Assembly: GCF_003856975.1 (NCBI RefSeq)
Contig: NZ_CP033107.1
Coordinates: 2,728,001-2,792,000 of the forward strand
DNA length: 64,000 nucleotides
Source: Plantibacter sp. PA-3-X8
GTDB taxonomy: Bacteria; Actinomycetota; Actinomycetes; Actinomycetales; Microbacteriaceae
Direction of reading: 5' to 3'
In this document: positions 1 through 64,000 of the stretch, one piece after another
How positions within the stretch are numbered: the stretch's first letter is position 1
How the letters are laid out: each line of letters begins with the position of its first letter
Made by a program: the position numbers and the translations under genes
The notes under the pieces: model-generated
Database searches by the model: none
Told to the model about the DNA's origin: nothing
What the model saw: the letters and a program-made list of their open reading frames with translations, nothing else

Positions 1-2257
1 ACGGGACCGCGACACCGGAGGCCATCAGCTGAGCCTTCGGGCCCTGCTTGTCGCTCGTGCTGATGCGGTGGATACCGCGCACGATGCCGTCGACGTCCAC
101 GCCCTCGGGCTCGACGGGCATGACCATCGGCTCGTTGTACACCGTGAGGTAGTACATGACGTTCGGGTCCTCGTGCTCGCCGCCGTACATGCGCTGGATA
201 CCGCTGCGCACGATGTGCGCGATCTCGTAGCCGTAGGCCGGGTCGTAGCTGACGACCGCGGGGTTCGACGACGAGAGCAGCAGCGAGTGGCCGTCCGCGT
301 GCTGGAGACCCTCACCCGTGAGCGTCGTGCGACCGGCGGTCGCGCCGATCATGAAGCCACGGGTCATCTGGTCGCCGGCAGCCCAGATGGCGTCGGCGGT
401 GCGCTGGAAGCCGAACATCGAGTAGAAGACGTAGACCGGGATGAGCGGCTCGCCCTGCACCGAGTACGAGGTTCCGATCGCGGAGAAGGCCGCGACGGCG
501 CCCGCCTCGTTGATGCCCACGTGCACGATCTGACCCTGCGGGCTCTCCTTGTAGGCGAGCAGCAGTTCGCGGTCCACCGAGGTGTAGTGCTGACCGTTCG
601 GGTTGTAGATCTTCGCGCTCGGGAAGAACGCGTCCATACCGAAGGTGCGTGCCTCGTCGGGGATGATCGGGACGATCCGGTTGCCGAAGTCCTTGGCGCG
701 GAGGAGGTCCTTCAGCAGTCGGACGAACGCCATGGTGGTGGCGATCTCCTGCGTGCCGGAGCCCTTCTTCGCTGCCGCGTACGCGGAGTCGTCGGGCAGG
801 TTCAGCTGCGTGTACTTGCTGCGACGCTCGGGGACGTAGCCGCCGAGCGCGCGGCGACGCTCGTGCAGGTACTGGATCGCCTCGTCGTCCTCGCCCGGGT
901 GGTAGTACGGCGGGAGGTAGGGGTTCTCTTCGAGCTGCGAGTCGGTGATCGGGATGCGCATCGTGTCCCTGAAGGTCTTCAGGTTGTCGAGCGTCATCTT
1001 CTTCATCTGGTGGGTAGCGTTGCGGCCCTCGAAGCTCGGGCCGAGGCCGTAGCCCTTGATGGTGTGCGCGAGGATGACCGTCGGCTGGCCCTTGTGCTCG
1101 CTGGCCGCCTTGAACGCCGCGTAGACCTTGCGGTAGTCGTGGCCGCCGCGCTTGAGGTTCCAGACCTCGTCGTCGGTGTAGCCCTCGACGAGCTTCAGGG
1201 CACGCTCGTCGCGGCCGAAGAAGTTCTCGCGGACGTAGGCGCCGTCCTCCGTCTTGTACGTCTGGAAGTCGCCGTCGGGCGTGACGTTCATGAGGTTGAG
1301 GAGCGCGCCGTCGGTGTCGCGGTTGAGGAGGTCGTCCCACTCGCGGCCCCAGATGACCTTGATGACGTTCCAGCCGGCGCCGCGGAAGAAGCTCTCGAGC
1401 TCCTGGATGATCTTGCCGTTCCCGCGGACGGGGCCGTCGAGGCGCTGCAGGTTGCAGTTGATCACGAAGTTGAGGTTGTCGAGGCCCTCGTTCGCGGCGA
1501 CCTGGAGCTGACCGCGGCTCTCGACCTCGTCCATCTCGCCGTCGCCGAGGAACGCCCAGACCTGCTGGTCGCTGGCGTCCTTGATGCCACGGTTCGTGAC
1601 GTACTTGGCGAGGTGCGCCTGGTAGATCGCGTTGATCGGACCGAGACCCATGGAGACCGTCGGGAACTGCCAGAAGTCCGGCATGAGGCGCGGGTGCGGG
1701 TACGAGGAGAGCCCGTGCGGCGCGTGCGACTTCTCCTGACGGAAGCCGTCGAGCTGGTCGGTGCTGAGGCGTCCCTCGAGGAAGGCGCGGGCGTAGGTGC
1801 CGGGGGAGGCGTGGCCCTGGATGTAGATCTGGTCGCCACCGCCCGGGGCGTCCTGGCCGCGGAAGAAGTGGTTGAAGCCGACCTCGTAGAGCGCGGCCGA
1901 CGACGCGTAGGTGGAGATGTGTCCGCCGACACCGATGCCGGGGCGCTGCGCGCGGTGCACGGTCATGGCCGCGTTCCAGCGGATCCAGGCGCGGTAGCGG
2001 CGTTCGATGTCCTCGTCGCCCGGGAAGTCGGGCTCGTTCTCCGAGGCGATGGTGTTGATGTAGTCGGTGGTGGGCACCATCGGCACGCCGAGGTGCAGCT
2101 CCTTCGAGCGCTTCAGGAGGCTCAGCATGATGTCGCGGCCGCGACCGCGGCCACGTTCGTCGACGAGGGCGTCGAGGGACTCATTCCACTCGGACGTCTC
2201 CTCAGGATCGGCGTCTACGTGGTTGGACGAGTATGGATCCTGGTCGTGAACAGTCAC
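1..2257 (-). CDS. aceE: Pyruvate dehydrogenase E1 component, homodimeric type (3' end outside window)
   Basis: This is the E1 decarboxylase of the pyruvate dehydrogenase complex, which uses thiamine diphosphate to decarboxylate pyruvate and passes the acetyl group to the E2 lipoyl domain in the cytoplasm. About 752 codons lie in the window and the C-terminus runs off the left edge; the family is usually about 900 residues. The reading frame shows the thiamine-diphosphate motif GDGEMDE followed by [11 protein letters not shown], and family blocks such as [17 protein letters not shown] and HTIKGYGLG. The GTG start at 2257 is preceded by AGAAAGG at a normal distance. It is transcribed away from the peroxiredoxin gene, and the 241-base gap between them carries an inverted repeat. 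Identification is very secure. Confidence 0.96.
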
Positions 2258-2356
2258 CGTCGACCTTTCTCTCGTGGCAGATCGTGCCTGGGTTGTGATG
2301 GTGAACTCCATGCGTCCTGATGGGTATGGACGCGGGCGCCACCTTTCACCCTATCC

Positions 2357-2379
2357 GGTCACCCCAGGGAACGGTGACC
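2357..2379. promoter_or_regulatory. Inverted repeat between aceE and the peroxiredoxin gene
   Basis: GGTCACC (2357-2363) and GGTGACC (2373-2379) form a perfect 7-base inverted repeat with a 9-base spacer. It lies about 100 bases from the aceE start and 120 bases from the peroxiredoxin start, so it could be an operator for either gene. No cognate regulator is identifiable here. The functional call is inference from position and symmetry only. Confidence 0.3.
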
Positions 2380-2498
2380 GAGCGGCGCACCCCTCCGGGT
2401 TTGTGCAGCTGCGGTGCGGGGTTAGGATGTGTGACCGGATCGGACCCGTCCACCGCTCGGGCGATCCGGAGCAGGCGAACCCGCCTGAAAGGACCCTC

Positions 2499-2969
2499 AT
2501 GGCACTCGAGAACGACACCCTGGCACCCGACTTCGAACTGGCGAACCAGTTCGGTGAACTCGTCAGGTTGAGTCAGTTCCGCGGCAGTTCGGCTGTCGCC
2601 CTCGTCTTCTTCCCGTTGGCGTTCTCCGGCACCTGCACGGGGGAGCTGTGCGAGTTGCGCGACAACCTCAGCCTGTTCACGGACGACCAGGTCACGCTCG
2701 TCGGCATCTCCGTCGACTCGAAGCACACGCTGCGCGCGTGGGCGGAGCAGGAGCAGTACGGCTTCCAGCTGCTCGCCGACTTCTGGCCGCACGGCCAGGT
2801 CGCCAAGGAGTACGGGGTGTTCCTGCAGGAGAAGGGGTTCGCGAACCGTGCGACCTTCCTCATCGACCAGCAGGGCATCATCCGTGAGAGCTTCATCACG
2901 GCACCGGGCGAAGCCCGCTCGCTCGCGGCCTACCGCGCCGCGCTCGAAGAGCTGCGTCAGCCGGCCTGA
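2499..2969 (+). CDS. AhpE/Bcp-type peroxiredoxin
   Basis: A 156-residue thiol peroxidase that reduces hydroperoxides in the cytoplasm. It has the AhpE-like framework (FFPLAFSG..., DFWPHGQVAKEYGVF, then ANRATFLIDQQGIIR). The peroxidatic cysteine is Cys46 in SGTC. A second cysteine, Cys51, follows in the arrangement CTGELC; that C-x4-C spacing is typical of PrxQ/Bcp enzymes, whereas mycobacterial AhpE has only the first cysteine at this site. The ATG at 2499 is chosen because AAAGGA stands 5 bases upstream and the N-terminus MALENDTLAPDFEL fits the family; the longer upstream frame is GC-rich noise. A possible promoter is TTGTGC (2402) with TAGGAT (2424). The gene is divergent from aceE. Confidence 0.93.
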   Translation: MALENDTLAPDFELANQFGELVRLSQFRGSSAVALVFFPLAFSGTCTGELCELRDNLSLFTDDQVTLVGISVDSKHTLRAWAEQEQYGFQLLADFWPHGQVAKEYGVFLQEKGFANRATFLIDQQGIIRESFITAPGEARSLAAYRAALEELRQPA

Positions 2970-3008
2970 GTCGGGGCTCGCTCTGGTCGATCCGGATCGC
3001 CGGGCGTC

Positions 3009-3533
3009 TCAGCCGGTGATCGTGACCTCGGGTGCGCGCTCGTAGCGGATGAACCGGTAGGGGACACCCGTGCGGGATTCCGACCAGCCGTGCGCCGGAT
3101 CGATCGTGACCGGCACCCACTCCTCGCCGATGGTCGGTGCGAAGGTGTCGCCCGCGACGTCGAGGTCGAGTTCGGTCACCTCGAGCCGGTCGGCAAGCGC
3201 GAGCGCTTCGGTGAAGAGACCCGCGCCGCCGGTGACCCAGGCCTGGCCGTTGCCGACGAGCTGTGCCGCTTCGAATGCATCCTCCAGGGAGTGCGCGACG
3301 ATCGCGCCGTCGGCGGACCACGCGTGATCGCGGGTGACGACGATGTTCGGGCGTCCTGGGAGCGGACGGAACCGCGGGGGGAGTGAATCCCAGGTTCGGC
3401 GACCCATGATCACCGCGTCCGACCCGGTGAGCGCCTTGAAATGCGCGAGGTCTTCGGGGACGTGCCAGGGCATGTCGCCGTCTGCGCCGATGACGCCGTC
3501 GTGGGCCTGGGCCCAGATGAGTGCCAGGCTCAT
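3009..3533 (-). CDS. dfrA: Dihydrofolate reductase
   Basis: A 174-residue NADPH-dependent enzyme that regenerates tetrahydrofolate, needed after thymidylate synthase converts methylene-tetrahydrofolate to dihydrofolate. Visible family features are the N-terminal beta strand SLALIWAQ with the substrate-loop segment [21 protein letters not shown], the NADPH-binding [10 protein letters not shown], the RPNIVVTRD strand and the WVTGGAGLF segment. The ATG start overlaps the thyA stop codon (ATGA, 3530-3533), so the two genes are translationally coupled, a common arrangement in actinobacteria. Length is normal for the family. Confidence 0.96.
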
Positions 3534-4339
3534 ACGGCGACGGCCGCGCGGATGGCGGGGTGGTGCTGGTAGTCGACGATCTCGAGGTCGTCGTACTCCA
3601 CGTCGAAGATGCTGTCGCGCTTCGTATTGATGCGCAGCTTCGGGTAGGGGAACGGTGCGCGCGTGAGCTGCTCCGTCACCTGCTCGACGTGGTTGTCGTA
3701 GATGTGGCAGTCGCCGCCCGTCCACACGAAGTCGCCGACCTCGAGGCCGACCTGCTCGGCGACGAGGTGGGTGAGGAGCGCGTAACTGGCGATGTTGAAC
3801 GGAACGCCGAGGAAGAGGTCTGCGCTGCGCTGGTAGAGCTGGCAGGAGAGCTTGCCGTCGGCGACGTAGAACTGGAAGAAGGCGTGGCACGGGGCGAGCG
3901 CCATGTTGGGGATGTCGGCGACGTTCCAGGCGGAGACGATGATGCGGCGCGAGTTCGGATCGGTGCGCAGCTGGTCGATGACCTGCGAGATCTGGTCGAT
4001 GTGCGAGCCGTCGGGGGTCGGCCAGGACCGCCACTGCACGCCGTACACGGGACCGAGTTCGCCCTGGTCGTCGGCCCATTCGTCCCAGATGGAGACGCCG
4101 TGCTCCTGCAGCCAGCGGACGTTGCCGTCGCCGCGGAGGAACCAGAGGAGTTCGTAGGCGATGGACTTCCAGTGCACCCGCTTGGTGGTGATGAGCGGGA
4201 AGCCCTCGGAGAGGTCGAAACGGAGCTGGCGGCCGAACACACTGCGCGTGCCGGTTCCGGTGCGGTCGCCTTTGGTGGCGCCATGCTCGAGCGTGTCGCG
4301 CAGGAGGTCTTCGTACGGGGTGGGGATCGTCGTATCCAT
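3530..4339 (-). CDS. thyA: Thymidylate synthase
   Basis: A 269-residue enzyme that methylates dUMP to dTMP with methylene-tetrahydrofolate as carbon and hydride donor. The catalytic cysteine is in [12 protein letters not shown], the phosphate-binding arginine segment is [12 protein letters not shown], and the C-terminus [10 protein letters not shown] has the family tail. I chose the ATG at 4339, giving [13 protein letters not shown], because the family consensus begins close to TPYEDLL. An in-frame GTG ten codons upstream (4369) is a possible alternative start. The stop codon overlaps the dfrA start, making a two-gene folate/dTMP operon. Confidence 0.96.
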
Positions 4340-4493
4340 CCCCTCGATCGTACGGCCAGCGACCGTCACCGCGCCCGACCGATCGTCCGGTGTCGCGACG
4401 GATGCGCGCGGACCAGGGTTGTGGAGCGTTCCGGCTCCGACGGGGACTCCGGCTAGACTCGACGAGTCGCATCGGATGGTTCCATCCGATCGC

Positions 4494-4566
4494 GGGCCTT
4501 TAGCTCAGCTGGTAGAGCGCCACGTTTACACCGTGGATGTCGTCGGTTCGATCCCGGCAGGGCCCA
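4494..4566 (+). tRNA. tRNA-Val, anticodon UAC
   Basis: The cloverleaf folds cleanly. The acceptor GGGCCTT pairs with AGGGCCC, the D arm contains AGCTCAGCTGGTAGAGC, the anticodon stem CCACG/CGTGG encloses TTTACAC with anticodon TAC (valine codon GUA), and the T arm is GTCGG-TTCGATC-CCGGC. The discriminator base is A. The 3' CCA is not encoded (the genomic sequence reads CCG), so it must be added after transcription. A hairpin follows 14 bases downstream. Confidence 0.95.
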
Positions 4567-4579
4567 CCGAAGGAAGCTC

Positions 4580-4602
4580 CCCGAGATCATGCGCATCTCG
4601 GG
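4580..4602 (+). terminator. Hairpin after tRNA-Val
   Basis: CCCGAGAT (4580-4587) and ATCTCGGG (4595-4602) form a perfect 8-base stem with a 7-base loop, followed by TCACCTTT. It lies between the tRNA and the end of the convergent aldo/keto reductase gene, so it may terminate either transcript. Confidence 0.6.
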
Positions 4603-4636
4603 TCACCTTTCGGCCGATTCGGATGTCGCCTTCCCG

Positions 4637-5623
4637 TCAGAACCCGCCGGCGGCACGGACGGTGTAGTGCTCGGTGAGTGCGGTGACTTCTTCTGGGGTG
4701 AGGTCGATGTCGACGGCTGCCGCGGCGTCATCGAGGTGGCGGGGCTTGGTCGCTCCGATGATGGGGGCTGCGACGACGGGGTTGCTGAGCACCCACGCCA
4801 TCGCGATCTGCGCCATGGGGACACCGCGGCTCTCCGCGACGCGTTGCACGGCGTCGATCACGGGGCGGTCCCGTTCGGAGTCAGCGAAGAAGCTGTTACC
4901 GACCGGGTCGTCGGAGGAGCGCTGCGTCTGCTCGCCGGCAGGGCGGGCGACGCGGCCCTTGGCGAGGGGGCTGTAGGGGATGCTGCCGACGCCTTGGTCT
5001 GCGAGCAAACCGAACATCTCGCGCTCTTCCTCTCGGTAGAGGAGCGAGTACTGGTCCTGCATGGACACGAACCGGGTCCAGCCGTGCATGTCCGCAGCAT
5101 GCTGCATCGTCGCGAACTGCCACGCCCACATCGCTGACGCGCCGAGGTAGCGCGCCTTGCCGGCCTTGACGACGTCGTGGAGGGCCTCCATCGTCTCTTC
5201 GATCGGGGTCTCGGGGTCGAAGCGATGGATCTGGTAAAGGTCCACGTAGTCGGCGCCGAGGCGGGTCAGGGACGCGTCGATCTGCTGCATGATCGCCTTC
5301 CGCGACAGCCCGGCGACCTGCAGGCCGGGGCCGGTGCCGGGGGTGTCGGAGAAGTGGGCCTTGGTGGCGAGGACGATCTCGTCGCGGTTCGTGAACTGCC
5401 GGAGCGCTTCGCCGACGATACGTTCGGAATCGCCGTAGGAGTAGACGTTCGCGGTGTCCCAGAACGTGATGCCGAGGTCGAGTGCCTGCCGGAAGTACGG
5501 CAGGGCATCGTCCTTCGGGAGGGACCATGGCAGGTGGCCGCTGGCGGGGTCACCGAAGCTCATACAGCCGAGCGCGATGCGGCTAACTTTCAGGCCTGAG
5601 TTGCCGAGACGGGTGTGTTTCAT
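4637..5623 (-). CDS. Aldo/keto reductase (YajO/Tas-like subgroup)
   Basis: A 328-residue NADPH-dependent oxidoreductase of the aldo/keto reductase TIM-barrel family; the carbonyl substrate is not predictable. The catalytic tetrad is visible: Asp56 and Tyr61 in DTANVY, Lys in VLATKAHF and His in YQIHRFD. The C-terminal NADPH-binding segment (AAPIIGATKPRHLDDA) is typical of the AKR11/12-like group that begins KHTRLGNSGLKVSRIALG. The ATG at 5623 is preferred over an in-frame ATG at 5638 because AGAGGA lies 6 bases before it. It shares its strand with a second aldo/keto reductase 78 bases upstream, and the two may be cotranscribed. Confidence 0.9.
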   Translation of the reverse strand: MKHTRLGNSGLKVSRIALGCMSFGDPASGHLPWSLPKDDALPYFRQALDLGITFWDTANVYSYGDSERIVGEALRQFTNRDEIVLATKAHFSDTPGTGPGLQVAGLSRKAIMQQIDASLTRLGADYVDLYQIHRFDPETPIEETMEALHDVVKAGKARYLGASAMWAWQFATMQHAADMHGWTRFVSMQDQYSLLYREEEREMFGLLADQGVGSIPYSPLAKGRVARPAGEQTQRSSDDPVGNSFFADSERDRPVIDAVQRVAESRGVPMAQIAMAWVLSNPVVAAPIIGATKPRHLDDAAAAVDIDLTPEEVTALTEHYTVRAAGGF

Positions 5624-5701
5624 GAGGTGTCCTCTCATCGGAGACGGTTGTGCGTGGGTGCCCGGGATGGGTGCTTGCGATGTCCAGCGGCCGAGCGTGG
5701 G

Positions 5702-6577
5702 TCAGGCCTCCGGGATCTCGCGGCCGAAGGCCCCGAGGGTGACTGCTTCGGGCTCGGGGCCGCCGCGGACGCCGGTCTCGAGGGCGTCGATCTGCGCGAG
5801 CTCGTCATCGGTGAGGGCGAAGTCGAACACGTCGAGGTTCTCCGCGATGCGCTCGGGCTTGGTGGACTTCGGGATGACCTGGCGGCCCTGCTGGATGTGC
5901 CAGCGGAGCATCACCTGAGCGGCCGACTTGCCGTACCGCTCACCGATGCCGAGGATGACGGGTTCGTCGAAGCTCGGTCGCGCAGCGTCGCGGTAGGACG
6001 TGATGCCGCCGATCGGTGACCACGCCTGGGTGAGGATGCCGTGCTCAGTACCGAACGCCTGGACCTCGCGCTGCTGGAAGTGCGGGTGGACCTCGATCTG
6101 GTTGACCGCGGGCACGACGCTCGTCGCGTCGAGGAGGCGGGTCAGGTGATCGACCATGAAGTTGCTCACGCCGATCGCCCGGACCTTGCCGTCGGCGAGG
6201 AGCTGTTCGAGGGCCCGGTACGCACCGATGGTCTGCTCGAACTCGCTCGGGAGAGCCTGGTGGAGGATGAGCAGGTCGAGCTGTTCGACACCCAACTTGC
6301 CGGCGCTCTTGGTGAAGGAGTGCAACGTCTCGTCGTAGCCGTAGTCGCTGATCCAGATCTTCGTCTCGATGAAGACCTCGGAACGGTCGAGGCCGGATGA
6401 GGCGATCGCGTCACCGACCCCGCGCTCGTTCGCGTAGGCGGCCGCGGTGTCGATGTGGCGGTAGCCGGCTTGCAGGGCGGCGGTGACCGCGGCGGTGGTC
6501 TCATCCGGCGGGGTCTGGAAGACGCCGAGCCCGAGAGCGGGGATGACGACGCCGTTGTTCAGAGTGAAAGTGTCCAT
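5702..6577 (-). CDS. Aldo/keto reductase, 2,5-diketo-gluconate reductase-like (AKR5 group)
   Basis: A 291-residue aldo/keto reductase with the classical tetrad Asp43/Tyr48 (DTAAAYANE), Lys73 (ETKIW) and His106 (LILHQALP). The NADPH-binding segment VIPKSTKPERIAENLDVFDFALTDDE is diagnostic of the AKR5-type reductases. Such enzymes reduce small aldehydes and keto sugars in the cytoplasm. The gene is divergent from an XRE-family regulator, with 86 bases between the two start codons, and that gap holds two interlocking inverted repeats. The natural substrate cannot be read from the sequence. Confidence 0.92.
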   Translation of the reverse strand: MDTFTLNNGVVIPALGLGVFQTPPDETTAAVTAALQAGYRHIDTAAAYANERGVGDAIASSGLDRSEVFIETKIWISDYGYDETLHSFTKSAGKLGVEQLDLLILHQALPSEFEQTIGAYRALEQLLADGKVRAIGVSNFMVDHLTRLLDATSVVPAVNQIEVHPHFQQREVQAFGTEHGILTQAWSPIGGITSYRDAARPSFDEPVILGIGERYGKSAAQVMLRWHIQQGRQVIPKSTKPERIAENLDVFDFALTDDELAQIDALETGVRGGPEPEAVTLGAFGREIPEA

Positions 6578-6607
6578 ACTTCGACGCTACGAGCACGGCC
6601 CAGCGGG

Positions 6608-6657
6608 GTGGGAGTTAAGGACGGTACCTCCCACGAGCGATCGCGGCGACGTACCGT
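6608..6657. promoter_or_regulatory. Two interlocked inverted repeats in the reductase/XRE divergent promoter
   Basis: GTGGGAG (6608-6614) is inverted as CTCCCAC (6628-6634), and ACGGTAC (6621-6627) is inverted as GTACCGT (6651-6657). Both 7-base repeats are perfect. The start-to-start distances are 20 and 30 bases, close to whole helical turns. They fill the gap between the reductase start (6577) and the XRE regulator start (6664), so they are good candidates for the regulator's binding sites. The assignment is inference from position. Confidence 0.45.
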
Positions 6658-6663
6658 TACAGG

Positions 6664-7539
6664 GTGGACATCACAGCGCAGGTGCAGCAGTTCCTGACCA
6701 GTCGACGTGCGAAACTCACGCCGCACGACGCTGGGCTCCCGGACCTGGGCGGCCAGCGGCGCGTCGCGGGGCTTCGCCGCGAGGAGGTCGCGATGCTCTC
6801 CGGTGTCAGCGTCGACTACTACGTCCGGCTCGAACGCGGCAACCTCGCCGGCGTCTCCGAGAGCGTCCTCGAAGCGCTGTCACGCGCCCTGCAACTCGAC
6901 GAGGCCGAGCACGCCCACCTGCTCGATCTTGCTCACGCCGCGAACGCCTCCCCGGTCGCACGCCGACGAACACCCGCGAACCGGGTCCGCCCGACGATCC
7001 AACGACTCCTCGACAGCATGGGTGCCCCCGCCGTCATCAGGAACGGACGATCCGACATGCTCGCCACCAACACGCTCGGACGGGCACTGTACGCACCGAT
7101 GTTCATCGACCCGGCAGGGACGCCGAACTCCGCGCGGTTCACGTTCCTCGACCCTCGCTCGAAGGACTTCTACCCCGACTGGGACCGCCTTGCTTCCGAC
7201 CTCGTCGCCTCACTTCGCGGTGAAGCCGGCCGACGGCCCTATGACAAACGGCTCACCGATCTGATCGGCGAACTGTCCACCCGGAGCGAAGACTTCCGGG
7301 TCCGCTGGGCCGCGCACGACGTCCACGCCCACCGCGCCGGTAAGAAACGCATCCACCACCCCGTCATCGGCGGCATCGAACTCACCTTCGAAGCCATGGA
7401 CCTCACCGCCGACGATGGCCTCTCACTCGTCGCTTACGGCGCGGAACCGGACTCATCCTCGGAACAGGCGCTCGCACTGCTCGCGAGCTGGGCGGCCACC
7501 CAAACGAACTCCAGACGTACTGATGCGAGGACAACCTGA
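6664..7539 (+). CDS. XRE-family regulator with MmyB-like ligand-binding domain
   Basis: A 291-residue DNA-binding protein. Residues about 10-75 are a helix-turn-helix of the large actinobacterial group marked by LGGQRRVAGLRREEVAMLSG and SVDYYVRLERG. Residues about 105-275 form the MmyB-like domain (IRNGRSDMLATNTLGRALYAPMF, with HDVHAHRAGKKRIHHPVIG) thought to bind a small ligand. Genes of this group usually sit beside a divergent oxidoreductase and control it, and here the neighbour is the AKR5-type reductase. The start is a GTG at 6664, very close to the inverted repeats, which would allow autoregulation. The ligand is unknown. Confidence 0.9.
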   Translation: MDITAQVQQFLTSRRAKLTPHDAGLPDLGGQRRVAGLRREEVAMLSGVSVDYYVRLERGNLAGVSESVLEALSRALQLDEAEHAHLLDLAHAANASPVARRRTPANRVRPTIQRLLDSMGAPAVIRNGRSDMLATNTLGRALYAPMFIDPAGTPNSARFTFLDPRSKDFYPDWDRLASDLVASLRGEAGRRPYDKRLTDLIGELSTRSEDFRVRWAAHDVHAHRAGKKRIHHPVIGGIELTFEAMDLTADDGLSLVAYGAEPDSSSEQALALLASWAATQTNSRRTDARTT

Positions 7540-7591
7540 CGACATGCGTGGACGGATCCGGGTCGCTGGCACGGACCGGGCCCGACCGGGC

Positions 7592-9331
7592 TCAGCGCAC
7601 GCTGACGAAGATCGGATTCGTGTACAGCCAGGTGTCGGCCCATGGGTCCGCAGGGGAGACCGGGTACGGCTGGGGTGCACGTGAGTCGACCTCGGCGCCG
7701 AGCGGACCGACCCCGTGCACCTGGCCATCGCTGCCGCGAAGGCGGACGTAGCCGTCCTCAGTGGCCGGCTCGAGGGGCACCACGACACGGAACGGGGAGT
7801 CGCTGCGGTCGGCGACGTCGAGCATCTCGACGACTCGGGTGCCTGGTGCGCGCTGTTCGTCACGGTCGGCGACGAGCCCGGTGACGCGCCCGCGGATCAG
7901 GTCGAGGTGCGCGAGTCTCGGCGTCGTGCCCCGCGAGGTCGGCGTCGTCGTGGGCGTGACATCGACCACGAGCTCGAGGGCTGTGCCGCTTTCGACGGTG
8001 AGGGTCCCACCCAAGGTGACGCCGGTCTCCGGCTGGTCGGTGGCACGGAGCACGACGGAGAGCCCGGCGACGAGGTGCCCGTGGTCGACCCAGACACGGC
8101 CGGCCCGGATCGCGTCGAGCAGGGAGACGGACGACCGGTCGACGGCCCCGACGTGCGTCCGACTGAACTCGCCCGGCCAGAAGTCGGCGCCGTTCTGGGG
8201 TGTGTCCGTGGCGATCGGGTCCGGCCGACGGCCGGCGCGGTTGAAGTTCGCGAGCGTCGCCCCGGACTCCCAGCCCGGCCCGGTCGGGAAGTCGCCGACG
8301 CGGGTCGCGTCGGACTCCTTGAGGTGCAGATCGCTGTTCGTGGTGATCCACCAGCGCCGTCCCTCGCTCAGGAGCGAGTCCCACACGCCGCCGACGACGG
8401 CCGTCGTCCAGTCGAACCCGCCGTGCGTCAGATAGGCCTCCGCGGGGTAGCCGGGGAAGGAGAACTCGCTGGGGGTGTTCTCGTACTCGCCACGCCGTGA
8501 GCGTTCGGTCGCGTTCGCTGCGATCGCTCCGGCCTGGGCGCCGGGAGCGCCCTCCATGCCGACGAACACCTCGGGGTCGGCGTCCTGCCAGGCACGGAGC
8601 TCGCCGGGCGAGTCGATGCCGAGGCGGCTCGGGTGGTTCGCCAGGACGATCACGTCGTCGATGACGCCTGCACGCTTCTGGGCGCCGAGCCAGGCGATCC
8701 CGTCGGTCGCGTGCACGAGCCACTCGGCGGCGTCTTCGGTGCCGGGGCGCGGTTTCTCCCATCCGTTGAGCTTGCCGTCGTGGTCGAGCTCGAAGCGGCG
8801 CAACACGAGGGTCGTCTGGGGCCCGGGCGCGATCAGCACGGTCGCGTGCTCGGCTCCCGGGATGTACCACTCGAGGCCCTGGAGCACGAGCATGTCGGGG
8901 CGAGCCGCCCGCGCGGTGTCGATCTCGCGTGCCGCGTTGAACACCCCGCCGACATTGGCATGTCCCTTGTTGCTGTGCTCGGTGAAGGCGATCGCGTCGA
9001 CCGCGAAACGTTGCGCCTGATCGAGGATCGTCGTCATCGGGTACTTGGCGTCGTGCGAGTAGACCGAGTGCACGTGGTGGTCGAACACCAGCCAGGAGAG
9101 CGCATCCGGGTCGACGACTGCCGACGCCGACGGCAGCGGCGCGCCCTGGGCAGAAGCCGCGCTCCCGAGCCCCTGGGCGGTCGCTCCCACTGCGACCGTC
9201 GCAGCGACGGAAACCCCCAGGAAGGACCGGCGGGAGAGGCCGGGCCGGGCCGATGCGCCCCGCTTCACCTCGGGCACGGAGGATGAGCCACCGGTTGGCG
9301 CGGGCTGCTCGGGGCGGGGATCGAAGGGCAT
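7592..9331 (-). CDS. Tat-exported PHP-domain (CehA/McbA-like) metallohydrolase
   Basis: A 579-residue protein with a twin-arginine signal (SRRSFLG, Arg34-Arg35, then a hydrophobic stretch ending near SAASA), so it is expected to fold in the cytoplasm and be exported. The PHP domain follows: FDHHVHSVYSHDAKYP gives the HxH motif, and AIAFTEHSNKGH and VLANHPSR supply further metal ligands. PHP proteins are phosphoesterases or related metal-dependent hydrolases; no substrate can be assigned. The C-terminal part (about 430-579) is beta-rich with no motif I recognise. The gene converges on the XRE regulator with a 52-base gap. Confidence 0.83.
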   Translation of the reverse strand: MPFDPRPEQPAPTGGSSSVPEVKRGASARPGLSRRSFLGVSVAATVAVGATAQGLGSAASAQGAPLPSASAVVDPDALSWLVFDHHVHSVYSHDAKYPMTTILDQAQRFAVDAIAFTEHSNKGHANVGGVFNAAREIDTARAARPDMLVLQGLEWYIPGAEHATVLIAPGPQTTLVLRRFELDHDGKLNGWEKPRPGTEDAAEWLVHATDGIAWLGAQKRAGVIDDVIVLANHPSRLGIDSPGELRAWQDADPEVFVGMEGAPGAQAGAIAANATERSRRGEYENTPSEFSFPGYPAEAYLTHGGFDWTTAVVGGVWDSLLSEGRRWWITTNSDLHLKESDATRVGDFPTGPGWESGATLANFNRAGRRPDPIATDTPQNGADFWPGEFSRTHVGAVDRSSVSLLDAIRAGRVWVDHGHLVAGLSVVLRATDQPETGVTLGGTLTVESGTALELVVDVTPTTTPTSRGTTPRLAHLDLIRGRVTGLVADRDEQRAPGTRVVEMLDVADRSDSPFRVVVPLEPATEDGYVRLRGSDGQVHGVGPLGAEVDSRAPQPYPVSPADPWADTWLYTNPIFVSVR

Positions 9332-9509
9332 GGCATCACTTTCATCGGACGGACGCGCCGATCGTAGGCAGCGGAGGTGAACCTCGGCCCAACGGCCGGT
9401 GCCACGAGTGACGCCCCGCGTTCACGACCCATTCACCTGCGTGGGCGATAGTCCTGGCGTCACCGGGTATCCCCGTCCCGGAGGCCCACCGCACCCACCA
9501 AAGGTCCCG

Positions 9510-10241
9510 ATGTCTTCCACCGTTCGCGTCATCCACCGTTCTCCGCTCCGTGCCGCAGGGCGCACCCTGCTCGTCACGGCAGCGCTCAGCGCCAGCGCGG
9601 TGCTCTGCCTCACCGGCGCTGGTGCTGCCGTCGCCGCCTCGGCGCCGGCACCGCTCACGCTGCGCGACACCGCCGGCGCCGCGGTCACGTCAGGTGACGC
9701 GCGCGCCGTCCCGTCGTTCGGCTCCGCGGTGCTCGCCGCGGGCTGCCCAGCCGATGCGGACGACGCCGCCCGACTCTCCGTGACGGCGGGAGGGGTCACC
9801 GTCGTCACGTCTCCGACCGTCACGGTGGCCGCCGGGCAGCCGGTCGAGGTGCCGATGGCCATCTCGTTCCAGGAGGTCGTGGACGGTGGCGTCGAACAGG
9901 GAGATGCGACCCTCGCGCTCGAGTGCCTCGTTCTCGAGTCAGGCATCCCGTCATCGGTGGTCACGGCGGCGACCCTGCCCGTCACGTTCGCCGCGGGAAC
10001 CTGGTCCGTTCCCGGCGCTCAAGTTGAGCCGGTCCCTCCGACGGCCACTCCGACCGCTGGCCCGCCCTTGGGAGGTCCTGGAGCAGGGGCGATCGCGTCG
10101 CCGAGCCCGTCGGCCGCAGCACGACCCTCCGCTGACGGAGACCTGGCGCTGACGGGCTGGCAGCTCGGCGGGGCCGGCGTCGTCGCCGCCGGCCTGCTCG
10201 CGGGCGGAGCCGCCCTGCTCTTGCGCAGGCGTCTCCGGTAA
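9510..10241 (+). CDS. Secreted, wall-anchored protein with LAxTG sortase signal
   Basis: A 243-residue exported protein of unknown function. An N-terminal signal peptide (about residues 1-44, ending AVAASAPAP) is followed by a beta-strand-rich, Thr/Val-rich ectodomain containing two isolated cysteines, then a Pro-rich spacer. The C-terminus has LALTG (212-216), a hydrophobic helix and RRRLR, which is the LAxTG-type sorting signal used by class E sortases in high-GC Gram-positives. The ATG at 9510 has AAAGG upstream. It converges on the ABC exporter. No sortase gene is in this window. Confidence 0.8.
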   Translation: MSSTVRVIHRSPLRAAGRTLLVTAALSASAVLCLTGAGAAVAASAPAPLTLRDTAGAAVTSGDARAVPSFGSAVLAAGCPADADDAARLSVTAGGVTVVTSPTVTVAAGQPVEVPMAISFQEVVDGGVEQGDATLALECLVLESGIPSSVVTAATLPVTFAAGTWSVPGAQVEPVPPTATPTAGPPLGGPGAGAIASPSPSAAARPSADGDLALTGWQLGGAGVVAAGLLAGGAALLLRRRLR

Positions 10242-10278
10242 CCCATCGGCCCGGAGGCTGCGAGGGGGGCGACCGCGG

Positions 10279-12180
10279 TCAGGTCCCGCTCGGTGTCTCC
10301 TCATCCGCTGCCAGGTTCTTCTGGACGGCGAACTGCGTCCGGTGCAACTCTTCGTACCGCCCGCCGGAAGCCAGCAGCTCGTCGTGCGTGCCCCGCTCCA
10401 CGATCGAGCCGTCCTCGACCACGAGGATCAGATCCGCGCTGCGGATGGTTGAGAGCCGGTGCGCGATGACCATCGCCGTCCGGCCTTCGAGGGCCTCGCT
10501 GAGCGCCGCCTGCACCGCCGCCTCCGAGGTCGAGTCCAGTGCCGCTGTCGCCTCATCGAGGATGACGACGCGCGGCTGGGCGAGGAGCAGCCGCGCGATG
10601 GTCATCCGTTGGCGCTCACCACCGGAGAGTCGGTAGCCACGCTCGCCCACCATGGTGTCCAGCTGGTCCGGCAGGGACCGGATGAGCGGTTCGAGCCGCG
10701 CGCGGCGGACGGCGTCCCACACCTCGTCCTCGGACGCCTCCGGACGTGCGAGACGCAGATTGGAGCGGATGGTCTCGTGGAACAGGTGACCGTCCTGCGT
10801 CACCATGCCCAGGGTGTGCCGCATGGAGGCGAAGGCGACATCGCGAACGTCCGTCCCCGCGAGACGCACGGCGCCCTCGTCGACGTCATACAGCCGCGAC
10901 AGCAGCTGCGCGATCGTGGACTTACCCGCTCCCGACGAGCCGACGAGGGCGACGGTCTGCCCCGGCTCGATCCGGAAGGAGACGCCGTGCAGCACCTCCT
11001 CGCCGCCGCGGGTGTCTAACGTCGAGACCTCTTCCAGAGAGGCCAGGGACACCTTGTCCGCCGACGGGTAGGCGAAGTGGACGTCGTCGAACTCGACGGA
11101 CACCGGACCATCGGCGACGGTGACGGCGTCGGGCTTCTCCAGGATGAGCGGTTCCAGGTCGAGCACCTCGAACACGCGCTCGAAGCTGACCACCGCGCTC
11201 ATGATCTCCACCCGGGCGTTCGCGAGGCCGGTCAGCGGTGCGTAGAGGCGGGTGAGCAGGAGCGCCAGGGTGACCACCTCACCGGTGTCCAGTTGCCCGG
11301 CGAGTGCGAGGATGCCGCCGAGGCCGTACACGAGGGCGAGGGCGAGGGCGGAGACGAGCATCAGCGCGGTGAAGAAGACGAACTGCAGCATCGCCGTCCG
11401 GACGCCGATGTCGCGGACGCGGGCGGCACGGACGCGGAACTCCTCAGCCTCCTGATCCGGTCGACCGAACAGCTTGACGAGCGTGGCACCGGGCGCTGAG
11501 AACCGTTCGGTCATCTGCGTGCTCATGGCCGAGTTGTGGTCGGCGGCTTCGCGACGCAGCGCGGCGAGACGGCTACCCATGCGGCGCGCGGGTACCAGGA
11601 AGATGGGGAGCATCACCACGGCGAGGACCGTCACGAGCCATGACGTGCTGAGCATGACGATCAGCGTGAGGATCAGGGCCACGAGGTTCGTGATCACGCC
11701 GGACAGCGTGCCGCTGAAGGCCTGCTGCGCGCCGATCACGTCGTTGTTGAGGCGGCTCACGAGCGCGCCCGTCCTGGTGCGGGTGAAGAACGCGATCGGC
11801 ATCTGCTGCACGTGGTTGAAGACGGCGGTGCGGAGGTCCAGGATCACGCCTTCGCCGATTCGCGCCGAATACCAGCGCGTCACGAGCGACACGGCGGCGT
11901 CCGCCACGGCCACGAGGGCGATGACGACGGCGAGCCGGACGATCGTGGCCACCTCGCCCCGGGCGACGATGACATCGACCACCTGGCCGGCGAGCACCGG
12001 CGTCGCGACCGCGAGGAATGCTCCCGCGACGGAGAGGGCGATGAAGACCAGCAACTTGGACCGGTAGGGCACCGCGAACGTCATGATGCGCCGCACGGAC
12101 TCACGGGAGATGCCGTGCTTCCCGTCCTTGGCGGTCGAGATCTTGTACAGCGAGCTCCAGGCCGCGCTCTCCATGCTCAT
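10279..12180 (-). CDS. ABC exporter half-transporter (fused membrane and ATPase domains)
   Basis: A 633-residue export-type ABC protein, probably working as a homodimer. Six membrane helices span about residues 35-330. The nucleotide-binding domain has Walker A GSSGAGKS (Lys420), Q-loop MVTQDGHLF, signature LSGGERQR (518-525), Walker B VVILDEA (Glu543) and the switch histidine in VIAHRLST. All catalytic motifs are intact, unlike those of the pair near 51-55 kb. The ATG at 12180 has GAGGAG upstream. It belongs to the lipid/multidrug exporter group, and the substrate is not predictable. Confidence 0.9.
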   Translation of the reverse strand: MSMESAAWSSLYKISTAKDGKHGISRESVRRIMTFAVPYRSKLLVFIALSVAGAFLAVATPVLAGQVVDVIVARGEVATIVRLAVVIALVAVADAAVSLVTRWYSARIGEGVILDLRTAVFNHVQQMPIAFFTRTRTGALVSRLNNDVIGAQQAFSGTLSGVITNLVALILTLIVMLSTSWLVTVLAVVMLPIFLVPARRMGSRLAALRREAADHNSAMSTQMTERFSAPGATLVKLFGRPDQEAEEFRVRAARVRDIGVRTAMLQFVFFTALMLVSALALALVYGLGGILALAGQLDTGEVVTLALLLTRLYAPLTGLANARVEIMSAVVSFERVFEVLDLEPLILEKPDAVTVADGPVSVEFDDVHFAYPSADKVSLASLEEVSTLDTRGGEEVLHGVSFRIEPGQTVALVGSSGAGKSTIAQLLSRLYDVDEGAVRLAGTDVRDVAFASMRHTLGMVTQDGHLFHETIRSNLRLARPEASEDEVWDAVRRARLEPLIRSLPDQLDTMVGERGYRLSGGERQRMTIARLLLAQPRVVILDEATAALDSTSEAAVQAALSEALEGRTAMVIAHRLSTIRSADLILVVEDGSIVERGTHDELLASGGRYEELHRTQFAVQKNLAADEETPSGT

Positions 12181-12309
12181 TGCGACTCCTCACGCCCCGC
12201 TGCGCATGAGCACGTCCCCGACCCCGGTCACGACCCGGGTGGCGACGCGAACGCAGACCTGCGAGAGCGTATCAGCCTCGCCGTTCCCGACCTGAACGCT
12301 CTGGCGTCG

Positions 12310-12534
12310 TCAGCGTTCGGCGCGCAGGGCCGTCCACATCACGACGAAGGCGGCGGCGATGCCGAGCACGCTTCCGGCGAGCCCGACGATCATGGCGGGA
12401 TGGCCGGTGTCGGCGAGGCCGATCGAGCAGGCGACCACACCGACGCCGGACGCCATCAGCGCGACGAAGCTGAAGGCGGCGAGGATGAAGCGCTTCGTGG
12501 TCCGGGTGGGATCGGGGGCGGGAGGGAGCGACAT
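12310..12534 (-). CDS. Small two-helix membrane protein, unknown function
   Basis: A 74-residue protein with a short charged N-terminus and two predicted membrane helices (about residues 15-37 and 46-69). The ATG at 12534 has GAGG upstream. It lies on the same strand as the ABC exporter, 129 bases before it, and about 110 bases after the FecCD operon, from which a hairpin seems to separate it. I do not recognise a family. Confidence 0.6.
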   Translation of the reverse strand: MSLPPAPDPTRTTKRFILAAFSFVALMASGVGVVACSIGLADTGHPAMIVGLAGSVLGIAAAFVVMWTALRAER

Positions 12535-12608
12535 CGTGCCTCGTTTCCGCCGTCGCGTGGGCTGCGTCGGCTCTTCGGCATCAGGCTAGAGGGCCGCCGA
12601 TCGATGCG

Positions 12609-12633
12609 GTGAGGGGGTATCCCCGGTCCTCAC
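12609..12633 (-). terminator. Hairpin downstream of iron locus 1
   Basis: GTGAG...CTCAC flanks an inner GGGG-TAT-CCCC hairpin, 10 bases after the end of the second FecCD permease gene. It may end the siderophore-uptake transcript before the small membrane protein gene. There is no T-run, so termination is inferred from position and structure. Confidence 0.4.
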
Positions 12634-12643
12634 GACAGAACGG

Positions 12644-13696
12644 TCACGAGCGTCTCCGGATCTCGTGGACGAGGAGCCAGACGAGGTAACCGCCACCCAC
12701 GATCACGGTGACGACCCCCACCGGCAGCGACGTCGGCAGCAGGTGCTGCGCGACGACGTCGGATGCCAGTAGCACGAGCGCCCCGAGCAGAGCAGACGGC
12801 ACCAGTGCGATGCCGGCGGTGCGGGTGATCCGCTGCGCGATCTGCGGGGCGGCGAGGGCGACGAAGGCGATGGGTCCGGCCGCGCCCGTGACGACAGCCG
12901 TGAGCGCGACGGCGCACGCCACGAGACCGAGCCGCGAACGTTCGACCCGCGAGCCCAGCGCCTTCGCCGCGTCGTCGCCGAGCTCGAGCTGGCGGAGCGA
13001 ACCACCGAGCGGACCGAGGGCGATGATGATGGTCAGGATCACGACTGCGGCCGGAAGCAACTGCGCCCAACCGACGCTGTTCAGCGAGCCGGCACCCCAA
13101 ACGGTGGCGAGCATCGCGACTTCGAGCTTCGCCCGCAGTACGAGGTAGGAGCTGAGCGCCTCGAGCATGGCCGAGACACCGATGCCCACGACGATGAGAC
13201 GGAAGCCCTGGACGCCTCGACGGTAGCTGAGGAGGTAGACCAGCGCTGTGGCGATCAGCCCGCCACCGATGGCGCCGCCCGCGACGGCTGCCGACCCGGC
13301 GCCCGCGCCGATCACGATGGTCACGATGAGACCGCCCGCGTACGATCCCGCAGTGAGCCCGATGATGTCGGGGCTCGCGAGGGGGTTCCGGGTGAGGGAC
13401 TGGAAGATCGCACCGGAGAGCCCGAGGGCTCCTCCGAACAGGAGGGCGGCGAGGACCCGTGGGAGGCGCCATTCGAGCACCACCGTCTGCACCAGGGTGC
13501 TCGGTCCGCCGAGGAACGCCGACGCCACCTCGTCGACCGACAGCGGCAGATCGCCGAGACACAGCGCGAGCAACGCCAGGGCCAAGAGGACCACGCAGAA
13601 CACCCCGCACACGACGATCGTGCGCAGCCGGACACGGAGGGAGAGCGAGCGCCGCCGACACACGACCGCGCGCGGTCCCGTCTCGACCCCGGTCAC
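12644..13696 (-). CDS. FecCD-type siderophore permease (FepG-like)
   Basis: A 350-residue integral membrane subunit of a ferric-siderophore ABC importer. It has the family core (WRLPRVLAALLFGGALGLSGAIFQSLTRNPLASPDIIG) and the ATPase-contact region around LELGDDAAKALG. The GTG start overlaps the stop of the preceding permease gene (GTGA, 13693-13696). With its partner it would form the BtuCD-type heterodimeric channel. No ATPase gene of the FecE/FepC type follows in this locus. Confidence 0.92.
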   Translation of the reverse strand: MTGVETGPRAVVCRRRSLSLRVRLRTIVVCGVFCVVLLALALLALCLGDLPLSVDEVASAFLGGPSTLVQTVVLEWRLPRVLAALLFGGALGLSGAIFQSLTRNPLASPDIIGLTAGSYAGGLIVTIVIGAGAGSAAVAGGAIGGGLIATALVYLLSYRRGVQGFRLIVVGIGVSAMLEALSSYLVLRAKLEVAMLATVWGAGSLNSVGWAQLLPAAVVILTIIIALGPLGGSLRQLELGDDAAKALGSRVERSRLGLVACAVALTAVVTGAAGPIAFVALAAPQIAQRITRTAGIALVPSALLGALVLLASDVVAQHLLPTSLPVGVVTVIVGGGYLVWLLVHEIRRRS

Positions 13697-14700
13697 AGTG
13701 CGCTCGCCTTCGCGCGCCGCACAAGGTGGATCAGCACGGGCGCACCGATGAACGCGGTGACGATCCCGACCGGGACGTCACTCGGCCAGAGGATCACGCG
13801 ACCGATCACGTCGGAGGTGAGCAGCACGGCCGGCGCGATCAGGATCGAGTACGCCACGATCCACCGCTGGTCGGGGCCGACGATCCAGCGCGCGATGTGG
13901 GGCACCATGAGGCCCACGAAGCCGACCGGTCCGGCGATCGCGGTCGCCGCACCCGCCAGCAGGGTGATCGCCACGACGGCGAGCACGCGCGTGCGCACGA
14001 GGCGCGTGCCGAGTGAGGAGGCGAGATCCTCGCCCAGCGCCAGGGCGTTCAGCGACCTCGCACTGAACAGCGCGATGACGACGCCCGCGAGGACGAAGGG
14101 GAGTGCGGGCAGGATGACGTCGAAGCCGCGTTCAACGAAGGACCCGGCGTTCCAGCCGCGGAGCTGCCTGAAGGTGACCGGATCGAGGAGCATCATCGCG
14201 GTCGTGATGCCGCTGAGCACAGCGGCAAGGGCGACGCCGGCGAGGGTCAGCCGGACAGGATCCGCGCCACCACGTCCCGCCGAGCCGATCAGGTAGACCA
14301 GGGCGGTCACGATCAGGGCTCCCAGGAACGCGAACGGGAGGTACTGCACAGGTGTGCGAGCGCCGAGCAGGACACCGATCGCGACGAAGAGCGCCGCGCC
14401 CGCGTCGACGCCGAGGATGCCCGGATCGCCGAGGGGATTGCGGGTGAGGCCCTGGATGAGAGCGCCCGAGACGCCGAGCCCCACACCGACGACGAGTCCG
14501 GCCACGGTGCGGGGGATCCGCAGATCGAGGACGACCAGATCGGTGACGGAGTCATCGGGCCTCGTGAGTGCCTGCCAGACGTCCGTCGGGCCCACGGGGT
14601 GAGACCCCACGAGGACGCTGAGCAGGATCGCGGTCGCGAGTGCCGCGACCGCGATCCCGAGCCCCAGCGAACGGCGCCCGCGAGGGGTGCGGGAGGTCAC
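13693..14700 (-). CDS. FecCD-type siderophore permease (FepD-like)
   Basis: A 335-residue permease partner of the FepG-like subunit. Diagnostic segments are LRIPRTVAGLVVGVGLGVSGALIQGLTRNPLGDPGILG and LALGEDLASSLGTRL. The GTG start at 14700 lies 7 bases after the binding-protein gene and the 3' end overlaps the next permease, so the three genes form one operon. It resembles the FepD-like protein of iron locus 2 in motif layout. Confidence 0.92.
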   Translation of the reverse strand: MTSRTPRGRRSLGLGIAVAALATAILLSVLVGSHPVGPTDVWQALTRPDDSVTDLVVLDLRIPRTVAGLVVGVGLGVSGALIQGLTRNPLGDPGILGVDAGAALFVAIGVLLGARTPVQYLPFAFLGALIVTALVYLIGSAGRGGADPVRLTLAGVALAAVLSGITTAMMLLDPVTFRQLRGWNAGSFVERGFDVILPALPFVLAGVVIALFSARSLNALALGEDLASSLGTRLVRTRVLAVVAITLLAGAATAIAGPVGFVGLMVPHIARWIVGPDQRWIVAYSILIAPAVLLTSDVIGRVILWPSDVPVGIVTAFIGAPVLIHLVRRAKASAL

Positions 14701-14707
14701 CGACGGG

Positions 14708-15775
14708 TCAGCCGTCGACGCTCTGTGGAGCTGTGCCGGCGACGGCGTCCACCAGGCGCGGCACCAACTGCTCGAGGACGTACTTCTGGCTGAGTGGGGT
14801 GAGGAAGTAGATCGCGCCAGCGAGCTCGCCGTCGGTGAAGACCGCGTGCCCGCCGGTCACGGCGTCGAGGCTCGAGGTGGTGCCGAATCCCAGCACCTCC
14901 TGGACGGCATCCGCTGACTCCGTGGCGAAGACGATCACGTCAGCATCGATGACGCCGACGTTCTCCGCGGCGATCTGCGCCTGTCCGCCCTCGCTCGGGA
15001 CGTACTGCTGCAACCCGGGCGTGATCGTGAACCCGAGATCCGTCAGGAAGTCGGTGTTGAGGCCGTCGGGGTAGACCCACAGGTTGCCGTCCCACGGCCC
15101 ACCCTGCGAGAAGGTCGCCGTGAGGCCCGCGAACTCCGGGTGCGCTGCTGCGGCCGCCGCGTAGGCCTCGTCGACGCCGGTGATGAGCGCCTCGCCTTCC
15201 GCCGACCGACCCACGGCTTGGGCGACCATCCTGGTCTGGTCCCGCCAGTCCGCGAAGTAGAGCCCCGCGCCCTCCTCATTGGTCACGGTCGGGGCGATCT
15301 CCGCGAGCTTCCCGTAGTTCTCCTCGGTCATGCCGGCGTTCGTCCCGATGATCAGGTCCGGCCGCAGTGACGCGATCTTCTCGTACTCGAACCCGTCGGT
15401 CGTGGTGAGGACGGTCGGCTCGGCATCGCCCAGGAGGTCCGTCGCCCACGGCCACACCGCATACGGCTGCTCGCCGTACCATTCCGTCGTCGCGATCGGT
15501 GTGACACCCAGTTCGAGGAGGATGTCCTGCTCGGTCAGGCCGACCACGACGATCCGCTGCGGTTCCGACGGGATGATCGTCTCGCCGTACTCGTGCTCGA
15601 TCGTCACCGGGAACGAGTCGCTCGGCTCGGTCGTGTAGTTCGGGTTCTCGGCGGTCGTCGAGGCGGCGCTCGAGCAGGCGGAGAGTGCGACTCCGACGAG
15701 GGCGAGCGCGCTCATCGCGGCAAGGAGGCGAGCGGCCCTCGCGCTCGGGGCGCGGTGGTGCTTCGGAACGATCAT
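14708..15775 (-). CDS. Iron-siderophore substrate-binding lipoprotein
   Basis: A 355-residue FepB/FhuD-type periplasmic-binding lipoprotein that captures the ferric siderophore outside the membrane and delivers it to the FecCD permease. The lipobox LSAC places the modified cysteine at Cys34. The mature protein shows the family strands EYGETIIPSEPQRIVVVGLTE, RPDLIIGTNAG and a long linking helix. I chose the ATG at 15775 because AAGGA stands 4 bases before it; an ATG at 15787 is in frame but overlaps that ribosome-binding site. A DtxR-type iron box lies 39 bases upstream. Confidence 0.92.
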   Translation of the reverse strand: MIVPKHHRAPSARAARLLAAMSALALVGVALSACSSAASTTAENPNYTTEPSDSFPVTIEHEYGETIIPSEPQRIVVVGLTEQDILLELGVTPIATTEWYGEQPYAVWPWATDLLGDAEPTVLTTTDGFEYEKIASLRPDLIIGTNAGMTEENYGKLAEIAPTVTNEEGAGLYFADWRDQTRMVAQAVGRSAEGEALITGVDEAYAAAAAAHPEFAGLTATFSQGGPWDGNLWVYPDGLNTDFLTDLGFTITPGLQQYVPSEGGQAQIAAENVGVIDADVIVFATESADAVQEVLGFGTTSSLDAVTGGHAVFTDGELAGAIYFLTPLSQKYVLEQLVPRLVDAVAGTAPQSVDG

Positions 15776-15813
15776 GGGGTCCTTCATCGGTTCGGCTGGC
15801 GGGATGACGACAG

Positions 15814-15832
15814 TCAGGTTAGCCTTGCCTAA
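15814..15832. promoter_or_regulatory. DtxR/IdeR-type iron box
   Basis: TCAGGTTAGCCTTGCCTAA matches the 19-base DtxR consensus TTAGGTTAGSCTAACCTAA at most positions. It lies between the divergent binding-protein and AraC genes, 39 bases from the former and 54 bases from the latter, so iron-loaded DtxR/IdeR could repress both. Confidence 0.8.
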
Positions 15833-15886
15833 TCGCTTCGCGCTATCGCGCTGAGTGGACAGGACTTGTCGAATGGAGACAGCTGG

Positions 15887-16705
15887 ATGTCTGGTCGCGA
15901 TCACTCGGACGGCGGAATCGAGCTTGTCGGCCCGCTGGATGACGGCGAGAGGACATCGGGGGAATTCCGGCTTTCTCGCTCGCGGGTCGACGCGACGACA
16001 CGGTTCGACGAGCACTCCCACCGCGAAGACCAACTCGCGTGGATGAGCTCCGGCTCGATGGAGGTGTCGGTCCTCGGCGATCGACGGCGAATGCGGCGAG
16101 AGCACCTCGCCTGGATCCCCGCGGGGATGGTGCACGAGATGAGCTTCAGCGAACCCGGAGAGCTCATCAGCGTCTACGCCGACCCGGAACTGCGCCCACA
16201 AGGCGGCCGTTGGAACGGTGCACGGACCGTCCGGGTCGACGACCTCTCGGGAGCGCTGCTGGCGCATCTGCTCGACGCCGACCCGACCGGGCGCCGTCGA
16301 TGGCGGTGCTGGACGCTCCTGGTCGACCTGCTCTCGGCTGCGGCTCGCGACGATGAGGCGTTGGCCATGCCCCGTGAACCGCGTGCGCGTGCCATCGCGT
16401 CGGCCCTGATGGCGGACCCCGCCGACCCGCGCGGACTCGACGATTGGGCGTCGGCGGCGGGCGTCAGCTCGAAGACGATCGGACGGGCGTTCGTGGACGG
16501 CACGGGATGCACCTTCCGCGAGTGGCGGGTCCGCGTGCGCCTGCATGCTGCCGCGGGCATGCTCGGACGGGGTGCCGCCGTGCAGGACGTCGCACCCGCG
16601 GTCGGCTACGAGTCGGTGAGCAGCTTCATCGGGGCGTTCCGGACCCGGTTCTCCGTGACCCCCGCCGTCTACGCCGCGAGGAGCCGCTCGGCGGAGGTCA
16701 ACTGA
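15887..16705 (+). CDS. AraC-family regulator beside siderophore uptake genes
   Basis: A 272-residue regulator with an N-terminal cupin-like sensor domain (FDEHSHREDQLAWMSSGSMEV; HLAWIPAGMVHEM) and a C-terminal double helix-turn-helix (about residues 175-270, with LDDWASAAGVSSKTIGRAF and the AraC signature near VGYESVSSFIGAFR). The ATG at 15887 has GGAGA 7 bases upstream; a TTG at 15866 is an in-frame alternative. It is divergent from the binding-protein gene across an iron box, so it probably activates the siderophore locus in response to the siderophore or a related ligand. Confidence 0.85.
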   Translation: MSGRDHSDGGIELVGPLDDGERTSGEFRLSRSRVDATTRFDEHSHREDQLAWMSSGSMEVSVLGDRRRMRREHLAWIPAGMVHEMSFSEPGELISVYADPELRPQGGRWNGARTVRVDDLSGALLAHLLDADPTGRRRWRCWTLLVDLLSAAARDDEALAMPREPRARAIASALMADPADPRGLDDWASAAGVSSKTIGRAFVDGTGCTFREWRVRVRLHAAAGMLGRGAAVQDVAPAVGYESVSSFIGAFRTRFSVTPAVYAARSRSAEVN

Positions 16706-16797
16706 TGCGATGACGGATGCGGATTCAGGCGACCTGGGGAGAGCGACCGTCTCCGTTGGTCTGGCCGACGCCTCGGCTTCCGCTCTAGGGTGGCCGT

Positions 16798-17124
16798 ATG
16801 GCCCACCCGCACGCACGGCGGGCGACCACTCGGACACGTCTCGTCCTCCGGGTGATCGCCGGTGTCGTCGCCGCCGCGGCCGCGATCGTGTTCCTGCTGG
16901 CGATCTGGATGGTGGTGTCGAGCCGGTTCGGCTGGGACGACCGCGACCTCCACGGGTACAGCCTGCTCTTCGGCACCCCGATCGCACTCTTCGCCGGTCT
17001 GGTCGTGGCGGTCTCGCTGCCGCTGGCTGTGCCGCCGGAGCACCGGAGCCGTACGCGGGCCGTGACCCTGGGAGTGCTTGCGGCGACCGTCGTGCTGCTC
17101 GTCATCGCGGTCGTCACCGCCTGA
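16798..17124 (+). CDS. Small three-helix membrane protein, unknown function
   Basis: A 108-residue protein with a basic N-terminus and three predicted membrane helices (about residues 18-43, 53-77 and 87-107). The ATG at 16798 opens the only sensible frame. It follows the AraC gene by 92 bases on the same strand and converges on the CopD-CtaG gene. I recognise no family. Confidence 0.6.
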   Translation: MAHPHARRATTRTRLVLRVIAGVVAAAAAIVFLLAIWMVVSSRFGWDDRDLHGYSLLFGTPIALFAGLVVAVSLPLAVPPEHRSRTRAVTLGVLAATVVLLVIAVVTA

Positions 17125-17218
17125 TTCCGCCCAGCGCGACCCCTCCCGACGGAGTCTCAGCGTTCAACCGGCTCCGGGGGTGGGCCGTCGGCGTCGCGTC
17201 GGGTCGGTGCGTGTGTGG

Positions 17219-19294
17219 TCACGGGTGGTCCTTTCGTGAGGCCTGGTCGTGGTCGTTGATGCGTGCGAGGCGGGCGTTGTAGTCGGTGAGTTCTGCGTCC
17301 CCGTCGCGTTCTGCTCGGCGGTCGTAGCGTTTCGCGGCACGTTCGTCACTCCGCACCCACTGGGAGACGACGATCAGGGCGACGAGGACGGCCGGGATCT
17401 CGCCGACACTCCACGCGATGCCGCCGCCGACCGCCTGATCGGCGAGGAGGGCGGCGGTGTCCGTGTAGCCGAGGGCGGTCCACCACCCTTCGGCGAGCAC
17501 GGTGGCGCTGGACATGATCGCGAGTCCGAAGAAGGCGTGGAAGGCGAGAGTCGCGAGCAGCATGATGATCCGGAACGGGTAGGCCGGGCGGTTCGGGCCC
17601 GGGTCGATGCCGATGAGGACCCAGAAGAACAGGTACCCGGTGGCGAGGAAGTGCACCGTCATCAGGATGTGACCCTGGTGGGCGAGCATCGCCCATTCGA
17701 ACCAACCGGTGTAGTAGAACACCACCAGACTCCCGGCGAAGAGCACTCCTGCGACGGCCGGTTTCGACAGCAGCCGCAGGTACCGCGAGTGCACGACGGC
17801 GAGGATCCACTCCCGGAGGCCTCGGCCCCCGTCGGTGCGACTGGGCAGGGTTCGCAGTGCGAGGAGGATCGGGCCGCCCAGGACGAGCAGCGGCGGCACG
17901 ATCATCATGAGCGCCATGTGCTGCAGCATGTGCGTGCTGAAGTGGATCTGCCCGTACACGGCGAGGCCACCGCTGGTCGCGTACAACAGCGCCGCGCACC
18001 CGGCCAGCCAGGCGATCAGGCGGACCACGGGCCAGGCGTCGCCGCGGCGCCGGAGCGTACGGAACGCCCACAGGTACCAGGCCGCACCGACCACGGCGAG
18101 GCCGGCCCACATCCAGTCGACGTGCCACTCGGTGAACATCCGCAGTGGCGTCACCTCCGGCGGGTAGGCGAACCCGAGGAGCCGACGGCGGACGTCGTCG
18201 GCGACCGGCTCCTGCGACACCGGCGGTTGGCTGCGCGACAACGCGACCGAGACGCCCATCGTGACCGCCATGACGACGACCTCGACGACCGCAAGCCGGA
18301 TGAACGTCGACCGCTTCCCGGGTTCGGCCTGCAGCCGGGGGATGAGCCGGAGCCGATGCCACACGCCGGCGAGTCCGAGCAGCACGAGCGCGACGGTCTT
18401 CGCGACCAGGAGCAGCCCATACGGGGTGAGGAGGTCCATCGGGCCCGCGAGGCGGAGCGAGGCGTTCACGACGCCCGAGAAGGCCACCGCACCGAACGCC
18501 CAACCGGCGAGCACCGAGTAGCGTGCGACGACCGCGCCGATCTGATCACCGATCTTCCGACGGAGCAGGATCACGGCCACGAGACCGCCGACCCAGGCGG
18601 TGACGCCGATGAGGTGGATCGCGAGCGAGTTGACCGCGTTGCCGTGCTCGTCGGAGCCTGCAGCATGACCAGACAGGGACAGCGGAAGCAGTGCGAAGAC
18701 AGCGATCGCGTTCGCGGCGGCGATCCACGCCAGACGGCGGGCGAGGATCACGATGCAGAACACCACCAGCACGCACGCGAGCGAGCACACCAGGGTCTGC
18801 CCGAGTTCCAACTGCGTCGCGTAGAACACGAAGGTCTTCGCGAACGTCGGCGAGGACACCGGCACACCGATGGAGTTCGCCGCGGTGAACACCAGCACTG
18901 CGATTCCCGCCGCGAGCCAGATGGAGGCCGCCCAGGCGGCCCAGCGGATCGCCTTCGACTGCGAGAACGAGACGACCCCCGGGAGGATCCGCTGCCCTGG
19001 CAGCAGGAAGGTCGCCGCGATGAGCAGGCCGATCGTGACCGACGCGGCGGCATCGTGGATGACCCTCGCGACCGGCAGACCGCGAGTGACGATCACCCCC
19101 GGATCCGACAGCAGCGTGCCGGTTGTGAACGCACCGGTGAATTGCAGCGCGGAGAGCGCCACGACGACCGCCACCGGCAACGCGGCCAGCATGACGGCTT
19201 CAGGTGCACGGATCGGCACGAGGACGGGCGACTGGCCTCGCCGACCGCTCGGATCGGCTTCGGGCGCATTCGACGGAATGGTTGTTTCTGCCAT
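17219..19294 (-). CDS. CopD domain-CtaG domain fusion membrane protein
   Basis: A 691-residue polytopic membrane protein. The N-terminal half (about 30-330) is a CopD/YcnJ-type copper-resistance domain (NSLAIHLIGVTAWVGGLVAV; RYSVLAGWAFGAVAFSGVVN). The C-terminal half (about 400-655) is a caa3-oxidase CtaG-like domain (HFSTHMLQHMALMMIVPPLLVLGGP, HQGHILMTVHFLATGYLFFW) with conserved His/Met in its helices. Such fusions are common in actinobacteria and are thought to move copper across the membrane for oxidase assembly or tolerance. The ATG at 19294 has AAGGAG upstream. No CopC or YcnI gene is adjacent. Confidence 0.88.
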   Translation of the reverse strand: MAETTIPSNAPEADPSGRRGQSPVLVPIRAPEAVMLAALPVAVVVALSALQFTGAFTTGTLLSDPGVIVTRGLPVARVIHDAAASVTIGLLIAATFLLPGQRILPGVVSFSQSKAIRWAAWAASIWLAAGIAVLVFTAANSIGVPVSSPTFAKTFVFYATQLELGQTLVCSLACVLVVFCIVILARRLAWIAAANAIAVFALLPLSLSGHAAGSDEHGNAVNSLAIHLIGVTAWVGGLVAVILLRRKIGDQIGAVVARYSVLAGWAFGAVAFSGVVNASLRLAGPMDLLTPYGLLLVAKTVALVLLGLAGVWHRLRLIPRLQAEPGKRSTFIRLAVVEVVVMAVTMGVSVALSRSQPPVSQEPVADDVRRRLLGFAYPPEVTPLRMFTEWHVDWMWAGLAVVGAAWYLWAFRTLRRRGDAWPVVRLIAWLAGCAALLYATSGGLAVYGQIHFSTHMLQHMALMMIVPPLLVLGGPILLALRTLPSRTDGGRGLREWILAVVHSRYLRLLSKPAVAGVLFAGSLVVFYYTGWFEWAMLAHQGHILMTVHFLATGYLFFWVLIGIDPGPNRPAYPFRIIMLLATLAFHAFFGLAIMSSATVLAEGWWTALGYTDTAALLADQAVGGGIAWSVGEIPAVLVALIVVSQWVRSDERAAKRYDRRAERDGDAELTDYNARLARINDHDQASRKDHP

Positions 19295-19539
19295 AGGAGG
19301 TGGCTCCTTCCCCGCGGGCTCGAGTGGACGAACGCAGCGGCACAGCTCACCCGGTGAGCCCGCGATCGCACCCGGACGGGCGCCGGGGCAGGACCGAGCG
19401 GCGGAAATGGTGGCACTCCGCCGGCGCACGGCGCATCGGGATGACGCTGGTTCGAGCGTCGTCGTCGAGGAAGCGTCCTACGCGCACGCAGCGGTGACCG
19501 TCGACCGAGCGTGCAGCTCGGCGAGGTCGTGCCGTGATC
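19295..19539. other. Intergenic stretch, nothing recognised
   Basis: These 245 bases between the CopD-CtaG gene and the His/Met-rich membrane protein gene hold the ribosome-binding site of the former. I see no convincing small gene, no CsoR-like palindrome and no RNA gene in them. Confidence 0.4.
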
Positions 19540-20190
19540 TCAGAGGAAGGACAGCGCCGGAGGCCCGCGCAAGGCGGTCGTCTCCGGATACACGCCGAGT
19601 GGGCGCAGGATCGGCACGTCACGCTGCGGCAGCACCCGGGCGGGCAGCACTGGCGACGCCAGAGCTGCGAGGACCGCGGGCACCAGTCGTGCGAGGACGA
19701 ACTCCGTGATGGCTGCGGCCGTCGACAGCAGCGTCTCGGCTCGGTGGAGCGCGGCGATGGTCACGAGGCCGGCGACGAGGTGGGCGAACCACATGCCGGC
19801 ACCGCCGTGCCCGTCGTGCATCATCGGCATCGACGACGTGTCGAGGATCACCGGTGATCCGTGGGAGAGGTGTCCGCTCGGCGTCGCCGTCGAGGTGGTG
19901 CCCTGGGCGGTGCCGAGGACGAAGAGCGTGTGGAACAGGACCTGACTCACCGCGACGGAGACTGACAGACGGACGATCGACAGCCGCCTGCCCGCGAGCA
20001 GGACGCAGACGAGGGTCGAGAACACGAGTGGCACGACGAGGCCGAGGGCGCCGGGCATGGACCCGCCGCCGGCGACGTGCGACAGGAGCGCGACGAAGAT
20101 CGAGAACGCCGCTGCGACCACACCACGAAGGGCGCGGGTCGAGCGGGCGGACGACATCTGCCCATTCTTGCAGACCGTCACCGCCGTCAT
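19540..20190 (-). CDS. Membrane protein with His/Met-rich extracytoplasmic loop
   Basis: A 216-residue protein with about five hydrophobic helices. Between two of them lies a loop rich in His and Met (GHLSHGSPVILDTSSMPMMH, then DGHGGAGMWFAH), the composition expected for Cu(I)/Cu(II) binding. It precedes the CopD-CtaG gene on the same strand, which supports a copper role, but I recognise no named family. The ATG at 20190 has GGAG 7 bases upstream; an ATG at 20157 is an in-frame alternative with a poor ribosome-binding site. Confidence 0.7.
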   Translation of the reverse strand: MTAVTVCKNGQMSSARSTRALRGVVAAAFSIFVALLSHVAGGGSMPGALGLVVPLVFSTLVCVLLAGRRLSIVRLSVSVAVSQVLFHTLFVLGTAQGTTSTATPSGHLSHGSPVILDTSSMPMMHDGHGGAGMWFAHLVAGLVTIAALHRAETLLSTAAAITEFVLARLVPAVLAALASPVLPARVLPQRDVPILRPLGVYPETTALRGPPALSFL

Positions 20191-20327
20191 GAGTCTGCTC
20201 CGTTCCGTGCCGCCAGCGTGCCGCGCCAGCCCGATTGAGTGTGATGCTGACGCGCATGTCCGGCGCTGATGGCAGACTCCGGCGTCCCGGCGCAACCCCG
20301 ATGCGGCAGGACCACGCCACGCACGGC

Positions 20328-20341
20328 GACGGTATACCGTC
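20328..20341 (+). promoter_or_regulatory. Palindrome with possible -10 element, leaderless start
   Basis: GACGGTATACCGTC is a perfect 14-base palindrome ending 5 bases before the ATG of the WcbI-like gene. Its core TATACC could be a -10 box, which would put transcription initiation almost on the ATG and make the mRNA leaderless. No Shine-Dalgarno sequence precedes that ATG. It could equally be an operator. Confidence 0.35.
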
Positions 20342-20346
20342 GACGC

Positions 20347-21276
20347 ATGAGCCACACCCTGGAACCGGGCACGACCGCTGCGCCCGCCGGGTCGCCGGTG
20401 GAGGCACGCCGCAGGCACTACGCGGAGTTCTACGGACTCGCGCCGTTGCCGACGGACTTCGGGGTGGTGCTCGGCAACTGCCAGGCTGAGTCCCTGCGCA
20501 CCGTGATGGATGCACCGGACCGCAGGTTCGTGCGGGTGCCGGCCGTGCACGAGATGACCCCCGAAGATGCGGAGCGGCTGCACGAGGTGGTCGGCGCCGC
20601 GCACACCGTGGTCTCGCAACCCGTGCGGGACGACTACCACGATCTGCCGCTCGGCACGCGTCAGGTGGCAGCCTCCACCAGTGGCCGCGTGCTGACGGTG
20701 ACTCCGGTGCGGTTCGGAGGCTTGCATCCGTTCCAGGCCGCCGTCCGGGTCCCCGGCGTCGAGGAGAACCCGCCGATCGTGGCGTACCACGACGTCCGGA
20801 CGCTCGCGGCCGCTGCAGGTCTGCCAGTCGCGTCCGCGCTCCAGCCGGACGCCGTTCGCGCGATCGGCCGAGCCTCCGTCGAGGAACTGCGGCGACGCGA
20901 GGCCGCGACCGACGTGCCGGTGTCCGACCTCTTCGAGTCGGTCACCGCCGACCACGCACGCACCGTCAACCACCCGGGGAACGCGATCTGGCTGCCGCTC
21001 GGCGCCCGCGTCCTCGACGTCCTGGGGGCCCCTGGCGGCGTCACCGACCCCGGACGCCCTTTGCTCAACGCGGTGCGCGCGCCCATCGCACCCGAGGTCG
21101 TCGACGCCTGGTCTCTGACGGACGAGCCCCGCGACCACTGGATCCTGGAGGGCGTCGAGGTCGACGACGCCGAGGTGCGCGCCGCCCACACCGATTGGTA
21201 TGCGTCCCACGCCGAGTTCGTCGTCCCTGCCCTCGACCGGCTCTCGGCTCTCCTGACCGTCTGGCGCGACGCGTGA
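20347..21276 (+). CDS. WcbI-domain polysaccharide biosynthesis protein
   Basis: A 309-residue cytoplasmic protein with the WcbI-family N-terminal signature VVLGNCQAESLR (Gly43-Asn44-Cys45-Gln46) and the later pattern VPAVHEMTPED and VVSQPVRDDYHDLPLGTRQ. WcbI was named from a capsule gene cluster; its exact reaction is unsettled, though acyltransfer has been proposed. The 3' end overlaps the glycosyltransferase gene (GTGA, 21273-21276), so the two are translationally coupled and probably act on the same cell-surface glycan. The ATG start lacks a Shine-Dalgarno sequence. Confidence 0.78.
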   Translation: MSHTLEPGTTAAPAGSPVEARRRHYAEFYGLAPLPTDFGVVLGNCQAESLRTVMDAPDRRFVRVPAVHEMTPEDAERLHEVVGAAHTVVSQPVRDDYHDLPLGTRQVAASTSGRVLTVTPVRFGGLHPFQAAVRVPGVEENPPIVAYHDVRTLAAAAGLPVASALQPDAVRAIGRASVEELRRREAATDVPVSDLFESVTADHARTVNHPGNAIWLPLGARVLDVLGAPGGVTDPGRPLLNAVRAPIAPEVVDAWSLTDEPRDHWILEGVEVDDAEVRAAHTDWYASHAEFVVPALDRLSALLTVWRDA

Positions 21277-22583
21277 CCGCGAGTGTGCGGCCGTGGGTCG
21301 TCGGCAACCGGTGGGACACGCTCGACGACGTCCATCCTGATCCGCTCCCACGCGTCTCCGTCATCGTCGCGCACTACGACCAGCCCGGTGAGCTGCTCCG
21401 GACCCTGCACGCCCTCGCCGCGCAGGACTACCCGCGTCACCTCCTGGAGGTGATCGTCGCCGACGACGGATCCCCGGGTGACGTGTCGGTGCCGGAGAAC
21501 GTGATCCTCGTCAGGCAGGAGGACCAGGGGTTCCGGCTTGCCGCCGTCCGCAACCTGGGCGTGCGGGCGAGCAGTGGCGAGGTGTTGTGCTTCCTCGATG
21601 CCGACACGGTCCCCGAGCCGGGGTACGTGCGCGCGCTCACGCGGCTCCCCGCCCTGCTGCCCGAGGCGGTCACGGTGGGGCGGCGTCGCCACGCCGACTT
21701 CAGCGGGGTCGCCCCGGAGACACCGGTCGCCGAGGCGGCCGCCGGCCGTGAGCTCGCCGAACCGGCGTGGCTCGCCGAGGAGTACGCGCGCAGTCGGGAT
21801 CTGCGCGACGCGGACGACCGTTCCTATCGATTCATGATCGGCGCGGTGATCGCCTGCTCGCGGAGCCTGTTCGACGAGGTCGGCGGATTCGACGAGTCTT
21901 TCACCTCGTACGGCGGTGAGGACTGGGAGTGGGCGCACCGCATGTGGCAGGCGGGAGCGGTCCTCGCCCATGTCCCGAAAGCGGTGGCCTGGCACGACGG
22001 CCCCGAGTGGGGGGAGCGTGACGGTTCAGGCCTGGACCGCGCGAACGCCCAGACCATGCGGCTCCTCTCGTCGATCCCCGTGTCGGGGTCCGCGCCGCGG
22101 GGGCTGTGGTCGGACGCGGTCGATCTCGTCGTGCGGCTGCGGGGCGTCCATACGGCGGCCGCTCGGTTCGTCGCGGCGGACTCGCTGTTCACCGCCTTCC
22201 CGCAGGCTCGGTTCGTCCTCGACGGCGGGGGAGCTGAGGAGCTCGGGGGAGACCCGCGCGTCCTCGACGAAGCAGCCGGAGTCGACGCCCGAGTGACGTG
22301 GGAGCTCGACCGTCCGATCGTCATCCTCGACCCGACGTGGATCGTCGATCTGGTCGACCGCCTCGGTACCGGAGACGTGGGCACCGTCGAGCTCGTCGAC
22401 CCGGACGGCGCGTCGCTCGGCCGCCTGCGATCCCGGCGGGCCAGGCGGCGTGAGGAACGCTTGGGCAGTCCGGATGCCTTCGAGACGCAGCAGCTCGTCG
22501 CCGACGGCGTCCACCAGCTCCGGCCTGATCCCCGGGTGGCGGCCTGGGTCGGCGGCTGGGGCGGACCCTCGTCGTTCTGCTGA
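21273..22583 (+). CDS. Family 2 glycosyltransferase with galactosyltransferase-like C-terminal motif
   Basis: A 436-residue enzyme. The GT-A fold shows PRVSVIVAHYDQPGELLRTL, the nucleotide-sugar strand VIVADDGS and the metal-binding DxD in FLDADT (Asp109, Asp111). The acceptor-side motif SYGGEDWEW (about 212-220) is typical of chondroitin-synthase or galactosyltransferase-like GT2/GT7C proteins. Residues after about 330 form an extra domain (FVLDGGGAEELGGDPRVLDE) that I do not recognise. No membrane helix is evident. The GTG start overlaps the WcbI-like gene stop, and the sugar donor is unknown. Confidence 0.86.
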   Translation: MTASVRPWVVGNRWDTLDDVHPDPLPRVSVIVAHYDQPGELLRTLHALAAQDYPRHLLEVIVADDGSPGDVSVPENVILVRQEDQGFRLAAVRNLGVRASSGEVLCFLDADTVPEPGYVRALTRLPALLPEAVTVGRRRHADFSGVAPETPVAEAAAGRELAEPAWLAEEYARSRDLRDADDRSYRFMIGAVIACSRSLFDEVGGFDESFTSYGGEDWEWAHRMWQAGAVLAHVPKAVAWHDGPEWGERDGSGLDRANAQTMRLLSSIPVSGSAPRGLWSDAVDLVVRLRGVHTAAARFVAADSLFTAFPQARFVLDGGGAEELGGDPRVLDEAAGVDARVTWELDRPIVILDPTWIVDLVDRLGTGDVGTVELVDPDGASLGRLRSRRARRREERLGSPDAFETQQLVADGVHQLRPDPRVAAWVGGWGGPSSFC

Positions 22584-22720
22584 CCCGATCGGCGACGACG
22601 CGGTCCACGCACGGATCACGCGGCCCGAACGCCGCGGCCCTCCATCGGACGTCTGCACCACCGGACGCGCTGAGTGCAACCCCACCGGTTCCGGCCTGTG
22701 TCTCGTTTAGCGTGGTCGTC

Positions 22721-23620
22721 ATGTCTCCGCGCGACCAGTACGACCTGACCAACCCCGTGACCCAGTACGACCGGGTCGAGCCCCCGCTGCAGCACCAGCC
22801 GGAGCCGGGCGTGCAGGCCAGGATAACCCCCGTTCCCGACCTCGGTGAAGCGAGCTACCGGGGCAGCGGACGGCTGACCGGTCGGAAGGCGCTCATCACG
22901 GGCGGCGACTCCGGGATCGGTGCGGCCACGGCGATCGCGTTCGCCCGCGAAGGCGCGGACGTGGTCATCGCCCACCTCCCGGGTGAGGAGGAGGACGCCG
23001 AGCACGTGCTGTCGCTCATCGCCGACGCAGGACGCCGGGGCAAGGCGATCGTCGCCGACATCTCGCACGCCGACCAGTGCCGTCGGCTCGTCGCGGAGGC
23101 CGCGGACTTCCTCGGAGGCCTGGACGTCCTCGTCAACAACGCGGGCAAGCAGATCGCGGTCGACCGGGTGGAAGACCTCAGCGACGAGCAGTTCGAGGAG
23201 ACCTTCCGGACGAACGTGTTCGCGAACTTCTGGATCACCAAGGCGGCGCTCGAGCACCTGGGCGAGGGCGCGAGCATCGTGAACACGGCGTCGCTCGAGG
23301 CGTACAAGCCGTCACCCGACCGGCTCGACTACGCGGCGACGAAGGCCGCGATCAACAACCTCTCGAAGGGGCTCGCGCTGCAGCTCGCCTCGCGCGGGAT
23401 CCGCGTGAACGTGGTTGCTCCCGGCCCCGTGTGGACAGCGTTGCAGGTCTCCGACGGCGTCTCCGACGAGCAGATGCAGGCCTTCGACGACGAGAACACG
23501 TACCAGCGTGCCGGACAGCCGGCTGAGCTCGCGCCGGCGTACGTCTACCTCGCCTCAGCGGAGTCCGGTTACGTCTCCGGGGCGACGCTGAACGTCAACG
23601 GCGGCATGGTCACCCCGTGA
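22721..23620 (+). CDS. Short-chain dehydrogenase/reductase (YdaD/YhdF-like)
   Basis: A 299-residue NAD(P)-dependent oxidoreductase with an N-terminal extension of about 50 residues typical of the glucose-1-dehydrogenase-like general-stress group (PPLQHQPEPGVQARITPVPD). The cofactor motif is TGGDSGIG (60-67), NNAG is at 139-142, and the catalytic Ser191, Tyr204 and Lys208 are present (YAATK). The C-terminus GATLNVNGGMV is canonical. It starts a three-gene operon: its stop overlaps the GTG of the hydrolase fusion (GTGA). I chose the ATG at 22721 over a GTG three codons earlier. Confidence 0.92.
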   Translation: MSPRDQYDLTNPVTQYDRVEPPLQHQPEPGVQARITPVPDLGEASYRGSGRLTGRKALITGGDSGIGAATAIAFAREGADVVIAHLPGEEEDAEHVLSLIADAGRRGKAIVADISHADQCRRLVAEAADFLGGLDVLVNNAGKQIAVDRVEDLSDEQFEETFRTNVFANFWITKAALEHLGEGASIVNTASLEAYKPSPDRLDYAATKAAINNLSKGLALQLASRGIRVNVVAPGPVWTALQVSDGVSDEQMQAFDDENTYQRAGQPAELAPAYVYLASAESGYVSGATLNVNGGMVTP

Positions 23621-25017
23621 CCGCGGCTGCGTGCACGGTCTTCTTCCTCCCAGGGCTCGGGCTCGACGCCGCCGCGGTCGCACCCGTGGCTCGCGAACTC
23701 GACGCTCGGTTCCGGGTGATCGCCGTCGAGCTGCCCGGCCAAGGTGACACGGCCGACGCGCCGGACGGCTCCGTCGAGTCGCAGGTCGACGCTGCCCTCG
23801 CCGTGATCGCGGAGCAGGCCGACGGCGGACCCTGGATACTGTGCGCCCACAGCATGGGCGGCAAGGTCGCCGCCGGGATCGCCGCCCGGGTCCGCCACGG
23901 CGACGTCCCCGTGTTCGGGCTCCTCGGCGTCGTGCTCCTGGCACCGTCACCGCCCACGCCCGAGCCGATGCCTGACGCCAAGCGCCACCAGATGCTCAGC
24001 TGGATCGAGGACGGGCCCATCGCCGAGCCGGACGCGCAGACCTTCGTCGACGACAACGTGGGTGCATCCCTTCCGGCCGAGCTACAGGCCGCCGCCGTGG
24101 CGTCCGTGCAGGCCATGTCGCCCGTCGCGTGGCGCCGCTGGCTCGAGCAGGGCAGCGAGGAGGACATCGCGTCCTCCGTCGGCAAGCTCGACCTCCCGTG
24201 CATCGTGCTCGCCGGAGATCAGGACGAGGCGCTCGGAGCCGCAGTGCAGCCCGAGCTGCTCTCGGACGTCTACCCCCGTGCACGATTCGTGTCGCTCGCA
24301 GGAGCCGGACATCTGCTCTCGTACGAGCGTCCGGTCACGGTCGCGCGCGCGCTCACCGAGTTCTGGGACGAGATCGTCGCACACAGCGCCATCGTCCCAG
24401 CCGAGTGGGGGCTCGTCATCGCGTCCCTGCGGACCACGCCGCGGGTGCGCAGCGCGCTGGCACGACGCGCCTTGCCGGACGACCCCCGGTATCGGCCCCG
24501 CGTGCTGAGCGCGGAACAGCTGGACCTGCTCCGAGCTATCGCCGATCGCCTGGTTCCGCAACCGGCGGGTGGGCGGATCGACCTCGCCGCGCGGGTCGAC
24601 GCCGACCTCGCAGCCGGTGGTGGCGACGGATGGCGGCCGGTCGGAGGACTCACGGACGACGAGGCCTACCGCGCCGGGCTGGATGACCTCCGAACCGCTT
24701 GGACGGACTCGGCCGATGACCAGGATGCGTTGATCAGCGCCGTGATCGAGGGCCGGGGCGTTCCAGGGGGCGCCATCGACGCGGACGATCTGCGGCGCTG
24801 GTTCGAGGACTTGCGCGTGGACGTCACGCGGGAGTGGCTCATCCACCCCGCATCGTTGGCCCGGGTCGGGTACGACGGGTTCGCGACCGGCGCAGAAGAC
24901 GTCGACTTCGCCGGTTACCGCGAGCTCGGTGCCGACACCCGAGATGGCTGGGAGCCCTCCGACCTTGGCGCCGCGCCCGCCCCCACAGCCGCACAGCAGC
25001 AGGAGGACGCAGCGTGA
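23617..25017 (+). CDS. Alpha/beta-hydrolase fused to gluconate-2-dehydrogenase-subunit-3-like domain
   Basis: A 466-residue two-domain protein. Residues 1 to about 255 are an alpha/beta hydrolase: nucleophile elbow CAHSMGG with Ser79, probable acid Asp203 (LAGDQDE) and His232 (GAGHLLS). Residues about 295-445 resemble the small subunit 3 of FAD-dependent gluconate/sorbitol dehydrogenases (VLSAEQLDLLRAIADRLVPQ, YRAGLDDL, then WLIHPASLARVGYDGFATG). Subunit 3 normally accompanies a GMC-type flavoprotein, exactly the gene that follows. It lacks the usual twin-arginine leader, so it should stay cytoplasmic. The GTG start and the stop both overlap neighbouring genes (GTGA at both ends). Joint action on a sugar or polyol, with the hydrolase acting on a lactone or ester, is inference. 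Confidence 0.82.
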   Translation: MTAAACTVFFLPGLGLDAAAVAPVARELDARFRVIAVELPGQGDTADAPDGSVESQVDAALAVIAEQADGGPWILCAHSMGGKVAAGIAARVRHGDVPVFGLLGVVLLAPSPPTPEPMPDAKRHQMLSWIEDGPIAEPDAQTFVDDNVGASLPAELQAAAVASVQAMSPVAWRRWLEQGSEEDIASSVGKLDLPCIVLAGDQDEALGAAVQPELLSDVYPRARFVSLAGAGHLLSYERPVTVARALTEFWDEIVAHSAIVPAEWGLVIASLRTTPRVRSALARRALPDDPRYRPRVLSAEQLDLLRAIADRLVPQPAGGRIDLAARVDADLAAGGGDGWRPVGGLTDDEAYRAGLDDLRTAWTDSADDQDALISAVIEGRGVPGGAIDADDLRRWFEDLRVDVTREWLIHPASLARVGYDGFATGAEDVDFAGYRELGADTRDGWEPSDLGAAPAPTAAQQQEDAA

Positions 25018-26561
25018 ACCTGGACGCGATGAAGACCTACGACCTCGACGACAGCGTCGACGTCGTGGTGGTCGGTACCGGTGCGGGTGGCGCACCACTG
25101 CTCGCGCGACTCGCTGAGGCGGGGCTGCGCGTCGTCGCGCTCGAGGCCGGGCCGAATCACGACCCCGCGGAGTCCACGCCGGACGAGGTCGACGCGACGA
25201 CGATCAACTGGATGTCCAGCCGGTTCAGCGGCGGGGACGCTCCGACGGCGTTCGGTCCGAACAACAGCGGCTTCGGCGTCGGCGGTGGCACCGTCCACTG
25301 GGGCGCGTTCACGCCCCGACCGGACGCCCGTGACCTGCGTCTGCGCAGCGAGACCGGCCTCGGCCGTGACTGGCCCGTCGATCATGCGGAGTTCACCCGC
25401 TACGTCGAAGAGGTCGAGGCGACCATCGGTGTCTCCGGGCCGACGCCGTATCCGTGGGACCCATCGCGCACCTACCTGTACGCGCCGCCGAAGCGGAACG
25501 CCCCGGCTGACCTCATGGCGAAGGGCGCAGAGTCGCTCGGCATCCGGGCGACCGACGCACCCGCCGCGATCATCACGCGCGACCGCGATCAGCCGCACCA
25601 CGGCCTCCGACGCGCCACGACGAACGTCGGCTCCATCCACCAGGGCGAGCGCCACGGTGCGAAGGCGACGACGGCCATCACCTACCTGCCGGCGGCGGTC
25701 GCGGCGGGAGCGGAGATCCGTCCGGACGCCGTCGTGCACACCATCGAGCGGGATGCCCGCGGTCGGGTGACCGGCGTCGTCTATCGCCAGGACGGCGTCG
25801 ACAAGCGGCAACGCTGCGAGGTGCTCGTGTTGGCCGGCGGCGGGGTGGAGACCCCTCGGCTCCTGCTGCACAACGACCTCGCGAACGCCAGCGGTCAGGT
25901 CGGCCGGAACTTCCTCGCCCATGGTGCGGTGCAGGTGTGGGGGCGGTTCGACGAGCAGATCCGCGGCTACCGCGGCTACCCGTCGGCGCTCATCACCGAG
26001 GACTTCGTCCGCCCTGACGGTGCGGACTTCGCAGGAGGGTATCTGTTGCAGAGCCTCGGCGTCATGCCCTTCAACTACGCGACGACCCTCGTGCGCGGCG
26101 GCGGTCTCTGGGGTACCGAGCTGGTCGACGAGCTCGACGCGTCCCGGTACAACGCCGGCATCGGGATGAACGCCGACTGTCTGCCCGCCGACGGCAACCG
26201 GCTCGAGCTCTCGTCGGAGGAGGACGAATGGGGTCTGCCGCGTGCGACCATCTCGTTCTCGCCCGGCGACAACGAGCAGGCCATCGACCGCCACGCCATC
26301 CGCACGATGACGGAGATCCTGACGGCGGCCGGTGCGCGGAGCACCAGGGTGCTGGCGCGCACGGCGCACACGCTCGGCACGTGCCGGATGAGCGACGATC
26401 CGAGTGACGGCGTGGTCGACGGAGAGGGTCGATCGCACGACATCGACAACCTGTGGATCTGCGACAACTCCACGTTCCCGAGCGCGCTCTCCGCGAACCC
26501 GGGCCTCGCGCAGATGGCGTTGTCGCTGCGCACGGCCGACCGGATGCTCGCGGCCTGGTGA
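25014..26561 (+). CDS. GMC-family FAD-dependent oxidoreductase
   Basis: A 515-residue flavoprotein of the glucose-methanol-choline family, most like the large subunit of gluconate/sorbitol dehydrogenases. The FAD-binding GTGAGG is at 21-26, and a second FAD segment (FGVGGGTVHWGAFTPR) and the catalytic C-terminus (AHTLGTCRMSDDP, then LSANPGLAQMALSLRTADRM) are present. The GTG at 25014 has AGGAGG 6 bases upstream and overlaps the preceding stop. No Tat or Sec signal is present. In the known systems electrons go to a cytochrome c subunit, but none is encoded here, so the acceptor is open. Confidence 0.9.
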   Translation: MNLDAMKTYDLDDSVDVVVVGTGAGGAPLLARLAEAGLRVVALEAGPNHDPAESTPDEVDATTINWMSSRFSGGDAPTAFGPNNSGFGVGGGTVHWGAFTPRPDARDLRLRSETGLGRDWPVDHAEFTRYVEEVEATIGVSGPTPYPWDPSRTYLYAPPKRNAPADLMAKGAESLGIRATDAPAAIITRDRDQPHHGLRRATTNVGSIHQGERHGAKATTAITYLPAAVAAGAEIRPDAVVHTIERDARGRVTGVVYRQDGVDKRQRCEVLVLAGGGVETPRLLLHNDLANASGQVGRNFLAHGAVQVWGRFDEQIRGYRGYPSALITEDFVRPDGADFAGGYLLQSLGVMPFNYATTLVRGGGLWGTELVDELDASRYNAGIGMNADCLPADGNRLELSSEEDEWGLPRATISFSPGDNEQAIDRHAIRTMTEILTAAGARSTRVLARTAHTLGTCRMSDDPSDGVVDGEGRSHDIDNLWICDNSTFPSALSANPGLAQMALSLRTADRMLAAW

Positions 26562-26580
26562 CGGCGGCGCCGCCGGCCGT
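26561..26580 (+). terminator. GC-rich hairpin after the GMC operon
   Basis: ACGGCGGCG pairs with CCGCCGGCCGT with one bulge, directly after the GMC stop codon and before the convergent membrane-protein gene. There is no T-run, so termination is inferred from position. Confidence 0.35.
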
Positions 26581-26601
26581 CGAGCAAGGATGGGTCAGGA
26601 G

Positions 26602-27036
26602 TCAGCCGTTCGCCTTCACGACGACGATGGCTGAGCCGCTCGGTCTCACCTCCAGCACGGTGTAACCGGCAGCCCTCGCATCGGCGGCGCTCGGGAACGA
26701 CAACCGGGCCTGATAGATCGGATCGGGGAACCCGTAGCGACGCAGCTTCTCGACGCGGACGTCCTCGGCGAGCGGAATGTGCATCGTGGTGCGCACCTGC
26801 TCCCGCAGCTCCTGCTGGCAGACCGAATCCACGCCTGCGTAGCCGCAGACGGACACGTCACCTTCGAGGAACGAGCTGTAGCTGCCTTGAAACGACCCCA
26901 GTAGCGCGACGACGAGGACGACGAAGCCGGCCATACAGCCGATGGCTACCCCGAGCGTTCCCAGCACCTGACGCACGGTCCGTGGTTTACGAGACCATCC
27001 GTCGTCTGATTCCGCGAGAAGATCGTCGATCGTCAT
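26602..27036 (-). CDS. Single-pass membrane protein with extracytoplasmic domain, unknown function
   Basis: A 144-residue protein with a short cytoplasmic head, one membrane helix (about 24-50) and an outer domain with two cysteines (SVCGYAGVDSVCQQ) that could form a disulfide. The C-terminal part (ARLSFPSAADARAAGYTVLEV) looks like a small folded domain. The ATG at 27036 is the natural start. It diverges from the broken hydrolase remnant. No family is recognised. Confidence 0.62.
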   Translation of the reverse strand: MTIDDLLAESDDGWSRKPRTVRQVLGTLGVAIGCMAGFVVLVVALLGSFQGSYSSFLEGDVSVCGYAGVDSVCQQELREQVRTTMHIPLAEDVRVEKLRRYGFPDPIYQARLSFPSAADARAAGYTVLEVRPSGSAIVVVKANG

Positions 27037-27044
27037 GCGCCCAC

Positions 27045-27346
27045 ACCCCTGCGTTGCATGACGTAAGGCTAGCGGTGGCCGCTCCCGGCCTGGCTGCGCA
27101 CGAACGCCTCCTCGACGGGTTGGTCCCACGGTTCAACGCGGACGTCATGCAGACGACGATCGAGGCGTGCAAACCCTCGTGGTCTATGCAGGCGGAGGAA
27201 TCCTCACCGAGGATCAGAAGGCGACGTTCGCAGGCCGGGGCAGGCGCGTCCGTCGCGTCGATCTCAGCGGCGCATCGCACGACGCGCATCTCGATGCGCA
27301 TGAGCAGTGGGTCGAGGCGCTCCGTACCTTCATCGATGCGCAGTGA
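27045..27346 (+). pseudogene. Remnant of an alpha/beta-hydrolase gene, 5'-truncated and frameshifted
   Basis: One frame (about 27050-27165) reads HDVRLAVAAPGLAAHERLLD then LVPRFNADVMQTTIEA. A different frame (about 27164-27346) continues VQTLVVYAGGGILTEDQK and VRRVDLSGASHDAHLDAHEQ, ending WVEALRTFIDAQ at a TGA at 27344. Read together, they look like the last hundred or so residues of an alpha/beta hydrolase, including the C-terminal ASHDAHLDAHEQW histidine region. There is no start codon, no nucleophile elbow and a clear frame break near 27165. It fills most of a 375-base gap that otherwise holds nothing. Confidence 0.6.
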
Positions 27347-27411
27347 GATGACACGCACCGCATCAGGCCGGGCCCATCTCGCCGGCCCCGCCGTCAGCGT
27401 AAGGTCGTCGC

Positions 27412-28110
27412 ATGCCCCTCGAGCAACCCCCACAGCCTGAACAGAGGCGAGCGCTCTCGAAGCCCTCGGCCGCGTCATCCACGGCGGCAGCCTGGAACGC
27501 CTTCCTGCTCCGACCTGAGGCGAGAGCGTGGATCAGTGCCACCGAGCGTGGACAGCGACAGGCTGAGGTCGGCGACGTCGCTCTGGAGGTCCTGCTCCTG
27601 GAGTACCGTCGCCCGGCCCGCCTGGCGCTCGGGCTCGTCTCGTCCGTGGCACTCGTCGTGGCCGCCACCCTCTCCGTCGCGACCGTGACCGTCCTTGGTC
27701 CGTTCTGGGTGGGGGAGAGCGGGGCGCTCTATGGCTTCGTGGTCCTCATCGGGTTCGCGGTCGCGTTGACGAGCGTCGTCATCCTGCTCCGGCTGCAGGT
27801 CTCCGAGAACCGCATCATCCGCGCCATCTCCGTGTGGTCCGGCGTCACTCCGGGAACCGGCGGCCCGCCGGAGCCACAGACGGCGACTGCGCAGTCCGTT
27901 GACCGGCGGGAGGCGGCGACGACGCGCACCCTCTTCCTGTCGGTCTCGGGCGCAGGGATCGCCGCAACCGTCGTCTCGACGGTCTGGCTGTCCTCCGCCG
28001 AAAGCGGGTCGTTCGTGCTGCCGCTCCTCGTCGCTGCGGTCTTGCAGCTGATCATCTGGCTCGCGGTCTGCTTCGGGGTCGTCCGCGTGCTGCGGTCGTC
28101 GCGGGTCTGA
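27412..28110 (+). CDS. Four-helix membrane protein, unknown function
   Basis: A 232-residue protein. A soluble N-terminus of about 65 residues is followed by two pairs of membrane helices (about 70-92 and 100-123; about 170-190 and 200-225) separated by a Pro/Gly/Thr-rich cytoplasmic loop (SGVTPGTGGPPEPQTATAQS). The ATG at 27412 has AAGG 7 bases upstream. I do not recognise a family. It converges on the acetyltransferase gene across a strong hairpin. Confidence 0.6.
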   Translation: MPLEQPPQPEQRRALSKPSAASSTAAAWNAFLLRPEARAWISATERGQRQAEVGDVALEVLLLEYRRPARLALGLVSSVALVVAATLSVATVTVLGPFWVGESGALYGFVVLIGFAVALTSVVILLRLQVSENRIIRAISVWSGVTPGTGGPPEPQTATAQSVDRREAATTRTLFLSVSGAGIAATVVSTVWLSSAESGSFVLPLLVAAVLQLIIWLAVCFGVVRVLRSSRV

Positions 28111-28123
28111 CACGCGCGGCGGT

Positions 28124-28156
28124 CGACCGTGTCGCAGTGCTCGGCTGACACGGTCG
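28124..28156. terminator. Bidirectional hairpin between convergent genes
   Basis: CGACCGTGTC (28124-28133) and GACACGGTCG (28147-28156) make a perfect 10-base stem with a 13-base loop in the 66-base gap between the membrane-protein gene and the acetyltransferase gene. Confidence 0.6.
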
Positions 28157-28176
28157 GAACCGAGCCCGGGGCGAAC

Positions 28177-29121
28177 CTACTGCTCGTGCACGATCCGAAC
28201 GCGCGTGACCGAGAAGCCGGCTCGTTCGAACGCGCCACGCATCGGCGTGTTCGCGGCATCCGTGGTGCCGACGATCCGGTCCTGTCCCGACCCGTGGTGC
28301 ACGTGGACCATCTCCGCCAAGAGGTCGTGCACGTAACCGTGTCCGCGATGCTCGGGGAGCACGCCCAGGTAACTGATGCTCGCGTCGTACGCCGTCCTCG
28401 TCGGGACGATGAATCCCGCGATCGTCCCGTCGAGCAGCTCTGCGACCCGCCAGGCGTCCCGCTCGCCGGGGAGCGATTGGTAGAACGCTAGATCGTCGTC
28501 CGCGAGCGCCTCGAGCCCTTCGCGCGAGACCATGTCCTGCGTGTGCGCATCGAGGGTGCCGGTCGCGACCAGGGCGAACAGCTCATGGAACGCGTCGTCC
28601 GCGGCGGCGACGAAACGGAGGCGCTGCGATCGCGCCGGCACCGGATCGGAGCTGGACCTCGCGAAACTGACCCGCTCGGTCGTGCGCGAGAATCCACCCG
28701 CGCGTGCCGCCTCATGGCGCCATCGCACCGCTTCCACGCTGGCGGCGTCATCCGCCCAGGCAGGGGAGACGTCGACATTGAACTCCAGTGCGGGACCTGC
28801 GCCGAAGGCGTCCAGTCCAGCGCGGATGAGCGCAGCGCCGACACGTTCGGGCTCCGCGACTTCGACCGTGGTGGTGAGGCAGTCGAGTGTGGCGGGCCGG
28901 TTCGCGTCCGCCTGGCCCCACCAGAGTGCTCGTGCCACCGGGCGACCGTCCTGCTCGGCGATCCACGACCATTCCGGCCGATAGTTCCCACTCGCGAGTT
29001 CGGCGGTCAGCCGCTCCGGATCGACCCAGGCGACCGGTTCGTCGCAGCTCCACTCCTGGAGGAGGGGGACGTCGTCCGGGGTGGCTCGGCGGATGGTGAA
29101 GTCGTCGCGGGTGTCGGTCAT
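28177..29121 (-). CDS. GNAT-family N-acetyltransferase, two-lobed
   Basis: A 314-residue cytoplasmic protein with two GNAT-like halves. The C-terminal half (about 165-314) carries the acetyl-CoA-binding motif in YLGVLPEHRGHGYVHDLLAEM and the later TTDAANTPMRGAFERAGFSV segment, which is diagnostic. The N-terminal half (FTIRRATPDDVPLLQEW) looks like a degenerate copy. Substrates of such double-GNAT proteins in actinobacteria are mostly unknown. It stands alone between convergent and divergent neighbours. Confidence 0.85.
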   Translation of the reverse strand: MTDTRDDFTIRRATPDDVPLLQEWSCDEPVAWVDPERLTAELASGNYRPEWSWIAEQDGRPVARALWWGQADANRPATLDCLTTTVEVAEPERVGAALIRAGLDAFGAGPALEFNVDVSPAWADDAASVEAVRWRHEAARAGGFSRTTERVSFARSSSDPVPARSQRLRFVAAADDAFHELFALVATGTLDAHTQDMVSREGLEALADDDLAFYQSLPGERDAWRVAELLDGTIAGFIVPTRTAYDASISYLGVLPEHRGHGYVHDLLAEMVHVHHGSGQDRIVGTTDAANTPMRGAFERAGFSVTRVRIVHEQ

Positions 29122-29225
29122 CGGTTCCAGCTTGGACAGGCGCGACTCGTTTGTCCAGGCCGGGCAGGAACACCTGGGCTACGCCGCCGAGACGGGAGGC
29201 GGACGCGCGGTGTGCGTGTGGGCGT

Positions 29226-30131
29226 TCACCTGAGCTGTGCGGCCGCGTCGCGGAGACACGCGATGAACGCGTCGTGGACCGGGCTCTCGTCCGTCCGTTC
29301 CTGACGAGCGGCCAGCAGGCGTGTCGTCGGCGACCCGGCGAGCGGCACGACGACGATCGACGGCGGCACCAGCTGCCGCACCGACTCGGGCAGGATCGTC
29401 ATGCCCACGCCGGCCGCGACGAACCCGAGTGCGGTCTCCTGATGGACGACCTCCTCGACCACCTGCGTCCGACTCGACGTGCCGAGGACCTCCGCGACGC
29501 GGTCCACGAACCCCGGCATGAGCGCCCGCGGGTAGGAGATCATCGGGACCTCCATGAGCTCGTGCGCGGTGACCTCGGGTCGGCCCGCCAGCGGATGACC
29601 GACCGGGAGGCACGCCACGAGACGCTCCTCGAAGACGACCTCGGTCGTGAGCGTGGGGGAGCTGTCGGACGGCGTCTGCGGGACCTCGTCACGGACGATC
29701 CCGACGTCGAGCGTGCCGTCGCGGAGCCGGTCGAACTGCTCGCCCGAGGTCAACGGCACCAGGCGCAGCGTCACCCCGGGGCGGCTCGCCCGGAACAGCT
29801 GCACGACGCCTGGGAGGACCGTGTAGTTGGCTGAACTCACGAACCCCGCGGTGAGCTCCCCGGCGAGACCGTCGACGAAGTCGCGCATCTCACCCCGGAC
29901 CGTGTCGAGCTCCTCGACGATGTGTCGTGCCCGCGCCTGGAGATGTCGTCCAGCGGGGGTCAGCGCCACCCGCCTCGTCGAACGGTCGAACAGCGCGGTG
30001 CCGACCTCCTGCTCCAGTCGTGAGACCTGGACGCTCAGCGGTGGCTGCGACATGTGCAGCCGTCGCGCGGCACGACCGAAGTGGAGCTCCTCGGCGACGG
30101 CGAGGAAGTAGCGCAGCTGGCGGAGCTCCAT
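29226..30131 (-). CDS. LysR-family regulator of the amine/nitrogen operon
   Basis: A 301-residue LysR-type regulator. The winged helix-turn-helix occupies residues 1-60 (MELRQLRYFLAVAEELHFGRA, SQPPLSVQVSRLEQEVG) and the effector-binding domain follows (about 90-295). It is divergent from the operon that begins with the ornithine cyclodeaminase-like gene; the 149 bases between carry a near-perfect 25-base palindrome. LysR proteins usually activate the divergent operon when bound to a pathway metabolite and repress themselves. Confidence 0.92.
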   Translation of the reverse strand: MELRQLRYFLAVAEELHFGRAARRLHMSQPPLSVQVSRLEQEVGTALFDRSTRRVALTPAGRHLQARARHIVEELDTVRGEMRDFVDGLAGELTAGFVSSANYTVLPGVVQLFRASRPGVTLRLVPLTSGEQFDRLRDGTLDVGIVRDEVPQTPSDSSPTLTTEVVFEERLVACLPVGHPLAGRPEVTAHELMEVPMISYPRALMPGFVDRVAEVLGTSSRTQVVEEVVHQETALGFVAAGVGMTILPESVRQLVPPSIVVVPLAGSPTTRLLAARQERTDESPVHDAFIACLRDAAAQLR

Positions 30132-30175
30132 CCCATCGACGATACGACCCTCGTATTACCGCGCTGTTTCGTCCA

Positions 30176-30200
30176 GATTGCGAGCGAAACGCTCTCAATC
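30176..30200. promoter_or_regulatory. Near-perfect palindrome, candidate LysR operator
   Basis: The 25-base element reads GATTG-C-GAGCG, then AAA, then CGCTC-T-CAATC, so both 5-base half-site pairs are perfect. It contains the ATTG...CAAT ends expected of LysR recognition sites. It is 45 bases from the LysR start and 81 bases from the cyclodeaminase-like gene. Confidence 0.7.
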
Positions 30201-30280
30201 GAGGTTCGAATCGGTATTTGACCAGGACGATCGCGACCGTGTTCGCTGAGGACCACACACCCCGACCTGGAGGACCACCC

Positions 30281-31435
30281 GTGACTGCAGACGCTTCCCC
30301 GAACACCCGGATCGACATGCTCTACCTGAGCGAACCGGAGGTCATCGCCGCCGGCATGAAAGACATGGCCCACTGCATGGAGGTCATGGAGGAGGTGTTG
30401 GTGCTCGTCGCGAAGGGTGACTACCGGATGGCCGGCCCGACCGCCAACTCGCACGGAGCACCGATCGGGTTCCCCGCCACCTCACCGTTCCCCGGCATGC
30501 CGTTGGATGCCGCCGACCGTCGGTTCATGGCGATGCCCGCCTACCTCGGCGGGCGCTTCGACACCGCCGGTGTCAAGTGGTACGGGTCGAACGTCGACAA
30601 CCGCGAGCGAGGCCTCCCGCGCTCCATCCACCTCATCGTGCTCAACGACAAGGACACCGGCGCGCCCTACGCGATCATGTCCGGCAACCTCGAGAGCGCC
30701 TACCGCACCGCTGCCGTGCCGGGAGCCGCCGCGAAGCTCCTGGCACCGGTGGATGCGAAGTCGCTCGGCATCATCGGGCCCGGCGCCATGAACAAGAGCG
30801 CCCTGCACGCCATGACCACCGCCCGTCCCTCGCTCGACACCATCCGCATCCACGGGCGCCGACGGTCGACCTCCGAGGCGTTCGCCGACTACGTCCGCGC
30901 GCACTACCCGCAGTTCACGACGATCGAGATCGCCGAGACGGTCGAGGCCGCCGTGCGCGACTCGGACATCGTCTCCGAGGCCGTCACCGGCCTGGTCGGC
31001 TCGGAGAACTACCCGTTCATCGACGGCGACTGGATCAAGCCGGGCGCCTTCCTCAGCCTGCCCGCCAATCTGCGCATGGACAAGGAGTACACCCTCTCCG
31101 GCAAGGCGCGCCTCATCGCCGACGCGAAGAAGATCTACGAGGCGTGGGCCGAGGAGTACCCGGCGCCGTCGCACGAGACCGCGTTCGGGATGATCGGCCT
31201 CTACTGGCAGGACCTCATCGGGACCGGCGAGCTCGACGAGTCCCGCGTGGTCAACATCGGAGACGTCTTCGACGGGAACGCCGTCGGTCGCGAGTTCCCC
31301 GAGCAGCCGGTGCTCTTCAGCGTCGGTGGGATGGGCGTCGAGGACGTCGCGTGGGCGAAGACGATCTACGAGAACGCCGTCGAGCAGGGGATCGGCACGA
31401 AGCTCAACCTCTGGGACGCCCCCGACCTGGCCTGA
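30281..31435 (+). CDS. Ornithine cyclodeaminase/mu-crystallin family protein (tyramine oxidase subunit B-like)
   Basis: A 384-residue member of the ornithine cyclodeaminase/mu-crystallin fold, which uses NAD(P) to deaminate or reduce imino and amino acids. The Rossmann segment is LGIIGPGAMNKSALHAMTTA, followed by IRIHGRRRSTSEAFADYV and ETVEAAVRDSDIVSEAVTG. Proteins of this subgroup are sometimes called tyramine oxidase subunit B, from genetic context rather than chemistry as far as I know. The GTG start at 30281 has GGAGG 7 bases before it, and the next downstream ATG lies inside the conserved region. It is the first gene of a five-gene operon behind the LysR palindrome. Confidence 0.86.
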   Translation: MTADASPNTRIDMLYLSEPEVIAAGMKDMAHCMEVMEEVLVLVAKGDYRMAGPTANSHGAPIGFPATSPFPGMPLDAADRRFMAMPAYLGGRFDTAGVKWYGSNVDNRERGLPRSIHLIVLNDKDTGAPYAIMSGNLESAYRTAAVPGAAAKLLAPVDAKSLGIIGPGAMNKSALHAMTTARPSLDTIRIHGRRRSTSEAFADYVRAHYPQFTTIEIAETVEAAVRDSDIVSEAVTGLVGSENYPFIDGDWIKPGAFLSLPANLRMDKEYTLSGKARLIADAKKIYEAWAEEYPAPSHETAFGMIGLYWQDLIGTGELDESRVVNIGDVFDGNAVGREFPEQPVLFSVGGMGVEDVAWAKTIYENAVEQGIGTKLNLWDAPDLA

Positions 31436-31528
31436 ACGCCGACCGGCATCGAGCACCGACACCTGTTCCACCCGAACCCGACGCTGTGGCCGCCCGGCCG
31501 CTGTGCACCTCGAACGATGGAGTGATTT

Positions 31529-32788
31529 GTGGACGCTGGAAACGTCGCCTGGATCCTGACGAGCTCGGCGCTCGTCGCCCTCATGATCCCGGCCCTGGCT
31601 CTGTTCTACGGCGGGATGGTCTCGTCCCGCCGCATCCTCAACATGATGATCATGTGCTTCGGCGGGGCCAGCCTCGTCGCGTTGCTCTGGGTGGCCTTCG
31701 GGTACTCGCTCGTCTTCGGTGACTCCGTCGGCGGGCTCGGACTCATCGGGAACCCGTTCGAGTTCGCGGGGCTCGACCAGGCACTCGTCGACGACCCCGA
31801 TGCCGGCATCCCGCTCGCGCTCTTCGCGGCGTTCCAACTGCTGTTCGCGGGGGTGACGACGGCACTCGTCGCGGGTGCCGCCGCCGGTCGCATGAAGTAC
31901 GGCGCGTGGTTGTTGTTCGCCGGGCTCTGGGCGACGTTCGTGTACTTCCCGATCGCGCACTGGGTGTTCGCCTTCTCGAACGACACGGCGACCGGTGGAT
32001 GGATCGCGAACACCCTCGGTGCCGTCGACTTCGCCGGCGGGACGGCCGTGCACATGAACGCCGGCATCGCGGCGCTCGCATTGGCCCTGGTGCTCGGCAA
32101 GAGCAAGGACTGGGGCGGCAAGCTCCGCCCGCACAACCGCCCGCTCGTCCTCGTCGGCGCCGGGTTGCTCTGGATCGGTTGGTACGGCTTCAACGCCGGC
32201 TCGGCGCTGGCAGCCGGCAATGCGGCGAGCGTCGTGTTCCTCAACACCACCGTCGCCGCCTGTGCCGGCCTCATCGGCTGGTCCATCGTCGATCGACTCC
32301 GACACGGAGCGGTCACGAGCCTCGGCAGTGCATCGGGGATCATCGCCGCCCTCGTGGCGATCACCCCCGCCTGCGGCGCCGTCTCGCCCATCGGTGCGAT
32401 CATCATCGGGGCCATCGCGGGCGTCGTCTGCTGCCTCGCCATCGAGTGGAAGTTCCGGCTCGGGTTCGATGACTCCCTCGACGTCGTCGGGGTCCACCTC
32501 GTCGGAGGCATCATCGGGACGCTCCTCATCGGGGTGTTCGCGACGGATGCGGCTCCGAACGGACGCTCCGGTCTGCTCTACGGCGGCGGATTCGAACTCC
32601 TCGGCGTGCAGACGATCGCGACCGTCGCGGTCCTCGCCTATTCGTTCATCGTCACCTGGGTGATCGCGAAGGTGATCCAGATCACCATCGGTCTGCGGAT
32701 CCCCGAGGAGCACGAGGTCGCCGGCATCGACGAGCACGCCCACGCCGAGCGCGCCTATGAGGACGAAGACCAGGAAGCACGCGCATGA
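31529..32788 (+). CDS. amt: Ammonium transporter
   Basis: A 419-residue Amt/MEP/Rh-family channel with about 11 membrane helices that moves ammonium into the cell. It has the family start (LMIPALALFYGGMVSSRRILNMM), the first pore histidine in GTAVHMNAGIAALA and the second in VVGVHLVGGIIGTL. The C-terminal tail is acidic and His-rich (EEHEVAGIDEHAHAERAYED). The GTG at 31529 is preceded by GGAG. Its stop overlaps the flavoenzyme ATG (ATGA). No GlnK gene follows, so this channel seems dedicated to the amine operon rather than to general nitrogen control. Confidence 0.95.
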   Translation: MDAGNVAWILTSSALVALMIPALALFYGGMVSSRRILNMMIMCFGGASLVALLWVAFGYSLVFGDSVGGLGLIGNPFEFAGLDQALVDDPDAGIPLALFAAFQLLFAGVTTALVAGAAAGRMKYGAWLLFAGLWATFVYFPIAHWVFAFSNDTATGGWIANTLGAVDFAGGTAVHMNAGIAALALALVLGKSKDWGGKLRPHNRPLVLVGAGLLWIGWYGFNAGSALAAGNAASVVFLNTTVAACAGLIGWSIVDRLRHGAVTSLGSASGIIAALVAITPACGAVSPIGAIIIGAIAGVVCCLAIEWKFRLGFDDSLDVVGVHLVGGIIGTLLIGVFATDAAPNGRSGLLYGGGFELLGVQTIATVAVLAYSFIVTWVIAKVIQITIGLRIPEEHEVAGIDEHAHAERAYEDEDQEARA

Positions 32789-33939
32789 CGAGCGTCATCG
32801 TCATCGGAGCCGGGCTCGCCGGTGCTGCGGCGGCCTGGCGCCTGGCCCAGGCCGGGCACGACGTCACCGTCCTCGAGCGGAGTCGCCCGGCCAACGAGTG
32901 GGGATCGTCCCACGGATCGGCCCGGATCTTCCGCTATGCCTACCCGAAGGCGTCCTACACCCGTCTCGTCCTCGCGGCGGCGTCTGGGTGGGACGAGCTC
33001 GGCCTGGAGCATGGGCGTCCACTGATCACGCAGACGGGTGCGCTCGATTTCGGTGCGACCCGTCGCCCGGAGCACCTCGCGTCGGTGCTGGCCGAGCACG
33101 GCATCGATCACGAGCTGCTTTCCCGGGACGAAGCCAGAGCCCGCTGGGACATCGGCTTCGACACGCCCACTCTGTGGCACCCGGGAGCCGGCGTGATCGA
33201 CGCGGAGCAGGCGGTGATGGCGATGCTCGAATCCGCCGTCCGCGCCGGGGCCACGGTCCTGAACGATCAGCCGGTCGAGCGGGTCGAGCGGACTGCCACC
33301 GGGTACCGGGTGCTCGGATCTCGGGGCAGGGCGTTCGATGCGGAGCAGGTGGTCGTCGCAGCCGGCGGCTGGCTTCCGGACCTCCTCGGCAAGCTCGCGC
33401 TGCCGGGCGGGTTCCTCGACGCGTTCCCGGCCCTCGAGGTCAGTCAGGAGCAGGCGTACCACTTCCCGTATCGGGACCGGATCGGCGTCGACGCGGAAGA
33501 TCCGGCGCGATCCGGTTCAGTGTGGCCCACCTTCATCCACAAGTTCGAGCGGATGCAGGTCTACGGGCTCCCCGGTGGGCGCGACGCCGAGTGGCGTGGT
33601 CAGAAGGTCGCCGAGTACAACGGCGGCAGGCGCATCCCCTCGGCCGCCGATCATGACGGCCTCGTCGACGACGCGAACCGCCGACGGGTCGTCGCCTACG
33701 TCCGAGAGTTCCTCCCGAGCCTCGTTCCGGAACCGTATGCCGAGACGACCTGCCTGTTCACGAACACCCCGACGGAGGACTTCGTCATCGACCGTGTCGA
33801 CGGGATCACGGTCCTGGCGCCCTGCTCCGGCCACGGTGCCAAGTTCGCCCCGCTCATCGGCGAATACGCCCTTGCGCTGGTCGAGGGCCGAGACGCTGTG
33901 CCGGCGATGTTCCGGCCGAGCCTGGCAGCCGTCCGGTGA
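32785..33939 (+). CDS. Sarcosine oxidase/N-methyl-tryptophan oxidase-like flavoenzyme
   Basis: A 384-residue FAD-dependent oxidase of the DAO superfamily. The dinucleotide-binding GAGLAGAAAAWRLAQAGHDV is at the N-terminus, and SSHGSARIFRYAYP, typical of monomeric sarcosine oxidases, follows. Cys323 in TTCLFTNTPTEDFVID occupies the place where monomeric sarcosine oxidase binds FAD covalently. The C-terminal CSGHGAKFAPLIG closes the FAD site. The enzyme should oxidise a secondary amine or N-methyl amino acid, releasing peroxide and an imine or aldehyde. The ATG overlaps the amt stop and its own stop overlaps the amidohydrolase GTG. Confidence 0.9.
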   Translation: MTSVIVIGAGLAGAAAAWRLAQAGHDVTVLERSRPANEWGSSHGSARIFRYAYPKASYTRLVLAAASGWDELGLEHGRPLITQTGALDFGATRRPEHLASVLAEHGIDHELLSRDEARARWDIGFDTPTLWHPGAGVIDAEQAVMAMLESAVRAGATVLNDQPVERVERTATGYRVLGSRGRAFDAEQVVVAAGGWLPDLLGKLALPGGFLDAFPALEVSQEQAYHFPYRDRIGVDAEDPARSGSVWPTFIHKFERMQVYGLPGGRDAEWRGQKVAEYNGGRRIPSAADHDGLVDDANRRRVVAYVREFLPSLVPEPYAETTCLFTNTPTEDFVIDRVDGITVLAPCSGHGAKFAPLIGEYALALVEGRDAVPAMFRPSLAAVR

Positions 33940-35168
33940 CGCACGACACCGTTGTCTCCCTTCTGGACGAGGTCGCGGGGATCGGTCGGGATCAGCGTCG
34001 GGGAGGCTACTCGAGGCCCGTCTACTCCTCCGCCGAACTCGAGCTGCGGGAGTGGTTCGTCAGTCAGGCCGAGCGCCGTGGCCTCGACGTGGACATCGAC
34101 GGCAACGGGGTCATCCGCGCCTGGTGGCATGTGCCGTCACGTTCGACGGCGGGTGCGGTGGTCACCGGGAGCCATCTCGACTCGGTCCCAGGCGGTGGCG
34201 CCTACGACGGACCACTCGGGGTCGCATCGGCGCTGATCGCGATCGACGTCCTGCGGACACGTGGCGTCGAGCCGACCAAGCCGATCGTCGTCGCCGTCTT
34301 CCCGGAGGAGGAAGGCTCGCGCTTCGGCGTCGCGTGCCTCGGCTCGCGTCTCCTCACCGGTGCGATCAGTCCGGAGCGGGCGCTGGCCCTGCGCGACGTG
34401 GAGGGCGACACGTTCGCCGAAGTCCTCGCCCGCAATGGTGTCGATCCGCGGGGTGTTGGTCCAGATCCTGGCGGGCTCGGAGCGATCGACGCGTTCGTCG
34501 AGCTCCACGTCGAGCAGGGGCGGGCGCTGGTCGACCTCGATCGCCCGGTCGCGATCGGTTCGAGCATCCTCGGGCATGGACGGTGGCGGGTGTCGATCCG
34601 CGGCGAAGGGAACCATGCGGGGACGACGCTCATGCAGGATCGACGGGACCCGCTCGTCGCGGCTGCGCGGATGATCACCGAGATCCGCACGATCGGACGG
34701 GCCACGCCGGACGCTCGGGCGACCGTCGGCCGGGTGCTCCCGTTGCCGGGAGGCACGAACGTGATCGCGTCGAGCGTGGACTTCTGGATCGACGTCCGTC
34801 ATCCCGACGACGTCGTGACCGCCGCGATCGTGGCAGGGATCACCGAACGCCTGTCGCTCATCGCAGCGGAGGAGGGATGCGAGGCCGTGATCACCGAGGA
34901 GTCGTTCAGCGCCACGACCGACTTCGACCCGTTCCTCCGCGGGCGCCTCGAACGGATGCTGCCGGAGGCGCCCGTGCTCGGTACCGGCGCGGGGCACGAC
35001 GCCGGAGTGCTCGCGTCGCACGCGCCGACCGCGATGCTCTTCGTCCGGAACCCGACCGGCGTCTCCCATTCGCAGGAAGAGCGCGCCGAGGACGCGGACG
35101 CCGAGGCCGGTGCCGTGGCACTCGCGGATGTCCTGGAGGGACTGGCGGCCGGCGTCGGCACTACCTGA
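33936..35168 (+). CDS. M20-family Zn-dependent amidohydrolase (allantoate/N-carbamoyl amino acid hydrolase type)
   Basis: A 410-residue metallohydrolase. Metal-binding and catalytic segments are GSHLDSVPGGGAYDGPLGV, PEEEGSRFG, ELHVEQGRALVD, GTGAGHDAGVLAS and GVSHSQEE, the set found in allantoate amidohydrolases, beta-ureidopropionases and N-carbamoyl-L-amino acid hydrolases. The lid domain includes the substrate-binding GEGNHAGTTLMQDRRDPL. These enzymes split ureido groups and release ammonia. The GTG start overlaps the preceding stop (GTGA). Within this operon it probably frees nitrogen from a carbamoylated amine or amino acid. Confidence 0.9.
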   Translation: MTHDTVVSLLDEVAGIGRDQRRGGYSRPVYSSAELELREWFVSQAERRGLDVDIDGNGVIRAWWHVPSRSTAGAVVTGSHLDSVPGGGAYDGPLGVASALIAIDVLRTRGVEPTKPIVVAVFPEEEGSRFGVACLGSRLLTGAISPERALALRDVEGDTFAEVLARNGVDPRGVGPDPGGLGAIDAFVELHVEQGRALVDLDRPVAIGSSILGHGRWRVSIRGEGNHAGTTLMQDRRDPLVAAARMITEIRTIGRATPDARATVGRVLPLPGGTNVIASSVDFWIDVRHPDDVVTAAIVAGITERLSLIAAEEGCEAVITEESFSATTDFDPFLRGRLERMLPEAPVLGTGAGHDAGVLASHAPTAMLFVRNPTGVSHSQEERAEDADAEAGAVALADVLEGLAAGVGTT

Positions 35169-35200
35169 GCAGGAACCACCGGCCTCGACGGATCCGGCCG

Positions 35201-35914
35201 ATGTCAGCCGACCGTGTGAGACTCGACCTCGTGCACGAGAACGGATCCACGACCATCGACGCGGTGTGCTGGGACTGGAACGGCACGCTCCTCGACGACG
35301 TCGAGGTGGCGCTTGCCGCGATGAACACCGTTCTCCGGCGGCGCGGTCTTGCCGAGATATCCGACCAGGAGGCGTATCGGGCCGTGTTCGGCTTCCCCAT
35401 CCGGGCCTTCTACGCCCGGCTCGGTGTCGATGCAGCCGACTTCCTGGAGGCGGCCGACGAATACCTCGCGCTGTTCGCGGCCGGTGTGGGATCGGCGTCG
35501 CTCCAACCGCAGGCCCGCGCGACCCTTGCGGCGATCGACGTGCTCGGCGTCGAGCAGGTCCTCATCTCGGCGACCCCGGAGGTCACCCTCGAGCGTCAGC
35601 TGGCTCCCCACTCGCTGCACGGTCATTTCGCACACGTCCACGGCATCACCAATGTCTATGCGGCGTCGAAGGAGCATGTCGTGACCGCGTGGTTGGAGGA
35701 CTCGGGCCATGATCCCCGGCGCGTGTTGATGGTCGGCGACACCAATCATGACGAGGAGATCGCCGAAGCGCTCCAGGTGCGGTTCCTGCGATTCGACGGT
35801 GGTCACCAGGACGCGCCTTCGCATCGACGTCACCCGGTCATCAGCAGCCTCGGCGAGATCGTCGGCAGTCTCACCCCGTCGCCGGAGGCACTGCGAGACC
35901 TCCGCCGACGATGA
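35201..35914 (+). CDS. HAD-superfamily hydrolase (phosphoglycolate phosphatase-like)
   Basis: A 237-residue HAD phosphatase. Motif I is CWDWNGTLLDD (DxN rather than the usual DxDGT), motif II is VLISATP, motif III Lys is in AASKEHVV and motif IV is VLMVGDTNHDEEIAEA. The alpha-helical cap is inserted after motif I. The substrate is not predictable. It follows the amidohydrolase gene by 32 bases and is the last gene of the LysR-controlled operon. The ATG at 35201 lacks a strong ribosome-binding site, so the start is less certain than the frame. Confidence 0.85.
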   Translation: MSADRVRLDLVHENGSTTIDAVCWDWNGTLLDDVEVALAAMNTVLRRRGLAEISDQEAYRAVFGFPIRAFYARLGVDAADFLEAADEYLALFAAGVGSASLQPQARATLAAIDVLGVEQVLISATPEVTLERQLAPHSLHGHFAHVHGITNVYAASKEHVVTAWLEDSGHDPRRVLMVGDTNHDEEIAEALQVRFLRFDGGHQDAPSHRRHPVISSLGEIVGSLTPSPEALRDLRRR

Positions 35915-35992
35915 AGCAGGCAGGCCCCGTCGACGACACCGCGCCGTCCGAATGACAGTCGCAGACCGCGAGGTCGGAGGCCCATCATGGCC

Positions 35993-36490
35993 TCAGTGGT
36001 GGAGTCCGTGGACGACGGCGTGCCCCTTGCCGCGGCCGATCAGCCAACGGTTGACCGGTGTGGTGACGATGAAGGCCAGGGCGAGAGCGGCGACCAGGGA
36101 GCCCCAGAAGAGGCCGCTGGTGAGGCCGGCGTCCATCGCTCCGGGGATGGCGAGCATCGCGGTGTTGTCGATGATCTCCATGACCGCGATCGACACCGTG
36201 TCCGCCGCCAGGGCGACACCGAGGGCGGCGCGCCAGGACAGTCCCGCGCGGCGCACGCCGCGCATCGTGAGCGCGTAGCCGAAGACGAAGGCCAGTGCGA
36301 TCGAGAGCACCACGGTCCCGAGATTGTGCAGTCCGAGGCCGGTGCCGATCACCATGCCCAGCACTTCGCCGATGGCACATCCGGTGAGGCAGTGGAGGGT
36401 GGCGGTGGCGGCCATCCGCCAGGAGGTCGCATTGTCGGCTGCTGGGCCGTGGTGGTGGTGGTGGTGGTGGTGGTGGGTCTGGTCGCTCAT
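35993..36490 (-). CDS. DUF4396 membrane protein with native His9 tract
   Basis: A 165-residue membrane protein. It begins MSDQT followed by nine consecutive histidines, then four or five helices carrying the DUF4396 core (SWRMAATATLHCLTGCAIGE, with VLGMVIGTGLGLHNLGTV). The two cysteines in HCLTGC, together with the histidine tract, suggest a metal-binding or metal-sensing membrane protein; the family has no settled function that I know of. The ATG at 36490 has GGAGGAG 6 bases upstream. A CsoR-like palindrome is 34 bases before the start, which supports regulation by copper or a related ligand. Confidence 0.8.
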   Translation of the reverse strand: MSDQTHHHHHHHHHGPAADNATSWRMAATATLHCLTGCAIGEVLGMVIGTGLGLHNLGTVVLSIALAFVFGYALTMRGVRRAGLSWRAALGVALAADTVSIAVMEIIDNTAMLAIPGAMDAGLTSGLFWGSLVAALALAFIVTTPVNRWLIGRGKGHAVVHGLHH

Positions 36491-36524
36491 GAGCACTCCT
36501 CCGGTTCGTCCAAGAGGTCGAACG

Positions 36525-36541
36525 ATACCCCTCGGGGGTAT
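36525..36541. promoter_or_regulatory. CsoR/RcnR/CstR-type operator
   Basis: ATACCCC-TCG-GGGGTAT is a perfect 7-base inverted repeat with a 3-base spacer, the pattern bound by CsoR-family repressors (copper, nickel/cobalt or persulfide sensing). It lies just upstream of the DUF4396 gene, whose transcription start must be close. No csoR gene is in this window. Confidence 0.7.
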
Positions 36542-36583
36542 ATTCCGGAGTGCTGGTCGGCTCACACGGGCATCGACGCCGAC

Positions 36584-37480
36584 TCAGGACGCGAGCGCCT
36601 CGTCGACCACGGCGAAGACCTCGGGATCCCAGGTGAGCGCGCGCTCCCACGGGAGGTCGAAGGCGTCGGCGAAGAAGATGCTGTGGACGTCGTCCTCGAA
36701 GGCGTGGCGGACCACGCGGGGGAGCACGTCGACCGGGACGTCATCGGCTCGGGCGCTTCTCAGGGCCACCAGGCCGTCGTGTGGCCACAGCTGTCGCGGC
36801 TCGGCTGCCGTGTGGAAGTGACCCGCCCCGACTGCGGTGACGGCGACGCCATCGAGGAAGCCGGCCTGTGTCGTGTTCCACTCGCGCAGGAACCGGCGTG
36901 AGACCTCGTCGGCAGCGCCCTGAGAGTTCTCGGCGGCATAGCCGCTCGACCGCTCGAGGATCGTCGCGGTCCCCTCGTCGCCGTGGGCGTCGTGGACCGA
37001 GATCTCGCCGGTGAGCACGTCGCCGAGGAGCGATCCCTCCCATGGGGTGCCGAGGGTGACGAGCCGGCCGATCGATGGGCCGGAGCCGCGCAGTTCGCGG
37101 ATCGCGGCACGAGAGAAGAGACCGCCCATGGAGTGTGCGACGAGGTCGACGCTCGCGAAGCCGTGTTCGTCGGACAACCACCGCAGGAACGCGGCCAGGC
37201 TCGTCCCGCCTGCGTCGATCCCACCGACGGCGTTGACGGTCACCTCGGCGGGCAGCACGATCGGGACGTCGGCGAACCCCTGCCAACCCGTGTCCTCGTG
37301 CACCTCCCCGGCACCGATGCGTGCCGGTGCGGTGAAGACCGGGATATCCCGCCCGAGCAGGTGCGCTCTCAGTGCGGTGAGGGTGTTCCCGGCGGCGAGG
37401 CCGGAGTCGGCGGCATGGTCCGGACCCGTGAACGGGGTCACGGCGGCACCCCCTGACATGAGGACGATCGCATCGGCCAT
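36584..37480 (-). CDS. Alpha/beta-hydrolase, lipase/acylhydrolase-like
   Basis: A 298-residue cytoplasmic alpha/beta hydrolase. The nucleophile elbow is AHSMGG with Ser117, followed by GSGPSIGRLVTLGTPWEGS, which is typical of triacylglycerol lipase and PGAP1-like enzymes. Later acidic and histidine residues (VGAGHFHTAAEP; WPHDGLVALRSA) can complete the triad. No signal peptide is seen. The ATG at 37480 has AAGGA upstream. It lies just downstream of the ROK gene on the same strand, separated by 26 bases, and might be cotranscribed with it. The substrate is unknown. Confidence 0.78.
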   Translation of the reverse strand: MADAIVLMSGGAAVTPFTGPDHAADSGLAAGNTLTALRAHLLGRDIPVFTAPARIGAGEVHEDTGWQGFADVPIVLPAEVTVNAVGGIDAGGTSLAAFLRWLSDEHGFASVDLVAHSMGGLFSRAAIRELRGSGPSIGRLVTLGTPWEGSLLGDVLTGEISVHDAHGDEGTATILERSSGYAAENSQGAADEVSRRFLREWNTTQAGFLDGVAVTAVGAGHFHTAAEPRQLWPHDGLVALRSARADDVPVDVLPRVVRHAFEDDVHSIFFADAFDLPWERALTWDPEVFAVVDEALAS

Positions 37481-37506
37481 GGTGATCCTTCCGGCTGGCT
37501 ACGACG

Positions 37507-38712
37507 TCAGCGTACTGGTCGGGCGAGGTCGATCCGCAGTGCGTTGCGACGCACGTCGTCGATCGCGGTCGCGACCGCGCCCTGCGCCACCATGTCGGCA
37601 CCGAGTTCCGACGCGACGAGCAAGGGAGGTTCCGCGCTCATGTAGCCGGGGATGCGCTCCGACGCGACCTCGAGCAGCTGCGACATCGACGGAGCGATCC
37701 CGCCGGCGAACACGATGCGCTCGACGTCGAGCAACCCGCCCAGGATGGCGCTCATCCGCGCGATGCGATCACCCATCCGGCGCACCAGGTCGAGCGCGAC
37801 CGTGTCGCCCTGGTCCGCCGCAGCGAGGACCGACTGCGCATCCACCTGCGCGACCGGTATGCGGCTGAGCGGGCTGCTCTCCGGGAGCCCGCCGCTCTCG
37901 CGGTACTCGCGACCCCAGTCGCGCAGGAGCGCGGCGATGCCTCGCGACGAACCGACGCCGTCGACGAGGTCGAGGAGGTGCAGCTCGCCCGCCCGGCCGC
38001 GACCGCGGACGAGACGACCGTCGACGACGTATCCGGCTCCGAGCCGCTCACCGGTGACCACCGTGATGTAGGAGTCGACACCGACGCCGGCGCCGATCGC
38101 GCCCTCGGCGACGGCGGCGAGGTTCGCGTCGTTGTCGGTGACGACCGCGCAGCCGTGGTCGCGGATGCGCTCACCGAGCCGAGGGTTCATCCGATCCCAG
38201 AAAACGTTGCCCTCGGGTGATCGCCCGAGCGCGTCGATGGGGGCCGGGACGCCGAGCACGATGCAGAGCGGCGGCTTCGGTCCGCACTGTCGCAGGACCT
38301 CGTCGATCGCCGCGTCGACGGCGTCGACCCGCGCCTCAGCGGTGGCCGCCGGATCGACGGTGTGGTGCGACCTCGCGAGTTCCCGACCGCGCAGGTCTGC
38401 AGCGATGGCGGTGATGGAGTGGGCTCCGGCGTCGACACCGACGACGATCCCGGCGTCGATGCGCAGCTCGTAGCGTCGGGCGGGGCGACCTTTCCGATAG
38501 GCGGCACCAGCCTGACGTGCGTCGTCGAGCTCCGTCAGCCAACCCAGTCCGATGAGTTCGTCGGAGAGCGTGATCGCCGTCGATCGTGACAACCCGGTCG
38601 CGGTGATGACGTCGGCCGCGGTGAACGCGGACGTCGCCCAGGCGTGATCGAGGACTGCGGTGATGCTGGAGGAGCGCGGCTCCGATGCCCGCTCCGTCGT
38701 CGTCGCTTCCAT
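37507..38712 (-). CDS. ROK-family transcriptional regulator
   Basis: A 401-residue regulator. An N-terminal winged helix-turn-helix (about 15-60: FTAADVITATGLSRSTAITLSDEL) precedes a ROK sugar-kinase-like domain (VVGVDAGAHSITAIAADLRG; VVTDNDANLAAVAEGAIGAG). The zinc-binding CxCGxxGC motif found in most ROK proteins is missing; the region after GRAGELHLLDLVDGVGSSRG has no cysteines. It is divergent from the alpha-glucoside ABC operon, which it probably represses until sugar binds. The ATG at 38712 fits best, though its ribosome-binding site is weak. Confidence 0.9.
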   Translation of the reverse strand: MEATTTERASEPRSSSITAVLDHAWATSAFTAADVITATGLSRSTAITLSDELIGLGWLTELDDARQAGAAYRKGRPARRYELRIDAGIVVGVDAGAHSITAIAADLRGRELARSHHTVDPAATAEARVDAVDAAIDEVLRQCGPKPPLCIVLGVPAPIDALGRSPEGNVFWDRMNPRLGERIRDHGCAVVTDNDANLAAVAEGAIGAGVGVDSYITVVTGERLGAGYVVDGRLVRGRGRAGELHLLDLVDGVGSSRGIAALLRDWGREYRESGGLPESSPLSRIPVAQVDAQSVLAAADQGDTVALDLVRRMGDRIARMSAILGGLLDVERIVFAGGIAPSMSQLLEVASERIPGYMSAEPPLLVASELGADMVAQGAVATAIDDVRRNALRIDLARPVR

Positions 38713-38785
38713 GACCGACAACGATATCCACGATCCGAGGGCCCGCGTGGACACCGTGCCGCGGAGGCACTGCACCGTGCGCAGA

Positions 38786-38803
38786 ACCGTGAACGATCAC
38801 GGT
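38786..38803. promoter_or_regulatory. Inverted repeat between ROK gene and ABC sugar operon
   Basis: ACCGTGA (38786-38792) and TCACGGT (38797-38803) form a perfect 7-base inverted repeat with a 4-base spacer. It is 74 bases from the ROK start and 134 bases from the binding-protein start. It is a candidate ROK operator on position alone. Confidence 0.4.
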
Positions 38804-38937
38804 GTCCGACCCGTGGATGTCGTGATGGAACCGGTGCTTGACCAGACGTCGAACGGATGGCAGAGTTTCCGTCATCAGTTGATTTACTCTCGGTATTTAG
38901 TCAGCGGATCCATCGAGGGCTCCGCGGAAGGACAATG

Positions 38938-40236
38938 ATGTCGAACCCACTGAAACGCGCGATACGCGCCACGGCCGGAGTGGCGGGGGTGGCGCTCCTG
39001 GCCAGCGTCCTCGTCGGTTGCTCGAGTGATGGCCGGGAGACCATCCACTTCACGTTCAGCAAGCGTGAGGCGTTCACCTTCATGAACCAGGCCGTCGCGG
39101 ACTACAACGCCTCGCAGCAGCAGTACGAGGTCGTCATGGACACCTCGGGGCCCGATCCGCTCGCGGCGAGCTTCGTCCGTGGCAACCCGCCGGACCTCAT
39201 GCTCTCGAACTACAACCACGAGGTGTCGCGCTTCGTCGAACGGTGCGCGCTCTCCGACCTGTCCGACACGACAGCGGCGGCGTCCATCCGCGACGACCTC
39301 CAGCCGTTGCTCGACCAGTACGGCGTGTGCGAGGGACGCACGAGTGCGTTGCCCTACTCGGTGATGGCCGCTTCGGTCATCTACAACAAGACGATCTTCG
39401 CCGAGTACGGCCTCGAGGTGCCGACGACGTGGAGTGAACTGATCGCCGTCTCCGACACGCTGAAGGCGGCCGGCGTGGCGCCGTTCTACGCGACGTTCGC
39501 CGATGCCTGGACCGCCAACCAGGGCTGGTTCGACTACTCGGTCGGTGGCGCCGTCGACATCCCGGACTTCTACGACCGGCTCGCTAAAGAAGGCACCGAG
39601 GTGGGACCGGATGCTCCGGTCTCCTTCGAGAAGGACTTCCTGGAGCCCGTCGAGAAGATGCAGCTGCTCGCCAAGGAGTACACGCAGGCCGATGCGCCGA
39701 GTCGCACCTACGACGCCGGCAACGTCGCCTTCGCCGAGGGTGAGGGCGCCATGTACCTGCAGGGCCCGTGGGCGTTCAGCCAGATCGCACTGACCGCACC
39801 GGATCTCGACCTCGGGACCTTCCCGCTGCCGATGACCGAAGACCCTCAGGACCTCAAGGTTCGCGTCAACCTCGACCTCGTCACCATCATCCCCGAAGAG
39901 GCGAAGAATCCCGAGGGTGCCCGCGACTTCCTCGAGTACCTCTTCCAGCCGGAGGTCATCCAGGCCTACAACGAGTCGCAGCTCGGGTTCGTCCCGACCG
40001 ACGACGGCAAGGCTCCCGACGACCCGCGCGTCGCGGGCATGATCCCGTACTACGACGCCGGCGCGTTCTACCAGGGCCCGGGCGTGCTCAACCCTCGCGC
40101 CATCCCGACCGAGAACTACGCGCAGTCGCTGGTCCTCGGCACCGACGCGGCGTCGATGCTCCGCACCATGGACGCGGACTGGGCACGACTCGCGTTCCGA
40201 CAGCCGCCCGTCACGAGCAAGGAGGGTTCCGAATGA
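38938..40236 (+). CDS. Sugar ABC transporter substrate-binding lipoprotein (CUT1)
   Basis: A 432-residue extracellular sugar-binding lipoprotein. The lipobox LVGC gives the modified Cys28. The mature part shows CUT1 binding-protein features (PDLMLSNYNHEVSRFVERCA; VIYNKTIFAEYGLEVPTTWSE; GEGAMYLQGPWAFSQI). Two ATGs lie in tandem at 38935 and 38938; the second has AAGGA at a better distance. The 3' end overlaps the first permease gene (ATGA). The nearby alpha-glucosidase suggests uptake of an alpha-glucoside such as maltose, trehalose or isomaltose. Confidence 0.93.
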   Translation: MSNPLKRAIRATAGVAGVALLASVLVGCSSDGRETIHFTFSKREAFTFMNQAVADYNASQQQYEVVMDTSGPDPLAASFVRGNPPDLMLSNYNHEVSRFVERCALSDLSDTTAAASIRDDLQPLLDQYGVCEGRTSALPYSVMAASVIYNKTIFAEYGLEVPTTWSELIAVSDTLKAAGVAPFYATFADAWTANQGWFDYSVGGAVDIPDFYDRLAKEGTEVGPDAPVSFEKDFLEPVEKMQLLAKEYTQADAPSRTYDAGNVAFAEGEGAMYLQGPWAFSQIALTAPDLDLGTFPLPMTEDPQDLKVRVNLDLVTIIPEEAKNPEGARDFLEYLFQPEVIQAYNESQLGFVPTDDGKAPDDPRVAGMIPYYDAGAFYQGPGVLNPRAIPTENYAQSLVLGTDAASMLRTMDADWARLAFRQPPVTSKEGSE

Positions 40237-41144
40237 GCGCCACCACATCGATCGTGACCGGGGGCAACCCGAAGGTCCGACGCAGCACCAAACGGGTCGA
40301 ACCGATCTACTACTTCTTCCTGTTCCCAGCCGTCATCCTGTTCACACTCGCGATCACGCTCCCCGGCGTCGTCGGCATCTTCTTCAGCTTCACCGACTCC
40401 ATCGGGATCGGCGACTGGGAGTTCATCGGCTTCACGAACTACATCGCCGCGTTCAGCGACCCGGCCATCCTCACGAGCTTCCTCTTCACCTTCGGGTTCT
40501 CGCTCGTGACGGTCATCGCGGTGAACGTCATCGCGTTCCTGCTCGCGGTCGGCCTGACCGCGAAGATCCGCTTCAAGATGGGGCTCCGCGGGATCTTCGT
40601 CATCCCGATGGTCATCTCGGGCATCATCATCGCCTACGTGTTCCAGTTCCTCTTCATGAACTCGGTGCCGGCCGCCGGCTCGGCGCTCGGGATCCCGTTC
40701 CTCGAGACGAGCATCCTCTCCAACCCGGACCTGGCCTGGCTCGGCATCGTGATCGTGACGGCCTGGCAGTCGATCCCCGGCACGCTGCTCATCTACATCG
40801 CTGGTCTCCTCGCGGTCCCCGGCGACGTCTACGAGGCAGCGTCGCTCGACGGCGCGAACAAGCGCCAGCAGCTGCTGCGGATCACCCTGCCGCTGGTGAT
40901 GGGATACGTCGTGATCAACGTGATCCTCGGCTTCAAGAACTACCTGAACGCCTACGACATCATCGTCGGCCTGACCAACGGTGGCCCGGGAACCTCCACG
41001 CGGAGCATCTCGATGACGATCATCCGCGGGTTCCAGACCGGTGACTACGCCTACCAGATGGCCACAGCCACCCTGTTCTTCATCATCACGATCATCATCG
41101 CCCTCGTGCAACTCTCGGCGACGCGCGGAAGGAACGCACTCTGA
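40233..41144 (+). CDS. Sugar ABC transporter permease (MalF-like)
   Basis: A 303-residue integral membrane protein with six helices and the EAA loop (EAASLDGANKRQQLLRITLP) that contacts the ATPase. The ATG overlaps the binding-protein stop and the stop overlaps the next permease ATG by one base. It pairs with that MalG-like permease. No ATPase gene is in the operon, so a shared MsiK-type ATPase encoded elsewhere is expected. Confidence 0.93.
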   Translation: MSATTSIVTGGNPKVRRSTKRVEPIYYFFLFPAVILFTLAITLPGVVGIFFSFTDSIGIGDWEFIGFTNYIAAFSDPAILTSFLFTFGFSLVTVIAVNVIAFLLAVGLTAKIRFKMGLRGIFVIPMVISGIIIAYVFQFLFMNSVPAAGSALGIPFLETSILSNPDLAWLGIVIVTAWQSIPGTLLIYIAGLLAVPGDVYEAASLDGANKRQQLLRITLPLVMGYVVINVILGFKNYLNAYDIIVGLTNGGPGTSTRSISMTIIRGFQTGDYAYQMATATLFFIITIIIALVQLSATRGRNAL

Positions 41145-42037
41145 TGGCCACGCCAACCGTGCTCAGCACCCAGTCCATCACCACGGCGAACGCCACCCCG
41201 AAGCAGCGGACCAGGGGAGAGCGGGTGAGCTGGTCGACGACGATCATCCTGCTGCTCTGCGCCGTGACCGTCCTCCTGCCGCTCTACGTGACGATCTCGA
41301 TGGCGTTCAAGACCGACACCCAGTCGGTCGACGGCAACGCCTTCTCGCTCCCGGCACCGTTCAGCATCGACGGCTTCGTCCAGGCGTGGACGCTCACGAA
41401 GTTCCCGGTCGGCTTCGCGATGTCGCTCCTCGTCACCGCAGGGACCGTGGTCGCGACCATCATCCTCGCCTCCTTCGCTGCGTACGCCATCGTGCGCAAC
41501 TGGGATCGCCGACTGTTCCGCTTCTCGTTCTTCTACCTGCTCGCCGCGATGTTCATCCCGTTCCCGGTCGTCGCCCTGCCGCAGATCCAGCTGACCGGTC
41601 GTGTCGGACTCGACAACCCGTTCGGCGTGATCATCCTCGCCACGATGTTCCAGCTGAGCTTCAGCGTGCTGCTGTTCACGGCGTTCCTGCGATCGATCCC
41701 GATCGAACTCGAGGAGAGTGCGCGCATCGACGGTGCGAGCACCTGGCAGACGTTCTGGAAGCTGATCTTCCCGCTCCTGGCTCCCATGAGCGCCACGGTC
41801 GGCATCTTCGCGTTCCTCTACGCCTGGAACGACTTCATGATGCCGTCGCTGATCATCTCGGACGCGGGACTCCAGACCCTCCCGGTGCGGCAGAACCTCT
41901 TCCAGACCCAGTTCAGCAGCAACTACAACGTCGCCTTCGCCTCGTACCTGATGGCGATGGCCCCCGCGATCATCGCCTACCTGTTCGCGCAGCGTTGGGT
42001 GATGTCGGGCGTCACCCAGGGTGCCGTCAAGGGGTGA
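41144..42037 (+). CDS. Sugar ABC transporter permease (MalG-like)
   Basis: A 297-residue CUT1 permease with six helices and the EAA loop ESARIDGASTWQTFWKLIFP. The C-terminus QGAVKG is typical of MalG-type subunits. Its ATG shares one base with the preceding stop codon (TGATG). It forms the second half of the alpha-glucoside channel and is followed by the intracellular glucosidase 65 bases later. Confidence 0.93.
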   Translation: MATPTVLSTQSITTANATPKQRTRGERVSWSTTIILLLCAVTVLLPLYVTISMAFKTDTQSVDGNAFSLPAPFSIDGFVQAWTLTKFPVGFAMSLLVTAGTVVATIILASFAAYAIVRNWDRRLFRFSFFYLLAAMFIPFPVVALPQIQLTGRVGLDNPFGVIILATMFQLSFSVLLFTAFLRSIPIELEESARIDGASTWQTFWKLIFPLLAPMSATVGIFAFLYAWNDFMMPSLIISDAGLQTLPVRQNLFQTQFSSNYNVAFASYLMAMAPAIIAYLFAQRWVMSGVTQGAVKG

Positions 42038-42102
42038 CCCGTTCGACCGACGGACCGACACCAGGTACATCCACCACCAGAGAGACCGAGGACCACGCCG
42101 TC

Positions 42103-43803
42103 ATGACCGACGCACTACTCGTCGACACCGACACCGACTTGACCGACTCCCAGCAGACGGCCGCCGCCAGCTGGTGGCGTCAGGCCGCCGTGTACCAGAT
42201 CTACCCGCGGAGCTTCGCCGACGCGGACGGGGACGGTCTCGGCGACCTGCCGGGCATCCGCTCCCGGGTCGACTATCTCGCCGAGCTCGGGATCGACGCG
42301 ATCTGGCTCAGTCCGTTCTACCCCTCGGCGCTGGCCGACGGCGGGTACGACGTCGCGGACTACCGCGACGTCGACCCGCGGCTCGGCACGTTGGAGGACT
42401 TCGATGAATTGATCGCCGCCCTGCACGAGCGCGGGATCCGGGTCATCGTGGACATCGTGCCGAACCACACCTCGGATCTGCACGAGTGGTTCCAGGAGGC
42501 GCTCGCCGCCGGCCGCGGGTCGGCGGCTCGCGACCGGTACGTCTTCCGCGAGGGGAAGGGCGCATCGGGGGAGGAACCGCCCACCGATTGGGAGTCGGTG
42601 TTCGGTGGCCCCGCCTGGGAGCGAGTCGAGGACGGCCAGTGGTACTTCCACAACTTCGCCACCGAACAGCCGGACCTCAACTGGGACCACCCCGAGGTCC
42701 GCGCCGACTTCCTGAAGACGTTGCGGTTCTGGTCGGATCGGGGCGTGGACGGCTTCCGGATCGACGTCGCGCACATGCTCACGAAGGACCTCACCGAGCC
42801 GCTGCCGAGTCGTGCTGAACTGGAACTGATGCCGCAGGACGGCAACCATCCGCTCCTGGACCGCGACGACGTGCACGAGGTCTACGCGGAATGGCGGCGG
42901 GTGTTCGAGGAGTACGACCCGCCGCGCACCGCGGTCGCCGAAGCGTGGGTGAGTTCACCTGAGCGCCGGGCGAAGTACGCATCGGCCGAGGGACTCGGCC
43001 AGGCCTTCAACTTCGACCTGCTCGAGGCGGACTTCGATGCCGACGAGTTCCGCACGGTCATCACCGACAACCTGGCACAGGCGGCGGAGACGGGGTCGTC
43101 GACGACGTGGGTGCTGTCCAACCACGATGTGACCCGTCACGCCACGCGGTACGGACTTTCACCCCTGGCCGGGCGCCCGGTGAAGCAGGGCACCGAGTGG
43201 GTCGCAGCGGGCGGACCTGAGGCCGACATCGATCGCGACCAGGGGCTCAGACGCGCGCGAGCGGCGACGCTCCTGCTCCTCGGACTTCCCGGCAGCACCT
43301 ACCTCTACCAGGGGGAGGAGCTCGGCCTGCAGGAGGTCGCCGCGATCACGGCGGAGCAGCGTCAGGACCCCGCGTTCTTCCGCGGCGGCGAGTACGACGG
43401 GCTGGGCCGCGACGGTTGCCGCGTGCCGTTGCCGTGGTCGGCGGACGGACCGGCCTTCGGCTTCGGAGGTGCGGTCGCGCACCTGCCGCAACCGGCCTGG
43501 TTCGCCGAGTACGCGGTCGACGTGGAGGCAGCGGATCCGACCTCGACGCTCTCGCTCTACCGCGAGGCACTCCGGCTGCGACGACTGCTGCAGACCGAGG
43601 AGCGCCTCGAGTGGATCGAAACGGGGAGGCCCGACGTCGTCCGATTCGTGCGGCCGAACGGTTGGCAGGTCGTGACGAACTTCGGCACCGCGCCGTTCCC
43701 CCTCCCCGCGGAGGCCGGACCGGTCGTGCTCGGCGCGCTCGTGGACGGGGAGATTGCCGGAGCGTCGACGGTGTGGATCGCCTCGCCGAGCCTGCTCGAG
43801 TGA
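42103..43803 (+). CDS. GH13 alpha-glucosidase
   Basis: A 566-residue cytoplasmic glycoside hydrolase of family 13 (oligo-1,6-glucosidase/alpha-glucosidase group). The barrel start WWRQAAVYQIYPRSFADADG is diagnostic. Catalytic residues are nucleophile Asp221 (DGFRIDVAH), acid/base Glu280 (AVAEAWV) and stabiliser Asp342 (LSNHDVTR). QIYPRSF and the absence of a signal peptide fit an intracellular enzyme that hydrolyses imported alpha-glucosides to glucose. It is the last gene of the ROK-flanked operon. Confidence 0.94.
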   Translation: MTDALLVDTDTDLTDSQQTAAASWWRQAAVYQIYPRSFADADGDGLGDLPGIRSRVDYLAELGIDAIWLSPFYPSALADGGYDVADYRDVDPRLGTLEDFDELIAALHERGIRVIVDIVPNHTSDLHEWFQEALAAGRGSAARDRYVFREGKGASGEEPPTDWESVFGGPAWERVEDGQWYFHNFATEQPDLNWDHPEVRADFLKTLRFWSDRGVDGFRIDVAHMLTKDLTEPLPSRAELELMPQDGNHPLLDRDDVHEVYAEWRRVFEEYDPPRTAVAEAWVSSPERRAKYASAEGLGQAFNFDLLEADFDADEFRTVITDNLAQAAETGSSTTWVLSNHDVTRHATRYGLSPLAGRPVKQGTEWVAAGGPEADIDRDQGLRRARAATLLLLGLPGSTYLYQGEELGLQEVAAITAEQRQDPAFFRGGEYDGLGRDGCRVPLPWSADGPAFGFGGAVAHLPQPAWFAEYAVDVEAADPTSTLSLYREALRLRRLLQTEERLEWIETGRPDVVRFVRPNGWQVVTNFGTAPFPLPAEAGPVVLGALVDGEIAGASTVWIASPSLLE

Positions 43804-43813
43804 TCGTCGAGCG

Positions 43814-43847
43814 CTGATCGGGGCGGAATCGACCTGGCCCCGATCAG
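43814..43847. terminator. Bidirectional hairpin between two sugar loci
   Basis: CTGATCGGGGC (43814-43824) and GCCCCGATCAG (43837-43847) form a perfect 11-base stem with a 12-base loop in the 71-base gap between the convergent alpha-glucosidase and serine hydrolase genes. Confidence 0.7.
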
Positions 43848-43874
43848 CCGACCATTGTCGCGAAGCGATCCGTG

Positions 43875-45056
43875 TCAACGAACGGTGCCGGTGAGGGACT
43901 CGTGCAAGGCGTCGATGATCGCCGTGGCGCGCACGTCGCCGACGCCCTCCATCTGATTCGTCAAGAATGCGAACCCGATGTCCTGGCGTGGATCGGCGAA
44001 CGCGACCTGTCCGCCGGCACCGTCGTGCCCGAAGCTGCTCGACGACAGGTAGTGGCGGGCCTCGCTGTCGAGCTGGAACCCCATACCCCAGGCCGGCCAC
44101 GGCCCGGGAACCTCCCAGACGGGCGGACCGGACGATTGCACGGCGGTGGCCGCGGCGATGGTGGGCACGTCGAGCAACCGGACGCCGTCGGTCTCGCGGA
44201 ACGAGGCCGACCAGATTGCGGCCAGGGCCCGGGCGCTGGCGATCCCTCCGGCGCCGGGAATCTCCGCCGCCTGGACCTCGGGTCGGTTGAACCCGGCCTC
44301 CGGGCCGACGAGTTCGGGCGGCAGAGCACCGCCGAGCGTCATCGCCTGCTCCGACCAATCGACGACGCCCGGTGCCCGGGCCGCCGCCTGGACCCGCGTC
44401 AGCTCCGCGAGCGAGTCGCCGACGAGCATGGTGGCGACTCTCCCGTGTTCGGAGGGGGGCAGACCGATCCACGCGTCAGCGCCGAGCGGACGCGCGACCA
44501 GGTCCTGGAACGACGCTCCGACGCTCATCCCCGTCACTCGGCGGACGACCTCACCGATCAGCCAACCGTGGGTGATCGCGTGGTAGGCGTATCCGGCTCC
44601 CGGCTCCCAGAGCGGCGCCTGCGCCGCGAGTCGCCCGGTGACCGTGTCCCATTCGAGCAGCTCGCTGGGGGTGAGCGGGATGCGTGGTGCGGAGAGCCCT
44701 GCCCGATGCGCGAGCAGCTCCCGCACGCGCACCGCCGACTTGCCCGCAGCCGCGAACTCCGGCCAGTACTCGACAACCGGTGCATCGTAGGAGAGCCGTC
44801 CCTCCTGCACGAGCCGCGCCGCCAACAGCGACATCAGACCCTTCGTACAGGAGAAGACCACGCTCAGTGTGTCGTCGCGCCACGGGATGGAGGCCGCGGC
44901 ATCGGTGGTCCCGGCCCAGAGGTCGACGACGGACACGCCACGGTGACGGACGGCGAGCGCGGCACCCATCGTCGGCTGGCCGTCGAAGGCACGCTCGAAC
45001 GAGGCGGCGACCGACTCGAAGCCGGGGGAGACCAGGCCGTGCACCGTGACCGTCAT
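43875..45056 (-). CDS. Serine hydrolase, class C beta-lactamase fold (esterase EstB-like)
   Basis: A 393-residue enzyme with the penicillin-binding/beta-lactamase fold used by many esterases. The nucleophile motif is S-x-x-K at Ser69-Lys72 (VFSCTKGLMSL), the general-base tyrosine region is GYAYHAITHGWL (Tyr158) and the third motif GHDGAGG is near residue 350. No signal peptide is seen, which argues against a true beta-lactamase. The ATG overlaps the stop of the GH32-like gene (ATGA), so it is coexpressed with sugar breakdown and might remove ester groups from imported oligosaccharides. That role is inference. Confidence 0.86.
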   Translation of the reverse strand: MTVTVHGLVSPGFESVAASFERAFDGQPTMGAALAVRHRGVSVVDLWAGTTDAAASIPWRDDTLSVVFSCTKGLMSLLAARLVQEGRLSYDAPVVEYWPEFAAAGKSAVRVRELLAHRAGLSAPRIPLTPSELLEWDTVTGRLAAQAPLWEPGAGYAYHAITHGWLIGEVVRRVTGMSVGASFQDLVARPLGADAWIGLPPSEHGRVATMLVGDSLAELTRVQAAARAPGVVDWSEQAMTLGGALPPELVGPEAGFNRPEVQAAEIPGAGGIASARALAAIWSASFRETDGVRLLDVPTIAAATAVQSSGPPVWEVPGPWPAWGMGFQLDSEARHYLSSSSFGHDGAGGQVAFADPRQDIGFAFLTNQMEGVGDVRATAIIDALHESLTGTVR

Positions 45057-46045
45057 GAGCCCACCTCGTCCATGGTCGCACGTCGAGGCTTCGGGGGTTC
45101 CGGTCGTGGTGGGAGGAGATCCTCGACCGGCAGCGGGTCGCTGATCGTCCCGACGAACCGACCGTCGTCGTCCTGGTTGACGAACGCGAGCAGCACCTGC
45201 CTACCTGATCGGTCCGTGATGATGCGCCCGCTGTAGAGCCGTTCGTCGAGGATGAGCCTCGCGTCCTCGGGGAAGAACGGTCCCGCAGGGCCCGCCGCGG
45301 GAGCGATCCACACCCCTCCCGTCTCTCCGGACACCTTGCGCGAGCCGGCGAGCATCGACGTGTCGCAGGAGAACAGGACGGACCAGCCCTCCGCCGTCTC
45401 GATCGGTTGCAGGACTTCCAGATGCTCGAACCCGGCACCGGGCTCACTCAACGGGGGAGCGGGACGCCACGAGCTGAGGTCATGGGAGACCGCGTGTCCG
45501 ACGACGCCGCGGTCCGAGTCCGGACCGCGATTCGCCCGGGCGGTCACGAGCATGTGCCAGCCGTCACCGGCCGGATCGGCGAACACCCACGGGTCGCGCC
45601 ACGCCTCCTCCGGCCAGCTGCCGTCACCGAGTCGTTCGTACCACGGGCCGTCGGCAGCCAGGACGGGGCCGTCCTGCTTCGACCAGGTGTGCAGGTCGCT
45701 CGACGTCGCGACGCCCACCGTCTCGATGTTCGCGTGGCTCTCCGCGTCGAGGAACCGCGAGCCCGTGTAGAAGAGGTACCAGCGGTCGCTCGGCCCCAGC
45801 ACGACGCTGCCGGTCCAGGTCGCCGTCCCATCGAAGGCGGACGGCTCGCCCGGCGACAGGACCGGTCCGAGATCGGTCCACGTCCGCAGGTCCTCCGAGG
45901 TCGCGTGTCCGATCCGGGCGTTGCGGTGCCGTCGCTGGGGGTCGCCGAGCGATTTCGGCGCGTGCAGGTAGAAGAGGTGGAAGGTGTCGCCGTCGTCGGC
46001 GAACCAGAAGTCCCACACCCAGTGGTCGTCGAGTTCGAAGGTCAT
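45053..46045 (-). CDS. GH32-like (clan GH-J) beta-fructosidase homologue
   Basis: A 330-residue five-bladed beta-propeller enzyme. The nucleophile region is HWVWDFWFADDG (Asp12), the RDP motif is EEAWRDPWVF (150-152) and the acid/base lies in FEHLEVLQP (Glu210). It is shorter than usual GH32 enzymes and lacks the C-terminal beta-sandwich. There is no signal peptide, so it should act in the cytoplasm on an imported fructoside such as sucrose or a short fructan. It lies downstream of the CUT1 permeases and overlaps the serine hydrolase gene. Assignment to GH32 rather than another five-bladed propeller family is likely but not certain. Confidence 0.78.
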   Translation of the reverse strand: MTFELDDHWVWDFWFADDGDTFHLFYLHAPKSLGDPQRRHRNARIGHATSEDLRTWTDLGPVLSPGEPSAFDGTATWTGSVVLGPSDRWYLFYTGSRFLDAESHANIETVGVATSSDLHTWSKQDGPVLAADGPWYERLGDGSWPEEAWRDPWVFADPAGDGWHMLVTARANRGPDSDRGVVGHAVSHDLSSWRPAPPLSEPGAGFEHLEVLQPIETAEGWSVLFSCDTSMLAGSRKVSGETGGVWIAPAAGPAGPFFPEDARLILDERLYSGRIITDRSGRQVLLAFVNQDDDGRFVGTISDPLPVEDLLPPRPEPPKPRRATMDEVGS

Positions 46046-46108
46046 GTACGGAGCCGATCGTGGAAGGAGTGGGTTGATTCAGGGCGCTGGTGCGGAGCCG
46101 TCATGGGG

Positions 46109-46933
46109 TCAGCCCTTGACGGCGCCCTGCAGCAACGCGGTGATGAATTGGCGCTGGAAGACGACGAACACGAGGATCGTCGGGACGACGATGAGTAGCG
46201 CGCCCGCGTTCAGCAGCGGGATGCTGTTGCTGTACTGCCCCTGGAAGAACGTGAGAGCGCCGGCGACCGTCCGGTTGAGCGGGTCGGACACGAGCACCAC
46301 CGGCAGGAGGAACTGGTTCCAGGTCCACAGGAACAGGAGGATGGCGAGTGCCGACAGCGCCGGGCGGGCGAGCGGTAGTTGAATGCGCACGAATTCCTGC
46401 CAGGTCGTCGCCCCGTCGACCCGAGCCGCTTCCGAGAGTTCGGAAGGGATCCGCACGAAGTGTGCTCGCATCCAGACCACGCTGAACGGCATGAACAGGC
46501 CGATGAGCGGCAGGATGATCGCCCACTGCGTGTTCAGCAGTCCGAGCGATTGGATCTCGTAGTACAGCGGGATGATGAGCGACTCGAACGGGATCGTGAG
46601 TCCGACGATGAGGAAGACGAACACGAAGCCTCCACCTCGAATCCGCAGGTTGCCGAGCGCGTACCCTGCCAGAGTCGCGAACAGCAGACTCACCGGTACG
46701 ACGCCGAGGACGATCAGTGCGCTGGAGCCCATCAGCTGCCACACGTGGCCGGTCTCGAACGCGAGGACGAAGTTGCCCCACTGCGGGTCGGTGGGCCAGG
46801 TCAGCCCCGTCGGGTTCACCTCTGCAGGCTGCAGGGCCGCCGAGATCATGTTGAGGAGGGGCAGGACGGTGAGGACGAGGACGACGACCAGGATGGCACG
46901 GCCGAGGATGACTTCGGTCTTCGAGGTGATCAT
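46109..46933 (-). CDS. Sugar ABC transporter permease (MalG-like)
   Basis: A 274-residue CUT1 permease with six helices and the EAA loop EAARVDGATTWQEFVRIQLP; the C-terminus QGAVKG is typical of the MalG side. The ATG at 46933 overlaps the stop of the other permease gene (ATGA). A longer open frame runs upstream but is antisense-quality sequence inside the neighbouring gene. It works with the 46930-47844 permease and the lipoprotein at 47918-49273. Confidence 0.93.
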   Translation of the reverse strand: MITSKTEVILGRAILVVVLVLTVLPLLNMISAALQPAEVNPTGLTWPTDPQWGNFVLAFETGHVWQLMGSSALIVLGVVPVSLLFATLAGYALGNLRIRGGGFVFVFLIVGLTIPFESLIIPLYYEIQSLGLLNTQWAIILPLIGLFMPFSVVWMRAHFVRIPSELSEAARVDGATTWQEFVRIQLPLARPALSALAILLFLWTWNQFLLPVVLVSDPLNRTVAGALTFFQGQYSNSIPLLNAGALLIVVPTILVFVVFQRQFITALLQGAVKG

Positions 46934-47844
46934 CGATCGCTCACTTTCGCCAGACGCTGCAGGGGGAGGACGCAGGCGAGGACGAGCACCATGAGGACGA
47001 TGCCGAACGCCGAGGCGAGGCCGACGTCGCTCTGGGTGAACCCGATGCGGTAGATGGAGATGCCGGGGACGAGGGTCGAACGGCCGGGGCCTCCGAGGGT
47101 GGTGGTGTAGATGATGTCGAAGCTGCTGAGTGCGGCGATGACCGTGATCGTCACGAGCACGGAGATCTCCTGACGCAGGCCCGGCACGGTGATGGTGGTG
47201 AACTCGCGCAGCCAGCCGGCGCCGTCCAAGCGGATCGCCTCGTACAGGGACGAGTCGATCTTGCCGATACCGGTGAGGAACAGGACGGTGCAGAGGCCCG
47301 TGAGCACCCACGAGCCGATGAGTCCGACCGCGGGCAGCGCCGTCTGGAAGTCACCGAGCCACGGACGCGCCAGACCGCCGAGTCCGACGGCGCCGAGGAT
47401 CTGGTTCACGGCTCCCGTCTGCGCGTACATCCAGGACCAGGCGATACCGGCTGCCGCGAGCGGGATGATCTGCGGGAGGAAGAGGATCGTCTGTGACACC
47501 GTGGAGAACGGGCCGGGACGCATGGACCGCATCAGGTTGGCGAGAACGAGCCCAGCGGACACCGGGATTGCGGTGAAGAAGACGATGAGGATGAACGCGT
47601 TGCCGATGGACCCGAGCAGGTCGGGGTCGGTGAACACCCGCAGGTAGTTCGCGAACCCGACCCATTCGGACGGACCGACGCCGTTCCATCGGTAGAAGGA
47701 GTACTGCACGCCCGTCAACAGCGGATAGACGACGAACCCGATGTAGGCGAGCAGGGCGGGGATGGTGAAGAGCCACCCGATGAGGACCGCCCGCCGGGCC
47801 GCGGTGCGTCCGCGGGCCCGACGGGGTGCAATCGTGCCGGTCAT
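46930..47844 (-). CDS. Sugar ABC transporter permease (MalF-like)
   Basis: A 304-residue CUT1 permease with a basic N-terminus (APRRARGRTAARR), six helices and the EAA loop EAIRLDGAGWLREFTTITVP. It is separated from the binding-protein gene by a 73-base gap that contains a short hairpin. As in the other sugar operon, no ATPase is encoded. Confidence 0.93.
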   Translation of the reverse strand: MTGTIAPRRARGRTAARRAVLIGWLFTIPALLAYIGFVVYPLLTGVQYSFYRWNGVGPSEWVGFANYLRVFTDPDLLGSIGNAFILIVFFTAIPVSAGLVLANLMRSMRPGPFSTVSQTILFLPQIIPLAAAGIAWSWMYAQTGAVNQILGAVGLGGLARPWLGDFQTALPAVGLIGSWVLTGLCTVLFLTGIGKIDSSLYEAIRLDGAGWLREFTTITVPGLRQEISVLVTITVIAALSSFDIIYTTTLGGPGRSTLVPGISIYRIGFTQSDVGLASAFGIVLMVLVLACVLPLQRLAKVSDR

Positions 47845-47868
47845 GCCGGCAGCCCACGTCGGAGGTCG

Positions 47869-47887
47869 GCGTGCGTGAGCCGCACGC
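47869..47887 (-). promoter_or_regulatory. Intercistronic hairpin between binding protein and permease genes
   Basis: GCGTGC and GCACGC form a 6-base stem with a 7-base loop in the gap after the binding-protein gene. Hairpins here often stabilise the upstream mRNA or attenuate read-through, giving more binding protein than permease. It is modest in size, so the call is tentative. Confidence 0.35.
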
Positions 47888-47917
47888 AGAGGATCGGTCG
47901 ATTGCGGGTCATGGTGC

Positions 47918-49273
47918 TCAGCCGGCCAGTTCCTTGGTGTAGAAGTCCTGGACGGCGTCCACGAAGTCCTGGCCGGTGATCTTGCTCGTGACGAGCAGCT
48001 GGGACTCGGGGATGATGGCGCCCGCGTAGATACCGGCGGTCGCGTTCGACATGAAGTCCACCTGACCGTTCTCGGCGCCGATCTGCGCGGACATCTTCAG
48101 GGCGTCCTCGAGGAGGGAACCGGCCGGCACGGTGGGCAGCGCCTGGCTGGGGTCGCCTCCAGGAGCGGCTCCGGTGACGTCCACGACGATCTGGCGGGCT
48201 GCCTCGTCCGTGTGGATCCAGTTGAGGAAGTACACGATCTCGTTGAGGTGCTTGGACTTCGCCGCCACCGAGAAGGAGTTGGCAGCACCCATGGCCACGT
48301 GATCGCCGCCCGCCTTCACCGGCGGGACGAGGAAGAAGTCGACGTCGTCACCCATCTTCGCCTGCGTGTCCGCTGCGGCCCAGTTGCCGTTGAAGGTGAA
48401 GAGTCCCTCGCCGCCTTGGAACCGACTCACGAACGACGCGTAGTCGATCGCGTTGATGTCGCTCGGGAAGTATCCCGCGTCGGCCCAGCTCCGGATGAGC
48501 TCAGCGCCTTGGACGTTGCCCTTCGTGTCGTACGTGGCACCGGGCTTGTTGAAGATCCAGTCCGACATCTCGGCCTTGTCGCCGTACTGGTTCATGGCCG
48601 CCTGGATGACGAAGTTGACGACGCCGTCCTTGTCTCCCGCCATGATCGGCAGGACCCCGGCCGCCTTCGCGGTGGCGAAGTCGTCCTCGAGTTCGCCGAG
48701 CGTCGCCGGCGGCGCGTCGATTCCGAGTTGCTTGGCCAGCTTCAGGTTCATGTAGATGCCCGTCACGCTGTAGCCGAGGCCGAGCTGGTACAGCGATCCC
48801 TTGCCGCGGATGCCGTCGGCGTCGACCCGCAGCGGCGCGAGTTGCGACTCGGACCAGGCGTCCCAGCCGTAGGCCTCGGAGTACGGGTCGAGATTGGCGA
48901 GCAGGCCGTCCTTCACCGTGTCGCCGATGGTCGGGAGCCTGATGAGGTCGGGCGGGGTGTCGCTCGCGAGGAGTTTCGGCGCGTTCGCCGTGAGGTTCGC
49001 GAAGGTGTCGCGGTTGATCTTGAAGGTGATGTTCGGGTGTTGCTTCGTGAACTCGTCGGCCAGCTTCTCGGTGACCGGGAAGCCGGTCTCGTCGGCGATG
49101 GTGAGCTCGACCTTGTCCTTGGTCAGCGTGGTGCTGACGTCGACCGATGACGAGGCTGCGGGCGCCGAGCCGCCTGGAGCGCAGCCGGTGAGGGCGAGCG
49201 CGGAGGCCGCGGCGAGCGAGGCGAGGGCGACCGCTGAGCGGACGACTCCCCGACGGGAGGGACGGGTGAACAT
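47918..49273 (-). CDS. Sugar ABC transporter substrate-binding lipoprotein (CUT1)
   Basis: A 451-residue lipoprotein with lipobox LTGC (Cys31) after a basic, hydrophobic leader. The mature sequence has CUT1 binding-protein features (LADEFTKQHPNITFKINRDT; DTPPDLIRLPTIGD; GEGLFTFNGNWAAADTQ; AAKSKHLNEIVYFLNWI). The ATG at 49273 has AAGGAG upstream. Context (GH32-like enzyme, LacI regulator) suggests a fructose-containing oligosaccharide, but the ligand is not readable from the sequence. Confidence 0.93.
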   Translation of the reverse strand: MFTRPSRRGVVRSAVALASLAAASALALTGCAPGGSAPAASSSVDVSTTLTKDKVELTIADETGFPVTEKLADEFTKQHPNITFKINRDTFANLTANAPKLLASDTPPDLIRLPTIGDTVKDGLLANLDPYSEAYGWDAWSESQLAPLRVDADGIRGKGSLYQLGLGYSVTGIYMNLKLAKQLGIDAPPATLGELEDDFATAKAAGVLPIMAGDKDGVVNFVIQAAMNQYGDKAEMSDWIFNKPGATYDTKGNVQGAELIRSWADAGYFPSDINAIDYASFVSRFQGGEGLFTFNGNWAAADTQAKMGDDVDFFLVPPVKAGGDHVAMGAANSFSVAAKSKHLNEIVYFLNWIHTDEAARQIVVDVTGAAPGGDPSQALPTVPAGSLLEDALKMSAQIGAENGQVDFMSNATAGIYAGAIIPESQLLVTSKITGQDFVDAVQDFYTKELAG

Positions 49274-49401
49274 GAGGAGACTCCTTTGTCGAAGGTGCAG
49301 TGCTGTGACGTGCGCCGAGCGCGTCGACCCGACCCGGCCGCGCGCCTGAGGGGGACGAGCGGGCAACCGGACCGGCCTACCTAAATCCATGTAGTTCGTC
49401 A

Positions 49402-49415
49402 CTAAAAGGTTTTAG
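49402..49415. promoter_or_regulatory. Candidate LacI-family operator
   Basis: CTAAAAGGTTTTAG has perfect 6-base arms around GG. It lies in the 227-base gap between the binding-protein gene and the divergent LacI gene. A TTGACA -35 box reads on the minus strand at 49453-49448, which would put the transcription start near the operator. An AT-rich palindrome in this place is what a LacI repressor would be expected to use. Confidence 0.6.
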
Positions 49416-49500
49416 ATAGGAGTAATGTTCTGCGGAGGCCCAAGGTTTGTCAAGTGTGATCTGATGGACGGGTCGGAGACAGGAACCGAGGGGAGTAGCG

Positions 49501-50526
49501 ATGGCTCGAAACAGGGTGACGCTGGCGGATGTCGCGCGAGAGGCGGGGCTGTCGATCACTGCGGCCTCGATGATCCTCAACGGTCGTCCGGAGACCGGGC
49601 TGTCGAAGGAGTCTCATGATCGTGTCTTCGCCGCCGCCGAGGCGCTCCACTACCGGCCGAACGTGGCCGCCCGCGGACTCCGGACGGACAAGACCCGCAC
49701 GATCGGGTTCATCTCCGACGAGATCGCCACCACACGGTACGCCGGTGGACTGATCAAGGGCGCTCTCGAGGCCGCCGAGGAGGCTCGCCACGTCATCCTC
49801 CTCCTCGAGACCGGCGGTGATCCCAGACGGGAGGCCGAGGCGATCGGCGCGGTCCTCGATCGACAGGTCGACGGCATCATCTTCGCGACCATGCGATCGC
49901 GCGAGTTCTTCGTTCCCGAGCTTCCGACCTCGACCTCGGTCGTCATGCTGAATGCGACGAATTCGCATCACCCCGTCTCCGTCCTCCCGGATGAGTTCGC
50001 CGGCGGACGCGCAGCGATCGAACTGCTCCTCGACCACGGTCACTCAGCGGGCATCGCGCTCATCGGGCAGAACGACGAAGTGGAGCGGGACCGCTTCCGT
50101 TCCGCGACGGTGGAGGCCCGGGTGGCCGGTATCCGCGGGGCGATGCGGGAGCGCGGCCTGACCTTCGTGGCGGAGGAGTCCATCCCGGTCTGGGAGCCCG
50201 AGCACGGCTATCGCGCGGTGCACGAACTCTTTGCTCGTCGGCACGACGTCCGGGCCCTGCTCTGCCTCAACGACCGTCTCGCCTTCGGTGCTTATCAAGC
50301 GTTGGCCGAACTCGGTCTGTCCGTGCCCGGAGACGTCTCCGTCGTCGGGTTCGACAACGACGAGGTCGCCTCCTATCTGCGCCCGGAGCTCTCGACCATC
50401 GCGCTGCCCCACGAGGAGATGGGCCGTCGTGCGGTCAAACTCCTGCTCGAGGGCGCATCGGGCGAGCCGGTGCTCGTCCCGATGCCGGTGGTGTCGCGCT
50501 CGTCCGTCGAACCACCGCGCGGCTGA
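49501..50526 (+). CDS. LacI-family transcriptional regulator
   Basis: A 341-residue repressor. The DNA-binding head is VTLADVAREAGLSITAASMILNG followed by the hinge helix region (YRPNVAARGLRTDKT). The periplasmic-binding-like sensor domain follows (IGFISDEIATTRYAGGLIKG; HGYRAVHELFARRHDVRALLC; DVSVVGFDNDEVASYLRPEL). It is divergent from the binding-protein/permease/GH32-like operon and probably represses it until the sugar arrives. It ends at a strong hairpin. Confidence 0.94.
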   Translation: MARNRVTLADVAREAGLSITAASMILNGRPETGLSKESHDRVFAAAEALHYRPNVAARGLRTDKTRTIGFISDEIATTRYAGGLIKGALEAAEEARHVILLLETGGDPRREAEAIGAVLDRQVDGIIFATMRSREFFVPELPTSTSVVMLNATNSHHPVSVLPDEFAGGRAAIELLLDHGHSAGIALIGQNDEVERDRFRSATVEARVAGIRGAMRERGLTFVAEESIPVWEPEHGYRAVHELFARRHDVRALLCLNDRLAFGAYQALAELGLSVPGDVSVVGFDNDEVASYLRPELSTIALPHEEMGRRAVKLLLEGASGEPVLVPMPVVSRSSVEPPRG

Positions 50527-50537
50527 ACGGACTCGAA

Positions 50538-50556
50538 CCGGAGGACGGCCCTCCGG
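50538..50556. terminator. Hairpin between LacI gene and siderophore reductase gene
   Basis: CCGGAGG (50538-50544) and CCTCCGG (50550-50556) pair perfectly around a 5-base loop in the 48-base gap between two convergent genes. It can serve both directions. Confidence 0.6.
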
Positions 50557-50574
50557 CGGCGGGCCCCACCTCGG

Positions 50575-51465
50575 TCAGAGGCCGAGGCGGTCGAGCTGCT
50601 CCTCGAACCGGATCTGCACGTCCTCCGGTTCAGCGTCCTCCACGGCGCTCCAGATCGCGTCGAGCTCCTGTTGGACGGACGCCGGGAGGGCGGCGAACTT
50701 CTCGTCCCAGGCGGTGATCGGCGTCCAGTACCCGACCACCTTGAAGCGGGTGGCGGGTAGCCCGAGCTCCTTGCGCAGATACTTGCGCACGTCGCGGAGG
50801 GCCACCGTCTCACCCGCCACCCAGATGTAGCCCTGATCGAGCGGGAGGCGCTCGTCCACGACACTCCGGACGAGTCGGCCCAGCGCACTCGGGCCGTGTC
50901 CGTTGCCGCCTACCACCCAGGTGACCGTCACGTCGTCGTTCGTCTCGATCGCGATCCGATCCTGCTCGCTCGGTACCTCGAGCACCACGCGGGTCCGCAC
51001 TCCGGGCGGTGTTTGTGCGACGATGCGCTTGACTGCGGGAAGACCGGTGAGGTCCGCGACGAGCACCTGCCAATCCATGCCGGCGGGCGGCGCGTACAGG
51101 CCGGTGGGCGAGTTCAGGCCGAGCACGTGTCCGGGCTGGGCGCGAGCCGCCCACGGCCGCGCGACCCCGGCCTCGTGCACGACGAAGTCGATGTCGATCT
51201 CGACGGGGTCCTGCCGCACAGCGCTGATCGTGTAGGTCCGCATCGGTGCCTGCGGTGAGCCCTCCGGCGTCTCCCACCAGTCGCCTGCCGGTACCGGGAG
51301 CGAGACGTCCGTCGGGTCGGCGCCGTGGGGGAAGAACACGCGGACGTACTCATCACCCGTGCCGGTGCTGACGAAGTCCTCGACGCCCGGACCGCCGAGG
51401 GTGATGCGGATCAGGTTCGGACTCAGGGGTGTCGCTACGGTCACGATGCCGCGGTGGATCTTCAT
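50575..51465 (-). CDS. Siderophore-interacting protein (FAD-dependent ferric-siderophore reductase)
   Basis: A 296-residue cytoplasmic flavoprotein of the SIP/ViuB family, which reduces ferric siderophores to free Fe(II). The FAD-binding signature is MRTYTIS, with the SIP start RGIVTVATPLSPNLIRITLGG and the NAD(P)H-binding half (DRIAIETNDDVTVTWVVGGNG; YIWVAGETVALRDVRKYLRKE). The ATG at 51465 overlaps the ABC half-transporter stop (ATGA). In mycobacterial IrtA a SIP domain is fused to such a transporter; here it is a separate but coupled gene, the last in the operon. Confidence 0.93.
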   Translation of the reverse strand: MKIHRGIVTVATPLSPNLIRITLGGPGVEDFVSTGTGDEYVRVFFPHGADPTDVSLPVPAGDWWETPEGSPQAPMRTYTISAVRQDPVEIDIDFVVHEAGVARPWAARAQPGHVLGLNSPTGLYAPPAGMDWQVLVADLTGLPAVKRIVAQTPPGVRTRVVLEVPSEQDRIAIETNDDVTVTWVVGGNGHGPSALGRLVRSVVDERLPLDQGYIWVAGETVALRDVRKYLRKELGLPATRFKVVGYWTPITAWDEKFAALPASVQQELDAIWSAVEDAEPEDVQIRFEEQLDRLGL

Positions 51466-53273
51466 GGCGTCTCGGCCTCTCGGGTCGGTTCGGTGTGCTG
51501 GGTAGGATGCGGGCTGTGCGCGAGCCAGGACTCGCGGTAGGGGCCGGGGGAGGCGAGGAGTTCCGCGTGCGTGCCGTGTTGGACGATCCGACCGTCCGCG
51601 AAGACCGCGATCCGGTCGGCGGTGGCGGCCTGCTCCAACCGGTGCGCGATGAGCAGCGCGGTGCGGTCCGTCCGGAGGACGGCGATCGCCGCTTCGACGG
51701 CGTCGCGATGGTGCAGCCCGACGTCGGCTGTCGCCTCGTCGAGGATCACGATCGCCGGGTCCGCGAGGAACGCCCGAGCGACCGCGAGTTGCTGGATCCG
51801 CCCCTCGTCGAGCGGCAGGGGCGACGGCCTCGACCCGGTCGGGTCCGCCGCCGGGTCGTCCTGCAACGCGGTGACTGCCCACTCGGCCCCGACGGCACGG
51901 AGCGCCGAGACCATCTCGTCCCGGCTGGCGTGCGGAGCCCCGAGTCGGAGGTTGTCGGCGATCGAGCCACGGAAGTGGTGGAGCTCCTGCGACAGGTAGT
52001 ACGGGGTGTGGCCGACGAGCACCCGCCCCGACGTCGCGGGATGGTGTCCGGCGACGACCCGCGCCAGGGTGCTCTTGCCCGAGCCGGACGTGCCGACGAG
52101 CGCTGTGGTCGTACCGGGCGGTACGTCGATGGTGACCTCCGCGATCCCACGGTCCGTGGTCGGATACCGGAACGTCAGGTCGCGCACTCGGATCGCCGGC
52201 GGTGCGGTGACACCGTCTGCGGCACCGCCGACGGGTGAGGGCGACTCCGGCATCGCGGACGACGCTGCTGCGAGGTCGATGACCCCGACGAGCCGAGCCA
52301 GCCCGACCGTGGCCCGCTGGATGTCGTCGAGCCCGAAGATGAGCCGGCCGACCGGATCGAACAGCCGGTGGAACAGGAGCGCGGCGGTGGTCACGAGCCC
52401 GACGGTGATCGTTCCCTGCAGGTTCAGGAGGAAGCCGGTCGCCAGGATCGCGGACAGTCCGATGAGCTCACCCGAGTTGATCCATCGGAACAAGCGGTTC
52501 GCGACCCGCACGCCCTCGATCTGCGCGTCGATGGAGGCGGCCGCGCGTTCCCGGACACGTTCGAGCGCGTGGTCCGTGCCCACAAACGCTGCGAGGGTCT
52601 CCGCGCCGTCGACCACGTCCAGCACGGCCTGACTGCGCGACGCTTCGCGAATCCGGACCGTGCGGAACACCACTCGGGATCGCCGGAGGAACGCACGGGT
52701 CCCGAGGACGTAGCACGGCACCGAGGCGAGACCGGCGAGCGCGAGCCACGGGTCGACGGCTGCCAGGGCGACGGCCGACACTCCGATCGCGAACCCGGCG
52801 GAGAGCAGTGTCGGGGCGACGTTTCCGCCGGCCTCCGCGACCGCGTCGACGTCGCCGGTGACCCGGGACAGGAGATCGGCACGCTCGCCGTCGTCGACGG
52901 TGCTCACCGGGAGCCGCATGGCCGAGGCGAACACATCCTCGCGCAGTTCGGCGAGCAGGTCCTGCACCAGCCCCGTGAGCACCCGAGTCGCCCACAGCGT
53001 CACCGCGACGGCCCCGACAGCGCCGACGGCGGCTGCGGCCACCCAGCCTGAGATGACGCTCAGCCCGGCATCGGAAGCGACGGCGTCCACGATCCGCCCG
53101 AGACACGCGGGCATCACGACACCCAGTGCGGCGGCTGCGAGGAAGAGGACCACCACGGCGGCGGTCCGTCCGCGGTGTCGTTGGAGGAGGGCATCGACGA
53201 CGGTTCGGACGCGGGAGCCCTCGGCGACGGGGAGCATCTCGGCGGTGGTGGGCTCCGTGGCGGGATCAGTCAT
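51462..53273 (-). CDS. IrtB-like ABC half-transporter with degenerate signature motif
   Basis: A 603-residue export-fold ABC protein (membrane domain about 30-330, ATPase domain about 360-590). Walker A GTSGSGKS (Lys400), Q-loop YYLSQELHHF, Walker B VILDEAT (Glu513) and switch His544 (LLIAHRLEQ) are intact. The signature motif reads LDEGR (488-492) instead of LSGGQ, so this protein cannot complete the ATP site of its partner normally. The ATG lies 8 bases inside the partner gene's end. By the neighbouring SIP gene it is probably a siderophore importer of the IrtAB kind. Confidence 0.88.
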   Translation of the reverse strand: MTDPATEPTTAEMLPVAEGSRVRTVVDALLQRHRGRTAAVVVLFLAAAALGVVMPACLGRIVDAVASDAGLSVISGWVAAAAVGAVGAVAVTLWATRVLTGLVQDLLAELREDVFASAMRLPVSTVDDGERADLLSRVTGDVDAVAEAGGNVAPTLLSAGFAIGVSAVALAAVDPWLALAGLASVPCYVLGTRAFLRRSRVVFRTVRIREASRSQAVLDVVDGAETLAAFVGTDHALERVRERAAASIDAQIEGVRVANRLFRWINSGELIGLSAILATGFLLNLQGTITVGLVTTAALLFHRLFDPVGRLIFGLDDIQRATVGLARLVGVIDLAAASSAMPESPSPVGGAADGVTAPPAIRVRDLTFRYPTTDRGIAEVTIDVPPGTTTALVGTSGSGKSTLARVVAGHHPATSGRVLVGHTPYYLSQELHHFRGSIADNLRLGAPHASRDEMVSALRAVGAEWAVTALQDDPAADPTGSRPSPLPLDEGRIQQLAVARAFLADPAIVILDEATADVGLHHRDAVEAAIAVLRTDRTALLIAHRLEQAATADRIAVFADGRIVQHGTHAELLASPGPYRESWLAHSPHPTQHTEPTREAETP

Positions 53274-54918
53274 GGCGGGTCTCCGAACCGGGAGTGAGCT
53301 CGACGACCCTGTCGCAGGCGTTCAACAGGACCGGCGAGGTGGTGATGACGACGACGGTGCCGTCGTGCGCCGCGAGTGCTCGGGCGATGCGGGTCTCCGT
53401 GAGGACGTCGACGGCCGACGTCGGTTCGTCGAGGACGAGCACGTCCGCACCGGCATGGAGCGCCCTGGCGATGCCGACGCGCTGGCGCTGCCCGCCGGAG
53501 AGCCGTCTGCCCGCCTCACCGACCGGTGACGACCAGCCGCCGAGCTGCACGACCGCGTCGTCGAGCGCCGCCATGCCGACGAACACCGCATCCGGGTCGC
53601 CGGTCACGTCATGACCGCGGACCGCCTCCGCCAGGGTGCCGCTCATGATGCGCTGGCCATGCGGTGGCGCGACCACACGACGGCGGTACGCCACCGGGTC
53701 GAGGTCCAGCTGGTCGACGAGTCTGCCGTCGACGGCGAGCGAGACGCTGCCGCGCTCGGCGGGGGTCCGCATGCCGAGCAGACGGGAGAGGGCGCGCGCC
53801 GTGTCGCTGTCGGGCGGCCGGACGCCGAGCAGTTCACCAGCACGGACGTCCACCGGTCGGTCCTGGTGTTCGGGGTGGAAGGACAGCACGACGTCGGTCG
53901 CAGGGCCGGAATCGGACGTCTCGTCCAGCCGACCGCCCGCTTCGAGCAGGTCGTCGGCGTCGACGACCGCTGCCAAGCGCTTGGCGGAGGCGAGCTTGTG
54001 GATCCAGTTGGACGGGAATGATCCCGCCTGTGCGAGGTATCCGCTGATGAACTGCGCGAGGCCGAGCACCGTCACGAGTTCGCCGATGCTGATCCGACCC
54101 TCCGCGGCGAACCACGCGGACAGGCCGACGAGTGCGGCCATGACGAACGCCGCCAGCGTGCCGCTCACGGCGTCGAAGAGGGCGAGGGACCGCCCGGCGG
54201 CCGTCGCAGCGCGTCGTGCGACATCACTGGCGGCGTCATATCGCCGCACGGCTTCAGCCCGCCCGCCGATGCCGACGAGCACTCGGAACCCGCTCATGAA
54301 GTCGGCGGCCACCGCTCCGGCCTCGGTCGCCGCCCGTTGCTCGGCGAAGCCGCGGCGTTCCAACGGGCGTGACACGACGCGCATGACGAGCATCATGCCG
54401 ATGGTCGACACGAACACCACGATCGTCGCCACCGGCGAGATCACCGACATCGCCAGCGCGGCTCCGATGATGGCCGCGATGGTCGCCGACTGCTGCGCGA
54501 CCGACCAGGCGACGCCGGCCACCCGGTAGGTGTCGGACGTGACGACCGTCAGGGCCTCACCCGCCGAAAGGTTCTGTCGCGAGAGCTGCGGCCGAAGCAT
54601 CCGGGAGAGTGTGAGGTGCCGGAGCGCCTGTTCGCCGTGCCCGTAGATCGACACCATGAGGCGCGACGCCGACTGATAGCTCACCGTCAGGACGAGGAAG
54701 GTCCCGACCAGGAGCCCGATCCAGACCCCGAGGGCGACCGGATCGGACGGCACCACCGCGCGGTCGATGGTCGCCCCGATGATCACGGGGATCGCCGCCT
54801 CCGAGAGGGCGTGCACGATGAGGAGGCCGGTCGCGGCGACGAGCATGGCGCCGCGACCGTCCGCTCCCAGCGCGATGCCGAAGAGGCGCCGCGGCGTGCT
54901 GGTCGTCGTCCCGCTCAC
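53266..54918 (-). CDS. IrtA-like ABC half-transporter with lost Walker A and H-loop
   Basis: A 550-residue export-fold ABC protein (membrane domain about 25-310, ATPase domain about 340-545). The P-loop position reads GVRPPDSDT (365-373), with no GKS/T lysine, and the switch histidine is replaced (VVITTSPVLL, Thr527). The signature LSGGQRQR (473-480) and Walker B VLVLDEP (Glu498) are canonical. Its defects are thus complementary to those of the partner. I checked the reading frame through the P-loop and find no frameshift. The GTG at 54918 overlaps the fepC-like stop (GTGA). Confidence 0.87.
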   Translation of the reverse strand: MSGTTTSTPRRLFGIALGADGRGAMLVAATGLLIVHALSEAAIPVIIGATIDRAVVPSDPVALGVWIGLLVGTFLVLTVSYQSASRLMVSIYGHGEQALRHLTLSRMLRPQLSRQNLSAGEALTVVTSDTYRVAGVAWSVAQQSATIAAIIGAALAMSVISPVATIVVFVSTIGMMLVMRVVSRPLERRGFAEQRAATEAGAVAADFMSGFRVLVGIGGRAEAVRRYDAASDVARRAATAAGRSLALFDAVSGTLAAFVMAALVGLSAWFAAEGRISIGELVTVLGLAQFISGYLAQAGSFPSNWIHKLASAKRLAAVVDADDLLEAGGRLDETSDSGPATDVVLSFHPEHQDRPVDVRAGELLGVRPPDSDTARALSRLLGMRTPAERGSVSLAVDGRLVDQLDLDPVAYRRRVVAPPHGQRIMSGTLAEAVRGHDVTGDPDAVFVGMAALDDAVVQLGGWSSPVGEAGRRLSGGQRQRVGIARALHAGADVLVLDEPTSAVDVLTETRIARALAAHDGTVVVITTSPVLLNACDRVVELTPGSETRHD

Positions 54919-55703
54919 CGGCTCCGCCGTCCGAGCGGGAGTACCAGCGGGGTACCGGAGACGGGGTCGGTGATGACCTGGCACGGCAGGTCGTACACGG
55001 CCTCCACGAGGTCGGCGGTGATGATCTCCTGGGGATCGCCCTGGGCGACGATCGCACCGTCGCGCATCGCGACGAGATGGGTCGCATAGCGGGCGGCGTG
55101 GTTGAGGTCGTGGAGGACCGCGACGAGGGTGGTGCCGCTGCGATGCAGATCCGTGAACAGCTCCATCAGCTCGATCTGGTGCGCGATGTCGAGGAACGTC
55201 GTCGGCTCGTCGAGCAGCAGGTGCTTCGTCTGCTGGGCGAGTGCCATCGCGACCCAGACGCGTTGCCGCTGTCCGCCCGAGAGCTCGTCGACCAGCCGGC
55301 GGGACAGCTCCGTGACCCCCGTCGCGGCCATCGCCTCCGAGACCGCCGTTTCGTCGGCGCTGCTCCACGTCCGCATCGCGCTCTGGTGCGGGAACCTCCC
55401 ACGCCCGACGAGGTCGGCGACGGTGATCCCGTCGGGGGCGATGGCGGATTGGGGGAGGAGCCCGAGTCGGCGAGCGGTGTCCTTCGGTTTCGACGCGCGG
55501 ATGTCCGTCCCGTCGAGGAGGACGGCACCGGCGGTCGGACGCAGGAGCCGTGCGAGTCCGCGGAGCAGGGTCGACTTGCCGCAGGCGTTCGGTCCGATGA
55601 TGATCGTGAACGAGTCGTCCGGCACCTCGAGCGACAGCTCGGAGACGATCGGAGCATCGCCGTAGCCCAGGGTGAGGTCGCGGGCGAGGAGCGACGTGGT
55701 CAT
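54915..55703 (-). CDS. Siderophore ABC importer ATPase (FepC-like)
   Basis: A 262-residue cytoplasmic ATPase. Walker A is GPNACGKS (37-44), Q-loop GLLPQSAIAPDGITV, signature LSGGQRQRVWVAMALAQ, Walker B LLLDEPTTFLD and the switch histidine VLHDLNHAARY, all intact and in the FecE/FepC pattern. The ATG at 55703 has AAAGGA upstream, 11 bases after the permease gene. It should power the adjacent FecCD permeases, and since it is the only FepC-type ATPase visible it may also serve iron locus 1. Confidence 0.95.
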   Translation of the reverse strand: MTTSLLARDLTLGYGDAPIVSELSLEVPDDSFTIIIGPNACGKSTLLRGLARLLRPTAGAVLLDGTDIRASKPKDTARRLGLLPQSAIAPDGITVADLVGRGRFPHQSAMRTWSSADETAVSEAMAATGVTELSRRLVDELSGGQRQRVWVAMALAQQTKHLLLDEPTTFLDIAHQIELMELFTDLHRSGTTLVAVLHDLNHAARYATHLVAMRDGAIVAQGDPQEIITADLVEAVYDLPCQVITDPVSGTPLVLPLGRRSR

Positions 55704-55714
55704 GGGAGTTCCTT

Positions 55715-56761
55715 TCACGTGCGGCGCACGAATTGGGCGGCCAGCAGGCAGGTCAGATAGATGCCACCGACCGAGAGCGTCACCACGCCGACCGGGACCG
55801 CGAGCAGCTGGGCGACGGCGTCGGAGACGACGACCAGGGCGGCTCCGGTGAGCATCACCGGCGCGAGGCCCATCGGGGTGTTCGAGCGGGTGAGCCGTTG
55901 AGCGATCTGCGGGGCGGCCAAGGCGATGAACGAGATCGGGCCGGCGGCGGCGGTGACGAGCGCCACGAGGGCCACACCGACGACCATGGCGATCAGCCGG
56001 GTGCGTCCAGGGCGCACTCCGAGGGCCATGGCGGCGTCGTCGCCCATCTCGAGCACGGGGAGCGAACGTCGGAGTGGCCGAGCAAGCATGGCGAACACGA
56101 CGAAGGCCGTGGCGGCGGGGAGCAGCTGGTCGAAGCCGAGCGAGGCGAGGGATCCGGCACCCCAGGTGGCCGCCATCATCGCCTGCTCGACGCTGACGGA
56201 GATGAGGATCCAGGAGGTGAGGGAACCGAGCCCGGCCGAGACGCCGATGCCGACGATGATGAGCCGGAAGGACGACATGGTGTGGCGGTTCGCGAGGACG
56301 GCGACGAGCAGGGCGGTCAGCAGACCGCCGACGAGTGCCCCGGCGGCTTTGAACAGGTAGGTGTTGAGCCCGAGGACGAGCATCGTCAGCGTGACACCGA
56401 ACTGCGCGCCGACACCGAACCCGATGATGTCCGGTGAGCCGAGCGGGTTGCGGGTGAGCGACTGGAAGATGCCCCCGGAGAGCGCAAGTGCCGCTCCGCA
56501 GAGCACCGCGAACAGCACCCGCGGCAGTCGCCACTCGGTCACGACCTGGCGGACGTCCGGGTCGGACGCGGGGTCGACGATCGCCCGGATGACCGCGGAG
56601 AAGCCGATCTCGTACGCTCCGATCGTCGTCGCGAACAGCCCTGCTCCGATGATCACCACGACGAGTCCGAGGCACACGAGGACGGACCGCACGGGTACGA
56701 GCGTCGCGATGTGCGCGGTCTCCACGCGGATCAGCCGTCGTCCATGGTCGATGACGCTCAC
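55715..56761 (-). CDS. FecCD-type siderophore permease (FepG-like)
   Basis: A 348-residue BtuC-fold permease with WRLPRVLFAVLCGAALALSG, FQSLTRNPLGSPDIIG and the ATPase-contact area LEMGDDAAMALGVRPGRTR. The GTG start overlaps the previous permease stop (GTGA, 56758-56761). It is the counterpart of the 12644-13696 protein in iron locus 1 and pairs with the 56758-57867 permease. Confidence 0.93.
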   Translation of the reverse strand: MSVIDHGRRLIRVETAHIATLVPVRSVLVCLGLVVVIIGAGLFATTIGAYEIGFSAVIRAIVDPASDPDVRQVVTEWRLPRVLFAVLCGAALALSGGIFQSLTRNPLGSPDIIGFGVGAQFGVTLTMLVLGLNTYLFKAAGALVGGLLTALLVAVLANRHTMSSFRLIIVGIGVSAGLGSLTSWILISVSVEQAMMAATWGAGSLASLGFDQLLPAATAFVVFAMLARPLRRSLPVLEMGDDAAMALGVRPGRTRLIAMVVGVALVALVTAAAGPISFIALAAPQIAQRLTRSNTPMGLAPVMLTGAALVVVSDAVAQLLAVPVGVVTLSVGGIYLTCLLAAQFVRRT

Positions 56762-57867
56762 AGTCCGCTCACCCGCTTCCGACGCACCAGCATGATCAGG
56801 ATGGGAGCGCCGAGGAGCGCCGTGACGATCCCCACCCGGAGCTCTCCGGACGGCAACACGATCCGGCCGAGGACGTCTGCGAGCAGCAGGAACGCGGGGC
56901 CGATCACCATCGAGTACGTCAGCACCCAGCGCTGGTCGGGGCCCGTGAACCACCGGACGACATGGGGGATCATGAGGCCCACGAAGGCGATCGGACCGGC
57001 GGCTGCGACGCCCGTACCGGCCAGGAGGGTGACGGCGACGACGACCCACACCCGGGTGCTGCGCACTCGCGCCCCGAGCGCCTGGGCGAGTTCGTCTCCC
57101 AGGGTCAGCGCGTTCAGCGACCGGGCGCAGAGCAGACCGATCACGAGGCCCGCGACGATCAGCGGAGCAGCCCACGTGAGCTGGTCGAGGGTGCGGCCCC
57201 CGATGGATCCCACGCTCCAGAAGCGCATGACCTGGAGGGTGCCTTCGTCCCGCAGCACGATCGCGGTGGTGAAACCGGTGCAGGCGGCACCGAGGGCGAC
57301 CCCCGCGAGGGTCAGTTTCATCGGGGTCGCGCCCGAGGCCCCGACGGATCCGAGCGTGTAGACGATCACCGTGAGGATGAACGCACCCGCCAGGGCGAAC
57401 GGGACGTAGGTGCCGGGAGTCGTCAGTCCCAGGACACCGACCGCGAAGGTCACGGCGAACGACGCACCGGCGTTCACCCCGAGGATGCCCGGGTCGGCGA
57501 GCGGGTTGCGGGTGAAGGCCTGGATGAGCCCGCCGCAGACGGCGAGCGCCGCACCGACCAGGATGCCGAGCAGCGTCCGTGGGACGCGCAGCTCCATGAC
57601 CATGAGGTGCAGGGGGTTCGCGTCGTCATAGGCGACGAGCGCGCGGACGACGGTCAGTGGATCGATGGCCCGATTGCCGATGGCGAGTGAGGCGACGGCT
57701 GCGGCGATCAGCACCACGGTGGCGACGAGGAGCCCGGCGGCGAGGGTCCCGGTGCGGTGGGGCGAGACGTCCGCGCGTCCGGCCCCACCGGGCGTCGGGA
57801 CGTCCGCCGCCCCGCCCGCAGCCGGCGCTGCTGACGGGGCGGCGGACCGGGACATCTCCGACGTCAC
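56758..57867 (-). CDS. FecCD-type siderophore permease (FepD-like)
   Basis: A 369-residue permease with an Ala/Pro/Gly-rich cytoplasmic N-terminus of about 45 residues, then the BtuC fold (LRVPRTLLGILVGAALAVCG, GLIQAFTRNPLADPGILG, LTLGDELAQALGARV). I chose the GTG at 57867 because it overlaps the binding-protein stop (GTGA) like the other junctions in this operon; the ATG at 57855 is an in-frame alternative with GGAG close by. Confidence 0.92.
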   Translation of the reverse strand: MTSEMSRSAAPSAAPAAGGAADVPTPGGAGRADVSPHRTGTLAAGLLVATVVLIAAAVASLAIGNRAIDPLTVVRALVAYDDANPLHLMVMELRVPRTLLGILVGAALAVCGGLIQAFTRNPLADPGILGVNAGASFAVTFAVGVLGLTTPGTYVPFALAGAFILTVIVYTLGSVGASGATPMKLTLAGVALGAACTGFTTAIVLRDEGTLQVMRFWSVGSIGGRTLDQLTWAAPLIVAGLVIGLLCARSLNALTLGDELAQALGARVRSTRVWVVVAVTLLAGTGVAAAGPIAFVGLMIPHVVRWFTGPDQRWVLTYSMVIGPAFLLLADVLGRIVLPSGELRVGIVTALLGAPILIMLVRRKRVSGL

Positions 57868-58925
57868 TTGCCGTCGATGGTCGGCTCGCCCTGCAGCGCC
57901 GCTGCGAGGTCGTCGACGTAGCCGGGCAGGACGTACTGCAGGGACAGGACGGTCGGCGCGCTGATGGCCGAGGCCTTGGCGGCGTCGGCGTAGATCACGT
58001 AGGACCCGGCGGCGATCGGCGCCCAGCGCGACACCACGGCGTTCTCGACCGTGTACGTCCCTTCCTCGGCACTTCCACCCCACGCGGCGAACAGGTCGGC
58101 GTCCACGTCGTAGAGCTGCTCGAGGCTGACGCCGGTGTACCAGTTGTCGCCCTCGGCGCTCGCGAGGAAGCTGTCCATCGCCGACGTCGAGGTGAAGCCG
58201 AGCGCTTCGGTGATGCGGACCCGCGGGTCGTACTCGAGGTAGACGCCGAGGTCCGTCCCGCCCTCGTTCAGGGTGAGGCCCCAGACGAAGCTCTTGTCGT
58301 CGAACTCGGGGTGTGCGTCGGCGAGGGAGGTGATGAGGTCCTCGGTCTCGCCGATGAGCTCCTCGGCCTTGGCCTCCTCCGACATCGCCTTCCCGACGGT
58401 GCGGGTCATGCCCTCCCAGGTGCCCGGGTTCCAGGGTCCCTCGATGTAGGGGACGGTCGGGGCGATCTCGGTGAGCCGCTCGTATTCGATGTCGGTGACA
58501 CCGGAGTAGAGGCTGAGGATCAGGTCGGGCTTCAGGGACTTGATCGCCTCGTAGTTCGGGCCGTCGTCCGTGAAGGGGATGATCTCGGGCATCTCGCCGT
58601 ACGCCTCGGAGACGTAGTCCTCGAACCAGGGCTGGTAGCCGCTCTCACCGGCACCCCAGACCTCTTCGATGCCGACGGGGTTGGTGCCGAGGGCGGCGAC
58701 GATGTCAGGCGTCATCCACCCGAGAGCCACGATCCGTTCCGGCTTCTCCGGGATGACGGTCTCACCGTGGGCGTGTTCGATGATGACGCCGTCGGTCGAT
58801 GCCGTCGTCGATCCGGTGTCGCCGGTGGCGGCCGAACATCCGGCGAGGGCGAGAGCGGTGGCGATGACGGCGGCGAGGAGGGTGGATCCTCGGCGGACGT
58901 TCGGGCGCGCGAAAGCGTGCGGCAT
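57864..58925 (-). CDS. Iron-siderophore substrate-binding lipoprotein
   Basis: A 353-residue FepB/FhuD-type lipoprotein. The lipobox LAGC gives Cys30. Family strands are HAHGETVIPEKPERIVALGW, LKPDLILSLYSGVTDIEYERL and IAPTVPYIEGPW. The ATG at 58925 has AAAGGAG upstream, and a further upstream frame overlaps the iron box and is rejected. It is the first gene of the six-cistron coupled uptake and reduction operon, 50 bases downstream of a DtxR-type box. It is a homologue of the 14708-15775 protein, but the two differ enough to suggest different siderophores. Confidence 0.93.
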   Translation of the reverse strand: MPHAFARPNVRRGSTLLAAVIATALALAGCSAATGDTGSTTASTDGVIIEHAHGETVIPEKPERIVALGWMTPDIVAALGTNPVGIEEVWGAGESGYQPWFEDYVSEAYGEMPEIIPFTDDGPNYEAIKSLKPDLILSLYSGVTDIEYERLTEIAPTVPYIEGPWNPGTWEGMTRTVGKAMSEEAKAEELIGETEDLITSLADAHPEFDDKSFVWGLTLNEGGTDLGVYLEYDPRVRITEALGFTSTSAMDSFLASAEGDNWYTGVSLEQLYDVDADLFAAWGGSAEEGTYTVENAVVSRWAPIAAGSYVIYADAAKASAISAPTVLSLQYVLPGYVDDLAAALQGEPTIDGK

Positions 58926-58975
58926 GGGGCTCCTTTGAAGAGGGGGGAGTGGGATCACCGCTGGCGATCCAGAAG

Positions 58976-58994
58976 TTAGGTAAGCATGTCCTAA
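58976..58994. promoter_or_regulatory. DtxR/IdeR-type iron box
   Basis: TTAGGTAAGCATGTCCTAA keeps the outer half-sites TTAGGT and CCTAA of the 19-base DtxR consensus, with mismatches near the centre and in the right arm. It lies 50 bases upstream of the binding-protein start, where it would block transcription of the whole operon when iron is plentiful. Confidence 0.8.
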
Positions 58995-59020
58995 CAGAAC
59001 GATCGTAGGGCGCTTCCGCG

Positions 59021-59056
59021 CGCGACAGCGTCGAGGAACCGACGAGTTCTGTCGCG
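59021..59056 (-). terminator. Hairpin after the AraC gene of iron locus 2
   Basis: CGCGACAG (59021-59028) and CTGTCGCG (59049-59056) pair perfectly across a 20-base loop, between the AraC stop codon and the iron box. It may separate the AraC transcript from the uptake operon; it could also be an AraC binding site. Confidence 0.4.
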
Positions 59057-59087
59057 GATCCGACACGGTGGTGCGTGCCCGGGTGGA

Positions 59088-59930
59088 TCAGCGCCAGTAG
59101 AGCTGGTGGGCGGGGTCCGCCTGCACCCGTGCCACGTACTCCCGAGGGGTCATGCCGAACCGGGCTCGGAAGCTCGCGGAGAAGGCGCTCGAGGACGCGT
59201 ACCCGCACCGGTGCGCGGCCGCCCCGATCGGCATGCCGTCGATGATCAGCCGCGCCGCCAGCGTCATCCGGACGCCCGTCCGCCACCGGGCGAAACTCAT
59301 CCCGGTGTCGTGCTGGAAGATCCGCAGCACGGTGCGCTCGTGGAGGCCGTGCACGTCGAACAGCTCGCGCGCGCCCCGGAGGTCACCCGGATCGGCGAGG
59401 ATCGCACGGACGAGCGGACGGACACGATCGTCGGACGGCATCGGGATCTCGCCCCAGCCGTCCGCCGTCTCCGGCGCGGGCTGCTGCAGCATCTCGATGA
59501 GGACCGCCTGCGCACGGACCCGGAGGTCGGTCGGCATGTCGTTGATCCCGAGGTGGAGCAACATCTCCTGCACCGCACGCGGGACCAGGACCTGGGTGAC
59601 GGTCTCGACGGGCGCGATCAGCGAGGTGGCGGGGAGGTAGGTGTAGCACCCGGTGGAGTCGCGCTCGTGGTGCGCGGTGTGCGGCGTGTGTGCTGGGATC
59701 CAGACGCCCTGACCCGGTGCGAGGCGCCACATCGCGTTCGGGAGATGCACCCACACGGTGCCGCGGTAGCACCAGGCGAGCATGGCGTCCGGATGACGGT
59801 GCGGTGGCGAGAGCGGGCGACTCCCGGTGTCCTCGTCGGTGACGACACCGGTGCCCATCAGATACGGTTCGGCGACCGACGAAGGATGCTCGGGGCTCGC
59901 GTCCCAGTCGATCCGGCTGTACGGGCTCAA
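59088..59930 (-). CDS. AraC-family regulator of iron locus 2
   Basis: A 280-residue regulator with an N-terminal cupin-like sensor (PPHRHPDAMLAWCYRGTVWVHL; VWIPAHTPHTAHH) and a C-terminal double helix-turn-helix (FDVHGLHERTVLRIFQHDTG; RCGYASSSAFSASFRARFGMTP). The TTG at 59930 overlaps the preceding stop codon (TTGA) and gives MSPYSRIDWDASPE; a later ATG is possible but has no ribosome-binding site. It lies upstream of the siderophore operon on the same strand, like the AraC gene of locus 1, and probably activates that operon. Confidence 0.85.
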   Translation of the reverse strand: MSPYSRIDWDASPEHPSSVAEPYLMGTGVVTDEDTGSRPLSPPHRHPDAMLAWCYRGTVWVHLPNAMWRLAPGQGVWIPAHTPHTAHHERDSTGCYTYLPATSLIAPVETVTQVLVPRAVQEMLLHLGINDMPTDLRVRAQAVLIEMLQQPAPETADGWGEIPMPSDDRVRPLVRAILADPGDLRGARELFDVHGLHERTVLRIFQHDTGMSFARWRTGVRMTLAARLIIDGMPIGAAAHRCGYASSSAFSASFRARFGMTPREYVARVQADPAHQLYWR

Positions 59931-60307
59931 CGAGCGCTCGTACCCGCGTCGCCGATCAGCGGGAGGCCGTCGTCGTCGAAGCGGACGCCGTTCGCGGCGA
60001 GCCGGCGTTCCGCCTCGTGATGGACGACGCCGCGCTTGCGCGGATCGGCTTCGAGGAGGTGGATCAGGAGATCGTCCGTCGCGTTCGGGTGCAGCGCGAT
60101 CTCGATACGCGCACCCCAGAAGCGGTCCCCGAGGAAGAGCTCCAACGCCGCTGGGTCGGCTGCCGGATTGTGCGCCGCAGCGGCGCGGATCGCCTGATTG
60201 GGGTCGTTCGCCAAGACGGAGAACTCCTCGAACGTGCTCGCCGATCGCGCGAGCTCATAGCGTCGTTCCTCGTCCGCGATCTGCTCCGGCGTCTTGCGTC
60301 TGGCCAC
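59927..60307 (-). CDS. Small helical-repeat protein (variant leucine-rich-repeat-like)
   Basis: A 126-residue soluble protein. After a charged N-terminal helix (ARRKTPEQIADEERRYELAR) it has two or three short helical repeats of the LRV kind (LANDPNQAIRAAAAHNPAAD; ARIEIALHPNATDDLLIHLL). The GTG start at 60307 is preceded by GAAGGGA, and the stop overlaps the AraC TTG start. Function is unknown; such repeats usually bind proteins. Coupling to the AraC gene may be chance. Confidence 0.7.
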   Translation of the reverse strand: MARRKTPEQIADEERRYELARSASTFEEFSVLANDPNQAIRAAAAHNPAADPAALELFLGDRFWGARIEIALHPNATDDLLIHLLEADPRKRGVVHHEAERRLAANGVRFDDDGLPLIGDAGTSAR

Positions 60308-60400
60308 GGTGGTCCCTTCATCCCGTCGCCGTCAACCTACCTGGCTCGCCTGATGTTCGACAACGACGGCTTGCCGCGCCGCCGGGCGCTGACGGGCGCG

Positions 60401-60979
60401 TCACGCCAGGGCGGCGAGCGCTTCGTCGAGGCGTTCGGCGGCTTCGCCGTCGGCGCTGTTGTCGAACAGGATGTGGTGGGCTCCGCGCCATCGGCACTCG
60501 GCCGCCTGCGCGGTCGCCCAGAACTCGTCCCAGTTCGCCAGTTTCCAGGTGTCCCGCTCATAGCCTCTGGCGTGCACGCGATCCTTGACCCGGGTACCGT
60601 CGACGGTCACGTGCACGACGACGATGTCGACCTCCTGCGGCCACGAGTGCTCGCTCGCCGCCTCCTCGAGGAACCCACTCTGCGGGAAGTACCGCACGAA
60701 CGGTGCGTCGAGGACGACCGACATGCCGAGTCTGAGGTTGTCTCCGGCGAGCCGGAGGAGGGTCCGGTACTCGAGGTCCATCACGACCCGCTGGTAGTAC
60801 TCGTTGTTGTCCCGTTCGTGCTTGTCGGTGCCGGCGGCCTCGAGGAGGGTCTCGGTGAAGAAGGTCGCCACCGAGTCCTTGTCGAGGTAGGCCGCCGACA
60901 CCCGCTCGGCGATGAGCGTGCTCACCGTCGACTTCCCTGACCCCGCGGGGCCGATGACGAAGTAGAGTTTCGGACTCAT
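60401..60979 (-). CDS. P-loop kinase-like protein (AAA/zeta-toxin-like fold)
   Basis: A 192-residue cytoplasmic nucleotide-binding protein. Walker A is GPAGSGKS (10-17) and a Walker B-like strand with acidic residue is SVVLDAPFVRYFP. The pattern fits the small-molecule kinase/zeta-toxin-like ATPases. It is not next to an antitoxin-like gene, so a metabolic kinase is more likely than a toxin. It shares a strand with the MFS gene upstream (9-base gap) and may be cotranscribed with the sugar-acid genes, possibly phosphorylating that substrate. Confidence 0.75.
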   Translation of the reverse strand: MSPKLYFVIGPAGSGKSTVSTLIAERVSAAYLDKDSVATFFTETLLEAAGTDKHERDNNEYYQRVVMDLEYRTLLRLAGDNLRLGMSVVLDAPFVRYFPQSGFLEEAASEHSWPQEVDIVVVHVTVDGTRVKDRVHARGYERDTWKLANWDEFWATAQAAECRWRGAHHILFDNSADGEAAERLDEALAALA

Positions 60980-60988
60980 CGGGTCACG

Positions 60989-62287
60989 CTACGCCGTCAC
61001 GGCCGCGGCCGGACGTTCCTTGACGAACAGTCCGTACGACAGCGCGCCGACCAGGAGGAGCACGCCGCCGATGAGGAAGACGAGGGTGTAGTTGCCGTCC
61101 GTCGCCGTGAGGATCGCCCCGGTGACGACGGGTGCGACGGCCGCCCCCATGAATCCGCCGAAGTTCTGGATCGCGCCGAGCGAGGCGACCTGGTTGGACG
61201 GGGCGATGTCCGAAGCCAGGGTCCACAGGCAGCCGATGGGGACCTGCGATGCGAAGTACCCGACGGACAGCAGAGCGACGGCGAGGGCGGTGTTGTCCAC
61301 GTAGGCGACGGGGAGCACGCTCGCGGCGGCGAGCAGCGCGCCGCCGACGATCGGGATCTTCCGGGCGCGGACGGTACCGACGCCCCGCTGCACCAGACGG
61401 CTCGAGAGCCATCCGCCGAAGACGACGCCGACGATGCCGCAGAGGAACGGGAGCGAAGCCAACCATCCACTGTCGGCGAGGCTGAAGCCGCGGGCGGTCT
61501 GGAGGTAGCTGGGGAGCCAGGTGAGGTAGACCCACACGGTGTAGAAGATGCCGAAGGCTCCGAGCACCATGAACCAGGTGTTGCGGTGCTTGAACAGCTG
61601 GCCCCAGGCGACCTGCTCCACCGTGGCGACCACGCGGGCCTCGGCCTCGGCGCCCTTGATCATCGACTGTTCCTTGAGCGTCGGATCGCGGTAGATGCGG
61701 AGCCAGACGAGCGCGATGACGATGCCGAACGCACCGACGATGATGAACATGCCTCGCCAGCTCATGGTGAGCAGGAGGAAGGTGAGGAGCGGCGGGGCGA
61801 TCGCGTTGGCGATCTGCGAGCCCGTGTTCACGAGGGACACCGGGAGCGCGCGCTCCGACTTGTTGAACCAGCGCTCATTGACCTTCAGCGCGGAGGTGAA
61901 GAACGGCGACTCGGCGATGCCGAGGGCGACGCGGGCCGCGTACAGGAAGCCGAACGAGTTCGCGGCGGCGGTCACCATCGAGACGAGCGACCACGCACCG
62001 GCGGCGAACGCGAACATCTTCTTCGGACCGAACTTGTCGACGAGGAAGCCCGCCGGCAGGTTCGCGATGGCATAGGGCCAGGAGAACGCCGACAGCAGCA
62101 GCCCCATCTGGAGGGCGTTGAGTCCGAACTCCTGAGCGATCGTCGTGTTCGCCACGCTCAGCGTGGATCGATCGAGGTAGTTCACGACCCCGCCGAGCAC
62201 GAGGAACCCGACCAGGAACCAGCGGATCCGGACGGTCTTCTTCTCGGCCTTGGTGAGGACCGGTGCCTCGCTGTCGATCTGGCTCAT
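60989..62287 (-). CDS. MFS transporter, anion:cation symporter (hexonate/hexuronate) type
   Basis: A 432-residue transporter with 12 helices. The N-terminal block VVNYLDRSTLSVANTTIAQE and FGLNALQMGLLLSAFSWPYA are typical of the ACS family, which imports sugar acids such as galactonate, gluconate and glucarate with protons. I chose the ATG at 62287 because AAGGAG lies 8 bases upstream. It sits 60 bases after the KDPG-type aldolase gene on the same strand, supporting sugar-acid catabolism. The exact substrate is open. Confidence 0.91.
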   Translation of the reverse strand: MSQIDSEAPVLTKAEKKTVRIRWFLVGFLVLGGVVNYLDRSTLSVANTTIAQEFGLNALQMGLLLSAFSWPYAIANLPAGFLVDKFGPKKMFAFAAGAWSLVSMVTAAANSFGFLYAARVALGIAESPFFTSALKVNERWFNKSERALPVSLVNTGSQIANAIAPPLLTFLLLTMSWRGMFIIVGAFGIVIALVWLRIYRDPTLKEQSMIKGAEAEARVVATVEQVAWGQLFKHRNTWFMVLGAFGIFYTVWVYLTWLPSYLQTARGFSLADSGWLASLPFLCGIVGVVFGGWLSSRLVQRGVGTVRARKIPIVGGALLAAASVLPVAYVDNTALAVALLSVGYFASQVPIGCLWTLASDIAPSNQVASLGAIQNFGGFMGAAVAPVVTGAILTATDGNYTLVFLIGGVLLLVGALSYGLFVKERPAAAVTA

Positions 62288-62347
62288 GCCATGCACTCCT
62301 TCGTGTGGTGGTGGGTACTGCGTCGCGCTGGGCGCGAGGAACGGGTG

Positions 62348-62995
62348 TCAGGCCCGAGCGGCGGCGATCGCCGCGAGGAACTCCTCAGCTGCCCGGGTGA
62401 CCTTGCCGTAGTCGCCGTCGGCGCGCGCCGCCTTCGTGACCGCGCTGCCGACGCCCACGGCGACGGCCCCGGCGGCGAACCAGGTCCCGACGTTCTCGGG
62501 TGTGGCTCCGCCCGCGGGGAGGATCGGTGCCTGCGCCAATGGCGCCCGGACCGTCTTGAGGTACTCGGGTCCGGCGATCTCGGTGGGGAACAGCTTGACG
62601 ATGTCGGCGCCGGCGGACATCGTGTCGACGATCTCGGTCGGTGTGAACGCCCCGCTGATCGAGACGGCCTGGTAGCGCGCTGCGGTGCGGATCATGCCCT
62701 CGTCGAGGTTGGGACTCACAAGGATCCGGGCGCCGGCCTGGATGCAGGCGAACGCGGCCTCGGCGTCGAGGACGGTCCCGGCGCCGATGGCGACACCCTG
62801 ATCGGCGTACTCCTCGGAGAGGGTGCGGATGGCGCCCAGGGCGTCGGGGACGGACAGCGTGATCTCGAGGGCGCGGAAGCCGCCGGCGATCGCCGCCCGC
62901 GCGACCTGGATCGCCTCGTCGGTGCTGTCGAGGCGCAGGATGAGGATCGCGCCGGTCTCGTGGATCGTGCGGAGGACGTCGTATTTGGTAAGCAT
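62348..62995 (-). CDS. 2-Keto-3-deoxy-6-phosphogluconate-type aldolase
   Basis: A 215-residue class I aldolase of the Eda/DgoA family. Arg21 (ILILRLD), Glu44 (ALEITLSV) and the Schiff-base Lys134 (ADIVKLFPTE) are in place, with the phosphate-binding PAGGATPENVGTW. It cleaves KDPG or its galacto epimer to pyruvate and glyceraldehyde-3-phosphate. The P-loop kinase downstream could be the matching sugar-acid kinase, but no dehydratase is in the window. It is divergent from the DeoR regulator across a 91-base promoter region. Confidence 0.93.
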   Translation of the reverse strand: MLTKYDVLRTIHETGAILILRLDSTDEAIQVARAAIAGGFRALEITLSVPDALGAIRTLSEEYADQGVAIGAGTVLDAEAAFACIQAGARILVSPNLDEGMIRTAARYQAVSISGAFTPTEIVDTMSAGADIVKLFPTEIAGPEYLKTVRAPLAQAPILPAGGATPENVGTWFAAGAVAVGVGSAVTKAARADGDYGKVTRAAEEFLAAIAAARA

Positions 62996-63018
62996 CGCGG
63001 ATCACATTACCCCATGGA

Positions 63019-63052
63019 TTCACACAGATTCACATATCGTCTCAAATTCACG
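63019..63052. promoter_or_regulatory. Three TTCAC(A/G) direct repeats in the aldolase/DeoR promoter
   Basis: TTCACA at 63019-63024, TTCACA at 63029-63034 and TTCACG at 63047-63052 form direct repeats spaced 10 and 18 bases apart, between the two divergent start codons. DeoR-family proteins often bind direct repeats like these. It is the best operator candidate for the adjacent regulator. Confidence 0.5.
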
Positions 63053-63086
63053 ACGATCGATCTCTGCGGACCGATAGGCTCGCGGC

Positions 63087-63878
63087 ATGAGTTCCTCCTC
63101 GCCCCTGATCCCGGAGCAACGCCACCAGGAGATCCTCCGCCTGTTGCGGAGCGCGGGCGTGTTGAGCATCCGGCACATCGTCGAGCTCCTCGGTGTCTCC
63201 CACATGACGGTGCGTCGCGACATCGCCGCATTGGAGGAGGGCGGTCAGGTCGTCTCGGTGCAGGGCGGCGTCAGATTGAGCGAACGGAGCGGATCGGAAC
63301 CACCCCGGGAGCGGGCGTCGAGAGCGGGGCTCGAACTGCCGCGGAAGCGTGCGATCGCCGAACTCGCCGCCGGCCTGGTCGAGGACGACATGGTCCTGTT
63401 CCTCGACGCCGGCACCACGTGCGAGGCCGTCGTCCCGTTCCTCGCGGACCGACGGAACCTCACCGTCGTCACGAACGACTTCCTGGTGGTCACGACACTC
63501 CTCGACCACCCGGGGATCGAGACCATCCATACAGGGGGCGTCGTCGACGTCTCCAGCGGATCGTCCAGCGGGGCCCTCGCCGCGGCGACCCTGGGCGCCG
63601 TCAACCTCGACGTCGTCTTCCTCAGCACGGGGACCTGGGATCTCGCACACGGCGTCACGACGCCGGTGTCCGACAAGGTGGTGCTGAAGCAGGCGGCGAT
63701 GGCCGCCGGGTCGAGCTGCGTGCTACTCGCCGACAGCACGAAGTTCGGAACGTTCGAGCGCTTCAACGTCACACCACTCGACGGGCTCGACGCGGTCGTC
63801 TCCGACACCGATCTGCCCGAGGACGTCGCCGAGTCGCTCACCGACATCGGGCTCGACCTGCGCCTCGCCGCCGTCTGA
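63087..63878 (+). CDS. DeoR-family transcriptional regulator of sugar-acid genes
   Basis: A 263-residue repressor with an N-terminal helix-turn-helix (IPEQRHQEILRLLRSAGVLS; LLGVSHMTVRRDIAALEEGG) and the DeoR ribose-isomerase-like sensor (LFLDAGTTCEAVVPFLADR; TVVTNDFLVVTTLL; CVLLADSTKFGTF). It is divergent from the aldolase-MFS operon and probably represses it until a phosphorylated sugar acid accumulates. It may also control the gene that begins at 63994. Confidence 0.93.
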   Translation: MSSSSPLIPEQRHQEILRLLRSAGVLSIRHIVELLGVSHMTVRRDIAALEEGGQVVSVQGGVRLSERSGSEPPRERASRAGLELPRKRAIAELAAGLVEDDMVLFLDAGTTCEAVVPFLADRRNLTVVTNDFLVVTTLLDHPGIETIHTGGVVDVSSGSSSGALAAATLGAVNLDVVFLSTGTWDLAHGVTTPVSDKVVLKQAAMAAGSSCVLLADSTKFGTFERFNVTPLDGLDAVVSDTDLPEDVAESLTDIGLDLRLAAV

Positions 63879-63993
63879 CGTCACGATCGTCGTGCCACCG
63901 ACTCCGCTGCGGTAGGGGAGGACGGCCCGTCGTCCGCGGGTAGGCTCGTCAGTCGGATGCGACGCGTCCGACCACCGATCCGAAGGACACACG

Positions 63994-64000
63994 ATGACCA
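63994..64000 (+). CDS. Start of a further gene (continues beyond window)
   Basis: ATGACCA at the right edge is preceded by GAAGGA at 7 bases, a good ribosome-binding site, and lies 115 bases after the DeoR gene on the same strand. Only two codons are visible, so no product can be given. Confidence 0.4.

Follow-up and report, generated by a model that had tools for sequence, protein, structure and literature searches.

The role of the degenerate site in asymmetric ABC pumps and their need for a second ATP are a matter of open argument (PMC7756269, PMC12038006), and since this site is still described to hold ATP in the studied cases compared here, the question cannot be put cleanly in these systems. 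A locus in the window, by which we refer to the whole analysed stretch of 64,000 nucleotides from Plantibacter sp. PA-3-X8, raises the question of whether evolution has produced a pump that has lost one of its two sites altogether. Two genes on the reverse strand, which share an 8-base overlap, encode type-IV half-transporters of 550 residues (subunit A, 53266..54918, with a GTG start) and 603 residues (subunit B, 51462..53273), thus confirming the coordinates of an earlier note on this DNA. Both proteins score above the Pfam cut-offs for PF00664 and PF00005 and consequently combine an ABC_membrane transmembrane domain with a fused ABC ATPase.

The ATPase domain of A contains neither a P-loop nor the histidine of the H-loop. 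The region replacing the Walker A P-loop (residues 363–381; 53776..53832) consists of a strand, a three-residue loop and a helix, with ELLGVRPPDSDTARALSR at the P-loop position, whereas the H-loop region (residues 522–534; 53317..53355) reads VVVITTSPVLL and the Q-loop region, PPHGQRIMSGT, is altered too. In an AF2 model of A (mean pLDDT 90.6), the gap between strand 363–367 and helix 371–381 comprises three residues (P368–D370), with residues 395–399 as counterpart in the model of B (mean pLDDT 85.2), and the P-loop of A is predicted to be shortened. Retained in A are the signature LSGGQRQR (residues 473–480; 53479..53502), which is expected to be located opposite to the P-loop of B, and the segment VLVLDEPTSAVD (residues 493–504; 53407..53442) with the Walker B motif LDEPT and the D-loop SAVD. 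Subunit B displays a complete catalytic half-site, with an intact Walker A motif GTSGSGKST (residues 394–402; 52068..52094), the Q-loop motif SQE, a Walker B motif IVILDEAT containing LDEAT (within residues 508–519; 51717..51752) and the intact switch histidine in ALLIAHR (residues 539–545; 51639..51659), but it has lost its signature, where the stretch LPLDEGRIQQ contains LDEGRIQQ at the actual position of the motif (residues 488–495; 51789..51812). Its Walker B segment is followed by a degenerate D-loop (ADVG), an additional loss that had escaped the earlier note. As the note had proposed, the motif anatomy of both subunits places the lesions on the same composite site and leaves the other site canonical. 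Among the 12 type-IV half-transporters found in this genome, A is the exception to the 11 with GKS/T and B the exception to the 11 with an S-[GA]-G-[QE] signature; the complementary losses exceed chance.

Both lesions are general in the family. We analysed 240 distinct A sequences including that of the window, where two sequences are taken as distinct whenever their first 450 aligned residues differ, and near-identical proteins are therefore counted apart. Rows were kept only if their A4 score exceeded the A5 score by 60 bits (GKS/T is found in 45/45 of the dropped rows), and for B we required either a 210-bit margin or presence in a B match list, which removed 71 rows consisting of halves from the outgroups, neighbours that are IrtAB-like or otherwise canonical, truncated contigs and a single B fragment reading LDEGRVQQ (L021). 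GKS/T is present in none of the 240 A sequences, while SGGQ is kept in 238 of them, and the switch histidine is missing in all 239 that are readable at this position. The same holds for a further 120 homologues of A, with a P-loop in 0/120 and LSGGQRQR in 120/120. Orthologues with an intact GKS/T motif, which the earlier note had named as evidence against its reading, were thus found in neither set. Conversely, readable B sequences retain GK[ST] (242/242), the Walker B DE (211/211) and the switch histidine (211/211), with an S-x-G-Q-like signature in 1/216, and the lesions thus co-occur in orthologues. The earlier description of the Walker B motif of A as intact applies to the protein of the window but not to the family, where D-E is found in 159/240 sequences and most others contain H-D, H-E or V-E. 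What has replaced the P-loop of A varies between branches. The invariant residues in the nucleotide-site motifs of A (S474–R480, D504) and B (G394, G397, G399, K400, T402, Q429, D512, E513, H544) all belong to the retained site. In B, the helix that once carried the signature has kept Q494, A497 and R500 invariant, and this face is therefore still under some constraint.

With respect to ancestry, an unrooted tree separates A together with first halves from the rest (100/100) and groups B with second halves (97/95), as does a second tree (100/99 and 98/96), which places A among the weak and B among the consensus halves of asymmetric exporters of the TM287/288 type. With the half-transporters of the window genome as sole outgroup, one first half (L190) joined A weakly (55/30), which did not settle the sister of A, and wider outgroups were therefore used. 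In a Foldseek search with the A model, top matches include TAP, TM287/288, PCAT1, MsRv1273c/72c, MsbA and TmrAB. Like A/B, the transporters TM287/288, TmrAB, MsRv1273c/72c and TAP combine a type-IV fold with a weak and a consensus site, the weak one being formed by the same faces. However, TM287/288-type relatives keep the P-loop in both halves (12/12 outgroup pairs), whereas A/B has lost the P-loop, the H-loop histidine and the facing signature. The pair thus marks the far extreme of an established class. In a search of open-access titles and the opening parts of abstracts, loss of the P-loop was described for none of the type-IV pairs, which is no proof that such a pair is absent from the literature.

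The locus is embedded in a siderophore context. Upstream of A, on the same strand, are a FecE/FhuC-type ATPase of a binding-protein-dependent importer (54915..55757; Pfam ABC_tran), two FecCD permeases (Pfam FecCD; ORFs 55715..57175 and 56758..58083, true starts uncertain) and a siderophore-binding protein (Pfam Peripla_BP_2; ORF 57864..59066, start uncertain), and downstream of B a siderophore-interacting protein (SIP), a ferric-siderophore reductase (50575..51474, reverse strand; Pfam SIP and FAD_binding_9). The operon thus already contains a complete FecBCDE-type importer. No RNA families were detected within positions 45000–62000. Across 95 loci, counted after removal of 2 of 97 as duplicates, FecCD is found near A/B in 59, and within a common interval in 43/95 compared to 0/12 controls. 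The association is pronounced in the near branch (42/46) and partial in the wider family (17/49), while the deepest branch shows no siderophore context in the flanks examined, and the erased site is therefore older than, or independent of, a siderophore role. Ten neighbouring ORFs from wide-family loci include, by Pfam, an NRPS (L127), a siderophore-binding protein (L125), a regulator (L137) and a catalase (L172), with six showing no family.

In some relatives the context is biosynthetic. In G541, G712 and G107:C8, A has an NRPS at a distance of about 2–3 kb, and in some Streptomyces-like genomes A/B resides in NRPS clusters with the layout of the coelichelin locus. The order B-NRPS-A was found in 3/3 loci chosen for an A without adjacent B or an A alike, as part of FecCD-FecE-PBP-B-NRPS-A in L250 and L252 and, up to the end of the stretch in L249, of FecE-PBP-B-NRPS-A. 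The coelichelin gene order, taken from a table in PMC3897704, contains the CchG/CchI pair of Streptomyces coelicolor, which the cited texts describe as presumed coelichelin exporter (PMC12161575, PMC3765725). The likeness of CchG/CchI to A/B is in gene order only, and in Plantibacter it extends to a siderophore locus containing importer genes, although here A and B are adjacent, without NRPS, and followed by SIP. Four Streptomyces plasmid records also match, and the annotation of two of them lists no genes in the respective region; Streptomyces relatives of A carry generic names. Aerobactin-type (NIS) synthetases were rejected as partners, as PF04183 is found in 20 of the 54 genomes searched but never near an A locus, the closest instance on one contig being about 400 kb away (G736). 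The domain was found in 0/6 genomes comprising that of the window and five others of its genus.

Taken together, we consider it probable that A and B constitute a heterodimeric transporter of the TM287/288 lineage with one canonical and one erased ATP site, which likely exports an iron-free siderophore. Site 1 would be composed of the P-loop, Q-loop, Walker B motif and H-loop of B and the signature and D-loop of A, and site 2 of the former P-loop and H-loop of A and the former signature and D-loop of B. One ATP would be bound and hydrolysed per cycle, with the erased interface held together by protein contacts instead of a second, slowly hydrolysed 'glue' ATP, a cycle that conflicts with the usual two-ATP sandwich model. 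Members in NRPS clusters would export newly made siderophore. In the window genome, neither PF00668 nor PF04183 has a match, and if no siderophore is made, an exporter would require a recycling argument, whereby a used (xeno)siderophore would be returned to the outside after reduction by the SIP protein. This assignment of direction draws on association and ancestry, and type-IV folds can import too.

The strongest alternative, that A/B imports ferric siderophores on one ATP site in the manner of IrtAB or YbtPQ and passes the cargo to the SIP reductase, had been favoured in the earlier note and is in our view possible but unlikely. It would account for an operon holding a reductase and a siderophore importer, importers with a type-IV fold exist as exemplified by IrtAB (described in PMC10246721), and the uptake of foreign siderophores is the plainest need of a genome in which neither PF00668 nor PF04183 has a match. 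IrtAB and YbtPQ share with A/B the type-IV fold, the siderophore locus and a nearby reductase. However, IrtAB is reported to bind ATP at both sites (PMC10246721), A/B has one canonical site and its reductase is a separate gene. IrtAB-like canonical pairs form a separate clade (100/99) apart from the TM287/288 side on which A and B are found, and both-site-canonical pairs of this kind adjoin A/B in three loci (L044, L130, L133). In one of these, L130:8656-10446 matches IrtA at 409 bits, compared to 69.8 bits for the match of the window A to IrtB, and for the window B no Irt chain is found among the 60 chains listed. The tree, the both-site comparison and the side-by-side loci rule out membership of A/B in the IrtAB group. 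Although descent alone does not fix the direction of transport, the operon already holds its importer, and relatives in NRPS clusters share a layout whose ABC pair is a presumed exporter in the cited account (PMC12161575). Export of siderophores fits the context at least as well as import.

A second alternative concerns the erased site itself, which might be degenerate in sequence yet bind ATP through unusual contacts and follow the 'ATP glue' cycle of TM287/288-type exporters. Precedent comes from MsRv1273c/72c, an exporter of this type reported to contain ATP in both sites, in the weak one via its P-loop (PMC12038006), and from Pdr5, whose degenerate site is described to bind ATP despite a lysine to cysteine replacement, aided by a linker (PMC8421411), and in the branch of the window the Walker B motif of A is intact. 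We nevertheless regard this proposal as rather doubtful, as the P-loop of A is shortened in the model and its replacement branch-dependent, the H-loop histidine is lost in all readable A and the facing signature in 215/216 readable B, and in other parts of the family the Walker B motif of A is decayed. Site 2 might still weakly hold a nucleotide. The loss had been called more extreme than usual in the earlier note, which is justified among exporters of this type, MsRv1273c/72c included, but not across ABC types, since Pdr5 (lysine to cysteine, signature LNVEQ) and ABCG5/ABCG8 (lysine to arginine) are described as having one composite site decayed on both faces including the Walker A lysine (PMC7756269). 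Unlike A/B, the latter proteins are eukaryotic, belong to another ABC type and are described as carrying substitutions inside the motif.

It is very improbable that A and B act unpaired, as homodimers, with other partners or only as regulators of the FecBCDE importer. Although an NRPS gene separates the halves in coelichelin-like loci, a homodimer of A would have no P-loop and one of B no signature, and each half supplies what the other lacks. A search on the strand of A within 3.5 kb found B as neighbour in 96/97 loci, the exception being a short stretch without B (L028), and the distances within A and B are matched (r 0.969 over 89 pairs, with 0/1000 permutations as high), a co-divergence that is also expected from co-inheritance. 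The missing key motif might suggest that A is the product of a pseudogene or of faulty sequencing, but this is ruled out for practical purposes by the same loss in 240 distinct and 120 further sequences and by the strictly conserved signature of A.

We thus favour the view that a widespread actinobacterial family of ABC exporters runs on a single nucleotide per heterodimer, with site 2 deleted on both faces and probably replaced by a permanent protein-protein interface, and that neither the 'ATP glue' nor a sandwich of two ATPs would then be indispensable. With the site and its facing signature removed by evolution and the pump kept across 240 distinct A sequences, A/B may serve as a natural one-site machine for comparison with TM287/288-type pumps, with which it shares its ancestry. 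The features also offer a sequence criterion, where an erased site marks a candidate for a siderophore-linked exporter and two intact sites an IrtAB-like importer, both of which adjoin in some loci. The arrangement runs through a large actinobacterial family of pumps, often beside siderophore genes.

The genes of both half-transporters are located in direct succession on the minus strand, with A (53266–54918, 550 residues) being placed upstream of B (51462–53273, 603 residues) and overlapping with it by 8 bases. They are part of an apparent operon that, according to Pfam, encodes in this order a siderophore-binding protein, two FecCD permeases, a FecE-type ATPase, A, B and a siderophore-interacting reductase (SIP). 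The genome comprises 4.08 Mb in a single contig and the nearest named homologues are from Plantibacter. The lesions described in the earlier note are confirmed by inspection of the motifs. In A, the P-loop and its lysine are absent, with LLGVRPPDSDTARAL found in their place, the Q-loop region is altered (PPHGQRIMSGT) and the switch histidine is missing, whereas the signature LSGGQRQR, the Walker B motif LDEPT including its glutamate and the D-loop SAVD are intact. B retains Walker A (GTSGSGKST), Q-loop (SQE), Walker B (LDEAT) and switch histidine (IAHR), but its signature is replaced by LDEGRIQQ and its D-loop reads ADVG. Due to the head-to-tail geometry of ABC dimers (excerpts of PMC7756269), the kept motifs combine to one complete site (site 1) and the lost ones to the other (site 2), as the note had proposed. 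In contrast, a type-IV half-transporter in the same window (10279–12180, minus strand) is canonical in every motif (GSSGAGKS, LSGGERQR, LDEATAALD, AHR); it adjoins a FecCD permease (12644–13696, minus strand; Pfam FecCD, 252 bits) in a second siderophore-type locus (10279–13696, minus strand).

Among the 12 type-IV half-transporters found in the genome, GKS/T is missing in A alone and an S-[GA]-G-[QE] signature in B alone. The alignment of A contains 240 distinct rows including the window protein, 120 from a protein search and 120 from fetched loci. None of them carries GKS/T in the P-loop segment or GxxxxGK[ST] at any position of the aligned domain (0/240 each), and the switch histidine is found in 0/239 readable rows. 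SGGQ is kept in 238 of the 240, the remaining two being one SGGE and one cut sequence, and Walker B contains D-E in 159/240, with the remainder mostly reading H-D, H-E or V-E. A Streptomyces-like A used as query retrieved 120 further homologues, of which none has a P-loop and all have LSGGQRQR. Orthologues with an intact GKS/T, which the earlier note would have taken as a sign of sequencing error, are thus absent from both sets (0/240 and 0/120); the lesions are due neither to such an error nor to chance. For B, the readable positions among 247 distinct rows display GK[ST] in 242/242, Q in 234/235 and D-E and the switch histidine in 211/211 each, with an S-x-G-Q-like signature in 1/216; both losses therefore occur together across orthologues. 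The single exception (L158:6692–8467, LTAGQKQQ) is closest to the TM288-type LSAGQRQL and is perhaps a transitional form. The B gene of Microbacterium sp. APC 3901 (L021:9574–11371) is spread over two frames, reflecting either a draft-assembly frameshift or decay.

Invariant columns include S474–R480 and D504 in a 40-row alignment of A and G394, G397, G399, K400, T402, Q429, D512, E513 and H544 in a 35-row alignment of B. The constraint on nucleotide-site motifs is retained on one site, with the caveat that invariance also extends to Q494, A497 and R500 in the former signature helix of B. One composite site is thus complete and strictly conserved, whereas both faces of the other have been lost. 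The extreme C-terminus of the ATPase domain is also frequently lacking in A, with a GTHxEL-like tail found in 33/235 A rows compared to 189/237 rows retrieved with the B profile, the latter including outgroups. A/B-type genes are common, with the listed source names being generic ABC transporter names; in overlapping draws, which are not censuses, matches at E 1e-60 were obtained in 13/396 phylum, 103/394 class and 25/299 family genomes.

In AlphaFold2 models (mean pLDDT 90.6 for A and 85.2 for B), the strand 363–367 of A is followed by a three-residue loop and a helix starting at 371, compared to strand 389–394, loop 395–399 and a helix from 400 in B. The phosphate-binding loop of A is thus predicted to be shortened rather than just substituted. 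The strands preceding the loop are in the models nearer to each other in A (343–367) than in B (361–394). The top Foldseek matches of A (TAP, TM287/288, PCAT1, MsRv1273c/72c, MsbA and TmrAB) define its fold class only, given whole-chain TM-scores of around 0.5 and an rmsd of around 15.

Outside the family, the closest relatives are ordinary asymmetric heterodimers in 12/12 fetched pairs (L229–L240). Their first halves contain GKS/T, LSGGQRQR, HR at the switch and, in 11/12, LDDAT as Walker B, their second halves GKS, [LF]SAG[EQ], LDEAT and AHR. In trees, A and B each form one group (100/100), with A joining the outgroup first halves (unrooted split, 100/100) and B placed beside the second halves (97/95), and another tree concurs (100/99 and 98/96). 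As the stems of both groups are long (0.9 and 0.66 changes per column) and the sample contains no intermediates, the trees give no order of losses. The distances of A and B correlate (r 0.969, 89 pairs; 0/1000 permutations as high), which co-inheritance alone would also yield. In L247:2–5593 and L248:3419–8999, a TM288-like half is located immediately upstream of an A/B pair in the same orientation, so that ordinary and erased-site halves are arranged in tandem.

The assignment of the pair as IrtAB-like in the earlier note was not borne out. IrtAB-like pairs are found directly downstream of A/B pairs at L044:12047–15877, L130:7990–12212 and L133:1557–5782, one half of which (L130:8656–10446) matches IrtA in the PDB with 409 bits. 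These pairs form their own clade (100/99) with P-loop, signature, Walker B and histidine intact in both halves, and in IrtAB, ATP is bound at both sites according to excerpts of PMC10246721. Two different ABC pumps apparently coexist within one siderophore locus.

The claim that loss of the P-loop lysine exceeds usual asymmetric exporters holds with respect to the outgroup, where 12/12 first halves keep GKS/T, but not in general, as complementary loss including the lysine is described for Pdr5 and ABCG5/G8 (excerpts of PMC7756269). These are the nearest precedent found, although the degenerate site of Pdr5 still binds ATP (PMC8421411, in part). The weak site of MsRv1273c/72c binds ATP via its P-loop, and the ATP bound there is thought to serve as glue (PMC12038006, in part), a role that could not be filled in the same way in A/B. 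We propose that A and B would pair as a heterodimer binding and hydrolysing one ATP per cycle, with site 2 closed or kept together by protein contacts. The asymmetric heterodimeric ABC exporter is an already known kind; for its variant with an erased site, no description was found in the titles and abstract starts of the listed open-access papers.

The lineage is exporter-like and its context often siderophore handling. The fetched flanks of 95 distinct loci contain FecCD in 59, a FecE-like ATPase (at least 150 bits) in 51 and a SIP reductase in 39 cases, with FecCD found in 42/46 loci of the near branch and 17/49 of the wider family. Within –1.7/+5 kb, FecCD occurs in 43/95 loci compared to 0/12 controls, with flank lengths varying between loci and controls being few. 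Since FecCD is absent from the fetched flanks of the deepest branch (L164–L166, L168–L171, L173–L177), its members may have a different substrate; several B proteins of this branch have the D-loop SLLD/SLID and Walker B of A often reads V-E. SIP FAD-binding domains (PF08021) number 16 and 15 in genomes G801 and G868, compared to no more than 8 in any of the remaining 52 genomes of that search.

In G541, G712 and G107:C8, A is separated from NRPS condensation domains (PF00668) by about 2–3 kb. Three Streptomyces-like genomes show the order FecCD/FecE/PBP-B-NRPS (about 3,650 codons)-A, with the stretch of L249 ending within FecE. This layout matches the coelichelin cluster, ordered SCO0490 esterase, SCO0491 ABC transporter, SCO0492 peptide synthetase and SCO0493 ABC transporter (PMC3897704, in part), where SCO0491/0493 are 'presumed to export coelichelin' and CchCDEF is the uptake system (excerpts of PMC12161575 and PMC3765725). 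From gene order alone, we infer that B and A would correspond to CchG and CchI. A/B would probably export iron-free siderophore. The Plantibacter genome contains no condensation-domain (PF00668) or IucA/IucC (PF04183) match, and its cargo would therefore be a foreign siderophore, unless made by another route. For such cargo, uptake by A/B is considered less likely than its expulsion after iron removal by SIP.
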